DNA of 64,000 bases, taken from positions 3,498,049 to 3,562,048 of the forward strand of contig RPFO01000448.1 of assembly GCA_009746045.1 (NCBI GenBank), written 5' to 3'. The position numbers were made by a program, and so were the translations under genes. Positions 1 to 64,000 of this stretch are shown piece by piece; the first letter of the stretch is position 1, and every line of letters begins with the position of its first letter. The stretch comes from Mesostigma viride. Taxonomy: Eukaryota > Streptophyta > Mesostigmatophyceae > Mesostigmatales > Mesostigmataceae. The notes under the pieces were generated by a model that searched no databases, was not told the origin of the DNA, and worked only from the letters and a program-made list of their open reading frames with translations.

Positions 1-560
1 CATGGATGGGTGTCATGGGGTGCTGGCATGCATGGATGGGTGTAGTGGGGTGCTGGCATGCATGGATGGGTGTCATGGGGTGCTGGCATGCATGGATGGG
101 TGTAGTGGGGTGCTGGCATGCGTGGATGGGTGTCATGGGGTGCTGGCATGCATGGATGGGTGTCATGGGGCGCTGGCATGCATGGATGGGTGTCATGGGG
201 CGCTGGCATGCATGGATGGGTGTCATGGGGTGCTGGCATGCATGGATGGGTGTAGGGGTGCTGGCATGCATGGATGGGTGTCATGGGGTGCTGGCATGCA
301 TGGATGGGTGTAGTGGGGTGCTGGCATGCATGGATGGGTGTCATGGGGTGCTGGCATGCATGGATGGGTGTCATGGGGTGCTGGCATGCATGGATGGGTG
401 TCATGGGTGCTGGCATGCATGGATGGGTGTCATGGGGTGCTGGCATGCATGGATGGGTGTCATGGGGTGCTGGCATGCATGGATGGGTGTCATGGGGTGC
501 TGGCATGCATGGATGGGTGTCATGGGGTGCTGGCATGCATGGATGGGTGTAGTGGGGTGA
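1..560. repeat. 30-bp satellite, block I
   Basis: About 18 head-to-tail copies of a 30-bp monomer built around GGATGGGTGTCATGGGG and TGCTGGCATGCAT. Monomers differ mainly at one site (TCAT, TAGT or TAAT) and by GGGG[T/C]G. One unit near 250 is shortened and one near 405 has lost a G. All frames lack stops because the unit does, so the open frames here carry no coding evidence. The block is cut by the window edge and ends at GTGGGGTGAACCATG, the same junction that ends block II. Confidence 0.97.
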
Positions 561-835
561 ACCATGAAAAAAAGCACGCAACACACCACGCGTCGTACCT
601 TTTTATAGATGTTTCTTTTTTTTATTGTCGGGTGCAAGCGGCGGTGGCGGCGGTGGCGGCAAAACTGAAGCTAGTGACAACGCGCAGATGACGCCGTGAA
701 CATGTCGCGTTGTACCGTAGAAGATACGAACAAAAAACAAAACACGAAAAAAGAGAGGCGGACCGCATATGACAGGGACGAAAAAAAGTCAGACACACAG
801 CCTGTGTTATCTGGCATGCATAAATACATGTGGTG
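561..835. repeat. satellite spacer repeat, copy R1
   Basis: Non-satellite spacer of about 275 bp between the two 30-bp blocks. It contains an A-rich start, ACACACCACGCGTCGTACC, a T-run, a GGCGGTGGCGG tract and the ending CTGGCATGCATAAATACATG. Near-identical copies follow block II (3603-3880) and recur at about 5949-6225 and 6226-6500. Block plus spacer therefore forms a higher-order unit, and the spacer also exists without the satellite. No gene is visible in it. Confidence 0.85.
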
Positions 836-3602
836 TGGTGCTGGCATGCGTGGATGGGTGTCATGGGGTGCTGGCATGCATGGATGGGTGTAATGGGGTG
901 CTGGCATGCATGGATGGGTGTAATGGGGTGTTGGCATGCATGGATGGGTGTCATGGGGTGCTGGCATGCATGGATGGGTGTAGTGGGGTGCTGGCATGCG
1001 TGGATGGGTGTCATGGGGTGCTGGCATGCATGGATGGGTGTCATGGGGTGCTGGCATGCATGGATGGGTGTCATGGGGCGCTGGCATGCATGGATGGGTG
1101 TCATGGGGTGCTGGCATGCATGGATGGGTGTCATGGGGTGCTGGCATGCATGGATGGGTGTAGTGGGGTGCTGGCATGCATGGATGGGTGTCATGGGGCG
1201 CTGGCATGCATGGATGGGTGTAGTGGGGTGCTGGCATGCATGGATGGGTGTCATGGGGTGCTGGCATGCATGGATGGGTGTCATGGGGTGCTGGCATGCA
1301 TGGATGGGTGTAGTGGGGTGCTGGCATGCATGGATGGGTGTCATGGGGTGCTGGCATGCATGGATGGGTGTCATGGGGTGCTGGCATGCATGGATGGGTG
1401 TAATGGGGTGCTGGCATGCATGGATGGGTGTCATGGGGTGCTGGCATGCATGGATGGGTGTCATGGGGTGCTGGCATGCATGGATGGGTGTCATGGGGTG
1501 CTGGCATGCATGGATGGGTGTCATGGGGTGCTGGCATGCATGGATGGGTGTAGTGGGGTGCTGGCATGCATGGATGGGTGTCATGGGGTGCTGGCATGCA
1601 TGGATGGGTGTAGTGGGGTGCTGGCATGCATGGATGGGTGTAGTGGGGTGCTGGCATGCATGGATGGGTGTCATGGGGTGCTGGCATGCATGGATGGGTG
1701 TAGTGGGGTGCTGGCATGCATGGATGGGTGTCATGGGGTGCTGGCATGCATGGATGGGTGTCATGGGGTGCTGGCATGCATGGATGGGTGTAGTAGGGTG
1801 CTGGCATGCATGGATGGGTGTAATGGGGCGCTGGCATGCATGGATGGGTGTCATGGGGTGCTGGCATGCATGGATGGGTGTCATGGGGTGCTGGCATGCA
1901 TGGATGGGTGTAGTGGGGTGCTGGCATGCGTGGATGGGTGTCATGGGGTGCTGGCATGCATGGATGGGTGTAATGGGGCGCTGGCATGCATGGATGGGTG
2001 TAGTGGGGTGCTGGCATGCATGGATGGGTGTCATGGGGTGCTGGCATGCATGGATGGGTGTCATGGGGTGCTGGCATGCATGGATGGGTGTCATGGGGTG
2101 CTGGCATGCATGGATGGGTGTCATGGGGTGCTGGCATGCATGGATGGGTGTAATGGGGTGCTGGCATGCATGGATGGGTGTAGTGGGGTGCTGGCATGCG
2201 TGGATGGGTGTCATGGGGTGCTGGCATGCATGGATGGGTGTCATGGGGTGCTGGCATGCATGGATGGGTGTCATGGGGTGCTGGCATGCATGGATGGGTG
2301 TCATGGGGTGCTGGCATGCATGGATGGGTGTAGTGGGGTGCTGGCATGCATGGATGGGTGTAGTGGGGTGCTGGCATGCGTGGATGGGTGTCATGGGGTG
2401 CTGGCATGCATGGATGGGTGTAATGGGGCGCTGGCATGCATGGATGGGTGTAGTGGGGCGCTGGCATGCATGGATGGGTGTAGTGGGGTGCTGGCATGCA
2501 TGGATGGGTGTCATGGGGTGCTGGCATGCATGGATGGGTGTCATGGGGTGCTGGCATGCATGGATGGGTGTAGTAGGGTGCTGGCATGCATGGATGGGTG
2601 TAATGGGGCGCTGGCATGCATGGATGGGTGTCATGGGGTGCTGGCATGCATGGATGGGTGTCATGGGGTGCTGGCATGCATGGATGGGTGTCATGGGGTG
2701 CTGGCATGCATGGATGGGTGTAGTGGGGTGCTGGCATGCATGGATGGGTGTCATGGGGTGCTGGCATGCATGGATGGGTGTAGTGGGGTGCTGGCATGCA
2801 TGGATGGGTGTAGTGGGGTGCTGGCATGCATGGATGGGTGTCATGGGGTGCTGGCATGCATGGATGGGTGTAGTGGGGTGCTGGCATGCATGGATGGGTG
2901 TCATGGGGTGCTGGCATGCATGGATGGGTGTCATGGGGTGCTGGCATGCATGGATGGGTGTAGTAGGGTGCTGGCATGCATGGATGGGTGTAATGGGGCG
3001 CTGGCATGCATGGATGGGTGTCATGGGGTGCTGGCATGCATGGATGGGTGTCATGGGGTGCTGGCATGCATGGATGGGTGTAATGGGGTGCTGGCATGCA
3101 TGGATGGGTGTAATGGGGTGCTGGCATGCATGGATGGGTGTAATGGGGCGCTGGCATGCATGGATGGGTGTAATGGGGTGCTGGCATGCATGGATGGGTG
3201 TCATGGGGTGCTGGCATGCATGGATGGGTGTCATGGGGTGCTGGCATGCATGGATGGGTGTCATGGGGTGCTGGCATGCATGGATGGGTGTCATGGGGTG
3301 CTGGCATGCATGGATGGGTGTAATGGGGTGCTGGCATGCATGGATGGGTGTAGTGGGGTGCTGGCATGCGTGGATGGGTGTCATGGGGTGCTGGCATGCA
3401 TGGATGGGTGTCATGGGGTGCTGGCATGCATGGATGGGTGTCATGGGGTGCTGGCATGCATGGATGGGTGTCATGGGGTGCTGGCATGCATGGATGGATG
3501 TCATGGGGTGCTGGCATGCATGGATGGGTGTCATGGGGTGCTGGCATGCGTGGATGGGTGTCATGGGGTGCTGGCATGCATGGATGGGTGTAGTGGGGTG
3601 AA
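836..3602. repeat. 30-bp satellite, block II
   Basis: About 92 tandem copies of the same 30-bp monomer as block I, with almost constant phase. Variant monomers are not random. A TAGTAGGG monomer followed by TAATGGGGCG appears at about 1791, 2571 and 2951, and a run of about a dozen variant states around 1530-1860 recurs around 2700-3060, showing internal segmental duplication. Substitutions change the encoded decapeptide in every frame (His/Ser/Asn, Val/Ala, Met/Val), which argues against coding. Confidence 0.97.
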
Positions 3603-3880
3603 CCATGAAAAAAAGCACGCAACACACCACGCGTCGTACCTTTTTATAGATGTTTCTTTTTTTTTATGGGGCCGGCCGGGGGCGGCGGTGGCGGCAAAAC
3701 TGAAGCTAGTGACACCGCGCAGATGACGCCGTGAACATGTCGCGTTGTACCGTAGAAGATACGAACAAAAAACAAAACACGAAAAAAGAGAGGCGGACCG
3801 CATATGACAGGGACAAAAAAAAGTCAGACACACAGCCTGTGATATCTGGCATGCATAAATACATGTGGTGTGGTGCCGGC
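3603..3880. repeat. satellite spacer repeat, copy R2
   Basis: Second copy of the spacer at 561-835, starting at the same satellite junction (GTGAACCATGAAAAAAAGC). It differs mostly in the T-run/GGGGCCGGCCGGGG section. It passes into CATAAATACATGTGCCAGC and a further AAGCACGCAACACACCACG motif at about 3940, so part of the unit is itself repeated. Confidence 0.85.
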
Positions 3881-3984
3881 ATGCATAAATACATGTGCCA
3901 GCAAACCTGAGCTGCAAGGGAGCGAGAAAACCAAGAAAAAAAGCACGCAACACACCACGCGTCGTACCTTTTATAGATCGATGT

Positions 3985-4112
3985 TTCATGTCCCACGTAG
4001 CTCCCACAAAAACCAGCATCTTCATTAAAACAATAAGTGGAAGCATACATGTGACACTAATTGACATGCCCGGAGGCACGCCGTTCAAGGCCCTTCATGA
4101 AGTACGTTGCCC
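3985..4112. repeat. 128-bp dispersed repeat P, copy 1
   Basis: Begins TTCATGTCCCACGTAGCTCC and ends AGTACGTTGCCC. An apparently identical 128-bp copy lies at 4564-4691, immediately after repeat Q copy 1. No coding or structural RNA signature was recognised. Confidence 0.85.
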
Positions 4113-4145
4113 TAGAGGCAACCAAGACAAGGGTGGGTGGGTGGG

Positions 4146-4566
4146 GAGCAAAGAAAGAGGCCGACAAAACCAGCCAGAGCGGCTTTTAGTCGCAAAACCT
4201 CCCTTATCCCTAGCTAACTGACGTCATTAAACCCTTATGTTTAGTGGATGCTAGTAAGACGCTAACCGTACAGACCGGGGTAGAATATCCCGAATCTGCA
4301 CGGCTAGTATTAAATAATGCGTAGGTTGTTCTTTTCAGGGGCACTGCACCTCACGCCCCGTTCCGCCCGGGTATAATCAACCCAAGCGCGGAACGCACAT
4401 TTTATTTAATTCATTTTTCAACCATGCACTATATTGCATCTACTAATCACAAAAGCTCTAGCCAAACAGCTACGAGTAAACACTGCGACCTATAAGCCGC
4501 TCATCCAGCGGCCTCTTGTTCCCGCATTCACGTATAGAAGAAACTCCGTTCAAAGAACCCCGATTC
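4146..4566. repeat. 421-bp repeat Q, copy 1
   Basis: Begins GAGCAAAGAAAGAGGCCGAC and ends AAAGAACCCCGATTC. The second copy at 5527-5948 is the same except for one extra G in a G run. Two same-orientation copies flanking 960 bp resemble terminal direct repeats of a small non-autonomous element, but no target duplication, priming site or coding sequence was found. A segmental duplication is equally possible. Confidence 0.8.
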
Positions 4567-4691
4567 ATGTCCCACGTAGCTCCCACAAAAACCAGCATCT
4601 TCATTAAAACAATAAGTGGAAGCATACATGTGACACTAATTGACATGCCCGGAGGCACGCCGTTCAAGGCCCTTCATGAAGTACGTTGCCC
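4564..4691. repeat. 128-bp dispersed repeat P, copy 2
   Basis: Second copy of repeat P (3985-4112), overlapping the end of Q copy 1 by three bases. The arrangement P-Q-P-unique-Q suggests stepwise duplication or nested insertion. Confidence 0.85.
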
Positions 4692-5526
4692 AATCACCCC
4701 CGCCCTGGCTTTCCCTTGAAGCCGCACTCCACCTTGCTCGTTGTCACAAGTGACCGCCCTGCCGCAAAACGGGAGCCCCCCACATCGGGAGGCGTGTGCC
4801 CGGCGGCTGTGGATGCATGGCCAGGCCCAAAAAGGCCCAGCGCATTTGCACTGCGATTGCGCACGGCCAGCCTATCATGACCCCTCTCGGGGCCCCGAGT
4901 CGGTACCGCTATGGCCGTCTCCCCATAGACCCGGGGTGCTTCGAGAAAAAACGTGGACCTAGCCCAGGCCCCGCCAGCCCGGATGCCCGAGGCCACAGCC
5001 CCAGGCACCTGGCTGAACGAGAGTCCGTTCAGCCAAGACCGCATTCCCCCCCGAGGTTTCTATGCGTGGGGAAAAAATTTCTAGCTTAGACGCTTTTCCC
5101 ATCGCCGTCCCCAGCCCCAACCACCCCCCCTCGGCGGAAGGCAATTGCAAAGTTTGCTGGCCAGCAGCAATTTCCGAAGAAAAAGCCGCAGGCCGCGGAC
5201 CGAGACACGGGTCGCCAGTGCCAGCCATCCGGCTCCAACCCGGGGTGCAAGCATCCCCAGGTACGGAGCACCAGCTCGCGCACTGGGCCGACCAAGCGAC
5301 AGTTGAGCACCTGTCACGGCATCCGGCCCACCAAAGACCCCAAGCTGGGGAAAAGGTGCGGACCGGAGGTAATCTTTTTCTTTTCTTTTAGTTAACCGGG
5401 CGAGGAACTACGCCTGGCCGGTTAACAACTGGAAGTCTCACCACTGGCCAAGTGGCCAGTGCAACCAGTGCTTTTGGGATTTTGCTCCGCAGCACCCATA
5501 GCTGCGGCTGCCGCCGCAACGACAAC
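4692..5526. other. unique GC-rich non-coding segment between Q repeats
   Basis: About 835 bp without a convincing gene. Open frames of up to about 115 codons exist on both strands but overlap each other and carry no recognisable motif. A poly-pyrimidine stretch lies near 5375-5390, followed by several short inverted CCGG/GGCC-rich words. Confidence 0.5.
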
Positions 5527-5948
5527 GAGCAAAGAAAGAGGCCGACAAAACCAGCCAGAGCGGCTTTTAGTCGCAAAACCTCCCTTATCCCTAGCTAACT
5601 GACGTCATTAAACCCTTATGTTTAGTGGATGCTAGTAAGACGCTAACCGTACAGACCGGGGGTAGAATATCCCGAATCTGCACGGCTAGTATTAAATAAT
5701 GCGTAGGTTGTTCTTTTCAGGGGCACTGCACCTCACGCCCCGTTCCGCCCGGGTATAATCAACCCAAGCGCGGAACGCACATTTTATTTAATTCATTTTT
5801 CAACCATGCACTATATTGCATCTACTAATCACAAAAGCTCTAGCCAAACAGCTACGAGTAAACACTGCGACCTATAAGCCGCTCATCCAGCGGCCTCTTG
5901 TTCCCGCATTCACGTATAGAAGAAACTCCGTTCAAAGAACCCCGATTC
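5527..5948. repeat. 422-bp repeat Q, copy 2
   Basis: Same orientation as copy 1 (4146-4566), with GAGCAAAGAAAGAGGCCGAC at its start and CCCCGATTC at its end. It joins directly to a T-run and spacer-family sequence (copy R3). Confidence 0.8.
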
Positions 5949-6570
5949 TTTTTTTTAATGGGGGCGGCCGGGGGCGGCGGTGGCGGCAAAAATGAAGCTA
6001 GTGACACCGCGCAGATGACGCCGTGAACATGTCGCGTTGTACCGTAGAAGATACGAACAAAAAACAAAACACGAAAAAAGAGAGGCGGACCGCATGTGAC
6101 AGGGAAGAAAAAAAGTCAGACACACAGCCTGTGTTATCTGGCATGCATAAATACATGTGGTGTGGTGCCGGCATGCAAAAATACATGTGCCAGCAAACCT
6201 GAGCTGCAAGGGAGCGAGAAAACCAAGAAAAAAAGCACGCAACACACCACGCGTCGTACCTTTTATAGATAGATGTTTCTTTTTTTTAATGGGGCCGGCC
6301 GGGGGCGGCGGTGGCGGCAAAAATGAAGCTAGTGACACCGCGCAGATGACGCCGTGAACATGTCGCGTTGTACCGTAGAAGATACGAACAAAAAACAAAA
6401 CACGAAAAAAGAGAGGCGGACCGCATATGACAGGGAAGAAAAAAAGTCAGACACACAGCCTGTGTTATCTGGCATGCATAAATACATGTGCCAGCAAACC
6501 TGAGCTGCAAGGGAGCGAGAAAACCAAGAAAAAAAGCACGCAACACACCACGCGTCGTACCTTTTTATAG
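5949..6570. repeat. two tandem spacer repeats (R3, R4)
   Basis: Two more copies of the spacer that borders the 30-bp satellite, each containing GGCGGTGGCGGCAAAAATG, ATGACGCCGTGAACATG and CTGGCATGCATAAATACATG, without any 30-bp satellite attached. A third partial start (AAGCACGCAACACACCACG) lies near 6535. Frames through them are not conserved and are not called as genes. Confidence 0.75.
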
Positions 6571-7031
6571 ATGTTTCTTATTTTTTATCCTTGTCCTTCG
6601 GGGGCAGCGGTGGCGGCAAAAAGAAAACTGATAGCAAACGAGAACCCTGCAACCAAACGAGAACCACCAAAAAAACCCATTCATTTCCCCGTCAGCGACC
6701 GGCACCACGACACCAAAAAAGCGACAAAATTATCTGGCCGATTACGCCAATCATAAAACCACTATCTGTCAAAAGCATCCATGTACATCCACCGCCATTG
6801 CTCACCTCTTTCTTAACCGTGTGTGTCGACAATGGCGTTGCTCAGTTGAATATGGCTGTCGGGTTGCTAATATCGTTGTCACTTTCGGCCGATGTCGCGA
6901 ATACCCGCCGTTGATGCTCGGGTGCAAGGTGCATCCACGGTGTCGGTCTTCCAGGGAGGCTGGAAAGCGCCAACGCAGCACCTGCAAATTCAAATTCCCT
7001 GGTGCTGGTATGCCGACGCGCAAATGGAATG
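6571..7031. other. non-coding stretch, nothing recognised
   Basis: About 460 bp with only short overlapping open frames and no recognised motif. It lies between the spacer-type repeats and the GC-rich hairpins. Confidence 0.5.
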
Positions 7032-7113
7032 GCGCGGCGCCTAAAAGGCGCCGCGCGCGGGAAAAAAATTGACGCGCCAAACGATATGGCGCGGCGCCGG
7101 GACGGCGCCGCGC
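7032..7113. repeat. pair of near-perfect GC-rich hairpins
   Basis: Two adjacent inverted repeats with 11-bp perfect arms and 3-nt loops. The arms GCGCGGCGCCT and AGGCGCCGCGC lie at 7032-7042 and 7046-7056, and GCGCGGCGCCG and CGGCGCCGCGC at 7089-7099 and 7103-7113. Further GGCGCC-rich words follow to about 7240. The role is unknown; they could be transposon-end, cruciform or RNA hairpin structures. Confidence 0.75.
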
Positions 7114-7484
7114 TGAAAAATACTTGCAGTCGCAACTGTGACGTGGCGCTGCAGACCACACGGTAGGGAATTCGCAGCGCCATATATGGCGCCACGCCGA
7201 CTCCTGACGCCGTGTGGCGCCACATGGACGCGGCGCTGCACACAGCTCGAGCCCATTTTTTCACATTCCTGCTACCTGATTGGACGCCTGGCGGAGGAAG
7301 CTTTTCACGGCGCGACGCCGAGGGGCTTCAAAAACGTATATAAGCAGGCAAAATTTCTCCGAAATTTAATGAACGAGCGCGACGCGGAGACCATGCTAGT
7401 GTGCGGAACTGGTGAACCACACCGGTACGGGACAGATTCTTGGCTGATCCTCGTAGTACCTCGTGAACACGTCTAGTAGGCCCG

Positions 7485-7514
7485 GGTTCAACTCCCGTCG
7501 TAACATTTTTTTTT
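7485..7514 (+). promoter_or_regulatory. B-box-like word followed by T9
   Basis: GGTTCAACTCC at 7485-7495 matches the RNA polymerase III internal B-box consensus (GGTTCRANTCC) and is followed by T9 at 7506-7514, a typical Pol III terminator. No complementary acceptor stem or convincing A-box was found upstream, so this is not called a tRNA. A tRNA-derived SINE tail or chance are both possible. A TATA-like word (TATATAAGC) lies near 7337. Confidence 0.25.
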
Positions 7515-8008
7515 GGGTTGGTGTGGCAAGCCTATAAAGCAATCCGCAAACCACTACACGGCTGGTAAGATTTAATATAATAAGCAACCTAATAGCTATA
7601 TCAAAAATGTTTATGGGCATGGAAATTTTTAATATGTTGATATTAGACTGCAATGAAACGAATATGCAACCTGCCCCCCTATGTTTAATACAATTATTAT
7701 TATTATTTGTGGCATGAATATAATAATTGTGTGAAATACAATGCTATGTGCAATATATTGCTGGTATGCCATGCAATTGTAACCAACAGGTGCAAGACCA
7801 AAAGGCGTCTTCAGGGCCCACCTGCTGCGAACAAGAGCTATGGCGGCAAGAGGTGCGTGCAGGGTTACGGATTTACGGGGTTGTTGACCACCAAATTTGT
7901 TGTTACGTGTGTTATGGAAACATTTCAGTCGAATTTCTGGGTTCCAACGGTCGTTAAGGTTATAAAAAGTGCGTTGGGATTCGGAAATTCACATCCTGGC
8001 GTGTAAAA
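7515..8008. other. AT-rich non-coding stretch
   Basis: About 490 bp, locally AT-rich (ATTATTATTATTATTTG near 7692), with only short frames and no motif. It leads into the 62-bp tandem array. Confidence 0.5.
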
Positions 8009-8560
8009 AATGCAGGTGTTGGCGAGTTTTCGGCCCGCTTTCAGGGGTCCAACGGCCGTTGGGTGTCTAAAATGCATGCGTTAGCGTGTTTCCGGCCCGC
8101 TTTCAGGGGCCCAACGGCCGTTGGACGTCGAAAATGCATGTGTTGGCGTGTTTTCGGCCCGCTTTCAGGGGTCCAACGGCCGTTGGGTGTCGAAAATGCA
8201 TGTAAAGGGCGTGTTTCAGGCCCACTTTCAGGGGTCCAACGGCCGTTGGGTGTAGAAAATGCATGTGTTGGCGTGTTTTTGGCCCGCTTTCAGGGGTCCA
8301 ACGGCCGTTGGGTGTCGAAAATGCATGTGTTGGCGTGTTTCAGGCCCACTTTCAGGGGTCCAACGGCCGTTGGGTGTCGAAAATGCATGTGTTGGCGTGT
8401 TTTCGGCCCGCTTTCAGGGGTCCAACGGCCGTTGGGTGTCGAAAATGCATGTGTTGGCGTGTTTCCGGCCCGCTTTCAGGGGTCCAACGGCCGTTGGGTG
8501 TCGAAAATGCATGTGTTGGCGTGTTTCAGGCGTACTTTCAGGGGTCCAACGGCCGTTGGG
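8009..8560. repeat. 62-bp tandem repeat, nine units, each with CCAACGGCCGTTGG
   Basis: Nine head-to-tail units with the palindrome starting at 8049, 8111, 8173, 8236, 8298, 8360, 8422, 8484 and 8546 (spacing 62 bp, once 63). The rest of the unit reads GAAAATGCATGTGTTGGCG and GGCCCGCTTTCAGGGG and varies more than the palindrome. The array sits about 70 bp upstream of the transposase-like gene, whose introns contain the same palindrome, so it may be a regulatory or protein-binding array. It is too long-period and lacks the unique spacers expected of CRISPR. Confidence 0.95.
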
Positions 8561-8629
8561 ACCTACAAATTGGGTAATTGTTGGAAAGCAATAATTTGAT
8601 AAAAAGTCAAAACTTCGTCTGGATTCTGT

Positions 8630-9795
8630 ATGCGCGCGGATGCAGGTGAAGCGCACAACAAAGACCTAAGTCTCAAGTACGTCGAGATCAAGGGCAACCA
8701 ACTTGCCCTCGACATGGCCAGCGCAATGGAATACTTGCTGAAGGACAACAATCACAAGACTGAAAACACGAAAACTGCAGTAGGCTTGAGGGCGCTTGAG
8801 CGGCTGCCAGGTGCGGTTGTGAAGGTTATGGGGAAACAGTACCGCCCTGCGCTGAAAAGAAAGGCGTCGGAGTCCTTCGCTCAGGAGGTTGTCGCTAATA
8901 TCGTGCAAGGTTTCCAGGAATTGGGCAAGTCGGATGAGCACAGGAACGCGAAGTGCGCTGTGCTGTCAATGTGCTTGGGAAAGGACGGCATGAACAATCA
9001 AGGGCATTGCACTCTCGCGCGGCTGCTTCACGTCACGCCCAAGGATATCCAGACCGCAAGGGGAATGAGGATGGGGGGCGACCTTCCCGCCCTGAAGGCG
9101 CCCCCTCGTGCTTTACGGTCGGACAAGTTTCCGGAGGAGGTCAAAGACATCGTCGGGAGTTACTGGTTGTCAGACCTAAACACGAGGGCGTCTCCCAACC
9201 ATAAGGACGTGGTCAATGAGTTCGAAAGGAAGGGAAACGCCAGGATCCTCATTTCCTCCCAGGGCGGAAGGTACTATTTGGACTCGCTTGAAACGATTTA
9301 CAAGCGGTTCTGTTCTGACGCGTCGCCGTACAAGGGAGGTATCGTGACGACTGCGGACGGGACAAGGTACAAGGTGGGGTACACGAAGTTCGTGGAGTTC
9401 ATGCCCAAGTGCGTAAAGGGCGTGTGGAAGGACCGGGACTTGTGCGCATGCGAAAAGCACGTCGTCTTCGAGTCTCTGCTCTCTGCCTTCGCCAAAGGCG
9501 TCAAGGAGTTGAAGAGCACGCTGGAGATCGAGGAGAGGGAGGGTATCCCTTCCGTGCCTGACAATGCCCATGATTTCGTTCGACGTTTCACCTGCCACAG
9601 GGCTGAGAGGGGGGAGGGGGGCAAGGAGGGGGGAGGACGGGCGGCCCGTTCGTTAACGTCCCAATGAACTGCTTGGAAGGGACGTGCAACGAGTGTGGGA
9701 TTTCCGAGTTCATCGTGACGGACCAGATGAAGGGGTGGACAAAGAAGTACACGTGGTTCGACTTCATAAAGGAGGGCACAGCGCCCCGTGGGACG
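8630..9795 (+). CDS. transposase-like protein, first recognised exon
   Basis: The frame starts at ATG 8630. GCGGATGCAG just before codon 5 could instead be a 3' splice site, so earlier exons may exist. The product (345 residues before a frame break) has a basic N-terminal half, a possible helix-turn-helix around residues 120-150 (LARLLHVTPKDIQ) and a Cys/His region (DLCACEKH) near residue 270. The frame changes inside a G-run at 9607-9635 and continues in +1 as NCLEGTCNECGISEF, so an indel in the homopolymer, real or assembly, is likely. The exon ends at the GTAAG donor at 9796 in phase 0. It continues at 12,190. The Cys pattern followed by ENYS/HGKG motifs resembles, from memory, a poorly characterised DDE-like family of animals and algae; this was not checked. 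Confidence 0.55.
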
Positions 9796-9803
9796 GTAAG
9801 CAT

Positions 9804-9918
9804 GTATATTTGCATCGTTGAATATATATATGTAGACTTTCATACTTCCAACGGCCGTTGGCGTTGGGAAATTCCCAGCTGCTGACTTCCATTCTTCGGT
9901 CAATCCATGGTGCGCGGG
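9804..9918. repeat. 115-bp direct repeat flanking the insertion, left copy
   Basis: Runs from GTATATTTGCATCG to CCATGGTGCGCGGG and matches 12,060-12,174 base for base by eye. It is host intron sequence duplicated on both sides of the 9922-12,059 insertion, far longer than normal transposase target duplications. Confidence 0.9.
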
Positions 9919-9921
9919 CAT

Positions 9922-12059
9922 TCGGATTTCTCTGAAAATAGTTTATTAAACAGAATGCGGGAAAGAAAGGGCCGCCACAACCTTGTGGCTGTACATGCAG
10001 AAAGGCTTGTTAGACGAATGGGGACGGCTTGTTGTTTACCGGGGAATCCTACTGGCAACTAGCTTTGCCTTTTGTAAGTCAGGCGCCGTTTGTTTGAACG
10101 GCCGGCCATGTGTTGAATGCTGACGGAAGTTGCGTCAAAAAGCTGTAACAAAATCTGATGTAACCAGCACTCACCAATTGATTGGTGTGCTGCTTGGTTG
10201 GGTAGTGTGTTCAGGGTTGCATTCGAAGAGTACACATGGCCTGACAGCTCAGACGTGTGACAGATGAGCTGGCTGGCTGAATTATTAAATTGTCAGCGTT
10301 AGGATATTTCTGGTTTTGCCGTTTTCCATTTTGACGGTAGGCTTGATAAGCATGGTCGGCGGGTTGTGACCCGTAATTGTTTCTTTGAATGTGCTCACTG
10401 AAGCAGTATGCGCGGCCTCGCTGCTATGGCGGCGGGGCTAAAGAAAATTAGGCAAAGACCCCGTCCTTGCCTGCTATGAAGTCGCGGGCTTTGCGACTTC
10501 ACGGCAGGTAGGGGCGGTTTGAACGGAACGGAAATTTCGCGTTACCAATGTGCCAAGTGGTTCTGGTTGGCACCTTGCTGGGCAGCGTCTCGGTGGTCAT
10601 AGAAAGTGGGCTGGGCGCCCCGCCCCGGCTGCTGGTAATTCCAGCAGCGGAGCCAATCATGTCGACTAAGAAGTCCGCAGCTGATGCGGAAACTGTGCGA
10701 AGGTCAATAGATTAATTTGGATTCCATGAGACTGCGCTGGTAGTCAGTCAGCGGCCCACCGCCTAGGGCGCTGCATGGCGCTGCCTTCGGCTTGGTGCGC
10801 GGCCCTTTTTTGTTATGGGCCAGCGAGGGATATAAGGGTGACGCGCGGCCGGCTAATTTCTTGCGTTCCGGAAGAAAATATATTTGCAAAATTCCCACAA
10901 AAGGAACCGAGTATCGGAAAGGCGTCTCGGCTGACAGTGGCAGTGTCTGGCCTTGTCGTCTCTCCCTGCTCAGCACCCGGCAGGTAGCGGTTCAAACCCT
11001 GGTGGCGTCGGAATGCGAATTTTCTGGGTTTTTATCCGGAATAATATTTTGCTGAGGCGGCTCCGCGGATTCGCTAACCTTTTATTGTCGGGCCCCTTAG
11101 GGGGTTATTATAGCCTTGTGCGGGCTGAGTCGCCATGAAGGAGATGTTGCGACACGCCCCACTTTGTGGTCTTTTATGGAAGCGGCTACCCTCGAGGCTG
11201 CTCGGAAGAGGGGGGGGGTCTTCTCCTTTTCTTTGTTCACTGTTATTGGGGCAACAGTGATCCTATCAAGTTTTGTTTCCTGAGCGGCGACAGTGCGGGG
11301 GAGGAGGGTAATGGCGCCAGGGACTGGGGTGGATCGGGGGGCTCTTGCTCCTGCATGCGAGGGAGACGAGATGACTACTTAAACCTGCCTTTGGCAGGGG
11401 CTCTACTCATTGTTTTCAATCAAATGCTGGTTTTCTTGGGAGCTCAAGTGTCATAATCGGATTTCTCTGAAAATAGTTTATTAAACAGAATGCGGGAAAG
11501 AAAGGGCCGCCACAACCTTGTGGCTGTACATGCAGAAAGGCTTGTTAGACGAATGGGGACGGCTTGTTGTTTACCGGGGAATCCTACTGGCAACTAGCTT
11601 TGCCTTTTGTAAGTCAGGCGCCGTTTGTTTGAACGGCCGGCCATGTGTTGAATGCTGACGGAAGTTGCGTCAAAAAGCTGTAACAAAATCTGATGTAACC
11701 AGCACTCACCAATTGATTGGTGTGCTGCTTGGTTGGGTAGTGTGTTCAGGGTTGCATTCGAAGAGTACACATGGCCTGACAGCTCAGACGTGTGACAGAT
11801 GAGCTGGCTGGCTGAATTATTAAATTGTCAGCGTTAGGATATTTCTGGTTTTGCCGTTTTCCATTTTGACGGTAGGCTTGATAAGCATGGTCGGCGGGTT
11901 GTGACCCGTAATTGTTTCTTCCCACCCATCCCACCCTTGGGGGGCTCTTGCTCCTGCATGCGAGGGAGACGAGATGACTACTTAAACCTGCCTTTGGCAG
12001 GGGCTCTACTCATTGTTTTCAATCAAATGCTGGTTTTCTTGGGAGCTCAAGTGTCATAA
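9922..12059. mobile_element. unknown element in tandem: full copy plus internally deleted copy
   Basis: Full copy 9922-11,456 (1535 bp) consists of A (464 bp, begins TCGGATTTCTCTGAAAATAG), B (950 bp) and C (121 bp, ends GCTCAAGTGTCATAA). It is followed directly by A' (11,457-11,920), an 18-bp C-rich linker, and C' (11,939-12,059), so the second copy lacks B. No terminal inverted repeats and no convincing ORF were seen. A GC hairpin CCTGCC-TTT-GGCAGG lies in C. Head-to-tail copies without inverted ends could fit a rolling-circle (Helitron-like) or replication-slippage origin, but the ends do not match the TC...CTRR rule well. Confidence 0.6.
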
Positions 12060-12174
12060 GTATATTTGCATCGTTGAATATATATATGTAGACTTTCATA
12101 CTTCCAACGGCCGTTGGCGTTGGGAAATTCCCAGCTGCTGACTTCCATTCTTCGGTCAATCCATGGTGCGCGGG
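12060..12174. repeat. 115-bp direct repeat flanking the insertion, right copy
   Basis: Right copy of 9804-9918. It continues uninterrupted into TGTGTTGTGTTGCAG, the 3' splice site of intron 1, so this copy keeps the original intron end while the left copy keeps the original intron start. Confidence 0.9.
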
Positions 12175-12189
12175 TGTGTTGTGTTGCAG

Positions 12190-12945
12190 GAGGAGGATGT
12201 GGCGCCGCAAATGAACCTGCAGCAAAAACTCATCAAGTCAACCCTCTCGGAGCTCCATGAACTCATTACGGCGCGCTTCCCGGAATTCGCCATTCACGTC
12301 CATACATGGGCCTGGCAGCACCACGCTTACAAGGAGTGCATTGACGTGATGCCGCTGGGAACGGTGGTGGTCCTGATGGACTACTCGGAGAACTATTCGG
12401 ACCACCTGCAGAAACAGTTGCAGGCGCAGTACTGGTACCCAAGTAGTTACGTCCTGATGCCGGTGATCGTGATGTACCGTGATCCCGTATCGCTGGAAAT
12501 CAAAAGGGTGAAGCACGATTACATGGGGAAGGACGTACCGAGGAATGCCCAGACCCTGGAGTTCGTGATGAAGAATACCCTTAACGTGCTGAGGGAGGAG
12601 GGGGTGGAGGTGAGGAACTGGATCAGTTGGTCCGACAACTGTAAGGAGCAGTTCCAATCCCGGTATGTGTTGGCGATGGCTGCGGACCTGCTCGAGGCCG
12701 ACCCCGACTTGGAATCATTGGAGTGGAACTACTCGTGTGCAGGACATGGGAAGGGGGAGTCGGACGGGGAGGGGGGGACGGTCAAAAGCATCCTCAAAAG
12801 AGCGCAGATGCAGGAGGACAATCGGAACCTGAATACGGTGGAGGCACTGGTGGCCTACCTGAACCGGGATTGGAGAACCGGCAAAGACTCGAGTCGACCA
12901 TCGGCACAATCGGACGTGGTTCGACGGGCATTTCTTCTCGATAAC
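12190..12945 (+). CDS. transposase-like protein, core exon (ENYS / HGKG motifs)
   Basis: 252 codons between acceptor GTTGCAG (ends 12,189) and donor GTAAG (12,946), both phase 0. Likely catalytic-type motifs are VVLMDYSENYS, WSDNCKEQFQ and, about 40 residues later, HGKGESDGEGGTVK. Acidic residues in the first two and the His/Lys/Glu/Asp of the third are arranged like an RNase H-fold (DDE-type) nuclease. The protein family, as I recall it, is a domesticated or mobile transposase group with no firm biochemical role. The exon is intact. An ATG at 12,163 lies in the intron and is not a real start. The open frame continues past the donor only as intron read-through. Confidence 0.65.
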
Positions 12946-13247
12946 GTAAGTAAAGACAGTTGCTTTCTGGTGGTCAAGTGCAGTTCTATAATTTGTCTCT
13001 GGTTACACTTTACAGAGGACAGCTTCCTTGATGCAGTTTGAAGTTTCATAAGGCCAACGGCCGTTGGAGCTGGAAAATCGTATAATTGTTGAGTGCCAAC
13101 GGCCGTTGGAGTTGAGAAATGTACTTATATAAAGTTTCCAAGGGCCAACGGCCGTTGGAGTTGGGAAATCTTATAATTGTTGAGTGCCAACGGCCGTTGG
13201 AGTTGGGAAATGTGCTGTGATGTTGTTTCATGGATTTACAATTGCAG
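12946..13247 (+). other. intron 2 carrying four CCAACGGCCGTTGG palindromes
   Basis: Donor GTAAGTAAAG, acceptor TTTACAATTGCAG. Four exact palindromes start at 13,054, 13,096, 13,145 and 13,187, alternately followed by GAGTTGGGAAAT-type and preceded by ATAATTGTTGAGTG-type sequence, so the intron is itself built from a short repeated module. Confidence 0.75.
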
Positions 13248-13915
13248 ATTCTCACGTCCGGTAAGGAGCGAGGCCCGATCCGAGATATCTCCACGGCACA
13301 CCAGTGGCGACTGGACAAAAAGGGCGAGCGGGTCGAGGTGGTAAAGCTCAGGCGTTTTTCATGCTTCAGTTGTGCGGAGTGCCGAGAGGGCAAGTGGACG
13401 ACATGCCCAAACGATTGGAGCAGCTCGTCGTGGACTGTAAAACTCCAGGCGAGTAAGTCGCGGAACCCCACGCGATATCCGGGAACCCGCCTGAACCACG
13501 TTCAAACGGCAAGAAACGAGTTGGGGCGTGGTTTGCAGGAGGGGGAGGCCGTCGCAGTCGCATCTGAGAGGGGGCACAAGGACCATGTGCCCGACCACCC
13601 GTACTGGTTGGCGAAAGTTGTTCGAGTCGCCCACCAACTCGACAAGGATGAGTGTTTAAACAAACATACAGGGGGGGGGGCGAGGTTTTTAAGAAAGGCA
13701 ACTGGGTAATGTACGTAAAATACTTCGAGAGGTGCTCCTCCTCCGGATCGGACGCCCGACGCTTCTTCTGGAACCCAGACGACCGAGAACCCTTAACTGC
13801 AATCGTGTGCTACCTGAGCGTCGCAAAGGTCACGAAGGGCAAGTGGGAAGGACATCCGGACAACACGCGACAGGGCTGGTTCACAATTGCGAAGAAGGTG
13901 GACGCCGAAATTACG
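13248..13915 (+). CDS. transposase-like protein, C-terminal exon(s)
   Basis: It starts after ATTGCAG (13,247) in phase 0. It encodes a Cys-rich segment (CFSCAECREGKWTTCP) followed, after a possible small intron around 13,437/13,453-13,538 (acceptor GTTTGCAG), by EGEAVAVASE and HPYWLAKVV, then FKKGNWVMYVKYFER. The frame changes at a run of ten Gs at about 13,671-13,680, again a homopolymer. The exon ends at donor GTACG (13,916), phase 0. The Cys-rich finger plus a small beta-rich YWLAKV domain fits the C terminus of the family suggested for the core exon. The internal splice choice is uncertain. Confidence 0.5.
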
Positions 13916-14011
13916 GTACGTCATTCCAAACATTACTGTGTAAAATTGGTGTTTGTATGTCGCATGTGTTTTTTTGTCGACGGTCGTTCACCTTACTAAT
14001 GTTACATACAG

Positions 14012-14032
14012 GGCAATCAGCCTATACTTTAG
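14012..14032 (+). CDS. transposase-like protein, last short exon
   Basis: After acceptor GTTACATACAG (ends 14,011) the phase-0 frame reads GNQPIL then TAG at 14,030. This gives a clean end to the gene, joining codon ACG at 13,913. Splice-site quality is modest, so the exact terminus is tentative. A further CCAACGGCCGTTGG lies at 14,075, just downstream. Confidence 0.4.
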   Translation, partial: GNQPIL

Positions 14033-14233
14033 CTTGGCTGCATGGCGCATGTCGCATATCTTAATTTCTCAAAGCCAACGGCCGTTGGACTTACGAAACT
14101 GGACAAGTGCCAAGTGCGGATTAGGTACTAAAATGGGCATTCTTGTTGAGGATGACCAGTTGTGTTTATATATTTTTGCATGGTGGCGGATGACTTGGCG
14201 TGTTGTTGCATTTTTACATACGGGTGTATGGTA

Positions 14234-14272
14234 GGCCTTAAACCCTAAACCCCTACACTCCTAAACCATATT
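14234..14272. repeat. short CCCTAAA telomere-like tract
   Basis: CTTAAACCCTAAACCCC followed by a degenerate CTCCTAAACC. Two CCCTAAA-type units plus decayed ones match the plant/green-algal telomere C-strand. It is interstitial, followed by G+T-rich repeats rather than a chromosome end. Confidence 0.4.
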
Positions 14273-14279
14273 TACCCTT

Positions 14280-16060
14280 ATATGTTGGGTGTGTTGTGTG
14301 AATGTTGGGTATGTGTGTTGGGGCGTGTGTGTTGTGTGTGTGTGTTGGGTGCATTCATGAAGGTGCGGGGGCGTGTAGGGTGTGTGCAAAGTGTCTTGTG
14401 TGTTGATGTTGGGTGTGGGGGGGGGAGGTACATGTGTGTTGTGTGTGTGACTTAGTAGGTGTGTTGTGTGTGTGACTTAGGTGTGTGTGTTGTTTGTGTT
14501 GGATATGTGTTGTGTGTGTGTGTGTTGTGTGTGTGTAGGGTGTCTTGTGTGTTGGTTTCTTGTTTTTAGTAGGTGTTGGGTGTGTGTATGTCGGGTGCAA
14601 ACATAGTGTGTGTGTGTGTGTTCGGTATGTGTGTTGGGTGTCTTGTGTGTGTGTGTTCGGTATGTGTGTTGAGGCGTGTGTGTGTGCTCTGTGTATGTAT
14701 GTTGTGTGTGTGTGTGTTGGGGCGTGTGCGTGTGTGTGTTGTGTGCATGTTAATTGTCATGTATTGGTGTTGAGTGTGAGGGGGGGATGGACGTGTGTGT
14801 TGTGTGTGACTTAGGTGTGTTATGTGTGTGTTGTGTGTGACTTAAGTGTGTAGTGTGTGTGTTGTGTGTGTTGGATGTGTGGTGTGGGTGTGGGTGTGGG
14901 TGTGTGGGTGGGTGGGGGGGGGGCCAAGTGTCTTGTGTGTTGGTATTGGGTTTGTGTGGGGGGGTGTACGTGTGTGTTGTGTGTGACTTAGGTGTGTTTT
15001 GTGTGTGTTGTGTGTGATCGACCTAGGTGTGTGTTGCGTGTGTGTGTTGGGTGTACATGTGTTCATAAAGGGTGTGGGTGTGTGTAGGGTGTGTGCAAAG
15101 TGTCTTGTGTGTTGGTGTTGGGTGTGGGGGGGGGGAAAGTACGTGTGTGTTGTGTGTGTGACTTAGGTGTGTTGTGTGTGTGTTGTTTGCATGTTATTGT
15201 TGGTGTTGTGGGGGGGGGGGATGTACGTGTACGTGTGTTGTGTGTTGGTGTCTTATTTTTAGGTGTTGGTGTGTGTGTCGTGGGTGCAAACATTGTGTGT
15301 GTGTGTGTGTTGGGTGTGTGTTGGGTGTCTTGTGTGTTTGGTGTTTTTGGTAGGTGTTGTGTGTGCGTGTTTTCGGTATGTGTGTTGGGTGTCTTGTGTG
15401 TGTGTGGTATGTGTTTGGGTGTTGTTGTGTGTGCAGTGTTGGGGCATGTGTGTGTGTGTGTTGGGGCATGTGTGTGTGTTGTGGCATGTTAATTGTCATG
15501 TGTTGGTGTTGTGTGTGTGGGGGGGGGGGATGTACGTGTGTGTTGTGTGTTACTTAGGTGTGTTATGTGTGTGTTGGGTGTGGGTGTCGTGGGCCGACCG
15601 GTGCAAACATTGTGTGTGTGTGTGTGTGTTGGGTGTGTGTTGGGTGTCTTGTGTGTTGGTGTCTTGTTTTTAGTAGGTGTTGTGTGTGCGTGTTTTCGGT
15701 ATGTGTGTTGGGTGTCTTTTGTGTGTGTGGTGTGTGTTTGGGTGTTGTTGTGTGTGCAGTGTTGGGGCATGTGTGTGTGTGTTGGGGCATGTGTGTGTGT
15801 GTGTTGGGGCATGTGTGTCAGTGTGTGTGTTGTGGCCTGTTAATTGTCATGTGTTGGTGTTGTGTGTGGGGGGGCGGGATGTACCTATGTGTTGTGTGTT
15901 ATAACAACTATACTTAGGTGTGTTATGTGTGTGTTGCGTGTGTGTGTTGGGTGTGTGTTGCATGGCTGTCTTGTGTGTTGGTGTCTTGTTTTTAGGTGTT
16001 GGTGTGTGTCTTGGGTGCAAACATAGTGTGTGTGTGTGTTGGGTGTGTTGTTCGTGTGTG
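14280..16060. repeat. G+T-only region with (GT)n and long-period repeats
   Basis: The top strand is almost purely G and T for about 1.8 kb: (TG)n, TTGGGTGTGTG words and runs of up to about 11 Gs. It also contains longer recurring modules such as TTAATTGTCATGTGTTGG (about 14,750, 15,490 and 15,840), TTTTCGGTATGTGTGTTGGG (about 15,370 and 15,690) and GGTGCAAACATTGTGTG. Val/Cys-rich open frames here are composition artefacts. Confidence 0.9.
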
Positions 16061-16185
16061 TATGAAAATATAGAAAATTGTTATATTTGACGATAGTCAT
16101 AGTGTACTACTAAAAACTTGTACATACATATGCTGGAATGATTTTCTTTTTACTATTTCATTCACTATTGCTTATTTCTTCACAC
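16061..16185. other. AT-rich junction between GT-rich and CA-rich DNA
   Basis: About 125 bp of AT-rich sequence (AAAATATAGAAAATTGTTATA; TTTCTTTTTACTATTTC) separating the G+T top strand on the left from the C+A top strand on the right. No gene. Confidence 0.7.
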
Positions 16186-18046
16186 ATGTACATGCACGCA
16201 AGGGGCGGCTGCACATACACGTACACACACCGCGCACGCAAGGGGCGGCTGCACACACACGTACATCCACCGCGCACGCAAGGGGCAACTGCACACACAC
16301 GTACATACACCGCGCACGCAAGGGGCGAGTGCGCACACACGTACATACACCGCGCACGCAAGGGGCGGCTGCACACACACGTACACACACCATGCACGCA
16401 AGGGCCGGCTGCACTCACATGTACATACACCATGCACGCAAGGGGCGGCTGCACACACACGTACACACACCATGCACGCAAGGGCCGGCTGCACTCACAT
16501 GTACATCCACCGCGCACGCAAGGGCCGGCTGCACACACACGTACATACACCGCGCACGCAAGGGGCAACTGCACACACATGTACATACACCGCGCAACCA
16601 CGGGGCGGCTGCACACACACGTACATACACCGCGCACGCAAGGGGCGGCTGCACACATACGTACCTACACCGCGCACGCAAGGGGCGACTGCACACACAT
16701 GTACATCCACCGCGCACGCAAGGGCCGGCTGCACACACACGTACACACACCATGCACGCAAGGGCCGGCTGCACACACACGTACATACACCGCGCACGCA
16801 AGGGGCGGCTGCACACACACGTACCTACACCGCGCACGCAAGGGGCGGCTGCACACACACGTACACACACCATGCACGCAAGGAGCGACTTCACGCACAG
16901 GTACACACACCATGCACGCAAGGTTCGGCTGCACACACATGTACATCCACCGCGCACGCAAGGGGCGAGTGCAAACACATGTACATACACCGCGCACGCA
17001 AGGGGCAACTGCCCACACATGTACATCCACCGCGCACGCAAGGGCCGGCTGCACTCACATGTACACACACCGCGCACGCAAGGGCCGGCTGCACACACAC
17101 GTACATACACCGCGCACGCAAGGGGCAACTGCACACACACGTACACACCATGCACGCAAGGGGCTGCTGCACACACACTTACACTCACCATGCACGCGAG
17201 GGGCGGCTGCACACACACGTACACACACCGCGCACGCAAGGGACGGCTGCACACACACGTACATACACCGCGCACGCAAGGGGCGGCTGCACTTACATGT
17301 ACACACACCACGCACGCAAGGGGCGGCTGCACACACACGTACATACACCGCGCACGCAAGGACCGGCTCCACTCACATGTACATCCACCGCGCAACCACG
17401 GGGCGGCTGCACACACACGTACATACACCGCGCACGCAAGGGGCTGCTGCACACACACTTACACACAAAATGCACGCTTGGGGCGACGGCACTCACATGT
17501 ACATACACCGCGCACGAAAGGGGTGGCTGCACACACACGTACATCCACCGCGCACGCAAGGGGCGGCTGCACACACACATACATACATGCACCATGCACG
17601 CAAGGGGCGAGTGCACACACATGTACATACACCGCGCACGCAAGGGGCAACTGCCCACACATGGACATACACCGCGCACGCAAGGGGCGGCTGCACACAC
17701 ACGTACCTACACCGCGCACGCAAGGGGCGAGTGCACACACACGTACACACACCGCGCACGCAAGGGGCTGCTGCACACACACGTACACACACCATGCACG
17801 CAATTGCCGGCATGCACACACACGTACATCCACCGCGCACGCAAGGGGCAACTGCACACACACGTACACACACCGCGCACGCTTGGGGCAGCTGCACTCA
17901 CATGTACACACACCGCGCACGCTTGGGGCGGCTGCACACACACGTACCTACACCGCGCACGCAAGGGGCGGCTGCACACACACGTACATACACCGCGCAC
18001 GCAAGGGGCGGCTGCACACATACGTACACACACCGCGCACGCAAGG
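16186..18046. repeat. 40-bp satellite, block 1
   Basis: About 46 tandem 40-bp monomers. Each joins CGCAAGGGGCGGCTGCACA to CACACGTACATACACCGCGCA. Common variants change CGGCTG to CAACTG, GCAAGG to GCTTGG, ACATACACC to ACACACACC or ACATCCACC, and CGCG to CATG. The unit contains no stop in any of six frames, and because 40 is not a multiple of 3 every frame stays open, giving spurious His/Thr/Arg-rich frames (plus) and Cys/Val-rich frames (minus). The block ends at the target site of element A. Confidence 0.97.
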
Positions 18047-18475
18047 AGTTGAATGCCCTTCGCCGCTGGCTAGCACGCCGGCGATGGAGACGGGATTTTT
18101 GTTGTTTGGGGAACCGATTGTGGGAGGCTGAGCCCGCAGCCGCCACTGATTGCTATTGAACCCTTGCAGCTGGCCAGGCCGCAAGGAGCTCAGCGGCGCG
18201 GCGCTAACCGATAAGGCATGCTCGAGCCTCTAACCCGAGACTACCGGTAGGCTACCCGATAGTGCATGCTCGAGCCTCTAACCCGAGACTACCGGCACTC
18301 AGCGGATCTGTGCTACCGAGGGCGACGGTTCTCTGACCGTCCCGGCGCGCACTGGCTTCCGTACCTTGCTTAGGCACCGACTAGCATCTAGACACCAATC
18401 TTTGATGCCCACCTGACTAGGCGCCCAGGCCGGCGACTACCGGCCAGCGGATAGATGCCACTCGGGAGCACAACT
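18047..18475 (-). repeat. element A LTR (3' LTR in element orientation)
   Basis: 429 bp, AGTTGAATGCCC...GGGAGCACAACT. It contains a 32-bp internal direct duplication (GCATGCTCGAGCCTCTAACC and following) near 18,218 and 18,264. The ends form the inverted pair AGTTG/CAACT instead of the usual TG/CA. Confidence 0.93.
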
Positions 18476-18812
18476 CCCATACTTTCTTTTTAAATAATTA
18501 TCATAAATTATTTAAAGCGAGGGGCAATAGGGTAGCACTGACCCTACGTACGTTCAAGTAGAGAAACACGTAACGGCACACTGACCGTCCCCAAATCCTA
18601 AACCCCAAGGAGGGTGCCCTACGCTGGGATCTGAGCACGCCAAAAACACCCGGGCTTTGCTCCCGGCCTCCTTTTCTACTTGGGTGCAACTGCACCACAT
18701 GCATCATTATTAGGCACACTGGCCGCCTGTCAGGTCTAGGGAAATGTATTCACAGATGAAAGAAGCGCCCATTCCCATGCAAAAAGACGACAGGTCACAC
18801 GGTAAAAAAAAC
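18476..18812 (-). other. element A 3' untranslated region
   Basis: 337 bp between the RNase H stop and the 3' LTR, with no ORF of interest. The segment next to the LTR supplies the likely polypurine tract. Confidence 0.7.
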
Positions 18813-20842
18813 TCATGTCATCATGAGCTGCCGCAGCAGCTTGTACTGAGGCCCCGACAGCATCGCTGGCTTGGTCAAGGCATCGGCAATATTCTCGCTC
18901 TCGGGGATCCACCGCCGCTCATCCAACACCGTGGCGGACTCGGCCAACACAAGGTAATCTAGTTTGGTGGTGGAGGCGAGCGGGTTATTCAGAAACTCAA
19001 TTATTGACTTGCTATCTGTGCACAGCCGCATGCGGAGCGACAGCGCCACGCGGGCCTTATCCGCAATCCATTGCAAAAGATGCTGCACATAACACGCATG
19101 GTCGACAGCGGAAATGAACGCGCGACACTCCGCGCGATTGCTGTCTACCACTACCCGCTGATGGATGCGGCTATACCAGTCGACAATAGTGGGCTGCCCA
19201 GTGGGGCTATCAAGAAAAAAGATGGCCGCCTCCCGCGCGCGCAGCTGCGTGATGGTACGCGACTCCAGGTTCGCGTCAGAGTAAATGGTCATTGCCACCG
19301 GGCGGGTGATATCAACCCCCCACACGCGCAGGCCCGGTGACGCCAAGACTTGCGTCCGAAGATGCTGCGCTCCCATGCCCGCAAGCACGGCGTCGGGCGC
19401 ACGCGCGTAGATGGACAGGTCGGGTCGCACCGTGCCCGCGAGCCACCCCAGCTGGCCGCGCAATTGCGGTCCCGCGGACGCATCCAGCCGCTCAGGCAGC
19501 GATTGCGCGAGCTTGTCGGCGTATTCCTGCTTGGCCGCCATGTCAATGCACCAGCCAACCGGTGTGCGGTGCAAAGTGTAGGTTAGGCCACAGAAAGGGA
19601 CGGGGGTGTCGGGGTCCAGCCACAACGTGCGGCTAGTGGGCAAAAGCTTGGCCACAGCGGTTATGAACTGCCGGACCCACGCCCGGGGTCCAATAAGCCG
19701 CCAGTCATCCCCATGCCATTGCATGAACGCGGGCTCGTGTGGGTTGGGTGTGTGGATGTGAAAGAGGTTGCTATCGATGCGGGAAAACACCGCCCCCATG
19801 CTAGCAAAGATGCGTTCAGCCGTCTTGCGAAAGATGATGGGGCTAGACTGCAGGCCCTCCACACCAAGGAGAAGCCGCAAGTACACACACCGCAGCTCCC
19901 CCTGCCACACCAAAGGGACCTTGACCACATACACCGTGCCACGCCACACTTCCTCGGCCACTGCCGGGTCGCTATGGAGAAAGGCCCGCTGAAAATCTGA
20001 GCAGGCCATGGCATAGTCCAACCCCCGATCCAACAGCCCCAAGAACACCGATGTTAACACCCGGCTAGTGGTCTGCGACAGCCCGGGCGTAAACAATTCC
20101 TCCTCCGACAACTCAGACGAGCCCCTAAACTCCGTGACACAGGGCCGTACATGAAATGTGACAGGGTCAGTGGGGAGGACCTGCTTATACTTGAGCACAA
20201 ACTTCAAGTTCAGCTTTACCGCCCCTTGCGGCACCTCCATCAACTCCCCATACACCCCATACATCGCCCACTCCAGCTGCGCGCGCAAGAAAGCCGCGCG
20301 CCACTTATGGAACTTGACAGGGTCACGGCAGTCCTCCTTAAACTGCGGATAACTAACAGGAGATTTAGTGGCGATGCTCCAGGGAAAAATGCCAAGACTG
20401 CTGGGGTGACACTTCTGCGGCTGCGTGACATCGGCTACCAGCGGCTCTGCCGTATATTCCGCCCCGCGAATGGCCCCTACTGCAGTGGCATAATCCTCAG
20501 GGTGATTAATAGCCTCGGGGGGACCCCGGCCCGTGAGGGCTGCAAGCGCTACGTGATATTGGTACAAGCCTATGCTCCCCACCCCCTCGAGGGTCACCAA
20601 GCCGGCTGACACAGAAAACCCGGGGAGGGAAACAAAAGGGTTACCTATGAGGGTGATCCCCTTGTAACCCTCTAGCACTTGCACAGGGACATCTACCCCT
20701 AGGATGGGCATGAGCACCTGCCCAGCCACCTTATAGGCCCGCTGCCCGTCAAACCCCGCAACCTCCTTCCAACTACTGGGCAGCAAAGGGTAATAGGCCT
20801 CGGCCGCCGCCGGGCTCGTGATAGACACCCTGCCATGGTATC
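18813..20842 (-). CDS. element A pol: protease (rest), reverse transcriptase, RNase H
   Basis: 671 codons from the first ATG (20,828); the frame really joins the integrase ORF by a -1 step near 20,828-20,830. Protease remainder: VSIT, then GQVLMPILGVDVPVQVLEG and LIGNPFV (residues 36-65), the retropepsin flap and second-half signature. RT: SDFQRAFL (Asp278), GVEGLQSSPIIF (322-333) and the catalytic box WHGDD (371-375). RNase H: Asp518 (YSDANLESR), Glu567 (AECRA), Asp605 (CTDSKS) and Asp649 in NIADALTKP, the Ty1/copia-type ending. All RT and RNase H acidic residues are present. It copies element RNA to cDNA and should be made as part of a Gag-Pol polyprotein. The ORF is intact from its start to the stop, consistent with a young copy. 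Confidence 0.9.
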
Positions 20843-22561
20843 TATGGCCGCAATATGCCTAGAGGGAACATCATGAGCTTCAGTCACAACCGTGGGGCAC
20901 TTATCTGGCATGACGCGGCTGACTTGTGCCGCACCCCCCGCTGCCGCCGCCTTGAGCTTGTCCGCCTTGAGCAGCTGTCGGAGGACGTGGGCCAGCTGGG
21001 AGCCCACGCCCGCGCCTGACGATGTGTCCGGCGCCGCCACGGTGGGCGCTGCTGGGGTCGCGGGGAGGGGCTGAGGTAGCGCCCCCGCGTCGACCCCGGG
21101 GACTTGCTCCGGCGCGGCGCCTGCAGGGGGGTGGGCAACAAGCGCATCATGCACAGCCACCCCAAGTGGGGTGGGTAGGACAGGTTCCAGCCGGGCCCGC
21201 TTGGCCGGCCGGCTATCCACATCCCAACCGAGCTGGCGGCTGTGCTCCTTGGCCGCCTGGACCTGGGCATCGGACGCCTTGTACCGATACACCTTATCCC
21301 ACGGGATGAGATAGTCCCTATGCTCCCAGTGCACCTTCACCCGCCTATGCACCCAGTCCAAATCCACCACCATGCCTGGCCCTTGCATCTGCCCCCGCTT
21401 GCCAAAGGAATTCTCCTTGTGAAACAAGACCAACTCCCCCAGCTCCCACTCCTGCGACAAGTCAGGCTGGGTGCGGTCTAACTGCCGCCTAACCTCAGCG
21501 GTGGTAGCGAGGTGGGCCTCCCAATGGTCTGCCACGTCCGGAGGGTAAATGCCCGACTGCAGCCCCCGCGCGGTAATAAGACCTAGTCCCTGGGGCAGCT
21601 TGAAAAGCACCTGGCTGTTGTACTTGTCCATGAGCAAGCGGCACCACAGCGCGCGTTGTGCATAAGGCTGCCCCGCGGGCTTGAATCCTAACCCGCTGGC
21701 CTGCTGCTTGGCTGCCATGCCCTTTACGCTGCTGATGTGCCTATCAATCAGCCCCAAGTTGCCATGGTCCTGCCGCCCAGCAATAACCACCATCTCACAG
21801 CCCTCCCGCCCCACAATGCAATCAAATTGTTGGTCCAACATGACCTCAGAAATGGGAAAGAAGTGAGACATGGCAATGCGCAGCCCCCGCCACAAGGACT
21901 CCTCTACCATGCTTGGCAGGGGCTCGATGGCTAGGAACTTGGTATAGCGATCCATCAAGACCAAATAATAGTCCCCCTCCTCCAAATGCATGACATCCCC
22001 CACTAACCTCCCCCGGTACGGGGAAGGAGTCTTAGCATGCCAGCGCCTACGCTTCTTCCTGACACTTGCGCATGCGTGGCACTCCTCTAACTCCGCCTGA
22101 GCGACCTTCAACCCCGGCGCCCCCATAAGCCGAGTCGCCCAGTCTAGCGTTTGCCCCGCCACATGACCCACCGCAAGGTGAATCTGGTGAGCAAGCATCC
22201 GCAATCCTATGGCCGTGGGGGTGGTGCCATCCCCTTCTATGCTAGGCACCTGCCCCGCCAAGCTCTCTGCATGTGCATTCCTGTCGGCAATGTGCTCTAG
22301 TGAGGCCTTACTGAGGCGGCGACCCAACTCCACGTCTACGTGAGGGGCTACCTCGGCATCTGCCGGCACTATCTCACCTGAAGGGGTGAGCTCCGGAAGG
22401 GCGTGTTCAGGCTCTATTGCGACCACGCTGGGCACGCACTCCTGATCAGCTGCAGCACTTGCACTTCCATTCTGAACCACTGACGTGGGAACATTAGGAC
22501 TACAAGGCACAGCATCCTCACGCCTAGCCGACTCACCGCGACACACATCACCTCTATGACG
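20699..22561 (-). CDS. element A pol: integrase
   Basis: The frame is continuous with Gag through the UGA at 22,562-22,564; the first ATG is at 22,546. Zinc-binding HHCC: H123-x4-H128 and C156-x2-C159. Catalytic core: Asp184 in GDVMHL, Asp238 in MLDQQF, then LIDRHISSVKG, where Asp268 stands in the position of the expected Glu. The C-terminal SH3-like part has VLFHKENSFGKRGQMQGPG, closer to a GPY/F-type module than to the copia GKGY motif. After a Pro/Ala-rich linker the frame reaches IDTMAG, the start of the protease, where it breaks at GGG (20,828-20,830). The tail from there to 20,699 is out of frame and not expected to be product. Confidence 0.85.
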   Translation of the reverse strand, partial: RHRGDVCRGESARREDAVPCSPNVPTSVVQNGSASAAADQECVPSVVAIEPEHALPELTPSGEIVPADAEVAPHVDVELGRRLSKASLEHIADRNAHAESLAGQVPSIEGDGTTPTAIGLRMLAHQIHLAVGHVAGQTLDWATRLMGAPGLKVAQAELEECHACASVRKKRRRWHAKTPSPYRGRLVGDVMHLEEGDYYLVLMDRYTKFLAIEPLPSMVEESLWRGLRIAMSHFFPISEVMLDQQFDCIVGREGCEMVVIAGRQDHGNLGLIDRHISSVKGMAAKQQASGLGFKPAGQPYAQRALWCRLLMDKYNSQVLFKLPQGLGLITARGLQSGIYPPDVADHWEAHLATTAEVRRQLDRTQPDLSQEWELGELVLFHKENSFGKRGQMQGPGMVVDLDWVHRRVKVHWEHRDYLIPWDKVYRYKASDAQVQAAKEHSRQLGWDVDSRPAKRARLEPVLPTPLGVAVHDALVAHPPAGAAPEQVPGVDAGALPQPLPATPAAPTVAAPDTSSGAGVGSQLAHVLRQLLKADKLKAAAAGGAAQVSRVMPDKCPTVVTEAHDVPSRHIAAIDTMAGCLSRARRRPRPITLCCPVVGRRLRGLTGSGPIRWLGRCSCPS

Positions 22562-23773
22562 TCACTTGGGCATGGCTGGCCGTGGGGCGCGGCATGTGTT
22601 GGGGTCGTGTCCAGGAAGCCGAACCGCCCAGCAGCGCCGGCACACTCGAGTCGCCTTGCCGAGGTCCAGCCGCAGCGTGCAGTTGGCCTCGGTGTGCCCC
22701 ACGCCGGTGCACCGCTCGCAGACGACCTTCTCCTTGGGGACGCCACCCTGCTGCTGTTGCTGCCTGCCAGTGCCGCCCTCCTGTCGAGGCTGCTTGCCCT
22801 GACCGCCTCCCGGCCCGCGTTTGCTGGACGCGTTCTGGTTGTGCCGACCACCGCGAGCTCGGCGTTTGCCACCCAACATTCGCACCACGTTGTCGGCCAC
22901 CGTCGTGGACAGCTGGGTAACAAGAGTGGTCAAGTCCGACAGAGAAGCTGCTGGCGGGGTCGAGGCAGGCACAGGGTTTACCTGAGCAACTGTCGGCAGC
23001 TTGTTGTTACGCCTGGGGCCGCCCCGGTCCTTGAACATCTCTCGGAGGTGCGCCATGGCTGCGTTGAACCGTTTCTGGTCGTCCGGGGTGCCCACTACCA
23101 CGGAAGAAGCTAGCGCAATTTTCATGCCGAGACCGGCCTTGACATTGGCACGGCTCTCTGGCGTCAGCCCCAGCGCATCCAGAACTGCGCTGAGTAAATA
23201 TTCGCTACTCATGTGCTTCAAGACACCCTTGCTCCGGACCTGGGCCGCGAATCTGGCCATGTCCGAGCTGAGGTAATTGGGGTCAAGCGACAGGTTGCGC
23301 ACCAGCGCCTGCCCCTCCTTTTCCTCGTCAGGAAAGCTTGAGGTGTCGAGCACCTCTTGCAGGGCCTTCACTGTGTCGGGCCAGGTCCACGCCTCTTTGC
23401 TGGCGTTGATAATGACCCCTCGCACGTCCGCATTACCCGTAGCCTCGTTGCATACCTCTGACCGGCGCAGCTTGGTGAGGAAAACTGCGTCGGACAGTTC
23501 GTTGTAGTCCTGCCGGAGCTCGCCCAGGCTGTTAATCAGGCGGAGCCAATTTTCGGAAGAACCGTCAGGTTCGCCAGAATTGGCGAAGCTTATAAGGCCG
23601 TACACGTGAGAAAACATAGGAATAGGGGATGAAAATCCGTCAATCCATCCATACATACATCCATCCATACATACATCCACCGAATTTGTCCCGAATTTGC
23701 AAGCATAAGGGTGAGGTTCTTCCGAAAATTGGCTCCGCCGTAGAGTTTCAACGGGCAAGTTGCAAACACGCAC
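22562..23773 (-). CDS. element A Gag (capsid / nucleocapsid)
   Basis: 403 codons from ATG 23,773. The region from about residue 60 (SGEPDGSSENWLRLINSL) onward is helical, capsid-like sequence. A basic Gly/Gln/Arg-rich stretch follows, then a CX2CX4HX4C zinc knuckle (CERCTGVGHTEANC) and a second Cys cluster (CRRCWAVRLPG). It ends MPK-UGA, and the same frame continues into Pol. The first ~55 residues run through a 25-bp inverted repeat and ATACATCC repeats (23,539-23,739), so the true N terminus may be different: the preceding ORF (23,775-24,014) could be joined by splicing (GTAACG at the end of EEFIK) or by a frame change. Confidence 0.8.
   Translation of the reverse strand: MRVCNLPVETLRRSQFSEEPHPYACKFGTNSVDVCMDGCMYGWIDGFSSPIPMFSHVYGLISFANSGEPDGSSENWLRLINSLGELRQDYNELSDAVFLTKLRRSEVCNEATGNADVRGVIINASKEAWTWPDTVKALQEVLDTSSFPDEEKEGQALVRNLSLDPNYLSSDMARFAAQVRSKGVLKHMSSEYLLSAVLDALGLTPESRANVKAGLGMKIALASSVVVGTPDDQKRFNAAMAHLREMFKDRGGPRRNNKLPTVAQVNPVPASTPPAASLSDLTTLVTQLSTTVADNVVRMLGGKRRARGGRHNQNASSKRGPGGGQGKQPRQEGGTGRQQQQQGGVPKEKVVCERCTGVGHTEANCTLRLDLGKATRVCRRCWAVRLPGHDPNTCRAPRPAMPK
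23539..23739. repeat. 25-bp perfect inverted repeat inside element A gag
   Basis: GGCGGAGCCAATTTTCGGAA(GAACC) at 23,539-23,563 is exactly complementary to 23,715-23,739, enclosing about 150 bp that contains (CATCCATACATA)-type repeats. It may be a small foldback insertion or a local inverted duplication of gag sequence. Confidence 0.85.
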
Positions 23774-23774
23774 G

Positions 23775-24014
23775 TTACTTGATAAACTCCTCCACGGCGG
23801 ACGGCGTCAGAATTTCTGGCAGCTTACTTGGCAGCTCTTCTTTCTTGAAAACTTTCCGGGCAGTTGGTGCTGACTGCTGCCCCGGAGCGGTGCTGACCGA
23901 GCCACCAGCTGGCTCAGTCGCCACGGTGGCTGCGCCACTCCCATCCGCCGGAGTTGATGCTTGCGTTCCCTGGTCCTGGGTTGCAGCTGCCGTTCGCTCC
24001 GCGCCACGCGCCAT
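23775..24014 (-). CDS. element A N-terminal Gag ORF
   Basis: 79 codons beginning MARGAERTAAATQDQGTQ, Ala/Thr/Gly/Pro-rich and then KKEELPSKLPEILTPSAVEEFIK. The ATG lies 46 bp inside the 5' LTR boundary, as expected for the first ORF of an LTR element. It is in a different frame from the following Gag ORF and stops 1 bp before it. It is either the true Gag start separated by an intron or frame lesion, or a short leader peptide. Confidence 0.55.
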   Translation of the reverse strand: MARGAERTAAATQDQGTQASTPADGSGAATVATEPAGGSVSTAPGQQSAPTARKVFKKEELPSKLPEILTPSAVEEFIK

Positions 24015-24060
24015 GAGCCCAGAAAAATGGTCAACGGTAATGTTGACTGTTGTGAATACA

Positions 24061-24489
24061 AGTTGAATGCCCTTCGCCGCTGGCTAGCACGCCGGCGATG
24101 GAGACGGGATTTTTGTTGTTTGGGGAACCGATTGTGGGAGGCTGAGCCCGCAGCCGCCACTGATTGCTATTGAACCCTTGCAGCTGGCCAGGCCGCAAGG
24201 AGCTCAGCGGCGCGGCGCTAACCGATAAGGCATGCTCGAGCCTCTAACCCGAGACTACCGGTAGGCTACCCGATAGTGCATGCTCGAGCCTCTAACCCGA
24301 GACTACCGGCACTCAGCGGATCTGTGCTACCGAGGGCGACGGTTCTCTGACCGTCCCGGCGCGCACTGGCTTCCGTACCTTGCTTAGGCACCGACTAGCA
24401 TCTAGACACCAATCTTTGATGCCCACCTGACTAGGCGCCCAGGCCGGCGACTACCGGCCAGCGGATAGATGCCACTCGGGAGCACAACT
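24061..24489 (-). repeat. element A LTR (5' LTR in element orientation)
   Basis: Same 429 bp as 18,047-18,475 with no difference seen. On the minus strand the LTR is followed by TGTATTCACAACAGTCAAC as candidate primer-binding region. It does not match the usual initiator-Met tRNA word TGGTATCAGAGC, so the primer is unknown. Confidence 0.93.
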
Positions 24490-27400
24490 CAAGGGGCGGC
24501 TGCACACACACGTACATACACCATGCACGCAAGGGGCTGCACACACACTTACACACACCATGCACGCAAGGGCCGGCATGCACACACACTGGCATACACC
24601 GCGCACGCAAGGGGCGGCTGCACACACGTACATACACCGCGCACGCAAGGGGCGAGTGCACACACACGTACACACACCGCGCACGAAAGGGGCGGCTGCA
24701 CACACACGTACACACACCATGCATGCAATTGCCGGCATGCACACACACGTACATCCACTGCGCACGCAAGGGGCAACTGCACACACATGTACACACGCTC
24801 GGGGCGGCTGCACACACACTTACACACACCATGCACGCAAGGGCCGGCATGCACACACACTGGCATACACCGCGCACGCAAGGGCGGCTGCACCCACATG
24901 TACATACACCATGCACGCAAGGACAAGGATTCACACACACGTACACACACCGCGCACGCAAGGGGCGGCTGCACACAAACGTACACACACCATGCACGCA
25001 ATTGCCGGCATGCACACACACGTACATCCACCGCGCACGCAAGGGGCAACTGCACACACATGTACACACGCTTGGGGCGGCTGCACTCACATGTACACAC
25101 ACCGCGCACGCAAGGGCCGGCTGCACACACACGTACATACACCGCGCACGCAAGGGGCAACTGCACACACACGTACATCCACCGCGCACGCAAGGGGCAA
25201 CTGCACACACATGTACACACACCGCGCACGCTTGGGGCAGCTGCACTCACATGTACACACACCGCGCACGCTTGGGGCGGCTGCACACACATGTACATCC
25301 ACCGCGCACGCAAGGGGCGAGTGCAAACACATGTACATACACCGCGCACGCAAGGGGCAACTGCCCACACATGTACATCCACCGCGCACGCAAGGGCCGG
25401 CTGCACTCAATTGTACATACACCGCCCATGCAAGGGCGGCTGCACACACACGTACACACACCATGCACGCAAGGGCCGGCATGCACACACAGTACACACA
25501 CCGCGCACGCAAGGGGCGGCTGCACACACACGTACATACACTGCGCACGCAAGGGGCTGCTGCACACACACTTACACTCACCATGCACGCAAGGGGCGGC
25601 TGCACACACACGTACACACACCGCGCACGCAAGGGACGGCTGCACACACACGTACATACACCGCGCACGCAAGTGCACTTACATGTACACACACCACGCA
25701 CGCAAGGGGCGGCTGCACACACACGTACATACACCGCGCACGCAAGGACCGGCTCCACTCACATGTACATCCACCGCGCAACCACGGGGCGGCTGCACAC
25801 ACACGTACATACACCGCGCACGCAAGGGGCTGCTGCACACACACTTACACACAAAATGCACGCTTGGGGCGACGGCACTCACATGTACATACACCGCGCA
25901 CGAAAGGGGTGGCTGCACACACACGTACATCCACCGCGCACGCAAGGGGCGGCTGCACACACACATACATACACCGCGCACGCTTGGGGCGGCTGCACAC
26001 ACACGTACCTACACCGCGCACGCAAGGGGCGGCTGCACACACACGTACATACACCGCGCACGCAAGGGGCGAGTGCACACACACGTACACACACCGCGCA
26101 CGCAAGGGGCGGCTGCACACACACGTACACACACCATGCACGCAATTGCCGGCATGCACACACACGTACATCCACCGCGCACGCAAGGGGCAACTGCACA
26201 CACATGTACACACACCGCGCACGCTTGGGGCAGCTGCACTCACATGTACACACACCGCGCACGCTTGGGGCGGCTGCACACACACGTACACACACCGCGC
26301 ACGCTTGGGGCGGCTGCACACACACGTACCTACACCGCGCACGCAAGGGGCGGCTGCACACACACTTACACACAAAATGCACGCTTGGGGCGACGGCACT
26401 CACATGTACACACACCGCGCACGCAAGGGGCGGCTGCACACACACGTACACACACCATGCACGCAATTGCCGGCATGCACACACACGTACATCCACCGCG
26501 CACGCAAGGGGCAACTGCACACACATGTACACACACCGCGCACGCTTGGGGCAGCTGCACTCACATGTACACACACCGCGCACGCTTGGGGCGGCTGCAC
26601 ACACACGTACATACACCGCGCACGCAAGGGGCGGCTGCACACATACGTACCTACACCGCGCACGCAAGGGGCGGCTGCACACACACGTACATACACCGCG
26701 CACGCAAGGACCGGCTCCACTCACATGTACATCCACCGCGCAACCACGGGGCGGCTGCACACACACGTACATACACCGCGCACGCAAGGGGCTGCTGCAC
26801 ACACACTTACACACAAAATGCACGCTTGGGGCGACGGCACTCACATGTACATACACCGCGCACGAAAGGGGTGGCTGCACACACACGTACATCCACCGCG
26901 CACGCAAGGGGCGGCTGCACACACACATACATACACCATGCACGCAAGGGGCGAGTGCAAAAACATGTACATACACCGCGCACGCAAGGGGCAACTGCCC
27001 ACACATGGACATACACCATGCACGCAAGGGGCGGCTGCACACACATGTACATCCACCGCGCACGCAAGGGGCGAGTGCACACACACGTACACACACCGCG
27101 CACGCAAGGGGCGGCTGCACACACACGTACACACACCATGCACGCAATTGCCGGCATGCACACACACGTACATCCACCGCGCACGCAAGGGGCAACTGCA
27201 CACACATGTACACACACCGCGCACGCAAGGGGCAGCTGCACTCACATGTACACACACCGCGCACGCTTGGGGCGGCTGCACACACACGTACATACACCGC
27301 GCACGCAATTAAGGGACGGCTGCACACACACGTACATACACCGCGCACGCAAGGGGCAACGGCACTCACATGTACATACACCATGCACGCAAGGGGCGGC

Positions 27401-30400
27401 TGCACACACACGTACACACACCATGCACGCAAGGAGCGACTTCACGCACAGGTACACACACCATGCACGCAAGGTTCGGCTGCACACACATGTACATCCA
27501 CCGCGCACGCAAGGGGCGGCTGCACTCACATGTACATACACCGCGCACGAAAGGGGTGGCTGCACACACACGTACATCCACCGCGCACGCAAGGGGCGGC
27601 TGCACACACACATACATACACCATGCACGCAAGGGGCGAGTGCAAAAACATGTACATACACCGCGCACGCAAGGGGCAACTGCCCACACATGGACATACA
27701 CCATGCACGCAAGGGGCGGCTGCACACACATGTACATCCACCGCGCACGCAAGGGGCGAGTGCACACACACGTACACACACCGCGCACGCTTGGGGCGGC
27801 TGCACACACACGTACCTACACCGCGCACGCAAGGGGCGGCTGCACACACACGTACATCCACCGCGCACGCAAGGGGCAACTGCACACACATGTACACACA
27901 CCGCGCACGCTTGGGGCAGCTGCACTCACATGTACACACACCGCGCACGCAAGGGCCGGCTGCACACACACGTACATCCACCGCGCACGCAAGGGGCAAC
28001 TGCACACACACGTACATACACCGCGCACGCAAGGGGCGGCTGCACACACACGTACACACACCGCGCACGCAAGGGGCAACTGCACACACATGTACACACA
28101 CCGCGCACGCTTGGGGCGGCTGCACACACACGTACCTACACCGCGCACGCAAGGGCGGCTGCACACACACGTACATACACCGCGCACGCAAGGGGCAACT
28201 GCACACACATGTACATACACCGCGCAACCACGGGGCGGCTGCACACACACGTACACACACCATGCACGCAAGGGGCGGCTGCACACACACGTACATCCAC
28301 CGCGCACGCAAGGGGCGGCTGCACACACACGTACACACACCGCGCACGCAAGGGGCGAGTGCACACACACGTACACACACCGCGCACGCTTGGGGCGGCT
28401 GCACACACACGTACCTACACCGCGCACGCAAGGGGCGGCTGCACACACACGTACATCCACCGCGCACGCAAGGGGCAACTGCACACACATGTACACACAC
28501 CGCGCACGCTTGGGGCAGCTGCACTCACATGTACACACACCGCGCACGCAAGGGCCGGCTGCACACACACGTACATCCACCGCGCACGCAAGGGGCAACT
28601 GCACACACACGTACATACACCGCGCACGCAAGGGGCGGCTGCACACACACGTACACACCGCGCACGCAAGGGGCAACTGCACACATGTACACACACCGCG
28701 CACGCTTGGGGCGGCTGCACACACACGTACCTACACCGCGCACGCAAGGGGCGGCTGCACACACACGTACATACACCGCGCACGCAAGGGGCAACTGCAC
28801 ACACATGTACATACACCGCGCAACCACGGGGCGGCTGCACACACACGTACATACACCGCGCACGCAAGGGGCGGCTGCACACATACGTACCTACACCGCG
28901 CACCCAAGGGGCGACTGCACACACATGTACATCCACCGCGCACGCAAGGGCCGGCTGCACACACACGTACACACACCATGCACGCAAGGGCCGGCTGCAC
29001 ACACACGTACATACACCGCGCACGCTTGGGGCGGCTGCACACACACGTACCTACACCGCGCACGCAAGGGGCGGCTGCACACATACGTATACCTACACCG
29101 CGCACGCAAGGGGCGACTGCACACACATGTACATCCACCGCGCACGCAAGGGCCGGCTGCACACACACGTACACACACCATGCACGCAAGGGCCGGCTGC
29201 ACACACACGTACATACACCGCGCACGCTTGGGGCGGCTGCACACACACGTACACACACCGCGCACGCAAGGGGCAGCTGCACACACACGTACATACACCA
29301 TGCACGCAAGGGGCTGCACACACACTTACACACACCTTGCACGCAAGGGCCGGCATGCACACACACTGGCATACACCGCGCACGCAAGGGGCGGCTGCAC
29401 ACACGTACATACACCGCGCACGCAAGGGGCGAGTGCACACACACGTACACACACCGCGCACGCAAGGGGCGGCTGCACACACACGTACACACACCATGCA
29501 CGCAATTGCCGGCATGCACACGCACGTACATCCACTGCGCACGCAAGGGGCAACTGCACACACATGTACACACGCTTGGGGCGGCTGCACTCACATGTAC
29601 ACACACCGCGCACGCAAGGGCCGGCTGCACACACACGTACATACACCGCGCACGCAAGGGGCAACTGCACACACACGTACACACACAATGCACGCTTGGG
29701 GCAACGGCACTCACATGTACATACACCATGCACGCAAGGGGCGGCTGCACACACACGTACACACACCATGCACGCAAGGAGCGACTTCACGCACAGGTAC
29801 ACTCACCATGCACGCAAGGGGCGGCTGCACACACACGTACACACACCGCGCACGCAATTAAGGGACGGCTGCACACACACGTACATACACCGCGCACGCA
29901 AGGGGCAACAGCACTCACATGTACATACACCATGCACGCAAGGGGCGGCTGCACACACACGTACACACACCATGCACGCAAGGGCCGGCTGCACACACAC
30001 TTACACACACAATGCACGCTTGGGGCAACGGCACTCACATGTACATACACCATGCACGCAAGGGGCGGCTGCACACACACGTACACACACCATGCACGCA
30101 AGGAGCGACTTCACGCACAGGTACACTCACCATGCACGCAAGGGGCGGCTGCACACACACGTACACACACCGCGCACGCAATTAAGGGACGGCTGCACAC
30201 ACACGTACATACACCGCGCACGCAAGGGGCAACAGCACTCACATGTACATACACCATGCACGCAAGGGGCGGCTGCACACACACGTACACACACCATGCA
30301 CGCAAGGAGCGACTTCACGCACAGGTACACACACCATGCACGCAAGGTTCGGCTGCACACACATGTACATCCACCGCGCACGCAAGGGCGAGTGCAAACA

Positions 30401-33400
30401 CATGTACATACACCATGCACGCAAGGGGCGGCTGCACACACATGTACATCCACCGCGCACGCAAGGGGCGAGTGCACACACACGTACACACACCGCGCAC
30501 GCAAGGGGCGGCTGCACACACACGTACACACACCATGCACGCAATTGCCGGCATGCACACACACGTACATCCACCGCGCACGCAAGGGCAACTGCACACA
30601 CATGTACACACACCGCGCACGCTTGGGGCAGCTGCACTCACATGTACACACACCGCGCACGCAAGGGCCGGCTGCACACACACGTACACACACCATGCAC
30701 GCAATTGCCGGCATGCACACACACGTACACACACCGCGCACGCAAGGGGCGGCTGCACACACACGTACACACACCATGCACGCAATTGCCGGCATGCACA
30801 CACACGTACGTCCACCGCGCACGCAAGGGCAACTGCACACACATGTACACACACCGCGCACGCTTGGGGCAGCTGCACACACACGTACCTACACCGCGCA
30901 CGCAAGGGCCGGCTGCACACACACGTACACACACCGCGCACGCAAGGGGCAACTGCACACACATGTACACACACCGCGCACGCAAGGGGCAACTGCACAC
31001 ACACGTACACACACCGCGCACGCTTGGGGCGGCTGCACACACACGTACCTACACCGCGCACGCAAGGGGCGGCTGCACACACACGTACATCCACCGCGCA
31101 CGCAAGGGGCAACTGCACACACATGTACACACACCGCGCACGCTTGGGGCAGCTGCACTCACATGTACACACACCGCGCACGCAAGGGGCGGCTGCACAC
31201 ACACGTACATCCACCGCGCACGCAAGGGGCAACTGCACACACACGTACATCCACCGCGCACGCAAGGGGCGGCTGCACACACACGTACACACACCGCGCA
31301 CGCAAGGGCAACTGCACACACATGTACACACACCGCGCACGCTTGGGGCGGCTGCACACACACGTACCTACACCGCGCACGCAAGGGGCGGCTGCACACA
31401 CACGTACATACACCGCGCACGCAAGGGGCAACTGCACACACATGTACATACACCGCGCACGCAAGGGGCAACTGCACACACATGTACCTACACCGCGCAC
31501 GCAAGGGGCAACTGCACACACACGTACACACACCGCGCACGCTTGGGGCGGCTGCACACACACGTACCTACACCGCGCACGCAAGGCGGCTGCACACAAC
31601 ACGTACATCCACCGCGCACGCAAGGGCAACTGCACACACATGTACACACACCGCGCACGCTTGGGGCAGCTCACTCACATGTACACACACCGCGCACGCA
31701 AGGGCGGCTGCACACCACACGTACATCCACCGCGCACGCAAGGGCAACTGCACACACACGTACATCCACCGCGCACGCAAGGGGCGGCTGCACACACACG
31801 TACACACACCGCGCACGCAAGGGGCAACTGCACACACATGTACACACACCCGCGCACGCTTGGGGCGGCTGCACACACACGTACCTACACCGCGCACGCA
31901 AGGGCCGGCTGCACACACACGTACATACACCGCGCACGCAAGGGGCAACTGCACACACATGTACATACACCGCGCACCACGGGGCGGCTGCACACACACG
32001 TACATACACCGCGCACGCTGGGCAGCTGCACTCACATGTACACACACCGCAAACGCAAGGGGCGACTGCAACACACATTTACATCCACCGCGCCACGCAA
32101 GGCCGGCTGCACACACGTACACAACCACTGCACGCAAGGGCCGGCTGCACACACACGTACATCCAACCGCGCACGCAAGGGCCGGCTGCACACACACGTA
32201 CATACACCGCGTACGCAAGGGCAACTGCACACACATGTACACACACGCGCCCAAGGGGCAACTGCACACACACGTACACACACCGCGCACGCTTGGGGGC
32301 TGCACACACACGTACTACACCGGCACTGCAAGGGGCGGCTGCACTCACACGTACATCCACCGCGCACGCAAGGGGCAACTGCACACACATGTACACACAC
32401 CGCGCACGCTTGGGGCAGCTGCACTCACATGTACACACACCGCGCACGCAAGGGGCGCTGCACAACACACGTACATCCACCGCGCACGCAAGGGGCAACT
32501 GCACACAACACGTACATCCACCGCGCACGCAAGGGGCGGCTGCACACACACGTACACACACCGCGCACGCAAGGGGCAACTGCACACACGTACGTCCACA
32601 CGCGCACGCAAGGGGCAACTGCACACACATGTACACACACGCGCACGCTTGGGCAGCTGCACACACACGTACCTACACGCGCAGCAAGGGCCGCTGCACA
32701 CACACGTACTACACCGCGCACGCAAGGGGCAACTGCACACACATGTACACACACCGCGCACGCAAGGGGCAACTGCAAACACACACGTACACACCACCGC
32801 GACGCTTGGGGGCTGCACACACACGGACCTACACCGCACGCAAGGGGCGGCTGCACACACACGTACATCCACCGCGCACGCAAGGGCAACTGCACACACA
32901 TGTACACACACCGCGCACGCTTGGGCAGCTGCACTCACATGTCACACCCGCGCACGCAGGGCGGCTGCACACACACGTACATCCACCGCGCACGCAAGGG
33001 CAACTGCCACACACGTACATCCACCGCACGCAAGGGGCGGCTGCACACACACGTACACACACCGCGCACGCAAGGGGCAACTGCACAACATGTACACACA
33101 CCGCCACGCTTGGGCGGCTGCACACACACGTACCTACACCGCGCACGCAAAGGCGGCTGCACACACACGTACATACACGCGCACGCAAGGGGCAACTGCA
33201 CACACATGTACATACACCGCGCAAACCACTGGGCGGCTGCACACACACGGTACATACACCGCGCACGCAAGGGGCACTGCACACACATGTACACACACGC
33301 GCACGCTTGGGGCGGCTGCACACACACGTACCTACACCGGCGCACGCAAGGGGCGGCTGCAACACACACGTACATACACCGCGGCACTGCAAGGGGCAAC

Positions 33401-36400
33401 TGCACACATACATGTACATACACCGCGCAACCACGGGCGCTGCACACACACGTACACACCACCGCGCACGCAAGGGCAGCTTGCACACACACGTACATAC
33501 ACCATGCACGCAAGGGGCTGCACACACACTTACACACACCTTGCACGCAAGGGCCGGCATGCACACACACTGGCATACACCGCGCACGCAAGGGCGGCTG
33601 CACACACGTACATACACCCGCACGCAAGGGGCGAGTGCACACAACACGTACAACACCGCGCACGCAATTAAGGGACGGCTGCACACACACGTACATACAC
33701 CGCGCACGCAAGGGGCAACGCACTCACATGTACATACACCATGCACGCAAGGGGCGGCTGCACACACACGTACACACACATGCACGCAAGGAGCGACTTC
33801 ACGCACAGGTACACACACCATGCACGCAAGTTCGGCGCACACACATGTACATCCACCCGCACGCAAGGGGCGGCTGCACACACATGTACATACACCATGC
33901 ACGCAAGGGCGCTGCACACACCTGTACATCCACCGCGCACGCAAGGGGCGAGTGCACACACTACACACACCGCGCACAGCAAGGGCGGCTGCACACACAC
34001 GTACACACACCATGCACGCATTGCCGGCATGCCAACACCACGTACATCCACCGCACGCAAGGGGCAACTGCACACACATGTACACACACCGCGCACGCTG
34101 GGGCAGCTGCACTCACATGTACCACACGCGCACGCAAGGCCGCTGCACACACACGTACATACACCGCGCACGCAAGGGGCAACTGCACACACATGTTACA
34201 CACACGCGCACGCAAGGGCAACTGCANNNNNNNNNNNNNNNNNNNNNNNNNNNNNNNNNNNNNNNNNNNNNNNNNNNNNNNNNNNNNNNNNNNNNNNNNN
34301 NNNNNNNNNNNNNNNNNNNNNNNNAAAAAAGAAGAAGAGATACACCGCGCACGCAGGGGCGGCTGCACACACACTTCAACACAAAATGCAACGCTTGGGC
34401 GACGGCACTCACATGTACACACACGCGCACGCAAGGGGCGGCTGCACACAATTGTGACACGTACACACACCATGCACGCAATTGCGGCATGCACACACAC
34501 GTACATCACCGCGCAGCGTGTCTAGGCAAGGGGCAACTGCACACACATTGTACACACACCGCGCACGCTTGGGCAGCTGCACTCACATGTACACACACCG
34601 CGCACGCTTGGGGCGGCTGCACACACACGTACATACACCGCGCACGCAAGGGGCGGCTGCAACATACGTACCTACACCGCGCACGCAAGGGGCGGCTGCA
34701 CAAACACGTACATACACCGCGCACCAAGGACCGGCTCCACTCACATGTACATCCACCGCGCAACCACGGGGCGGCTGCACACACACGTACATACACGCGC
34801 ACAGCAAGGGGCTGCTGCACACACACTTACACACAAAATGCACGCTTGGGGCGACGGCACTCACATGTACATACACCGCGCACGAAAGGGGTGGCTGCAC
34901 ACACACGTACATCCACCGCGCACGCAAGGGGCGGCTGCACACACACATACATACACCATGCACGCAAGGGCAGTGCAAAAACATGTACATACACCGCGCA
35001 CGCAAGGGGCAACTGCCACACATGGACATACACCATAGCACGCAAGGGGCGGCTTGCACACACATGTACATCCACCGCGCACGCAAGGGGCGAGTGCACA
35101 CACACGTACACACACCGCGCACGCAAGGGGCGCTGCACACACACGTACACACACCATGCACGCAATTGCCGGCAATGCACACACACGTACATCCACCGCG
35201 CACGCAAGGGGCAACTGCACACACATGTACACACACCTGCGCAACGCAAGGGGCAGCTGCACTCACATGTACACACACCGCGCAGCTTGGGCGTGCTGCC
35301 ACACACGTACATACACCGCGCACGCAATTAAGGGACGGCTGCACACACACGTACATACACCGCGCACGCAATGGGGCAACGGCACTCACATGTACATACA
35401 CCATGCACGCAAGGGGCGGCTGCACACACACGTACACACACCATGCACGCAAGGAGCGACTTCACGCACAGGTACACACACCATGCACGCAAGGTTCGGC
35501 TGCACACACATGTACATCCACCGCGCACGCAAGGGGCGGCTGCACTCACATGTACATACACCGCGCACGAAGGGGTGGCTGCACACACACGTACATCCAC
35601 CGCGCAGCAAGGGGCGGCTGCCACCACAACAGCATACATACACCATGCACGCAAGGGGCGAGTGCAAAAACATGTACATACACCGCGCAGCAAGGGGCAA
35701 CTGCCCACACATGGACATACACACATGCACGCAAGGGGCGGCTGCACACACATGTACATCCACCGCGCACGCAAGGGGCGAGTGCCACACACGTACACAC
35801 ACCGCGCACGCTTGGGGGCCGGCTGCACACACACGTACCTACACCGCGCACGCAAGGGGCGGCTGCACACACACGTAAACCATCCACCGCGCACGCAAGG
35901 GGCACTGCACACACATGTACACACACCGCGCACGTTGGGGCAGCTGCACTCACATGTACACACAACCGCGCACTGCAAGGGCCGGCTGCACACACACGTA
36001 CATCCACCGCGCACGCAAGGGCACTGCACAACACGTACATACACCGCGCACGCAAGGGCGGCTGCACACACACGTCACACACCGCGCACGCAAGGGGCAA
36101 CTGCACCACATGTAGCACACCGGCGCGCACGCTTGGGGCGGCTGCACACACACGTACCTACACCGCGCACGCAAGGGCGGCTGCACACACACGTACATAT
36201 AACCGCGCACGCAAGGGGCAACTGCACACACATGTACATACACCGCGCAACCACGGGGCGGCTGCACACACACGTACACACACCATGCACGCAAGGGGCG
36301 GCTGCACACACACAGTACATCCACCGCGCACGCAAGGGGCGGCTGCACACACACGTACACACACCCGCGCCGCAAGGGGGATGCACACACACGTACACAC

Positions 36401-39400
36401 ACCGCGCACGCTTGGGGGCGGCTGCCACACACACGTACCTACAACCGGCGCACGCAAGGGGCGGCTGCACACACACGTACATCCACCGCGCACGCAAGGG
36501 GCAACTGCACACACATGTACACACACCGCGCACCGCTTGGGGCAGCTGCACTCACATGTACACACACCGCGCACGCAAGGGCCGGCTGGCACACACACGT
36601 ACATCCACCGCGCACGCAAGGGGCAACTGCCACACGAACGCGTACCATACACGCGCACGCAAGGGGCGGCTGCACACACACGTACACACACCGCGCACGC
36701 AAGGGGCAACTGCAACACACAATGTACACACACCGGCACGCTTGGGGCGGCTGCACACACACGTACTACACCGCGCACGCAAGGGGGGCTGCACACACAC
36801 GTACATACACCGCGCACGCAAGGGGCAACTGCACACACATGTACATAACCCGCCACCACGGGGCGGCTGCACACACACGTACATACACGCGCACGCAAGG
36901 GGCGGCTGCACACACGTACCTACACCGCGCACGCCAAGGGGCGACTGCACACACATGTACATACCACCGCGCACAGCAAGGGCCGGCTGCACACACACGT
37001 ACACACCATGCACGCAAGGGCCGGCTGCACACACACGTACATACACCGCGCACGCTTGGGGCGGCTGCACACACACGTACTACACCGCGCACGCAAGGGG
37101 CGGCTGCACACATACGTATACCTACACCGCGCACGCAAGGGCCGACTGCACACACATGTACATCCACCGCGCACGCAAGGGCCGGCTGCACACACACGTA
37201 CACACACCATGCACGCAAGGCCGGCTGCACACACACGTACATACACCGCGCACGCTTGGGGCGGCTGCACACACACGTACCATACACCGCGCACGCAAGG
37301 GCCGCTGCCACACACGTACAATACACCATGCACGCAAGGGGCTGCACACACACTTACACACACCTTGCACGCAAGGGCCGGCATGCACACACACGTACAT
37401 ACACCGCGCACGCAAGGGGCGGCTGCACACACGTACATACACCGCGCACGCAAGGGCGGTGCACACACACGTACACACACCGCGCACGCAAGGGGCGCTG
37501 CACACACACGTACACACACCATGCACGCAAGCCGGCTGCACACGCACGTACATCCACGCGCACGCAAGGGGCAACTGCCACACATGTACACACGCTTGGG
37601 GCGGCTGCACACATGTACACACACCGCGCACGCAAGGGCGGCTGCACACACGTACATACACCGCGCACGCAAGGGGCGACTGCACACACACGTACACACA
37701 CATGCACGCGGGCAACGGCACTCACATACATACACCATGCACGCAAGGCGGCTGCACACACACGTACACACACCATGCACGCAAGGAGCGACTCACGCAC
37801 AGGACACTCACCATGCACGCAAGGGGCGGCTGCACTCACATGTACACACACCGCGCACGCAAGGGCCGGCTGCACACACACGTACATACACCGCGCACGC
37901 AAGGGGCAACAGCACTCACATGTACATACACCATGCACGCAAGGGGCGGCTGCACACACACGTACACACCATGCACGCAAGGGCCGGCTGCACACACACT
38001 TACACACACAATGCACGCTTGGGGCAACGGCACTCACATGTACATACACCATGCACGCAAGGGGCGGCTGCACACACACGTACACACACCATGCACGCAA
38101 GGAGCGACTTCACGCACAGGTACACTCACCATGCACGCAAGGGGCGGCTGCACACACACGTACACACACCGCGCACGCAATTAAGGGACGGCTGCACACA
38201 CACGTACATACACCGCGCACGCAAGGGGCAACAGCACTCACATGTACATACACCATGCACGCAAGGGGCGGCTGCACACACACGTACACACACCATGCAC
38301 GCAAGGAGCGACTTCACGCACAGGTACACACACCATGCACGCAAGGTTCGGCTGCACACACATGTACATCCACCGCGCACGCAAGGGCGAGTGCAAACAC
38401 ATGTACATACACCATGCACGCAAGGGCGGCTGCACACACATGTACATCCACCGCGCACGCAAGGGGCGAGTGCACACACACGTACACACACCGCGCACGC
38501 AAGGGGCGGCTGCACACACACGTACACACACCATGCACGCAATTGCCGGCATGCACACACACGTACATCCACCGCGCACGCAAGGGGCAACTGCACACAC
38601 ATGTACACACACCGCGCACGCTTGGGGCAGCTGCACTCACATGTACACACACCGCGCACGCAAGGGCCGGCTGCACACACACGTACACACACCATGCACG
38701 CAATTGCCGGCATGCACACACACGTACACACACCGCGCACGCAAGGGGCGGCTGCACACACACGTACACACACCATGCACGCAATTGCCGGCATGCACAC
38801 ACACGTACGTCCACCGCGCACGCAAGGGGCAACTGCACACACATGTACACACACCGCGCACGCTTGGGGCAGCTGCACACACACGTACCTACACCGCGCA
38901 CGCAAGGGCCGGCTGCACACACACGTACACACACCGCGCACGCAAGGGGCAACTGCACACACATGTACACACACCGCGCACGCAAGGGGCAACTGCACAC
39001 ACACGTACACACACCGCGCACGCTTGGGGCGGCTGCACACACACGTACCTACACCGCGCACGCAAGGGGCGGCTGCACACACACGTACATCCACCGCGCA
39101 CGCAAGGGGCAACTGCACACACATGTACACACACCGCGCACGCTTGGGGCAGCTGCACTCACATGTACACACACCGCGCACGCAAGGGGCGGCTGCACAC
39201 ACACGTACATCCACCGCGCACGCAAGGGGCAACTGCACACACACGTACATCCACCGCGCACGCAAGGGGCGGCTGCACACACACGTACACACACCGCGCA
39301 CGCAAGGGGCAACTGCACACACATGTACACACACCGCGCACGCTTGGGGCGGCTGCACACACACGTACCTACACCGCGCACGCAAGGGGCGGCTGCACAC

Positions 39401-42400
39401 ACACGTACATACACCGCGCACGCAAGGGGCAACTGCACACACATGTACATACACCGCGCACGCAAGGGGCAACTGCACACACATGTACCTACACCGCGCA
39501 CGCAAGGGGCAACTGCACACACACGTACACACACCGCGCACGCTTGGGGCGGCTGCACACACACGTACCTACACCGCGCACGCAAGGGGCGGCTGCACAC
39601 ACACGTACATCCACCGCGCACGCAAGGGGCAACTGCACACACATGTACACACACCGCGCACGCTTGGGGCAGCTGCACTCACATGTACACACACCGCGCA
39701 CGCAAGGGCCGGCTGCACACACACGTACATCCACCGCGCACGCAAGGGGCAACTGCACACACACGTACATCCACCGCGCACGCAAGGGGCGGCTGCACAC
39801 ACACGTACACACACCGCGCACGCAAGGGGCAACTGCACACACATGTACACACACCGCGCACGCTTGGGGCGGCTGCACACACACGTACCTACACCGCGCA
39901 CGCAAGGGCCGGCTGCACACACACGTACATACACCGCGCACGCAAGGGGCAACTGCACACACATGTACATACACCGCGCAACCACGGGGCGGCTGCACAC
40001 ACACGTACATACACCGCGCACGCTTGGGGCAGCTGCACTCACATGTACACACACCGCAAACGCAAGGGGCGACTGCACACACATGTACATCCACCGCGCA
40101 CGCAAGGGCCGGCTGCACACACACGTACACACACCAGGCACGCAAGGGCCGGCTGCACACACACGTACATCCACCGCGCACGCAAGGGCCGGCTGCACAC
40201 ACACGTACATACACCGCGTACGCAAGGGGCAACTGCACACACATGTACACACACCGCGCACGCAAGGGGCAACTGCACACACACGTACACACACCGCGCA
40301 CGCTTGGGGCGGCTGCACACACACGTACCTACACCGCGCACGCAAGGGGCGGCTGCACTCACACGTACATCCACCGCGCACGCAAGGGGCAACTGCACAC
40401 ACATGTACACACACCGCGCACGCTTGGGGCAGCTGCACTCACATGTACACACACCGCGCACGCAAGGGGCGGCTGCACACACACGTACATCCACCGCGCA
40501 CGCAAGGGGCAACTGCACACACACGTACATCCACCGCGCACGCAAGGGGCGGCTGCACACACACGTACACACACCGCGCACGCAAGGGGCAACTGCACAC
40601 ACGTACGTCCACCGCGCACGCAAGGGGCAACTGCACACACATGTACACACACCGCGCACGCTTGGGGCAGCTGCACACACACGTACCTACACCGCGCACG
40701 CAAGGGCCGGCTGCACACACACGTACATACACCGCGCACGCAAGGGGCAACTGCACACACATGTACACACACCGCGCACGCAAGGGGCAACTGCACACAC
40801 ACGTACACACACCGCGCACGCTTGGGGCGGCTGCACACACACGTACCTACACCGCGCACGCAAGGGGCGGCTGCACACACACGTACATCCACCGCGCACG
40901 CAAGGGGCAACTGCACACACATGTACACACACCGCGCACGCTTGGGGCAGCTGCACTCACATGTACACACACCGCGCACGCAAGGGGCGGCTGCACACAC
41001 ACGTACATCCACCGCGCACGCAAGGGGCAACTGCACACACACGTACATCCACCGCGCACGCAAGGGGCGGCTGCACACACACGTACACACACCGCGCACG
41101 CAAGGGGCAACTGCACACACATGTACACACACCGCGCACGCTTGGGGCGGCTGCACACACACGTACCTACACCGCGCACGCAAGGGGCGGCTGCACACAC
41201 ACGTACATACACCGCGCACGCAAGGGGCAACTGCACACACATGTACATACACCGCGCAACCACGGGGCGGCTGCACACACACGTACATACACCGCGCACG
41301 CAAGGGGCAACTGCACACACATGTACACACACCGCGCACGCTTGGGGCGGCTGCACACACACGTACCTACACCGCGCACGCAAGGGGCGGCTGCACACAC
41401 ACGTACATACACCGCGCACGCAAGGGGCAACTGCACACACATGTACATACACCGCGCAACCACGGGGCGGCTGCACACACACGTACACACACCGCGCACG
41501 CAAGGGGCAGCTGCACACACACGTACATACACCATGCACGCAAGGGGCTGCACACACACTTACACACACCTTGCACGCAAGGGCCGGCATGCACACACAC
41601 TGGCATACACCGCGCACGCAAGGGGCGGCTGCACACACGTACATACACCGCGCACGCAAGGGGCGAGTGCACACACACGTACACACACCGCGCACGCAAT
41701 TAAGGGACGGCTGCACACACACGTACATACACCGCGCACGCAAGGGGCAACGGCACTCACATGTACATACACCATGCACGCAAGGGGCGGCTGCACACAC
41801 ACGTACACACACCATGCACGCAAGGAGCGACTTCACGCACAGGTACACACACCATGCACGCAAGGTTCGGCTGCACACACATGTACATCCACCGCGCACG
41901 CAAGGGGCGGCTGCACACACATGTACATACACCATGCACGCAAGGGGCGGCTGCACACACCTGTACATCCACCGCGCACGCAAGGGGCGAGTGCACACAC
42001 ACGTACACACACCGCGCACGCAAGGGGCGGCTGCACACACACGTACACACACCATGCACGCAATTGCCGGCATGCACACACACGTACATCCACCGCGCAC
42101 GCAAGGGGCAACTGCACACACATGTACACACACCGCGCACGCTTGGGGCAGCTGCACTCACATGTACACACACCGCGCACGCAAGGGCCGGCTGCACACA
42201 CACGTACATACACCGCGCACGCAAGGGGCAACTGCACACACATGTACACACACCGCGCACGCAAGGGGCAACTGCACACACACGTACACACACCGCGCAC
42301 GCTTGGGGCGGCTGCACACACATGTACCTACACCGCGCACGCAAGGGGCGGCTGCACACACACGTACATCCACCGCGCACGCAAGGGGCAACTGCACACA

Positions 42401-44737
42401 CATGTACACACACCGCGCACGCTTGGGGCAGCTGCACACACACGTACACACACCATGCACGCAATTGCCGGCATGCACACACACGTACATCCACCGCGCA
42501 CGCAAGGGGCGGCTGCACACACACGTACACACACCATGCACGCAAGGGGCGGCTGCACACACACGTACACACACCGCGCACGCAAGGGGCAACTGCACAC
42601 ACATGTACACACACCGCGCACGCTTGGGGCGGCTGCACACACACGTACCTACACCGCGCACGCAAGGGCCGGCTGCACACACACGTACATACACCGCGCA
42701 CGCAAGGGGCAACTGCACACACATGTACACACACCGCGCACGCAAGGGGCAACTGCACACACACGTACACACACCGCGCACGCTTGGGGCGGCTGCACAC
42801 ACACGTACCTACACCGCGCACGCAAGGGCGGCTGCACACACACGTACATCCACCGCGCACGCAAGGGGCAACTGCACACACATGTACACACACCGCGCAC
42901 GCTTGGGGCAGCTGCACTCACATGTACACACACCGCGCACGCAAGGGGCGGCTGCACACACACGTACATCCACGGCGCACGCAAGGGGCAACTGCACACA
43001 CACGTACATCCACCGCGCACGCAAGGGGCGGCTGCACACACACGTACCTACACCGCGCACGCAAGGGGCGGCTGCACACACACGTACATACACCGCGCAC
43101 GCAAGGGGCAACTGCACACACATGTACATACACCGCGCACGCAAGGGGCGGCTGCACACACACGTACATACACCGCGCACGCAAGGGGCAACTGCACACA
43201 CATGTACATACACCGCGCAACCACGGGGCGGCTGCACACACACGTACATACACCGCGCACGCAAGGGGCAACTGCACACACATGTACACACACCGCGCAC
43301 GCTTGGGGCGGCTGCACACACACGTACCTACACCGCGCACGCAAGGGGCGGCTGCACACACACGTACATACACCGCGCACGCAAGGGGCAACTGCACACA
43401 CATGTACATACACCGCGCAACCACGGGGCGGCTGCACACACACGTACACACACCGCGCACGCAAGGGGCAGCTGCACACACACGTACATACACCATGCAC
43501 GCAAGGGGCTGCACACACACTTACACACACCTTGCACGCAAGGGCCGGCATGCACACACACTGGCATACACCGCGCACGCAAGGGGCGGCTGCACACACG
43601 TACATACACCGCGCACGCAAGGGGCGAGTGCACACACACGTACACACACCGCGCACGCAATTAAGGGACGGCTGCACACACACGTACATACACCGCGCAC
43701 GCAAGGGGCAACGGCACTCACATGTACATACACCATGCACGCAAGGGGCGGCTGCACACACACGTACACACACCATGCACGCAAGGAGCGACTTCACGCA
43801 CAGGTACACACACCATGCACGCAAGGTTCGGCTGCACACACATGTACATCCACCGCGCACGCAAGGGGCGGCTGCACACACATGTACATACACCATGCAC
43901 GCAAGGGGCGGCTGCACACACCTGTACATCCACCGCGCACGCAAGGGGCGAGTGCACACACACGTACACACACCGCGCACGCAAGGGGCGGCTGCACACA
44001 CACGTACACACACCATGCACGCAATTGCCGGCATGCACACACACGTACATCCACCGCGCACGCAAGGGGCAACTGCACACACATGTACACACACCGCGCA
44101 CGCTTGGGGCAGCTGCACTCACATGTACACACACCGCGCACGCAAGGGCCGGCTGCACACACACGTACATACACCGCGCACGCAAGGGGCAACTGCACAC
44201 ACATGTACACACACCGCGCACGCAAGGGGCAACTGCACACACACGTACACACACCGCGCACGCTTGGGGCGGCTGCACACACATGTACCTACACCGCGCA
44301 CGCAAGGGGCGGCTGCACACACACGTACATCCACCGCGCACGCAAGGGGCAACTGCACACACATGTACACACACCGCGCACGCTTGGGGCAGCTGCACAC
44401 ACACGTACACACACCATGCACGCAATTGCCGGCATGCACACACACGTACATCCACCGCGCACGCAAGGGGCGGCTGCACACACACGTACACACACCATGC
44501 ACGCAAGGGGCGGCTGCACACACACGTACACACACCGCGCACGCAAGGGGCAACTGCACACACATGTACACACACCGCGCACGCTTGGGGCGGCTGCACA
44601 CACACGTACCTACACCGCGCACGCAAGGGCCGGCTGCACACACACGTACATACACCGCGCACGCAAGGGGCAACTGCACACACATGTACACACACCGCGC
44701 ACGCAAGGGGCAACTGCACACACACGTACACACACCG
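24490..44737. repeat. 40-bp satellite, block 2 (with higher-order repeats)
   Basis: About 20.2 kb of the 40-bp monomer in a mixture of recurring variants. A rare marker monomer (GCAATTAAGGGACGG) occurs at about 27,305, 29,855, 30,179, 33,665, 35,325, 38,178, 41,697 and 43,658. The long monomer orders around 30.2-33.6 kb and 38.2-41.7 kb match, as do 41.7-43.6 kb and the sequence after 43.66 kb (period 1961 bp), showing higher-order amplification. It contains an N gap and a noisy segment at 31.5-37.8 kb. No genes. Confidence 0.97.
34227..34324. other. assembly gap
   Basis: 98 N bases inside the satellite, followed by AAAAAAGAAGAAGAGA, which is not satellite sequence. Flanking monomers carry many single-base losses and gains relative to other copies. 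Confidence 0.99.
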
Positions 44738-45389
44738 ACTTGCGCAGCAACTCGTCAGCAGAGCATGTGAGCTCCTGGTCCTTGCCGGCTGGAATGACCC
44801 TAGGCTGCTGGCTAGCAACCTTTATCCTCACACCAGGCCTACGACCCTCGATAGGCTCGCCACTCGTCGTGACGACCAAGGTTCGTGTGTGAAGACGCTC
44901 GTTGCCTCGTTGAGCCTCGAGCTATATGCAACCTCGTTCCATCCTTGTTCCTCGGTCATGAGCAACGCTGGGCAACGCTACATTGCCAGAGCCTCGTATC
45001 GCTGCCTGCATCCTCGTTGCAGGCAGCATACAGGAATCTCTGGCTATCCTGTGTCTAGGACAGCACAGGACCTGCCACAGTCCTGCAAGGACTTACATCC
45101 TTGCAGACCTGCTGGCTGGTTACTGGCTTCTACTAGCCACAGTACCGTTGAGCCCTCAGTACACTGTGTCCCAGTCACGTGAGAGTCAGGCTAAGCCTGT
45201 GCAGGCACGGCCTGCCACGTGTCCTGTCCACTATGCCCTGAGTGTGCCCCGCCCTCGCCCACCGGTCGGCAGTACTTCGGGACTTGATAACTTTCTAGTC
45301 CCTTGTCTGTTCTAGGCGGTTGACACGGCGTTGGAAAGGTCTCCTCAACCTGCATCCATCTAGCACATTGGTGCCCCAATATGCTAACT
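44738..45389 (-). repeat. element B LTR (3' LTR in element orientation)
   Basis: 652 bp. Differences from the other LTR include GAGCATGTG vs GAGCTTGTG, TTACTGGC vs TTACTTGC, a one-base indel in GTGAGAGTCAGG, and GAGTGTG vs GAGCGTG. It contains short direct repeats (CAGGCAGCATACAGG; CCTTGCAGACCTGCTGG). Confidence 0.92.
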
Positions 45390-46326
45390 CCAACCCTTTC
45401 TTGTTTTGGAGCTTGGACCAGCCTGAGAACCTATCAGCCACTGTCCCCACAAGCCTTCAGACATCTGATCCCTCCCAGAGACCAGACCTGCCTTTTCTTT
45501 TGGAACCTGAGGTGCCTCCAAATATTAGCTAGGCCTGCTCATTGGTTCAAAGGTTGCCCTCTGACCCACATGACATCCCAACCCTTTCTTTGGGAACCTG
45601 GTGTAGATTAAAGTTAGGTCTTCACTTAGTCAGAGGAGTTTGGATAGAGGAGTCCATGAACGTACTATTGTGAGTTCCTGGTCATCCAGTTATCACAGGC
45701 GCCCGTTCATATGGCGCCCGCCACGGAGCCTCCTTTATCTTTTAAATCCTTCCAAAGACTGAGAGAGCCCTGACAAATGTTAGCCAACACATGGGGAGCC
45801 CATGTCCTCACTGAGGGATAAACTCAGGATTCATACATGCCAGGCTGAGGTCAGCTGGGGAATCGAACCCCACCCCATCTCCTCCAGGTTTGGATCAGCT
45901 CCTGGAACTGAGCATCACAAACAACAAGACATGACAATAACAAGATTATGTTTTATTATAAAGGAGTATAACCCATAGTGAGGCCCCTGGCAACCACGTC
46001 CAACATGGTCACACAACCAGGGATTTTATTAGCATGCAACAGGTTGGTTACAGAGAATATATACAAATGTACAGCAACCTGTTAGAGCCAACACTTGGGC
46101 TGCCCTTGCAGGGTCCATTCCATGAAGACCCAAGGCCCATTACAAAGTCCTTAAGACTCTTCTGCAGCTCCATGACAGAGCCAGGCGAAATTCTCAGCCA
46201 GGGGAGTGACTCCACCCTGACCCCTGTCCAGCAGAGTGTGTCTGAACTCTGAAGGACCTGCTGTCAGCCACCACGTGGCTGCCCAGCCCACTGGGATGCC
46301 TCCCACCTAGAGCAAGGCTGTTTGGT
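45390..46326 (-). other. element B 3' non-coding region
   Basis: About 940 bp between the RNase H stop and the 3' LTR. AACCCTTTCTT next to the LTR (45,391) recurs at 45,582, so the purine-rich tract on the element strand is duplicated. No ORF with recognisable motifs. Confidence 0.6.
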
Positions 46327-46690
46327 CTACTCTGGCCCTCCCCCCTTGGAGGCCATGAGCCCACGAAGCAAAGGGTATTGCAGCTCAGCCTTCTCCTCCA
46401 GCTTGGTGAGAGCATCTGCAGGGTTGTCCACGCCAGCCACATGTTCAATGTTAGCTAAGCAAGACATTTCCTTGAGCAACAAATAATCAAGGTCCCTGCT
46501 CCTGGCCAGCTGCCTGTGCACAAACTGCACCATGCCCATGCTGTCAGTTCTTACCAGTGTGTGCATCTGCAACCGACAGGAAGCCACTTGACATAGCTGG
46601 TAAAATAGCTCCCTCAAGTAAAGAGCAGTATGAAGCCCTTCACAGATTGCCCTGCACTCAGCAATGTCACTGCTGGGAGTTACCCTGTTT
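46327..46690 (-). CDS. element B RNase H, C-terminal part
   Basis: The frame contains SDIAECRAI (the acidic AECRA motif, upstream of the first ATG at 46,617), then RTDSMGMVQFV and DNPADALTKLEEK, matching the DSKS and ADALTKP motifs of element A. It is the continuation of the main pol ORF after a one-base frame break at CAAACAGGGTAAC (about 46,690). The ending MASKGGGPE is followed by the stop at 46,327. Confidence 0.75.
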
Positions 46691-49100
46691 GCAACCGACT
46701 GTACCAGCAGACCAGAGAGGACTGTTCCTGCACCAGGGATATTAATGCTGCTGCACGGCCCCTGACCTCTGTGACCTTCCTACTATCCATAGAACTGTCC
46801 ACATAGAGCATCATGTCAAAAGGCCTGTACAAATCCAAAGGACCCAGCATGAGAGGGGGAGACATGCGAACAGCCTCTACCACTCTCTCAGCACCCACCT
46901 CAACCAGTTGGGAATCGGTCAACCGACTCAGTACCAACAGGTCAGGAGCACAAATGCTGGCCAGCCATGCCAACATACCTCGTATTGTTGCACATCTGGC
47001 CTGGGTGATGGGCTCCTGCAAGGCATCTATGATCTGCTGAGGATAATCCTTACCACCCTCCAGCTGGATGGACCATGTACCCTGCTGATGGACCAAGGTC
47101 GCCTGCATTCCACAAAACACCATGGGCTCATTCTCAACCATGTACTGGATCTTACCCAGTTCAAACCGTTTCTGGATCCTGGCCAGAGTCAACTCTTGCC
47201 AAGTGGGATGGCCCAGGAGATGCAGATCATCACCATGCAGGGAGGCAAACGCTGGCAGCCCCTCATAGCTACCCTGAAACAGACAAGGATCAACTGGAGA
47301 GACTGAGAGACCACAGACAGACCTGAGGTACTTCTCCAAGCTCTTCCTCCAGATGATGGGACTCGATCTAAGGCCTTCCACGCCTTTGAGAATCCTCAAA
47401 TACCTCGTCTTCAGCTCTGCCCTCCACACTGCAGGCACCTTAACAAAGAAAGGGGGTATTGTGCGCCAAGTATCCTGTGCTTCCTGCTGATCACCCTTAA
47501 GAAAAGCCCTCTTGAAATCTACCAACACAGAGCTATAGGGTATCCCCTTCTGCAGAAAAGACAAATAAATGCACAACAAAATCCTCCATGTATCATGCAG
47601 CATCCCTGGTGTGTAAAGCTCCTCATCTGCTAACTGTCCAGTGCCATGGTACTCAGTCACAACTGGTCTAACATGTGGCACCTGCACGCCATCTACCTCC
47701 TTGAGCTTGAGGACAAACATCAATCTGAGCAGCTGGTGATCCTCAGGGAGGACATCCACAGGCTCTGCACAGTTGGCAACTATCCACTCATGCCCAGAAG
47801 CAACAAAGCCAAGAGTCCATGCCTTAGCCATCTTGGGGCTTTGCATCATCTCCACTAGCTTGCGCCAAGGTACAGGACTCGTTCCTGGGATCTGGTACCT
47901 CTGCACACCCAACTCACGTGGGTCAAACGTAGTAGGGAGGATCAGCAGGTCCCCAGCAATGGGCTCCTTTGTATCAGGACCCTCTGCCTCTAGACCCCTC
48001 ACAGCCCTTACAGCCACACTAAGACCCTGGGAGTAGCGATATCTCTGCAAGGGAAGGCGGCCCTGCCCTTCTAATGCTAGCTCCTCAGAGGATATCCTCA
48101 CCCCTGGTAAGCACAAGAAGTTCTGACCTAGAATGGCAGGCCCCTGATACCCTTCAACCACACTGAACGTGGTGGGCACCCCCAGGATAGGCACACTCAC
48201 TTCTCCCAAGATCTTCATGGACACATTCCCAGAGAAATCAGACACAGCTAGGCAGCTAGGGGATGACCACTGCAAGCCTGCAGCATCCTCTACCCTTAGA
48301 ATGGACACCTGTGAGTTGGTATCCACTTCTAGTGCTGGTGCCCCACATGACCCCCATCCCGTGAGCTTAGATACCTTGGGATCACGCTTGCTGTTCTGCA
48401 GAGCTCGAATGATGTCCGCCATAAGCAGCCCCCTGGACTGTGGTGCAGCCCTGGCCACCTCTGGCCTTGTGACAGACGTCTCAGCAGACTCCTGCTCACC
48501 CTCATCCATCCAGGACAGACCATAATCCAAGCATGGTGGGTTAGCATCTGCTGCCTGGCTCTCATCCTGCTCATCTCCCTCCAAGGGAGGATCAGGGCCG
48601 TCTTCAGGCCAGATTGCAGTTGGCCTTCTCTCCTTGACGTGAGCCCAGGATAGCCTGTACACGTGCTTGGGATTACTCTCCAAAGCCACCAGACAAGAAT
48701 GGTTAGCTTCCTCAACATGGGTTACCTGCCCATCTTGCCACTTGCCACGCTTGCCTGGTAATGACGGTTCCTTCCACATCCTGACCCTCAGTCCCACCTG
48801 GGGCCTCAGCATTTTCCAACCCTTGTCCTTACGCCTCAATCTGGAAAACACCCTGTCTGCCTTCTTCAGGCAGGCTGCCACCACGTCCTGTGATAGCATA
48901 CCAAACTGCAATGCCAGGGGAGAGACTGCCACACCATCATAGTAATAGGTTACCCTGTGGTTAAGCTGCTCCTCAATCCCCTTACACCAAGCTGCTTTCT
49001 CTAGAGCTGATGCCACAACAGGCACACTCCTAGCTGCTAGCACCACTGTTTTTACTTCACGTATAGATCTCTCTACAGCTCCCTGCTGCCCATGGATTCC
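46680..49100 (-). CDS. element B pol: integrase end, protease, reverse transcriptase, RNase H start
   Basis: The open frame includes the integrase catalytic Glu (QQGAVERSIREVK), upstream of the first ATG at 49,046, then a C-terminal integrase segment. The protease follows (LEVDTNSQVSIL at residues 239-250; SVPILGVPTTFSVVEG and AILGQNFL around 285-315). RT has VDFKRAFLKGD, GVEGLRSSPIIW and LHGDDLHLLG. RNase H begins at YVDSSMDSRKV and stops out of frame after CWYSRLQT. As in elements A and C, the protease sits after the integrase. All catalytic acids visible in RT are intact. Confidence 0.85.
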   Translation of the reverse strand, partial: GIHGQQGAVERSIREVKTVVLAARSVPVVASALEKAAWCKGIEEQLNHRVTYYYDGVAVSPLALQFGMLSQDVVAACLKKADRVFSRLRRKDKGWKMLRPQVGLRVRMWKEPSLPGKRGKWQDGQVTHVEEANHSCLVALESNPKHVYRLSWAHVKERRPTAIWPEDGPDPPLEGDEQDESQAADANPPCLDYGLSWMDEGEQESAETSVTRPEVARAAPQSRGLLMADIIRALQNSKRDPKVSKLTGWGSCGAPALEVDTNSQVSILRVEDAAGLQWSSPSCLAVSDFSGNVSMKILGEVSVPILGVPTTFSVVEGYQGPAILGQNFLCLPGVRISSEELALEGQGRLPLQRYRYSQGLSVAVRAVRGLEAEGPDTKEPIAGDLLILPTTFDPRELGVQRYQIPGTSPVPWRKLVEMMQSPKMAKAWTLGFVASGHEWIVANCAEPVDVLPEDHQLLRLMFVLKLKEVDGVQVPHVRPVVTEYHGTGQLADEELYTPGMLHDTWRILLCIYLSFLQKGIPYSSVLVDFKRAFLKGDQQEAQDTWRTIPPFFVKVPAVWRAELKTRYLRILKGVEGLRSSPIIWRKSLEKYLRSVCGLSVSPVDPCLFQGSYEGLPAFASLHGDDLHLLGHPTWQELTLARIQKRFELGKIQYMVENEPMVFCGMQATLVHQQGTWSIQLEGGKDYPQQIIDALQEPITQARCATIRGMLAWLASICAPDLLVLSRLTDSQLVEVGAERVVEAVRMSPPLMLGPLDLYRPFDMMLYVDSSMDSRKVTEVRGRAAALISLVQEQSSLVCWYSRLQTG

Positions 49101-49525
49101 CTAGGGACCACTACCAACTTACAAGGAAGCTGGTCAGCCAGCTTGATCAAGCAGTCAAACTGCAAGTCAGCTTGCACCTTGGTGTACACCCCAAAGCCTG
49201 GCAACAAAGACTGGAGACCCATCAACAGCTGATGCTCCTGCATTCCAGGAAGAATGGTCAGCAACCTATATCTGCTAAACCTATCCACCCCCACCAACAG
49301 ATACATGCCCCTGATGTGTTGGATGTCCACCTGGATATCCCCCCGCTCTCTAGCAGGTTCTCTGGCATGGGACTGTGGGAGGCGAACAGCATTCTCCTGA
49401 CAGACACAATTCTGAGCAGCTGCACTGCAGGCCTCTAGCAAAGGCTCCTTGCCAATCTTCCAAGCAAACATCTCTGCCTGCTTAGAGGCCAAAGATATGG
49501 TGTAGAGTGTTTCCAGCCTGAGCAT
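49073..49525 (-). CDS. element B integrase core, frame-shifted fragment
   Basis: Carries GDIQVDIQHIRGMYLLVGVDRFSRY (first Asp region) and VQADLQFDCL (second Asp); the third acidic residue lies in the next frame. The HHCC finger is degenerate (only VCQEN recognisable). The frame breaks at about 49,090 (downstream) and about 49,500 (upstream), so this enzyme is not encoded intact as assembled. Confidence 0.7.
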   Translation of the reverse strand: MLRLETLYTISLASKQAEMFAWKIGKEPLLEACSAAAQNCVCQENAVRLPQSHAREPARERGDIQVDIQHIRGMYLLVGVDRFSRYRLLTILPGMQEHQLLMGLQSLLPGFGVYTKVQADLQFDCLIKLADQLPCKLVVVPRESMGSREL

Positions 49526-49916
49526 AGCTCAACCCCCTGTCAGCCTGGCTGCACAGAGAGGAACGTGACAAAGACTGTGTGCTTGGGATAGCACGACCCA
49601 CCTGCTGTTCTCTTGCTCCAGGGACCTCCTCCAAGGTAGCTCGGCTCCCAGAGCCAGCCCCGGTTCCCACAGAAGCTGCAGGTCCTTCCAGTCTGGCGGC
49701 TTGACTCCCAGAGTCAACCCCAACAACTGGAGACCCTGCACCTGCCACAGGCACAGGGAATTCCACTGCTGCAGCAGCGTTATTGCAATCATTGAGTGGA
49801 AGCACCTCATCATTCCCAACCCCTTGCTGCTGCACAAGAGGGACACCCCCATTACTATGTACAACTGTTCGTCCCACTAGGGGTGATTGACTATTTACAG
49901 GGGACAACATCTCAAG
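49482..49916 (-). CDS. element B Pol N-terminal linker after UGA
   Basis: Directly continues the Gag frame after the UGA at 49,917-49,919 (GKP-UGA-LEMLSPVNS). It is a low-complexity Val/Gly/Ser/Ala-rich linker with an internal duplicated phrase (VDSGSQAARLEGPA and GSGSRATLEEVPG). VDSGSQ superficially resembles a protease site, but no flap or second-half motif follows. It ends LHHIFGL, out of frame with the integrase fragment. Confidence 0.6.
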   Translation of the reverse strand, partial: LEMLSPVNSQSPLVGRTVVHSNGGVPLVQQQGVGNDEVLPLNDCNNAAAAVEFPVPVAGAGSPVVGVDSGSQAARLEGPAASVGTGAGSGSRATLEEVPGAREQQVGRAIPSTQSLSRSSLCSQADRGLSYAQAGNTLHHIFGL

Positions 49917-50990
49917 TCATGGCTTACCCACCTGGCCAGAGCCTGCTCCAGCAGACTTGGCCTGGTCTGGGCAGTCACGTCGCCAATGACCCGTCCTGCC
50001 ACATCCAAAGCATTTGTCATCCTTCCCAGCAGCAGCCTTCTTCAGGCCACCCTGGTTCTGGCTGCTCTGACTGGCCTGGGTGCCCTGGCCCTGGCTCTTG
50101 CCTTGCCCTTGGCCACCCTTGTTCTGCTGACCACCCTGGTGACCACCAGCCTGCTGCTGACCCTTGCCTTTGGATCCCTGCTGCTGGCCCTTGCCACCCT
50201 GGTTACCATTCTGCCTGCGCCTGTTAGCCCTCTGACGCCTACTAGGTCTGGTTTCTCCCTGAGCACCCTGCCCAGGGGCGTCACCATGGACCTGATGAGC
50301 GGAGGCTGAAGGGGCACCAGTCACCTGGATTGCCTTGCAAGCAGCATTGTCAGATGGACGGATATTGAAAATAACCTTTTGCAAGGCTGGCCACGTCCCA
50401 TCTGTCTGATCAGCAAACATCCTAGCTGCATTTCTCCCATCCACACTCAGCCCCATGCGATCCAGGAAGTAATCTGCCACTGCTCTATCAGTCAGATTGA
50501 AGCCATGCTTGGCCCCCTTCTCCCTGATGCGTGTGAGCCGCTGCAGCTCCTCAGCTATTGTGCCCTTGATCTCAAAGGTATCATAGCTGAGCTTATAGTG
50601 ATTAGTGAGGTTGAGTACCTTATCAGAAAACTCCTGACGTAGGCCCTCTAGGAACTGAGACCAAGTCAGCTTGTCCTTGACAGCCTGCCTAGCCTTGTCC
50701 CTCACACGCTCACTTGAATCCCTATTAGTCGTGGATGTGTGGAATACCTGCACAAGGTTGACAGTGGGATCTACAGAGCATGAAACTAGCTCCATATCCT
50801 CCAACCACTTGTCTAGCTCTTCCTGTCCCACAGGAGGCTTGAGAGGCTTCTGGCCATTCATCACAGCCACAGCACTCATATGAGGTCTAGTCCCAGGCAA
50901 AGCACGAGGGTCACTGCCAATGACAGCAGCTCCTACTGGTGCTAATGGCGCAGGAACATAGCTGCAGGAACACCAGACGCAGGCACACAT
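49917..50990 (-). CDS. element B Gag (capsid / nucleocapsid)
   Basis: 357 codons. A helical region (EELDKWLEDMELV to LFADQTDGTW-like sequence, residues about 75-215) resembles the capsid part of copia Gag. A long Gln/Gly/Lys-rich basic tract (about 235-315) follows, then the zinc knuckle CFGCGRTGHWRRDC (CX2CX4HX4C) near the end. It ends GKP-UGA-CUU with the frame open beyond, as in element A. The listed ATG (50,990) is probably not the true start: the preceding coding region lies in another frame. Confidence 0.8.
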   Translation of the reverse strand: MCACVWCSCSYVPAPLAPVGAAVIGSDPRALPGTRPHMSAVAVMNGQKPLKPPVGQEELDKWLEDMELVSCSVDPTVNLVQVFHTSTTNRDSSERVRDKARQAVKDKLTWSQFLEGLRQEFSDKVLNLTNHYKLSYDTFEIKGTIAEELQRLTRIREKGAKHGFNLTDRAVADYFLDRMGLSVDGRNAARMFADQTDGTWPALQKVIFNIRPSDNAACKAIQVTGAPSASAHQVHGDAPGQGAQGETRPSRRQRANRRRQNGNQGGKGQQQGSKGKGQQQAGGHQGGQQNKGGQGQGKSQGQGTQASQSSQNQGGLKKAAAGKDDKCFGCGRTGHWRRDCPDQAKSAGAGSGQVGKP

Positions 50991-51166
50991 GGTCTCTTAC
51001 CAGGTGCTTGACGTTCAGCATCATTCTGGCCCTCCCCCGTCAGCACCACGCCGTCGGTTGGCCACCCTGCACGCTCCTCCCCTTGTGCCACCTCTTTCCT
51101 CTTCCGGTTGGATGCCCTCCTGCCATTGACGCCCTCTGCCGTTGGGATCGCCTGTCCCTCTGGCAC
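50942..51166 (-). CDS. element B middle Gag fragment
   Basis: 74 codons (MPEGQAIPTAEGVNGRRASNRKR...), basic and Pro/Gly-rich, overlapping the start of the next Gag ORF in another frame. It is probably a Gag linker separated by a frame break from its neighbours. Low confidence as an independent product. Confidence 0.35.
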   Translation of the reverse strand: MPEGQAIPTAEGVNGRRASNRKRKEVAQGEERAGWPTDGVVLTGEGQNDAERQAPGKRPCVPASGVPAAMFLRH

Positions 51167-51472
51167 GACGTTGGCGGGGCCTCCCGTGTCTGCCCTTGCC
51201 TCACCCCCGCCATCCCCCGCTCCCGCCCCGCTCCCGCTGCCGCCCCGCGCGTGTTACGAAGCATTATAGAATACCACAGAAACACACGCAGATATGGCTG
51301 CTGGAACCCACTCAGGCTCACGCACTTACTCCAGACGAGGCCGCCTCCTGGCTTGCACTCGCCTGCCCCTCCTCACGGTCTGGACGCTGCTCAACACCCT
51401 CAGCAACCGGTATGGCTGCTGCTGCCTCTGCGACAATCTGGAGGTCTGGGTTAAACTCTCCCAGCACGCAGG

Positions 51473-52153
51473 TCACAGGTCGCCCGTCTCCTTGCGTTCG
51501 ACTGGATGTTGTGTCTCACCTGGGTTGCGATGCCAAGCAAGATCGCGTACCCACCGCTTACCGCCGCCGACAAGCTCGTTCTGCTCGCCTCGGCCGTAAC
51601 GGTCGTACTCGTGAGTCACCTCACGAGGGATATGCAGATCAGCTCTCTGCCTTGCCTCGTAGGTCTCGGTAGTGCCGTCGCCCTCGTTTATCTGCTGGGC
51701 TGAGCGCTTGACGGAGCCCTCTGGCTTGTCAGTCCACTCAAAATGGACGTCTTCAGGCGTCTTCTCGACCCCCGTGACAATCTCCACCTCCGGACCCCAC
51801 GCAGTGGTGGTTTCCGGCCTCGGTGTATCAAGCCTGGAGTACACTCCGAAAGGCTGCGTGGTAATATAGAACCTGTCTGCGTACCCTCTCGACTCTTGCA
51901 AAAGGACAGCAACAAGATTCTCAATGGTTTGGGCAAATACCTCCGCCGTGCTCCAAGGATTTACCGTCTCCCGAGCACGCGCGTTCCGGATGATGTCGGC
52001 GTCTGGTACCCCCTCTCCTAGCACTGCTGTCGCCACCCAGTGGTTAAACAGTCGGGTGCTGCCGAGCGCTGTTGCCACAATCTGGCTAAGCGCCTCCCTG
52101 GCTAGGTCGAGACCGGCTAGCGTGATATGGGCGCCCTGATAAGCGACCTCCAC
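51473..52153 (-). CDS. element B N-terminal Gag, second fragment
   Basis: 226 codons, rich in acidic and aromatic residues (GVEKTPEDVHFEWTDKPEG; YGRGEQNELVGGGKRWVRD). It continues the ORF at 52,171-52,452 after a frame break near 52,180 (VAVEELV in one frame, SDALAETANRVEVAYQG in the other). Past 51,473 another frame (GEFNPDLQIVAEAAAA) continues to about 51,330, where GTAAGTGCG could be a splice donor. No homologue recognised. Confidence 0.5.
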   Translation of the reverse strand: MEVAYQGAHITLAGLDLAREALSQIVATALGSTRLFNHWVATAVLGEGVPDADIIRNARARETVNPWSTAEVFAQTIENLVAVLLQESRGYADRFYITTQPFGVYSRLDTPRPETTTAWGPEVEIVTGVEKTPEDVHFEWTDKPEGSVKRSAQQINEGDGTTETYEARQRADLHIPREVTHEYDRYGRGEQNELVGGGKRWVRDLAWHRNPGETQHPVERKETGDL

Positions 52154-52170
52154 ACGATTAGCAGTTTCAG

Positions 52171-52452
52171 CTAGCGCGTCCGAATGCGCACCAACTCTTC
52201 CACCGCCACTCGCCCCGTCTCACCTGGAGAAATCACGACGCGAGCCCGTTGTATAATCGGGTCCGCCGCCGCTGGCCTGCTGCCTCCCCCACTCACCGCC
52301 ACCCACCCCTCTTCTGCCAAGTGCCTCGCTACGTAGGCCGCTTGCACGAATGTTGGAGCGTTTGCTTGGTTACGGTAGGGGAAAAACGCTTGCGCGTCTC
52401 TCTGCTCGTTCGCCTCACCAGCACCGTGGCTGCTTGACGATGAACCAGACAT
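52171..52452 (-). CDS. element B N-terminal Gag, first fragment
   Basis: The likely Gag start is ATG at 52,452-52,450 (MSGSSSSSHGAGEANEQ), only 23 nt after the 5' LTR, leaving space just for a primer-binding site. It encodes about 90 residues before the frame break. An upstream in-frame ATG at 52,617 lies inside the LTR and is not favoured. Confidence 0.55.
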   Translation of the reverse strand: MSGSSSSSHGAGEANEQRDAQAFFPYRNQANAPTFVQAAYVARHLAEEGWVAVSGGGSRPAAADPIIQRARVVISPGETGRVAVEELVRIRTR

Positions 52453-52475
52453 GAAAGCGTGGAAGCAATAGTACG

Positions 52476-53128
52476 ATTTGCGCAGCAACTCGTCAGCAGA
52501 GCTTGTGAGCTCCTGGTCCTTGCCGGCTGGAATGACCCTAGGCTGCTGGCTAGCAACCTTTATCCTCACACCAGGCCTACGACCCTCGATAGGCTCGCCA
52601 CTCGTCGTGACGACCAAGGTTCGTGTGTGAAGACGCTCGTTGCCTCGTTGAGCCTCGAGCTATATGCAACCTCGTTCCATCCTTGTTCCTCGGTCATGAG
52701 CAACGCTGGGCAACGCTACATTGCCAGAGCCTCGTATCGCTGCCTGCATCCTCGTTGCAGGCAGCATACAGGAATCTCTGGCTATCCTGTGTCTAGGACA
52801 GCACAGGACCTGCCACAGTCCTGCAAGGACTTACATCCTTGCAGACCTGCTGGCTGGTTACTTGCTTCTACTAGCCACAGTACCGTTGAGCCCTCAGTAC
52901 ACTGTGTCCCAGTCACGTGAGTGTACAGGCTAAGCCTGTGCAGGCACGGCCTGCCACGTGTCCTGTCCACTATGCCCTGAGCGTGCCCCGCCCTCGCCCA
53001 CCGGTCGGCAGTACTTCGGGACTTGATAACTTTCTAGTCCCTTGTCTGTTCTAGGCGGTTGACACGGCGTTGGAAAGGTCTCCTCAACCTGCATCCATCT
53101 AGCACATTGGTGCCCCAATATGCTAACT
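52476..53128 (-). repeat. element B LTR (5' LTR in element orientation)
   Basis: 653 bp, about 99% identical to 44,738-45,389, ending GCTAACT at the CACCG target duplication. Candidate primer-binding region on the minus strand right after the LTR: CGTACTATTGCTTCCACG. It was not matched to a specific tRNA. Confidence 0.92.
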
Positions 53129-56100
53129 CACCGCGCACGCTTGGGGCGGCTGCACACACACGTACCTACACCGCGCACGCAAGGGGCGGCTGCACACACA
53201 CGTACATCCACCGCGCACGCAAGGGGCAACTGCACACACATGTACACACACCGCGCACGCTTGGGGCAGCTGCACACACACGTACCTACACCGCGCACGC
53301 AAGGGGCGGCTGCACACACACGTACACACACCGCGCACGCAAGGGGCAACTGCACACACATGTACATACACCGCGCACGCAAGGGGCGGCTGCACACACA
53401 CGTACATACACCGCGCACGCAAGGGGCAACTGCACACACATGTACATACACCGCGCAACCACGGGGCGGCTGCACACACACGTACATACACCGCGCACGC
53501 AAGGGGCAACTGCACACACATGTACACACACCGCGCACGCTTGGGGCGGCTGCACACACACGTACCTACACCGCGCACGCAAGGGGCGGCTGCACACACA
53601 CGTACATACACCGCGCACGCAAGGGGCAACTGCACACACATGTACATACACCGCGCAACCACGGGGCGGCTGCACACACACGTACACACACCGCGCACGC
53701 AAGGGGCAGCTGCACACACACGTACATACACCATGCACGCAAGGGGCTGCACACACACTTACACACACCTTGCACGCAAGGGCCGGCATGCACACACACT
53801 GGCATACACCGCGCACGCAAGGGGCGGCTGCACACACGTACATACACCGCGCACGCAAGGGGCGAGTGCACACACACGTACACACACCGCGCACGCAATT
53901 AAGGGACGGCTGCACACACACGTACATACACCGCGCACGCAAGGGGCAACGGCACTCACATGTACATACACCATGCACGCAAGGGGCGGCTGCACACACA
54001 CGTACACACACCATGCACGCAAGGAGCGACTTCACGCACAGGTACACACACCATGCACGCAAGGTTCGGCTGCACACACATGTACATCCACCGCGCACGC
54101 AAGGGGCGGCTGCACACACATGTACATACACCATGCACGCAAGGGGCGGCTGCACACACCTGTACATCCACCGCGCACGCAAGGGGCGAGTGCACACACA
54201 CGTACACACACCGCGCACGCAAGGGGCGGCTGCACACACACGTACACACACCATGCACGCAATTGCCGGCATGCACACACACGTACATCCACCGCGCACG
54301 CAAGGGGCAACTGCACACACATGTACACACACCGCGCACGCTTGGGGCAGCTGCACTCACATGTACACACACCGCGCACGCAAGGGCCGGCTGCACACAC
54401 ACGTACATACACCGCGCACGCAAGGGGCAACTGCACACACATGTACACACACCCCGCACGCAAGGGGCAACTGCACACACACGTACACACACCGCGCACG
54501 CTTGGGGCGGCTGCACACACATGTACCTACACCGCGCACGCAAGGGGCGGCTGCACACACACGTACATCCACCGCGCACGCAAGGGGCAACTGCACACAC
54601 ATGTACACACACCGCGCACGCTTGGGGCAGCTGCACACACACGTACACACACCATGCACGCAATTGCCGGCATGCACACACACGTACATCCACCGCGCAC
54701 GCAAGGGGCGGCTGCACACACACGTACACACACCATGCACGCAAGGGGCGGCTGCACACACACGTACACACACCGCGCACGCAAGGGGCAACTGCACACA
54801 CATGTACACACACCGCGCACGCTTGGGGCGGCTGCACACACACGTACCTACACCGCGCACGCAAGGGCCGGCTGCACACACACGTACATACACCGCGCAC
54901 GCAAGGGGCAACTGCACACACATGTACACACACCGCGCACGCAAGGGGCAACTGCACACACACGTACACACACCGCGCACGCTTGGGGCGGCTGCACACA
55001 CACGTACCTACACCGCGCACGCAAGGGGCGGCTGCACACACACGTACATCCACCGCGCACGCAAGGGGCAACTGCACACACATGTACACACACCGCGCAC
55101 GCTTGGGGCAGCTGCACTCACATGTACACACACCGCGCACGCAAGGGGCGGCTGCACACACACGTACATCCACCGCGCACGCAAGGGGCAACTGCACACA
55201 CACGTACATCCACCGCGCACGCAAGGGGCGGCTGCACACACACGTACCTACACCGCGCACGCAAGGGGCGGCTGCACACACACGTACATACACCGCGCAC
55301 GCAAGGGGCAACTGCACACACATGTACACACACCGCGCACGCAAGGGGCAACTGCACACACACGTACACACACCGCGCACGCTTGGGGCGGCTGCACACA
55401 CACGTACCTACACCGCGCACGCAAGGGGCGGCTGCACACACACGTACATCCACCGCGCACGCAAGGGGCAACTGCACACACATGTACACACACCGCGCAC
55501 GCTTGGGGCAGCTGCACACACACGTACCTACACCGCGCACGCAAGGGGCGGCTGCACACACACGTACACACACCGCGCACGCAAGGGGCAACTGCACACA
55601 CATGTACATACACCGCGCACGCAAGGGGCGGCTGCACACACACGTACATACACCGCGCACGCAAGGGGCAACTGCACACACATGTACATACACCGCGCAA
55701 CCACGGGGCGGCTGCACACACACGTACATACACCGCGCACGCAAGGGGCAACTGCACACACATGTACACACACCGCGCACGCTTGGGGCGGCTGCACACA
55801 CACGTACCTACACCGCGCACGCAAGGGGCGGCTGCACACACACGTACATACACCGCGCACGCAAGGGGCAACTGCACACACATGTACATACACCGCGCAA
55901 CCACGGGGCGGCTGCACACACACGTACACACACCGCGCACGCAAGGGGCAGCTGCACACACACGTACATACACCATGCACGCAAGGGGCTGCACACACAC
56001 TTACACACACCTTGCACGCAAGGGCCGGCATGCACACACACTGGCATACACCGCGCACGCAAGGGGCGGCTGCACACACGTACATACACCGCGCACGCAA

Positions 56101-57176
56101 GGGGCGAGTGCACACACACGTACACACACCGCGCACGCAATTAAGGGACGGCTGCACACACACGTACATACACCGCGCACGCAAGGGGCAACGGCACTCA
56201 CATGTACATACACCATGCACGCAAGGGGCGGCTGCACACACACGTACACACACCATGCACGCAAGGAGCGACTTCACGCACAGGTACACACACCATGCAC
56301 GCAAGGTTCGGCTGCACACACATGTACATCCACCGCGCACGCAAGGGGCGGCTGCACACACAGGTACACACACCATGCACGCAAGGGGCGGCTGCACACA
56401 CCTGTACATCCACCGCGCACGCAAGGGGCGAGTGCACACACACGTACACACACCGCGCACGCAAGGGGCGGCTGCACACACACGTACACACACCATGCAC
56501 GCAATTGCCGGCATGCACACACACGTACATCCACCGCGCACGCAAGGGGCAACTGCACACACATGTACACACACCGCGCACGCTTGGGGCAGCTGCACTC
56601 ACATGTACACACACCGCGCACGCAAGGGCCGGCTGCACACACACGTACCTACACCGCGCACGCAAGGGGCAACTGCACACACATGTACACACACCGCGCA
56701 CGCAAGGGGCAACTGCACACACACGTACACACACCGCGCACGCTTGGGGCGGCTGCACACACATGTACCTACACCGCGCACGCAAGGGGCGGCTGCACAC
56801 ACACGTACATCCACCGCGCACGCAAGGGGCAACTGCACACACATGTACACACACCGCGCACGCTTGGGGCAGCTGCACACACACGTACACACACCATGCA
56901 CGCAATTGCCGGCATGCACACACACGTACATCCACCGCGCACGCAAGGGGCGGCTGCACACACACGTACACACACCATGCACGCAAGGGGCGGCTGCACA
57001 CACACGTACACACACCGCGCACGCAAGGGGCAACTGCACACACATGTACACACACCGCGCACGCTTGGGGCGGCTGCACACACACGTACCTACACCGCGC
57101 ACGCAAGGGCCGGCTGCACACACACGTACATACACCGCGCACGCAAGGGGCAACTGCACACACATGTACACACACC
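53129..57176. repeat. 40-bp satellite, block 3
   Basis: Direct continuation of block 2 across the element B insertion. The marker monomer GCAATTAAGGG is at 53,896 and 56,138 (2242 bp apart). With element B removed, the spacing from 43,658 is 1842 bp, the same higher-order repeat differing by whole numbers of 40-bp units. It ends at AGTTAG, the LTR start of element C. Confidence 0.97.
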
Positions 57177-57649
57177 AGTTAGAATGCGGTGGGATATATT
57201 GCTTGAGAACACTGAAGGCTTGGAGCAATGAATTGCTTGGTTCATTAGAAAATAGGTTTACCCTTTATCAACGTTCCTCTCACCGGCTGCGCCGCCAGTG
57301 ACCGTTGGGTGCAGACCGTTGGCCCGAGGCCACACGATGACAGGTAGCAGTCTAGTCACTGCATCGTGCGATCACAAATCAATGCACGCTGCAGTACGGT
57401 CCCTATCTAGGATACTCTAGTACCGTCCAATGACAGGACACTACGTATACTGGGTACTGACATCTGTCACGTACCTCAGTACCCAAAGTACCTATCTAGG
57501 GAAACGTATGCGACTCGACTAGCATTCCTATCTGCATAGCCCACGTGGTATTTATATTCACATACCAACGTAGGTTTACAAGGCTTATTCATACGTTGTA
57601 TTCACAATGCCTTTGAGACTTAGTCTACAGCAAAGCATGGAGACTAACT
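57177..57649 (-). repeat. element C 3' LTR
   Basis: 473 bp proposed from the satellite junction (AGTTAG at 57,177) to CTAACT at 57,644-57,649. These ends are a perfect 6-bp inverted pair and are followed by a pyrimidine-rich stretch (element-strand polypurine tract, AAGAAATAAATAATAAAAC). Only one copy lies in the window, so the inner boundary rests on the end motif. Confidence 0.7.
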
Positions 57650-58023
57650 CCAGTATTGTTTTATTATTTATTTCTTAATGCAGGTCTGCACCCCCAACAT
57701 TATTGTTATTGTTTTTAAGTTGATTAGGGGTACAAAAGAGACATGGCTGGTTGAGCCAGGTTGGTTACAGCTGGCTGTTCTGGCCAGGTGTTATATTGCA
57801 CATTAAATAAGGTGTACACAGCTGGCTGGTTTGGCCAGTTACTGAAGCACACATTAAGTAAATGGATACAAAGCTTGTGTCCTCAAGCTGCAAATGGATA
57901 CAAATCTGACCTAGCCAGCACTCACACCCCACAACGAATGTGTTGAATTTTATGGCGCCCAGCAGCTATCGCTGTGGTAAGGGGGTGTGGTGGTTGTGTA
58001 CTGTGCTATGGCCAGTCATTTAT
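57650..58023 (-). other. element C 3' non-coding region
   Basis: About 370 bp, AT-rich next to the LTR, with two GGCTGG-containing imperfect repeats (57,750-57,840). No gene. Confidence 0.6.
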
Positions 58024-58745
58024 TCAAACACTGACTCTGATATCATAGGGGTTCATGTTCTGAAAGAGGAGCTGGTACTGTTGGCCAGCAGCATCCCGCA
58101 GCTTCGTGAGAGCGTCTGCTGGGTTGTCCTCATCATCCACATGAGTCCAGCTGGAAAAATAGGTGGCCTCCTGTTTGAGGATCACCCAATCCAGGTCAGT
58201 GTGGACAGCAGCAGAGACAGATTTCTTGGTTAGAAAACTGATCACAGATTGGCTGTCAGTATAGAGATGTGAGATGACATTGCATGTGCTGCCTGCCTGG
58301 GTTTGTAGCCAGGTGAGCATGTGCTGCAGGGAACGAGCATGCAATGCAGCAGACACCACAGCACGACATTCAGCTGAGTTGCTGCTGCCAGGTTTTCTGC
58401 GGTGTAGCCTGCTGTACCAGGAAGTGAGGGACATGTAATCTGACCTGTTGGTGAGAAAAAACAGCCCTGATTCCCGTGCCCCCATCTGATTGATTGTTCT
58501 GCTCTCCATGGAGCTGTCCATGACACTGTGATGTGGATGTCTTCCATCAGATTCAGGCCATGGAGGATGAGGGGGGGGCAGTCATGACAACTTCCTGATG
58601 TGACTGCATTTGATTTTGACTAGAACATCATGGGTGACCCTGCTGATGACAGCTAAGGGAGCCCCACAGATGGCTGACCACCACCCCAGTTTGCCCTGAA
58701 CAGTGGCACACATGTGTAAGGGGAGGCAGGTGTGATGCAGCAGAT
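58024..58745 (-). CDS. element C RT end and RNase H, frame-broken
   Basis: After the main ORF stops at 58,746, another frame supplies the RT end (GKLGWWSAICGAPL, matching GQLGWLAG in A), interrupted by a stop and a C/G homopolymer near 58,570. The RNase H frame 58,024-58,521 follows: MDSSMESRTI (first acid), SSNSAECRAVV (Glu), YTDSQSVISFL (Asp) and DNPADALTKL (final Asp). At least two frame breaks separate RNase H from Gag-Pol, so either this copy is defective or the homopolymers are misread. Confidence 0.75.
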
Positions 58746-61700
58746 CTAGACAATCTTGGATATATTCTGCAGGAGGAGAGAGAGAGCAGACCCATGATCT
58801 GGCTGCCTGTGCAGCTGCAACATGATGCCACAGAACTGGATGGGGGTTGTGCTCAATTCCACCTGTTTGCCAATCTCATATGATTCCTGGACCTGCTGAA
58901 TAAAGGTTTCCACCTCAGCTCTAGGCCCACAAATGAGTTGGTCATCTCCATGCCACACAAAGAACAGCAGTCCAGAGGGGGTGGGTACAACAAAAAAGCA
59001 TGGGTCCAGGTCATCATACGTGGCCTTGAGCTTTTTGAATACTTCCTCTGCTGAGTCTCTGAAAATTTTTGGGGCACTGACAAGCCCTTCCACCCCAATG
59101 TTGATGATAAGGTGGGGCTCATCAATGTAAGGTTTCCACACAGCTGGGGTGTCTACCACGTACACCTTCCCTTTCCACACAGATTCAGCCTTTTCTGGGT
59201 CCCCCCTGAGGAAGGCCCTTTTAATATCAGTGGCTTTGCAGACATAGTCTTGGCCTGCATTGAGGTTGTGGAGGAATAGGGAGAGCATGATCCTGAGTGA
59301 GGTTTGTTGCAGCCCAGGTGTGTATGTTTCCCCTTTTGGCAGTGTGGATGTCCCCTTTAATTCTGTGACACATGGTCTGGCATGGAAGATTGGGGAGCCC
59401 ACTTTTTGTGGTTTTTGTTTGAGAACAAATTTTAATCTGAGCTTTTTGGCTCCCTCTGGCACGTCCCATGAAGGGGTGACAGGCGGTTTGTATTGAGGGT
59501 TTTTGGGGTTGGGCAGGACCCATTCCTGCCTGGCTTGGTGGACAATGGCCATCAGCCACTTGGTAAACCCTTTTTGTGTTTTGCATTCTTGTATGACGTG
59601 GGAGATTTGGTGGGGTGAGTGCATGGCTATGTCCCACTTACCCAGCCCAAAGGCTGAGGGATGGAGGAACTGGCTGTGCACTAACTTGTCCAGATCAGGG
59701 ATCTCCCCTGGTGCATACTGAGTGTTGACTGCCTTGATGACAGCATCCATACCAGGGACAATACTGGAGAGAGGGATTTTAAAGTGGTCCAGAGGAACTG
59801 CACCCACCCCTGTGACACTGAGCTCATTAGCTGAGATAAGCACCCCAGGATAGGATACAAAAGGTTCCCCCAACAAGGTGTTACCAGAGTACCCCTCCAC
59901 CACCTGGAAGGGTGTCTGAATACCAAGTATAGGGAGCATCACTTGTCCCACTACATCCAGTGAGCTTTGGCCTGAGAAATCCTGCACCCGTGCCCAAAAT
60001 GAAGGTGCAATCTCAAGACCAGGGATGGCTTGTGCACTGATCACACTGACCTGTGCCTGAGTGTCTATTGCCAGGGTCCAGGGGTCCTGACTAGTGCACA
60101 CAGCTGAGACTTTTGCCAACCCTGCGGCCACAGCAGCTTGTTGCTTATGTGACCTGTGTAATGCTTGCAAGGCGACTGCCAATCTTGACCTCAGAGCGGG
60201 AGGGTTGGCAGACAATTTGGTGCCTTGGGGCTGAGCTAATGCTTCCAACCCAGCTACCTCGTGCCTGGTTAAGCAATCCCCAGGTTGTGAAGTGGGCCTG
60301 GCTTCACTGAGGGTGGAAGGGTTCACAGAGGGTGCTGTGGTGCTGTCAACAGCAGTAATTGGTGGCTCAGAGCTACTGCTGGGCATGCTGGAGTTGCCAG
60401 ATAGAAGTAGTGAGTCCATGCTTAAAGACTCTTCCCCAGGCACGTCTGCCATGGGAGAATAATACTTCTTAATTCTATGACAGCTCACCCTGTGACGCTT
60501 CCCATTGATATTGTGCTTGACCTCCACGGTCTTGCTGTTTTTGGTAAATCCACGGATGGTAACTGGACCTAGCCAAGTTCCAACCTTACCAAAGCTGTTT
60601 TCCTTGTAATAGAGAACTTGATCACCTTTTTGGAATACTGGCCTGGAATGGGTTTTATCTTTTTCTGCCAGTTTTGCTGAGGTTTGTGCACGTGCAGTGT
60701 TGTACAGTGCTATCACCTCTGGGGGATATACACCTGCCTGCAGGCCTGCTGGGATTACTTCACCCCACGTGGCATGCAAGACAGGTCTCATGTTTAGGGT
60801 TGTGCACATTTCATGACACCAGAGTGCCCTGTCACAATAGACCCCTGAAGTAGCATCCTTGGAAGGATTTTTGGCTAGTAGGGTTTTGACAGATCTGATG
60901 GTTCTTTCAATGACCCCCTGACCCTCATGATCTTCCAGCCCAGCAATCTCTATTGCTTCACACCCTTCCAGGTCAGTCAGACAAGAAAATTGTTGATCAA
61001 GCAAAATTCTGTCAACTGGGTAGAATCTGGGTAAAGCAATCATGAGTGCAACACGTAGCTGCCCTGCAGACATGCCAGGTAGGGGTTCCATTACTGTGAA
61101 CCTGGACCATGAGTCTTTTAGGATCAGGTAGGGTTGGACATCTTTGTTGATGTGCATCACATCCCCCACTATCATGCCCCTATTGGTGGAAGGAGTTGCA
61201 GTATGCCATTTTTGAGGTTTGGGGCTATTGAACTGACATTCTTGACAGTGTTGTCTAGCCAGTTTTACTGCATTCCTGAGTTGTTTTCCCATGCTACTAC
61301 CCCCCAGCCGTCTGGCCAGTTCCTCAGCCACTGTTTCATGACCCATGGCTAGGTGCAGCTGATGAGCAAGCTCCTTGATATCTATGGAGTTGTCAACAGT
61401 AGGGGTTAGTGCTTTTATGTAAGGTTCCAGAACAGGGTGTTGGGAGGACAGTAAGGTTGCTGCCTCAAAATCAATTATGCCCTGGTTGCCATCCCCAATG
61501 GTAATGAGATCATCATCCTCAGAGTACATAAGGTGAGTGAACTCACATTGATTTGGGTAGCGAGGCCTGTTGCAACGGCTGCCTGGAGGCCCCAGGGGAT
61601 GACGTGCGTGCCAGCAGCCCGGGCAGAGATCCACCCCGTTGGCCAGGGAGTCGTTGTTGGGGCAGTTGTGCCGTGCGTGCCCTCGTTGGAAGCACCTCAG

Positions 61701-61856
61701 GCACCTTATGGACCCCCAGGGTTGCCAGGCTGGTTGTTGTTGTGTTGTTGTTGTTGTTGTTTCCCTGCTGGGACCGGTTCTGGCCCTGCTGGGACCTGTT
61801 GTTGTTGTTGTTTTGGCCCTGTTGGGACCTGTTGTTATTGTTGCCCTGCTGGGACC

Positions 61857-61887
<31 letters not shown>

Positions 61888-63578
61888 GGGGTTGCCATGC
61901 AGGGGCACACGGTGCCACGTGTTGCCACGCCCCTGAGAGCCACTGCCCCCTTGGTGGGAGGACTTGTGGGTCTTGGGTGCCCCCCCTGGCTGGCCTGCCC
62001 CTTGCGTTTGTGGCCTTGGACACCCTGGACCTTGGGGTCCTGGGCCTGGTTGTTGCCAGTACCCAGGGGGTCCACTGCCTCCTCGATATAGAGCATGGCA
62101 GCTCTGAAGTTGTCCCAGAGGGACTTGAGGCCTGTAAGCAGGGTAGCCAGGACAGAAGGTTGCAAATTAGCTTTTGTTAGCCAGGTGTGGATGAGATACC
62201 TTGGTTGGAGCTTGAGAAGCTCAAGGTCTTTCTCAATCATTACCCTGTATGTTTTTGCATCCCCAGAGAGGTTATTCTTGTTCACCTTATATGCAGCAAG
62301 CCAGTTGAAACGTTCTACTGCTTCCATGTGGTTATTGGTAAGCACTAGCTGTTTCAGATCAGTGATAAAGGTAGGCCACTGTTCAATGGCTGCTTCAGGT
62401 GTCAGGGTACGTTCCTGATAGGTTTGAATCAATGCTCTGATTGCAGGAGATGATTGATGGAATGTGGAGGAGGCCCTGAGAGCCTTAAACTGATGTCTAA
62501 GGTTAAGACCTTCCATCCCATACTCCAAAGCAAAAACAAATTGCTTAGCTTGTTCAACAGTGTGACCCTCAGGCAAGCCAGCAATATTGATTTTGGATTC
62601 CTTTTTATGAGGGTTAAACACACCTGTGAGAGGGGGGTTGGCCCTCAAGAAGCTGTCGGTTGCTTGTTGCAGGCGGGTGGGGTCCAGGTTGATGGTCCCC
62701 CGCTCATACCGCGACATCAGGGCGCGCAGGCCCTCGACAGTTTGCAGCTGGTTAGCTGTTAACTGCTGATCTTGCAACGAGGCCAGCTGGGCCTGGAGAA
62801 TGGCGAGCTGTTCCAGGACATCCCCGCTCCTTGGGGGGGCCTCAGCAGGCCTGTTGGGTGCCTGTGGCACCTCTGCACCTCCCCCCAGGGCCTCCTGGGG
62901 TCCTGGCCACCCCCCCTGGTTTGGGAGGGGGCCCCAACCCACAGGGCGAACCTGGGGTGGTGGGGGAGGGGGAGGGGGGGTCATGGTGGCCCTGGGGGAG
63001 CCCGGGGGTGTCCGGGTAACCCCACTGGGTCCAGCCCCATCGGTGGAGGGGCGGGCAGGGGTGTCTGCCTCTGCTCTCCTCCTGGCCTCCTCCCGCATGA
63101 GACGCTTCATCTCCTTGCGTACCTCATGCTCCCGGAGGGCTGCCTGAAAAGCAGCCTCATCCTCGGGTATGTCAGGGAGTGGTTCTCCCATGATCATAGC
63201 GGGCCGGACTGGACAGTCCGCCTCTTTGCCCTTCCTCGCGCCCAGGGCCAGCAGTCCCTCCTTGTACTGCAGGGGTTGGGGGGGAGAGGGTTTCTTGCTG
63301 GTGGTTTCCAGCGGGGGGGCTTCTTCAGCTACCACCCCATGTTTGGCCAAGATGGCCTCCGTGACCCTGGCTTGGGTGATGGAGGACATGGTTTTAAAGT
63401 GTGCTGACCGAGCAAGCTCGGCCAGGTCTTGACTGTCCGCATAGTGCATGGGATAGTCAGCATTTTTTAAGAGGTCACGTAACCGCTGGGTGGCCTCGCG
63501 GTACGCGTCCGCCAATAGCACGATCGAATGCGAGGCCTTGTGAATTTTAATGCCTGCGTGGACGTCATAGGCAATCAT
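58746..63578 (-). CDS. element C Gag-Pol polyprotein (Gag, integrase, protease, RT)
   Basis: 1610 codons in one frame with no stop between Gag and Pol. Residues 1-300: charged and Pro-rich N-terminal Gag. About 300-560: helical capsid-like part. A Thr/Pro tract from (TTG)n follows, then zinc knuckle CLRCFQRGHARHNC at 626-639. Integrase: HQLHLAMGH (H742, H747), CQEC (about 780), GDVMHI, LLDQQFSC, QGVIERTIRSVK (all three acids present), and SFGKVGTWLGPVTI as a GPY/F-like end. Protease: AIDTQAQVSVI (Asp1172), then MLPILGIQTPFQVVEG and TLLGEPFV. RT: TDIKRAFLRGD, GVEGLVSAPKIF and WHGDDQL (about 1540-1546). No protease-like D[T/S]G lies between zinc knuckle and integrase. The frame ends prematurely within RT (NISKIV) compared with element A. 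Confidence 0.9.
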
Positions 63579-63860
63579 GCATACATGGGCGTGTGCATAA
63601 TAAAAATGCTGTCAATTTTCACAACCATACACGTGCAGGCACACACATGGCCGTGTGGATGATGTGAAATTTTTTGCCACCATGCATAATTGCATGGCCA
63701 TGCATGAGGTGCGGCATGGTTATTCATGATTCCTTACTTGAAAATCTGGCACCCTTTTTACACCATTACAACAACCATGGATGCATTCTCTTGCCCACAT
63801 CTTGCTAGCACAGTAATTGTTTGAGTCAATCTTTTATGATCCTAATCCAAAGCTTCCGAG

Positions 63861-63998
63861 TTATGACGTGGTTGTACATGTGCATCTGATCGCCTGGTGG
63901 GTAGCCAGGCGACGGGCGGCTTCCTCTTCATATTCTTGCCGCTTAGCGGCGAGCCGAAAAGCCGCCTCTCGGCGGACCTCTCGGTCCCGCTGCCGCTC
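63861..63998 (-). CDS. partial ORF, charged coiled-coil segment (possible upstream Gag)
   Basis: A 46-codon frame open to the window edge reads as repeated Arg/Glu/Ala (VRREAAFRLAAKRQEYEEE), a likely coiled coil, and stops at 63,861. Its composition resembles residues 150-180 of element C Gag (EHEVRKEMKRLMREEARRR), so it may be part of a longer Gag or of the 5' region of element C, separated by about 280 bp of AT-rich non-coding sequence. Too short to assign. Confidence 0.3.
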   Translation of the reverse strand, partial: ERQRDREVRREAAFRLAAKRQEYEEEAARRLATHQAIRCTCTTTS

Positions 63999-64000
63999 TC

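Follow-up and report, generated by a model that had tools for sequence, protein, structure and literature searches.

Three multi-copy families of LTR retrotransposons with a protease-like domain between integrase and reverse transcriptase

Introduction

The Pol domains of LTR retrotransposons follow the order protease, integrase, reverse transcriptase, RNase H (PR-INT-RT-RH) in copia elements, and PR-RT-RH-INT in gypsy elements. A preliminary description of the stretch of DNA analysed here (64,000 nucleotides, called the window) reported an element, C, with a zinc knuckle, INT, a PR-like segment and RT in one frame, and two more elements, A and B, repeating this order. Does such an order belong to a lineage or to a single rearranged copy, and is the segment between INT and RT related to known proteases? 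A search of open-access papers found no element with a Gag-INT-PR-RT-RH order.

Results

Domain order of elements C, A and B

All three elements are on the minus strand. Element C (57177..64000) is cut by the window edge; comparison with another copy, L025, located its 3′ LTR (57177-57649, AGTTAG...CTAACT). Its ORF (58746..63578) proved to be real, and its 1610 aa comprise a partial Gag, INT, the PR-like domain and RT. The zinc knuckle (CCHC, residues 626-639, 61662..61703) is followed by an integrase identified by alignment with A and B (residues 737-1045, 60444..61370), with HHCC from residue 739, C-x2-C at 778, catalytic residues D806, D861 and E891, and an SH3-like C-terminal segment near residue 982. 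The PR-like domain (residues 1163-1262, 59793..60092), located with a retropepsin profile, reads DTQAQVSV...LLGEPFV, with IDTQAQ at residue 1171 and LLGEPF at 1235. The RT (residues 1372-1593, 58800..59465) begins at about residue 1372 and carries HGDD at 1543. This copy is not intact: its RNase H (58054..58701, found by tblastn of A against the window) lies in a different frame from the ORF, and its Gag carries a 374-bp insertion (63515..63888), absent from copies L025 and L007, which encodes the N-terminal ~21 residues of the ORF given above. In L007, an uninterrupted frame of 2058 aa covers Gag, knuckle, INT, PR, RT and most of RH; it stops inside RNase H, which is in frame as far as YTDS.

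Element A (18047..24489) has the target-site duplication (TSD) CCTTG and identical LTRs of 429 bp (24061-24489 and 18047-18475, AGTTG...CAACT). Its Gag, with zinc fingers (22562..23773), ends at an in-frame TGA (22562-22564), with C as the next base. The integrase and the start of the PR-like domain continue in the frame of Gag (20702..22546, from alignment and copy L043), and the third catalytic residue of this integrase is Asp, not Glu. In the window copy the PR-like domain (20526..20848, DTMAG/VSI...LIGNPFV, the slash marking the break) has a frame shift at its active site, at 20828, and the remainder of the domain, RT and RNase H occupy an ORF at 18813..20828. A programmed frameshift at this site was ruled out: L043, whose sequence was followed from its TGA to the end of PR, has no shift and an uninterrupted INT-PR, and 13 of the 74 genome matches listed for A are open over 1249 aa.

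Element B (44737..53128, with CGGTG as the probable TSD) has LTRs of about 655 bp that are 99.1% identical (52475-53128 and 44737-45389). Its Gag, with CCHC (49917..50990), likewise ends at an in-frame TGA (49917-49919), and again the next base is C. The frame of the integrase core (49073..49525; rve E=0.0069, below the cut-off) is broken in the window and open in copy L041. One ORF (46683..49046) encodes the INT C-terminus, the PR-like domain (48072..48344, DTNSQVSI...ILGQNFL; retropepsin profile, ORF score 31.1), RT and a partial RNase H. Copy L041, fully read, has INT-PR-RT-RH in one frame behind the in-frame TGA, and an open 1197-aa frame is present in 22 of the 57 genome matches listed. 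Alignment confirmed that A and B share the order of C, with identities to C of 41% and 34%; the PR-like segment sits between INT and RT in all three families.

Copy number and recent activity

The broken frames of all three window copies could suggest an assembly artefact or a lone rearranged copy. Against this, the genome listings contain at least 74 matches for A, 57 for B and 43 for C, there are many copies on many contigs, and the copies read share the order in uninterrupted frames; the artefact explanation is refuted and keeps practically no probability. The uninterrupted copies elsewhere in the genome rule out both chance and a one-off rearrangement, and the preliminary view that a lineage is involved is supported by three multi-copy families. 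Three multi-copy LTR-retrotransposon families with the order Gag-INT-PR-RT-RH are thereby confirmed. L044 and L045, two ordinary copia elements read from this genome, have the order Gag-PR-INT-RT-RH.

TSDs of 5 bp flank four C copies (L025-L028) as well as A and B in the window, where the LTR pairs of A and B are near-identical; the families have been copied recently. The in-frame TGA is retained in a further copy of A and a further copy of B. Downstream of the 5′ LTR the sequence reads TGTATTCA.. in A and TGAATTTT.. in C; judged by eye, it has no TGG start, and priming by a partial tRNA is possible. Among 13 of 20 C loci (the minus-strand loci L006, L011, L014, L015, L022 and L024 and the window copy L005 were left out), dN/dS was 0.55 for Gag, 0.23 for INT and 0.51 for the linker, and the PR segment showed zero synonymous differences. 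Rfam and ARAGORN scans of the 64-kb window found nothing. When IMG/VR was scanned with C, with A and with an alignment of RTs, no relative was confirmed; a WHGDD...FCG pattern occurred in four contigs, none of which tblastn showed to be a relative (E 0.42 at best), and a scan of bacterial and archaeal genomes found no relative.

Affinities of the reverse transcriptase, RNase H and integrase

The RVT_2 profile matched the RT of C (E=1.8e-5) and B (E=0.0013), both below the curated cut-off, and gave no match in A; RVT_1 matched none of the three. Compared with the ordinary copia element L045, the RT-RH of B gave E=8.7e-11 and the RT of C E=1.8e-6. By these similarities, and for A by an RT 46% identical to that of C, the RT and RNase H of A, B and C are classed as copia-type. 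The rve profile gave weak matches in A and B and none in C. The HMM searches by which the preliminary description had meant the order to be checked recovered, weakly, RT in B and C and INT in A and B; library profiles missed the PR-like domain. The LTRs and 5-bp TSDs are as in Ty1/copia, but the Pol order is INT-PR-RT-RH in A, B and C, and neither the order nor the RVT_1-type RT of Ty3/gypsy is present.

The segment between integrase and reverse transcriptase

A profile of the cellular retropepsins ASPRV1 and DDI was used, replacing a DDI-only profile whose score of 19.6 was equalled by 18 of 400 shuffles, and by 4 of 400 at the same place. On the C/B/A polyprotein, the best match of the new profile was at 1163-1248 (score 27.5 or 29.1); column shuffles had means near 15, and 0 of 500 in each set reached the real score. 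An alignment of the three complete domains scored 31.7 (E 4.8e-5, 0/500 column shuffles), and with single segments no sequence shuffle reached the score, for B (0/300) or for C (0/300). As a positive control, the profile located the PR of copia L044 and L045 at the known place with scores of 17-19, below those for the polyproteins of C (22) and B (28-31). With a copia PR profile the domain scored 13.3, which is background, and the earlier impression that this protease is unlike that of copia is supported. The motifs D[ST]x[AS]x[VILMF][ST][VILF] and [VIL][IL]Gxx[FLM][VIL] are 63-64 residues apart in every family. Together, these comparisons point to a similarity to retropepsins (clan AA) that is in register over the domain.

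Alternatively, the segment might be an unrelated, conserved beta-rich linker resembling retropepsins by chance; in favour of this, searches with Pfam and PDB profiles gave no match. AlphaFold models from three-row alignments were also of low quality (pLDDT 37.5 and 39.2), and fold searches with the second were contradictory, weak in Foldseek (which may be biased by a PDB rich in HIV protease) and negative in VIA. This explanation is nevertheless improbable, given that no column shuffle in 500 reached the score in two designs, that the register is right at both the Asp and ILG/LLG, and that B and C outscore two genuine copia PRs. A retropepsin fold is what the sequences suggest.

Could the true protease lie in the usual place between Gag and INT, unrecognised, with the middle domain as an addition? 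Element B has VDSGSQ in frame there (residue 68 of the 1197-aa Pol frame), and yet the sole [VIL][IL]Gxx[FLM][VIL] of its Pol belongs to the middle domain. D[ST]G[AS] was not found in the C frame (2058 aa), the Gag of A or the part of its Pol that was read (723 aa), and with the retropepsin profile the stretches between Gag and INT reach no more than background scores (10.6-15.9). In C the gap between knuckle and HHCC is only ~100 residues and contains a second Cys cluster. A copia-type protease (Pol_BBD) was found in L044 and L045 but not in A, B or C. A hidden protease in this position is very improbable.

Is the domain a working protease?

The Gly of the catalytic triad (D-T/S-G) is gone in all three families, which have DTM (A), DTN (B) and DTQ (C), while Asp and Thr are kept in each. 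The lost Gly would fit a pseudo-protease, a retropepsin descendant without catalysis that serves structurally (e.g., as a dimerisation module before RT), with processing by a host protease or none at all. The PR-like domain is also conserved about as well as RT: its identity to C is 46% in B and 47% in A, against 37% and 46% for RT and 19% and 25% for the spacer 3′ of it. In plant elements, PROT reportedly varies more than RT, RH and INT (PMC6317226), and RT-like conservation would fit a structural role. On the other hand, an invariant Asp and Thr beside a freely varying third position (M, N, Q) fits selection on catalysis, and the putative protease of ordinary copia L044, in the standard position, is also without the Gly (DSAAS). 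We regard a pseudo-protease as unlikely, though the least unlikely of the alternatives; the domain is a candidate protease.

Discussion

The explanation that we favour, and hold to be fairly probable, is that A, B and C are a copia-type lineage with INT-PR-RT-RH Pol, in which the copia PR has been replaced by a retropepsin/DDI-like domain ahead of RT, Pol following Gag directly or via a TGA. Gag stands first and Pol continues in its frame, directly in C and after a single TGA-C stop in A and B, where readthrough by a minority of ribosomes may set the ratio of Gag to Gag-Pol. With the copia protease missing between Gag and INT, the domain before RT would do that job, presumably dimerising within the particle and separating Gag, INT and RT-RH by cleavage. 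The arrangement may have arisen by loss of the copia PR and gain of another retropepsin, or by a shuffle whose product is the gypsy Pol (PR-RT-RH-INT) circularly permuted.

More tentatively, and with slightly less than even confidence, Gag-INT-PR-RT-RH may be a third Pol architecture: recently active, with copia-type RT, the copia PR lost, a separately derived retropepsin/DDI-like enzyme with a D-T-x active site between INT and RT, and UGA readthrough of Gag in two of the three families. Recent activity in a lineage that has PR after INT would mean that filtering of elements can hide real diversity, that the protease can differ in position and type without a matching change in RT, and that the aspartic-protease triad may be able to do without its Gly. 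Because INT-PR-RT-RH is the gypsy Pol in circularly permuted form, it is relevant to the origin of the copia and gypsy orders.

Comparison with known systems

Gmr1 differs from the new elements in having the copia order, with PR before INT. It combines a gypsy RT with a copia-like Pol order (PMC2774666), and is thus an earlier case of Pol order and RT type being at odds within an LTR lineage. DDI1/DDI2 and ASPRV1 (clan AA) show profile similarity to the new domain across ~85 residues in the correct register, but they are distant and have D-S/T-G where the new elements have D-T-M/N/Q. The Ty3/gypsy and retroviral Pol resembles that of A, B and C in having PR ahead of RT-RH, in a PR closer to the retropepsin/DDI type and, by eye, in the SH3-like end of INT; it differs in that the new elements have INT first, not last, and a copia-type RT with no RVT_1 match. 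Ty1/copia elements (Pseudoviridae, including L044 and L045) share with them an RVT_2-type RT, a copia-type RNase H, INT before RT, LTRs and a 5-bp TSD, but have a Pol_BBD-type PR between Gag and INT, whereas A, B and C carry another PR-like domain after INT, the RT motif HGDD and only weak RVT_2 similarity.

Domain Order and Genome Copies

Element C carries an uninterrupted 1610-aa ORF (58746–63578, minus strand) encoding, in order, a zinc knuckle, an integrase (INT; HHCC, D-D-E and an SH3-like end), a retropepsin-like segment and a reverse transcriptase (RT), the domain order that the preliminary description had claimed. The identical order it had proposed for elements A (18047–24489) and B (44737–53128), also on the minus strand, was found in both. 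None of the three window copies is intact. A frame shift interrupts A at the active site of the protease (PR), and B is shifted within both INT and RNase H (RH). In C, Gag carries a 374-bp insertion and the frame shifts ahead of RNase H. The insertion (63515–63888) contains ATGCATG-like stretches and is possibly a small non-autonomous element.

The surrounding assembly (440 Mb, 2243 contigs) holds at least 43 matches to C, 57 to B and 74 to A, partial pieces included; these counts are lower bounds because only the best candidates were scored. Among the matches listed, an open frame of 1197 aa is present in 22/57 for B and one of 1249 aa in 13/74 for A. One C copy (L007) has an uninterrupted 2058-aa frame running from Gag through the knuckle, INT, PR and RT into RNase H, ending just past YTDS. 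In the one B copy read (L041), Gag is followed by an in-frame TGA, after which the frame continues through INT, PR and RT and reaches the end of RH. In an A copy (L043), the first 723 aa were read; they start at the TGA and cover INT, PR and part of the spacer, and the active site, DTMAGVSI, is without the shift. A, B and C are three recently active families.

The LTRs of A are an identical pair of 429 bp (AGTTG...CAACT) with the target-site duplication (TSD) CCTTG. Those of four C copies match over 473–483 aligned columns at 96.4–100% identity (AGTTAG...CTAACT), with 5-bp TSDs of GATGC, AACAC, GCAAC and AGCAC. The B LTRs in the window are about 655 bp, 99.1% identical and start with AGTTAG; we infer CGGTG as the TSD. 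In all three families the LTRs start with AGTT and not with TG; LTRs that lack TG/CA termini are known from 3 of 26 diatom families (PMC2806351).

A 40-bp satellite array of 101 copies (53129–57176) exactly spans the gap between the 5′ LTR of B and the 3′ LTR of C. It is matched by the window flanks of A and of B and by the 3′ flank of C; the 15-base flanks of the four C copies elsewhere gave no match to it. Window stretches at about 24500–44700 resemble this array, judged by open frames. A long 30-bp tandem repeat (769–3726, plus strand), with CHGVLACMDG-like units over 985 aa, leaves several reading frames open and is probably non-coding. A 292-aa ORF (12163–13041, plus strand) contains WSDNCKEQF and GHGKGESDGEGG, which we take to be reminiscent of a transposase; it has no Pfam match and lies near exact duplicated segments (9922–10385 and 11457–11920).

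Retropepsin-Like Segment

Profile searches of the middle segment against Pfam, NCBIfam, PHROGs and PDB gave no match, and a profile was therefore built from solved cellular retropepsins (ASPRV1, DDI1, DDI2, yeast Ddi1 and 7efy). When its best place was sought with hhalign along the whole 1610-column polyprotein, it fitted best at 1163–1248, with the catalytic Asp and LLG in register; the score was 27.5 when ASPRV1 led the profile and 29.1 when DDI2 did. The mean for shuffled profiles was about 15, and 0/500 reached the real score in either version; an earlier DDI-only profile was weaker, its score being reached by 18/400 shuffles. The three complete PR-like domains together scored 31.7 (E 4.8e-5, 0/500 shuffles). 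Sequence shuffles reached the score of the C or the B segment alone in 0/300 cases each, and that of the A segment, lacking the catalytic strand, in 43/300, which is not significant.

Background scores (Gag, INT and RT stretches of C, and Gag–INT stretches of all three elements) were 10.4–15.9, with the exception of the A integrase, which scored 20.5–22.2 with DDI-led profiles. As a positive control, the profile was run on two ordinary copia elements of this genome and placed their PR correctly, at scores of 17–19; the C (22) and B (28–31) polyproteins scored above these with the same profile. A is the weak case, with 18.1 at the PR using one profile and a preference for INT using the other.

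The Asp and Thr of the catalytic triad are invariant, and Gly is replaced at the third position by Q in C, N in B and M in A. This missing Gly is the main doubt about catalysis. The protease of an ordinary copia element of this genome (L044, residue 347 of the frame) reads DSAAS, not DSGAS, so Gly loss reaches beyond the new lineage, protease activity in L044 being putative. B and A share 46% and 47% identity, respectively, with C in the PR-like segment, compared with 37% and 46% in RT, 32% in INT (C–B), and 19% and 25% in the spacer behind the segment; the B–A value is 37% in the segment and 41% in RT. The PR-like segment is therefore constrained about as much as RT.

A protease between Gag and INT in intact copies would have spoken against this arrangement; none was found in the sequences read, and the Gag–INT stretches of all three elements scored at background with the profile. 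From knuckle to HHCC, C has about 100 residues holding a second Cys cluster. The motif D[ST]G[AS] is absent from the C frame, the A Gag and the part of the A Pol that was read. B has one VDSGSQ between Gag and INT; the residues around it are rich in Gly, Ala and Ser, an ILG partner is absent, and the retropepsin score is at background.

Proposed Expression

Gag and Pol lie in one frame in all three elements. A single TGA followed by C parts them in A (22562–22564) and B (49917–49919), and is kept in one other genome copy of each (L043, L041); family C is without a stop at this point. The conserved TGA-C suggests that ribosomes may read through from Gag into Pol in A and B. The PR-like domain, a putative protease, would release Gag, INT and RT-RH. 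At the catalytic Glu position, the A integrase has Asp (about 21745 in the window copy, and likewise in L043), and B and C have Glu.

Comparison with Known Elements

The best 150 of 1981 candidates in a whole-genome RVT_2 search all exceeded the curated cut-off (148–178 bits), and A, B and C were not among these 150. The RTs of B and C matched RVT_2 at 18–25 bits, far weaker than ordinary copia, and that of A gave no match. The RT catalytic motif is HGDD, not YxDD, in C (58941–58952), B (47226–47237) and A (19704–19715), whereas two ordinary copia elements (L044 and L045), those of the 150 read in sequence, have HVDD. Both carry Gag, knuckle, PR (Pol_BBD), gag_pre-integrase, INT, SH3, RT and RH, the standard copia order, which the tools thus recognise where it is present. 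Both orders coexist in one host genome.

Searches of an open-access library listed no description of INT-PR-RT-RH, in line with the earlier statement that no described lineage with PR after INT was known. The known Pol orders are PR-INT-RT-RH and PR-RT-RH-INT (PMC6317226, PMC2806351), and in Gmr1 a gypsy element has the copia order (PMC2774666). The order INT-PR-RT-RH is therefore rated a new variant of LTR elements, with a putative protease.
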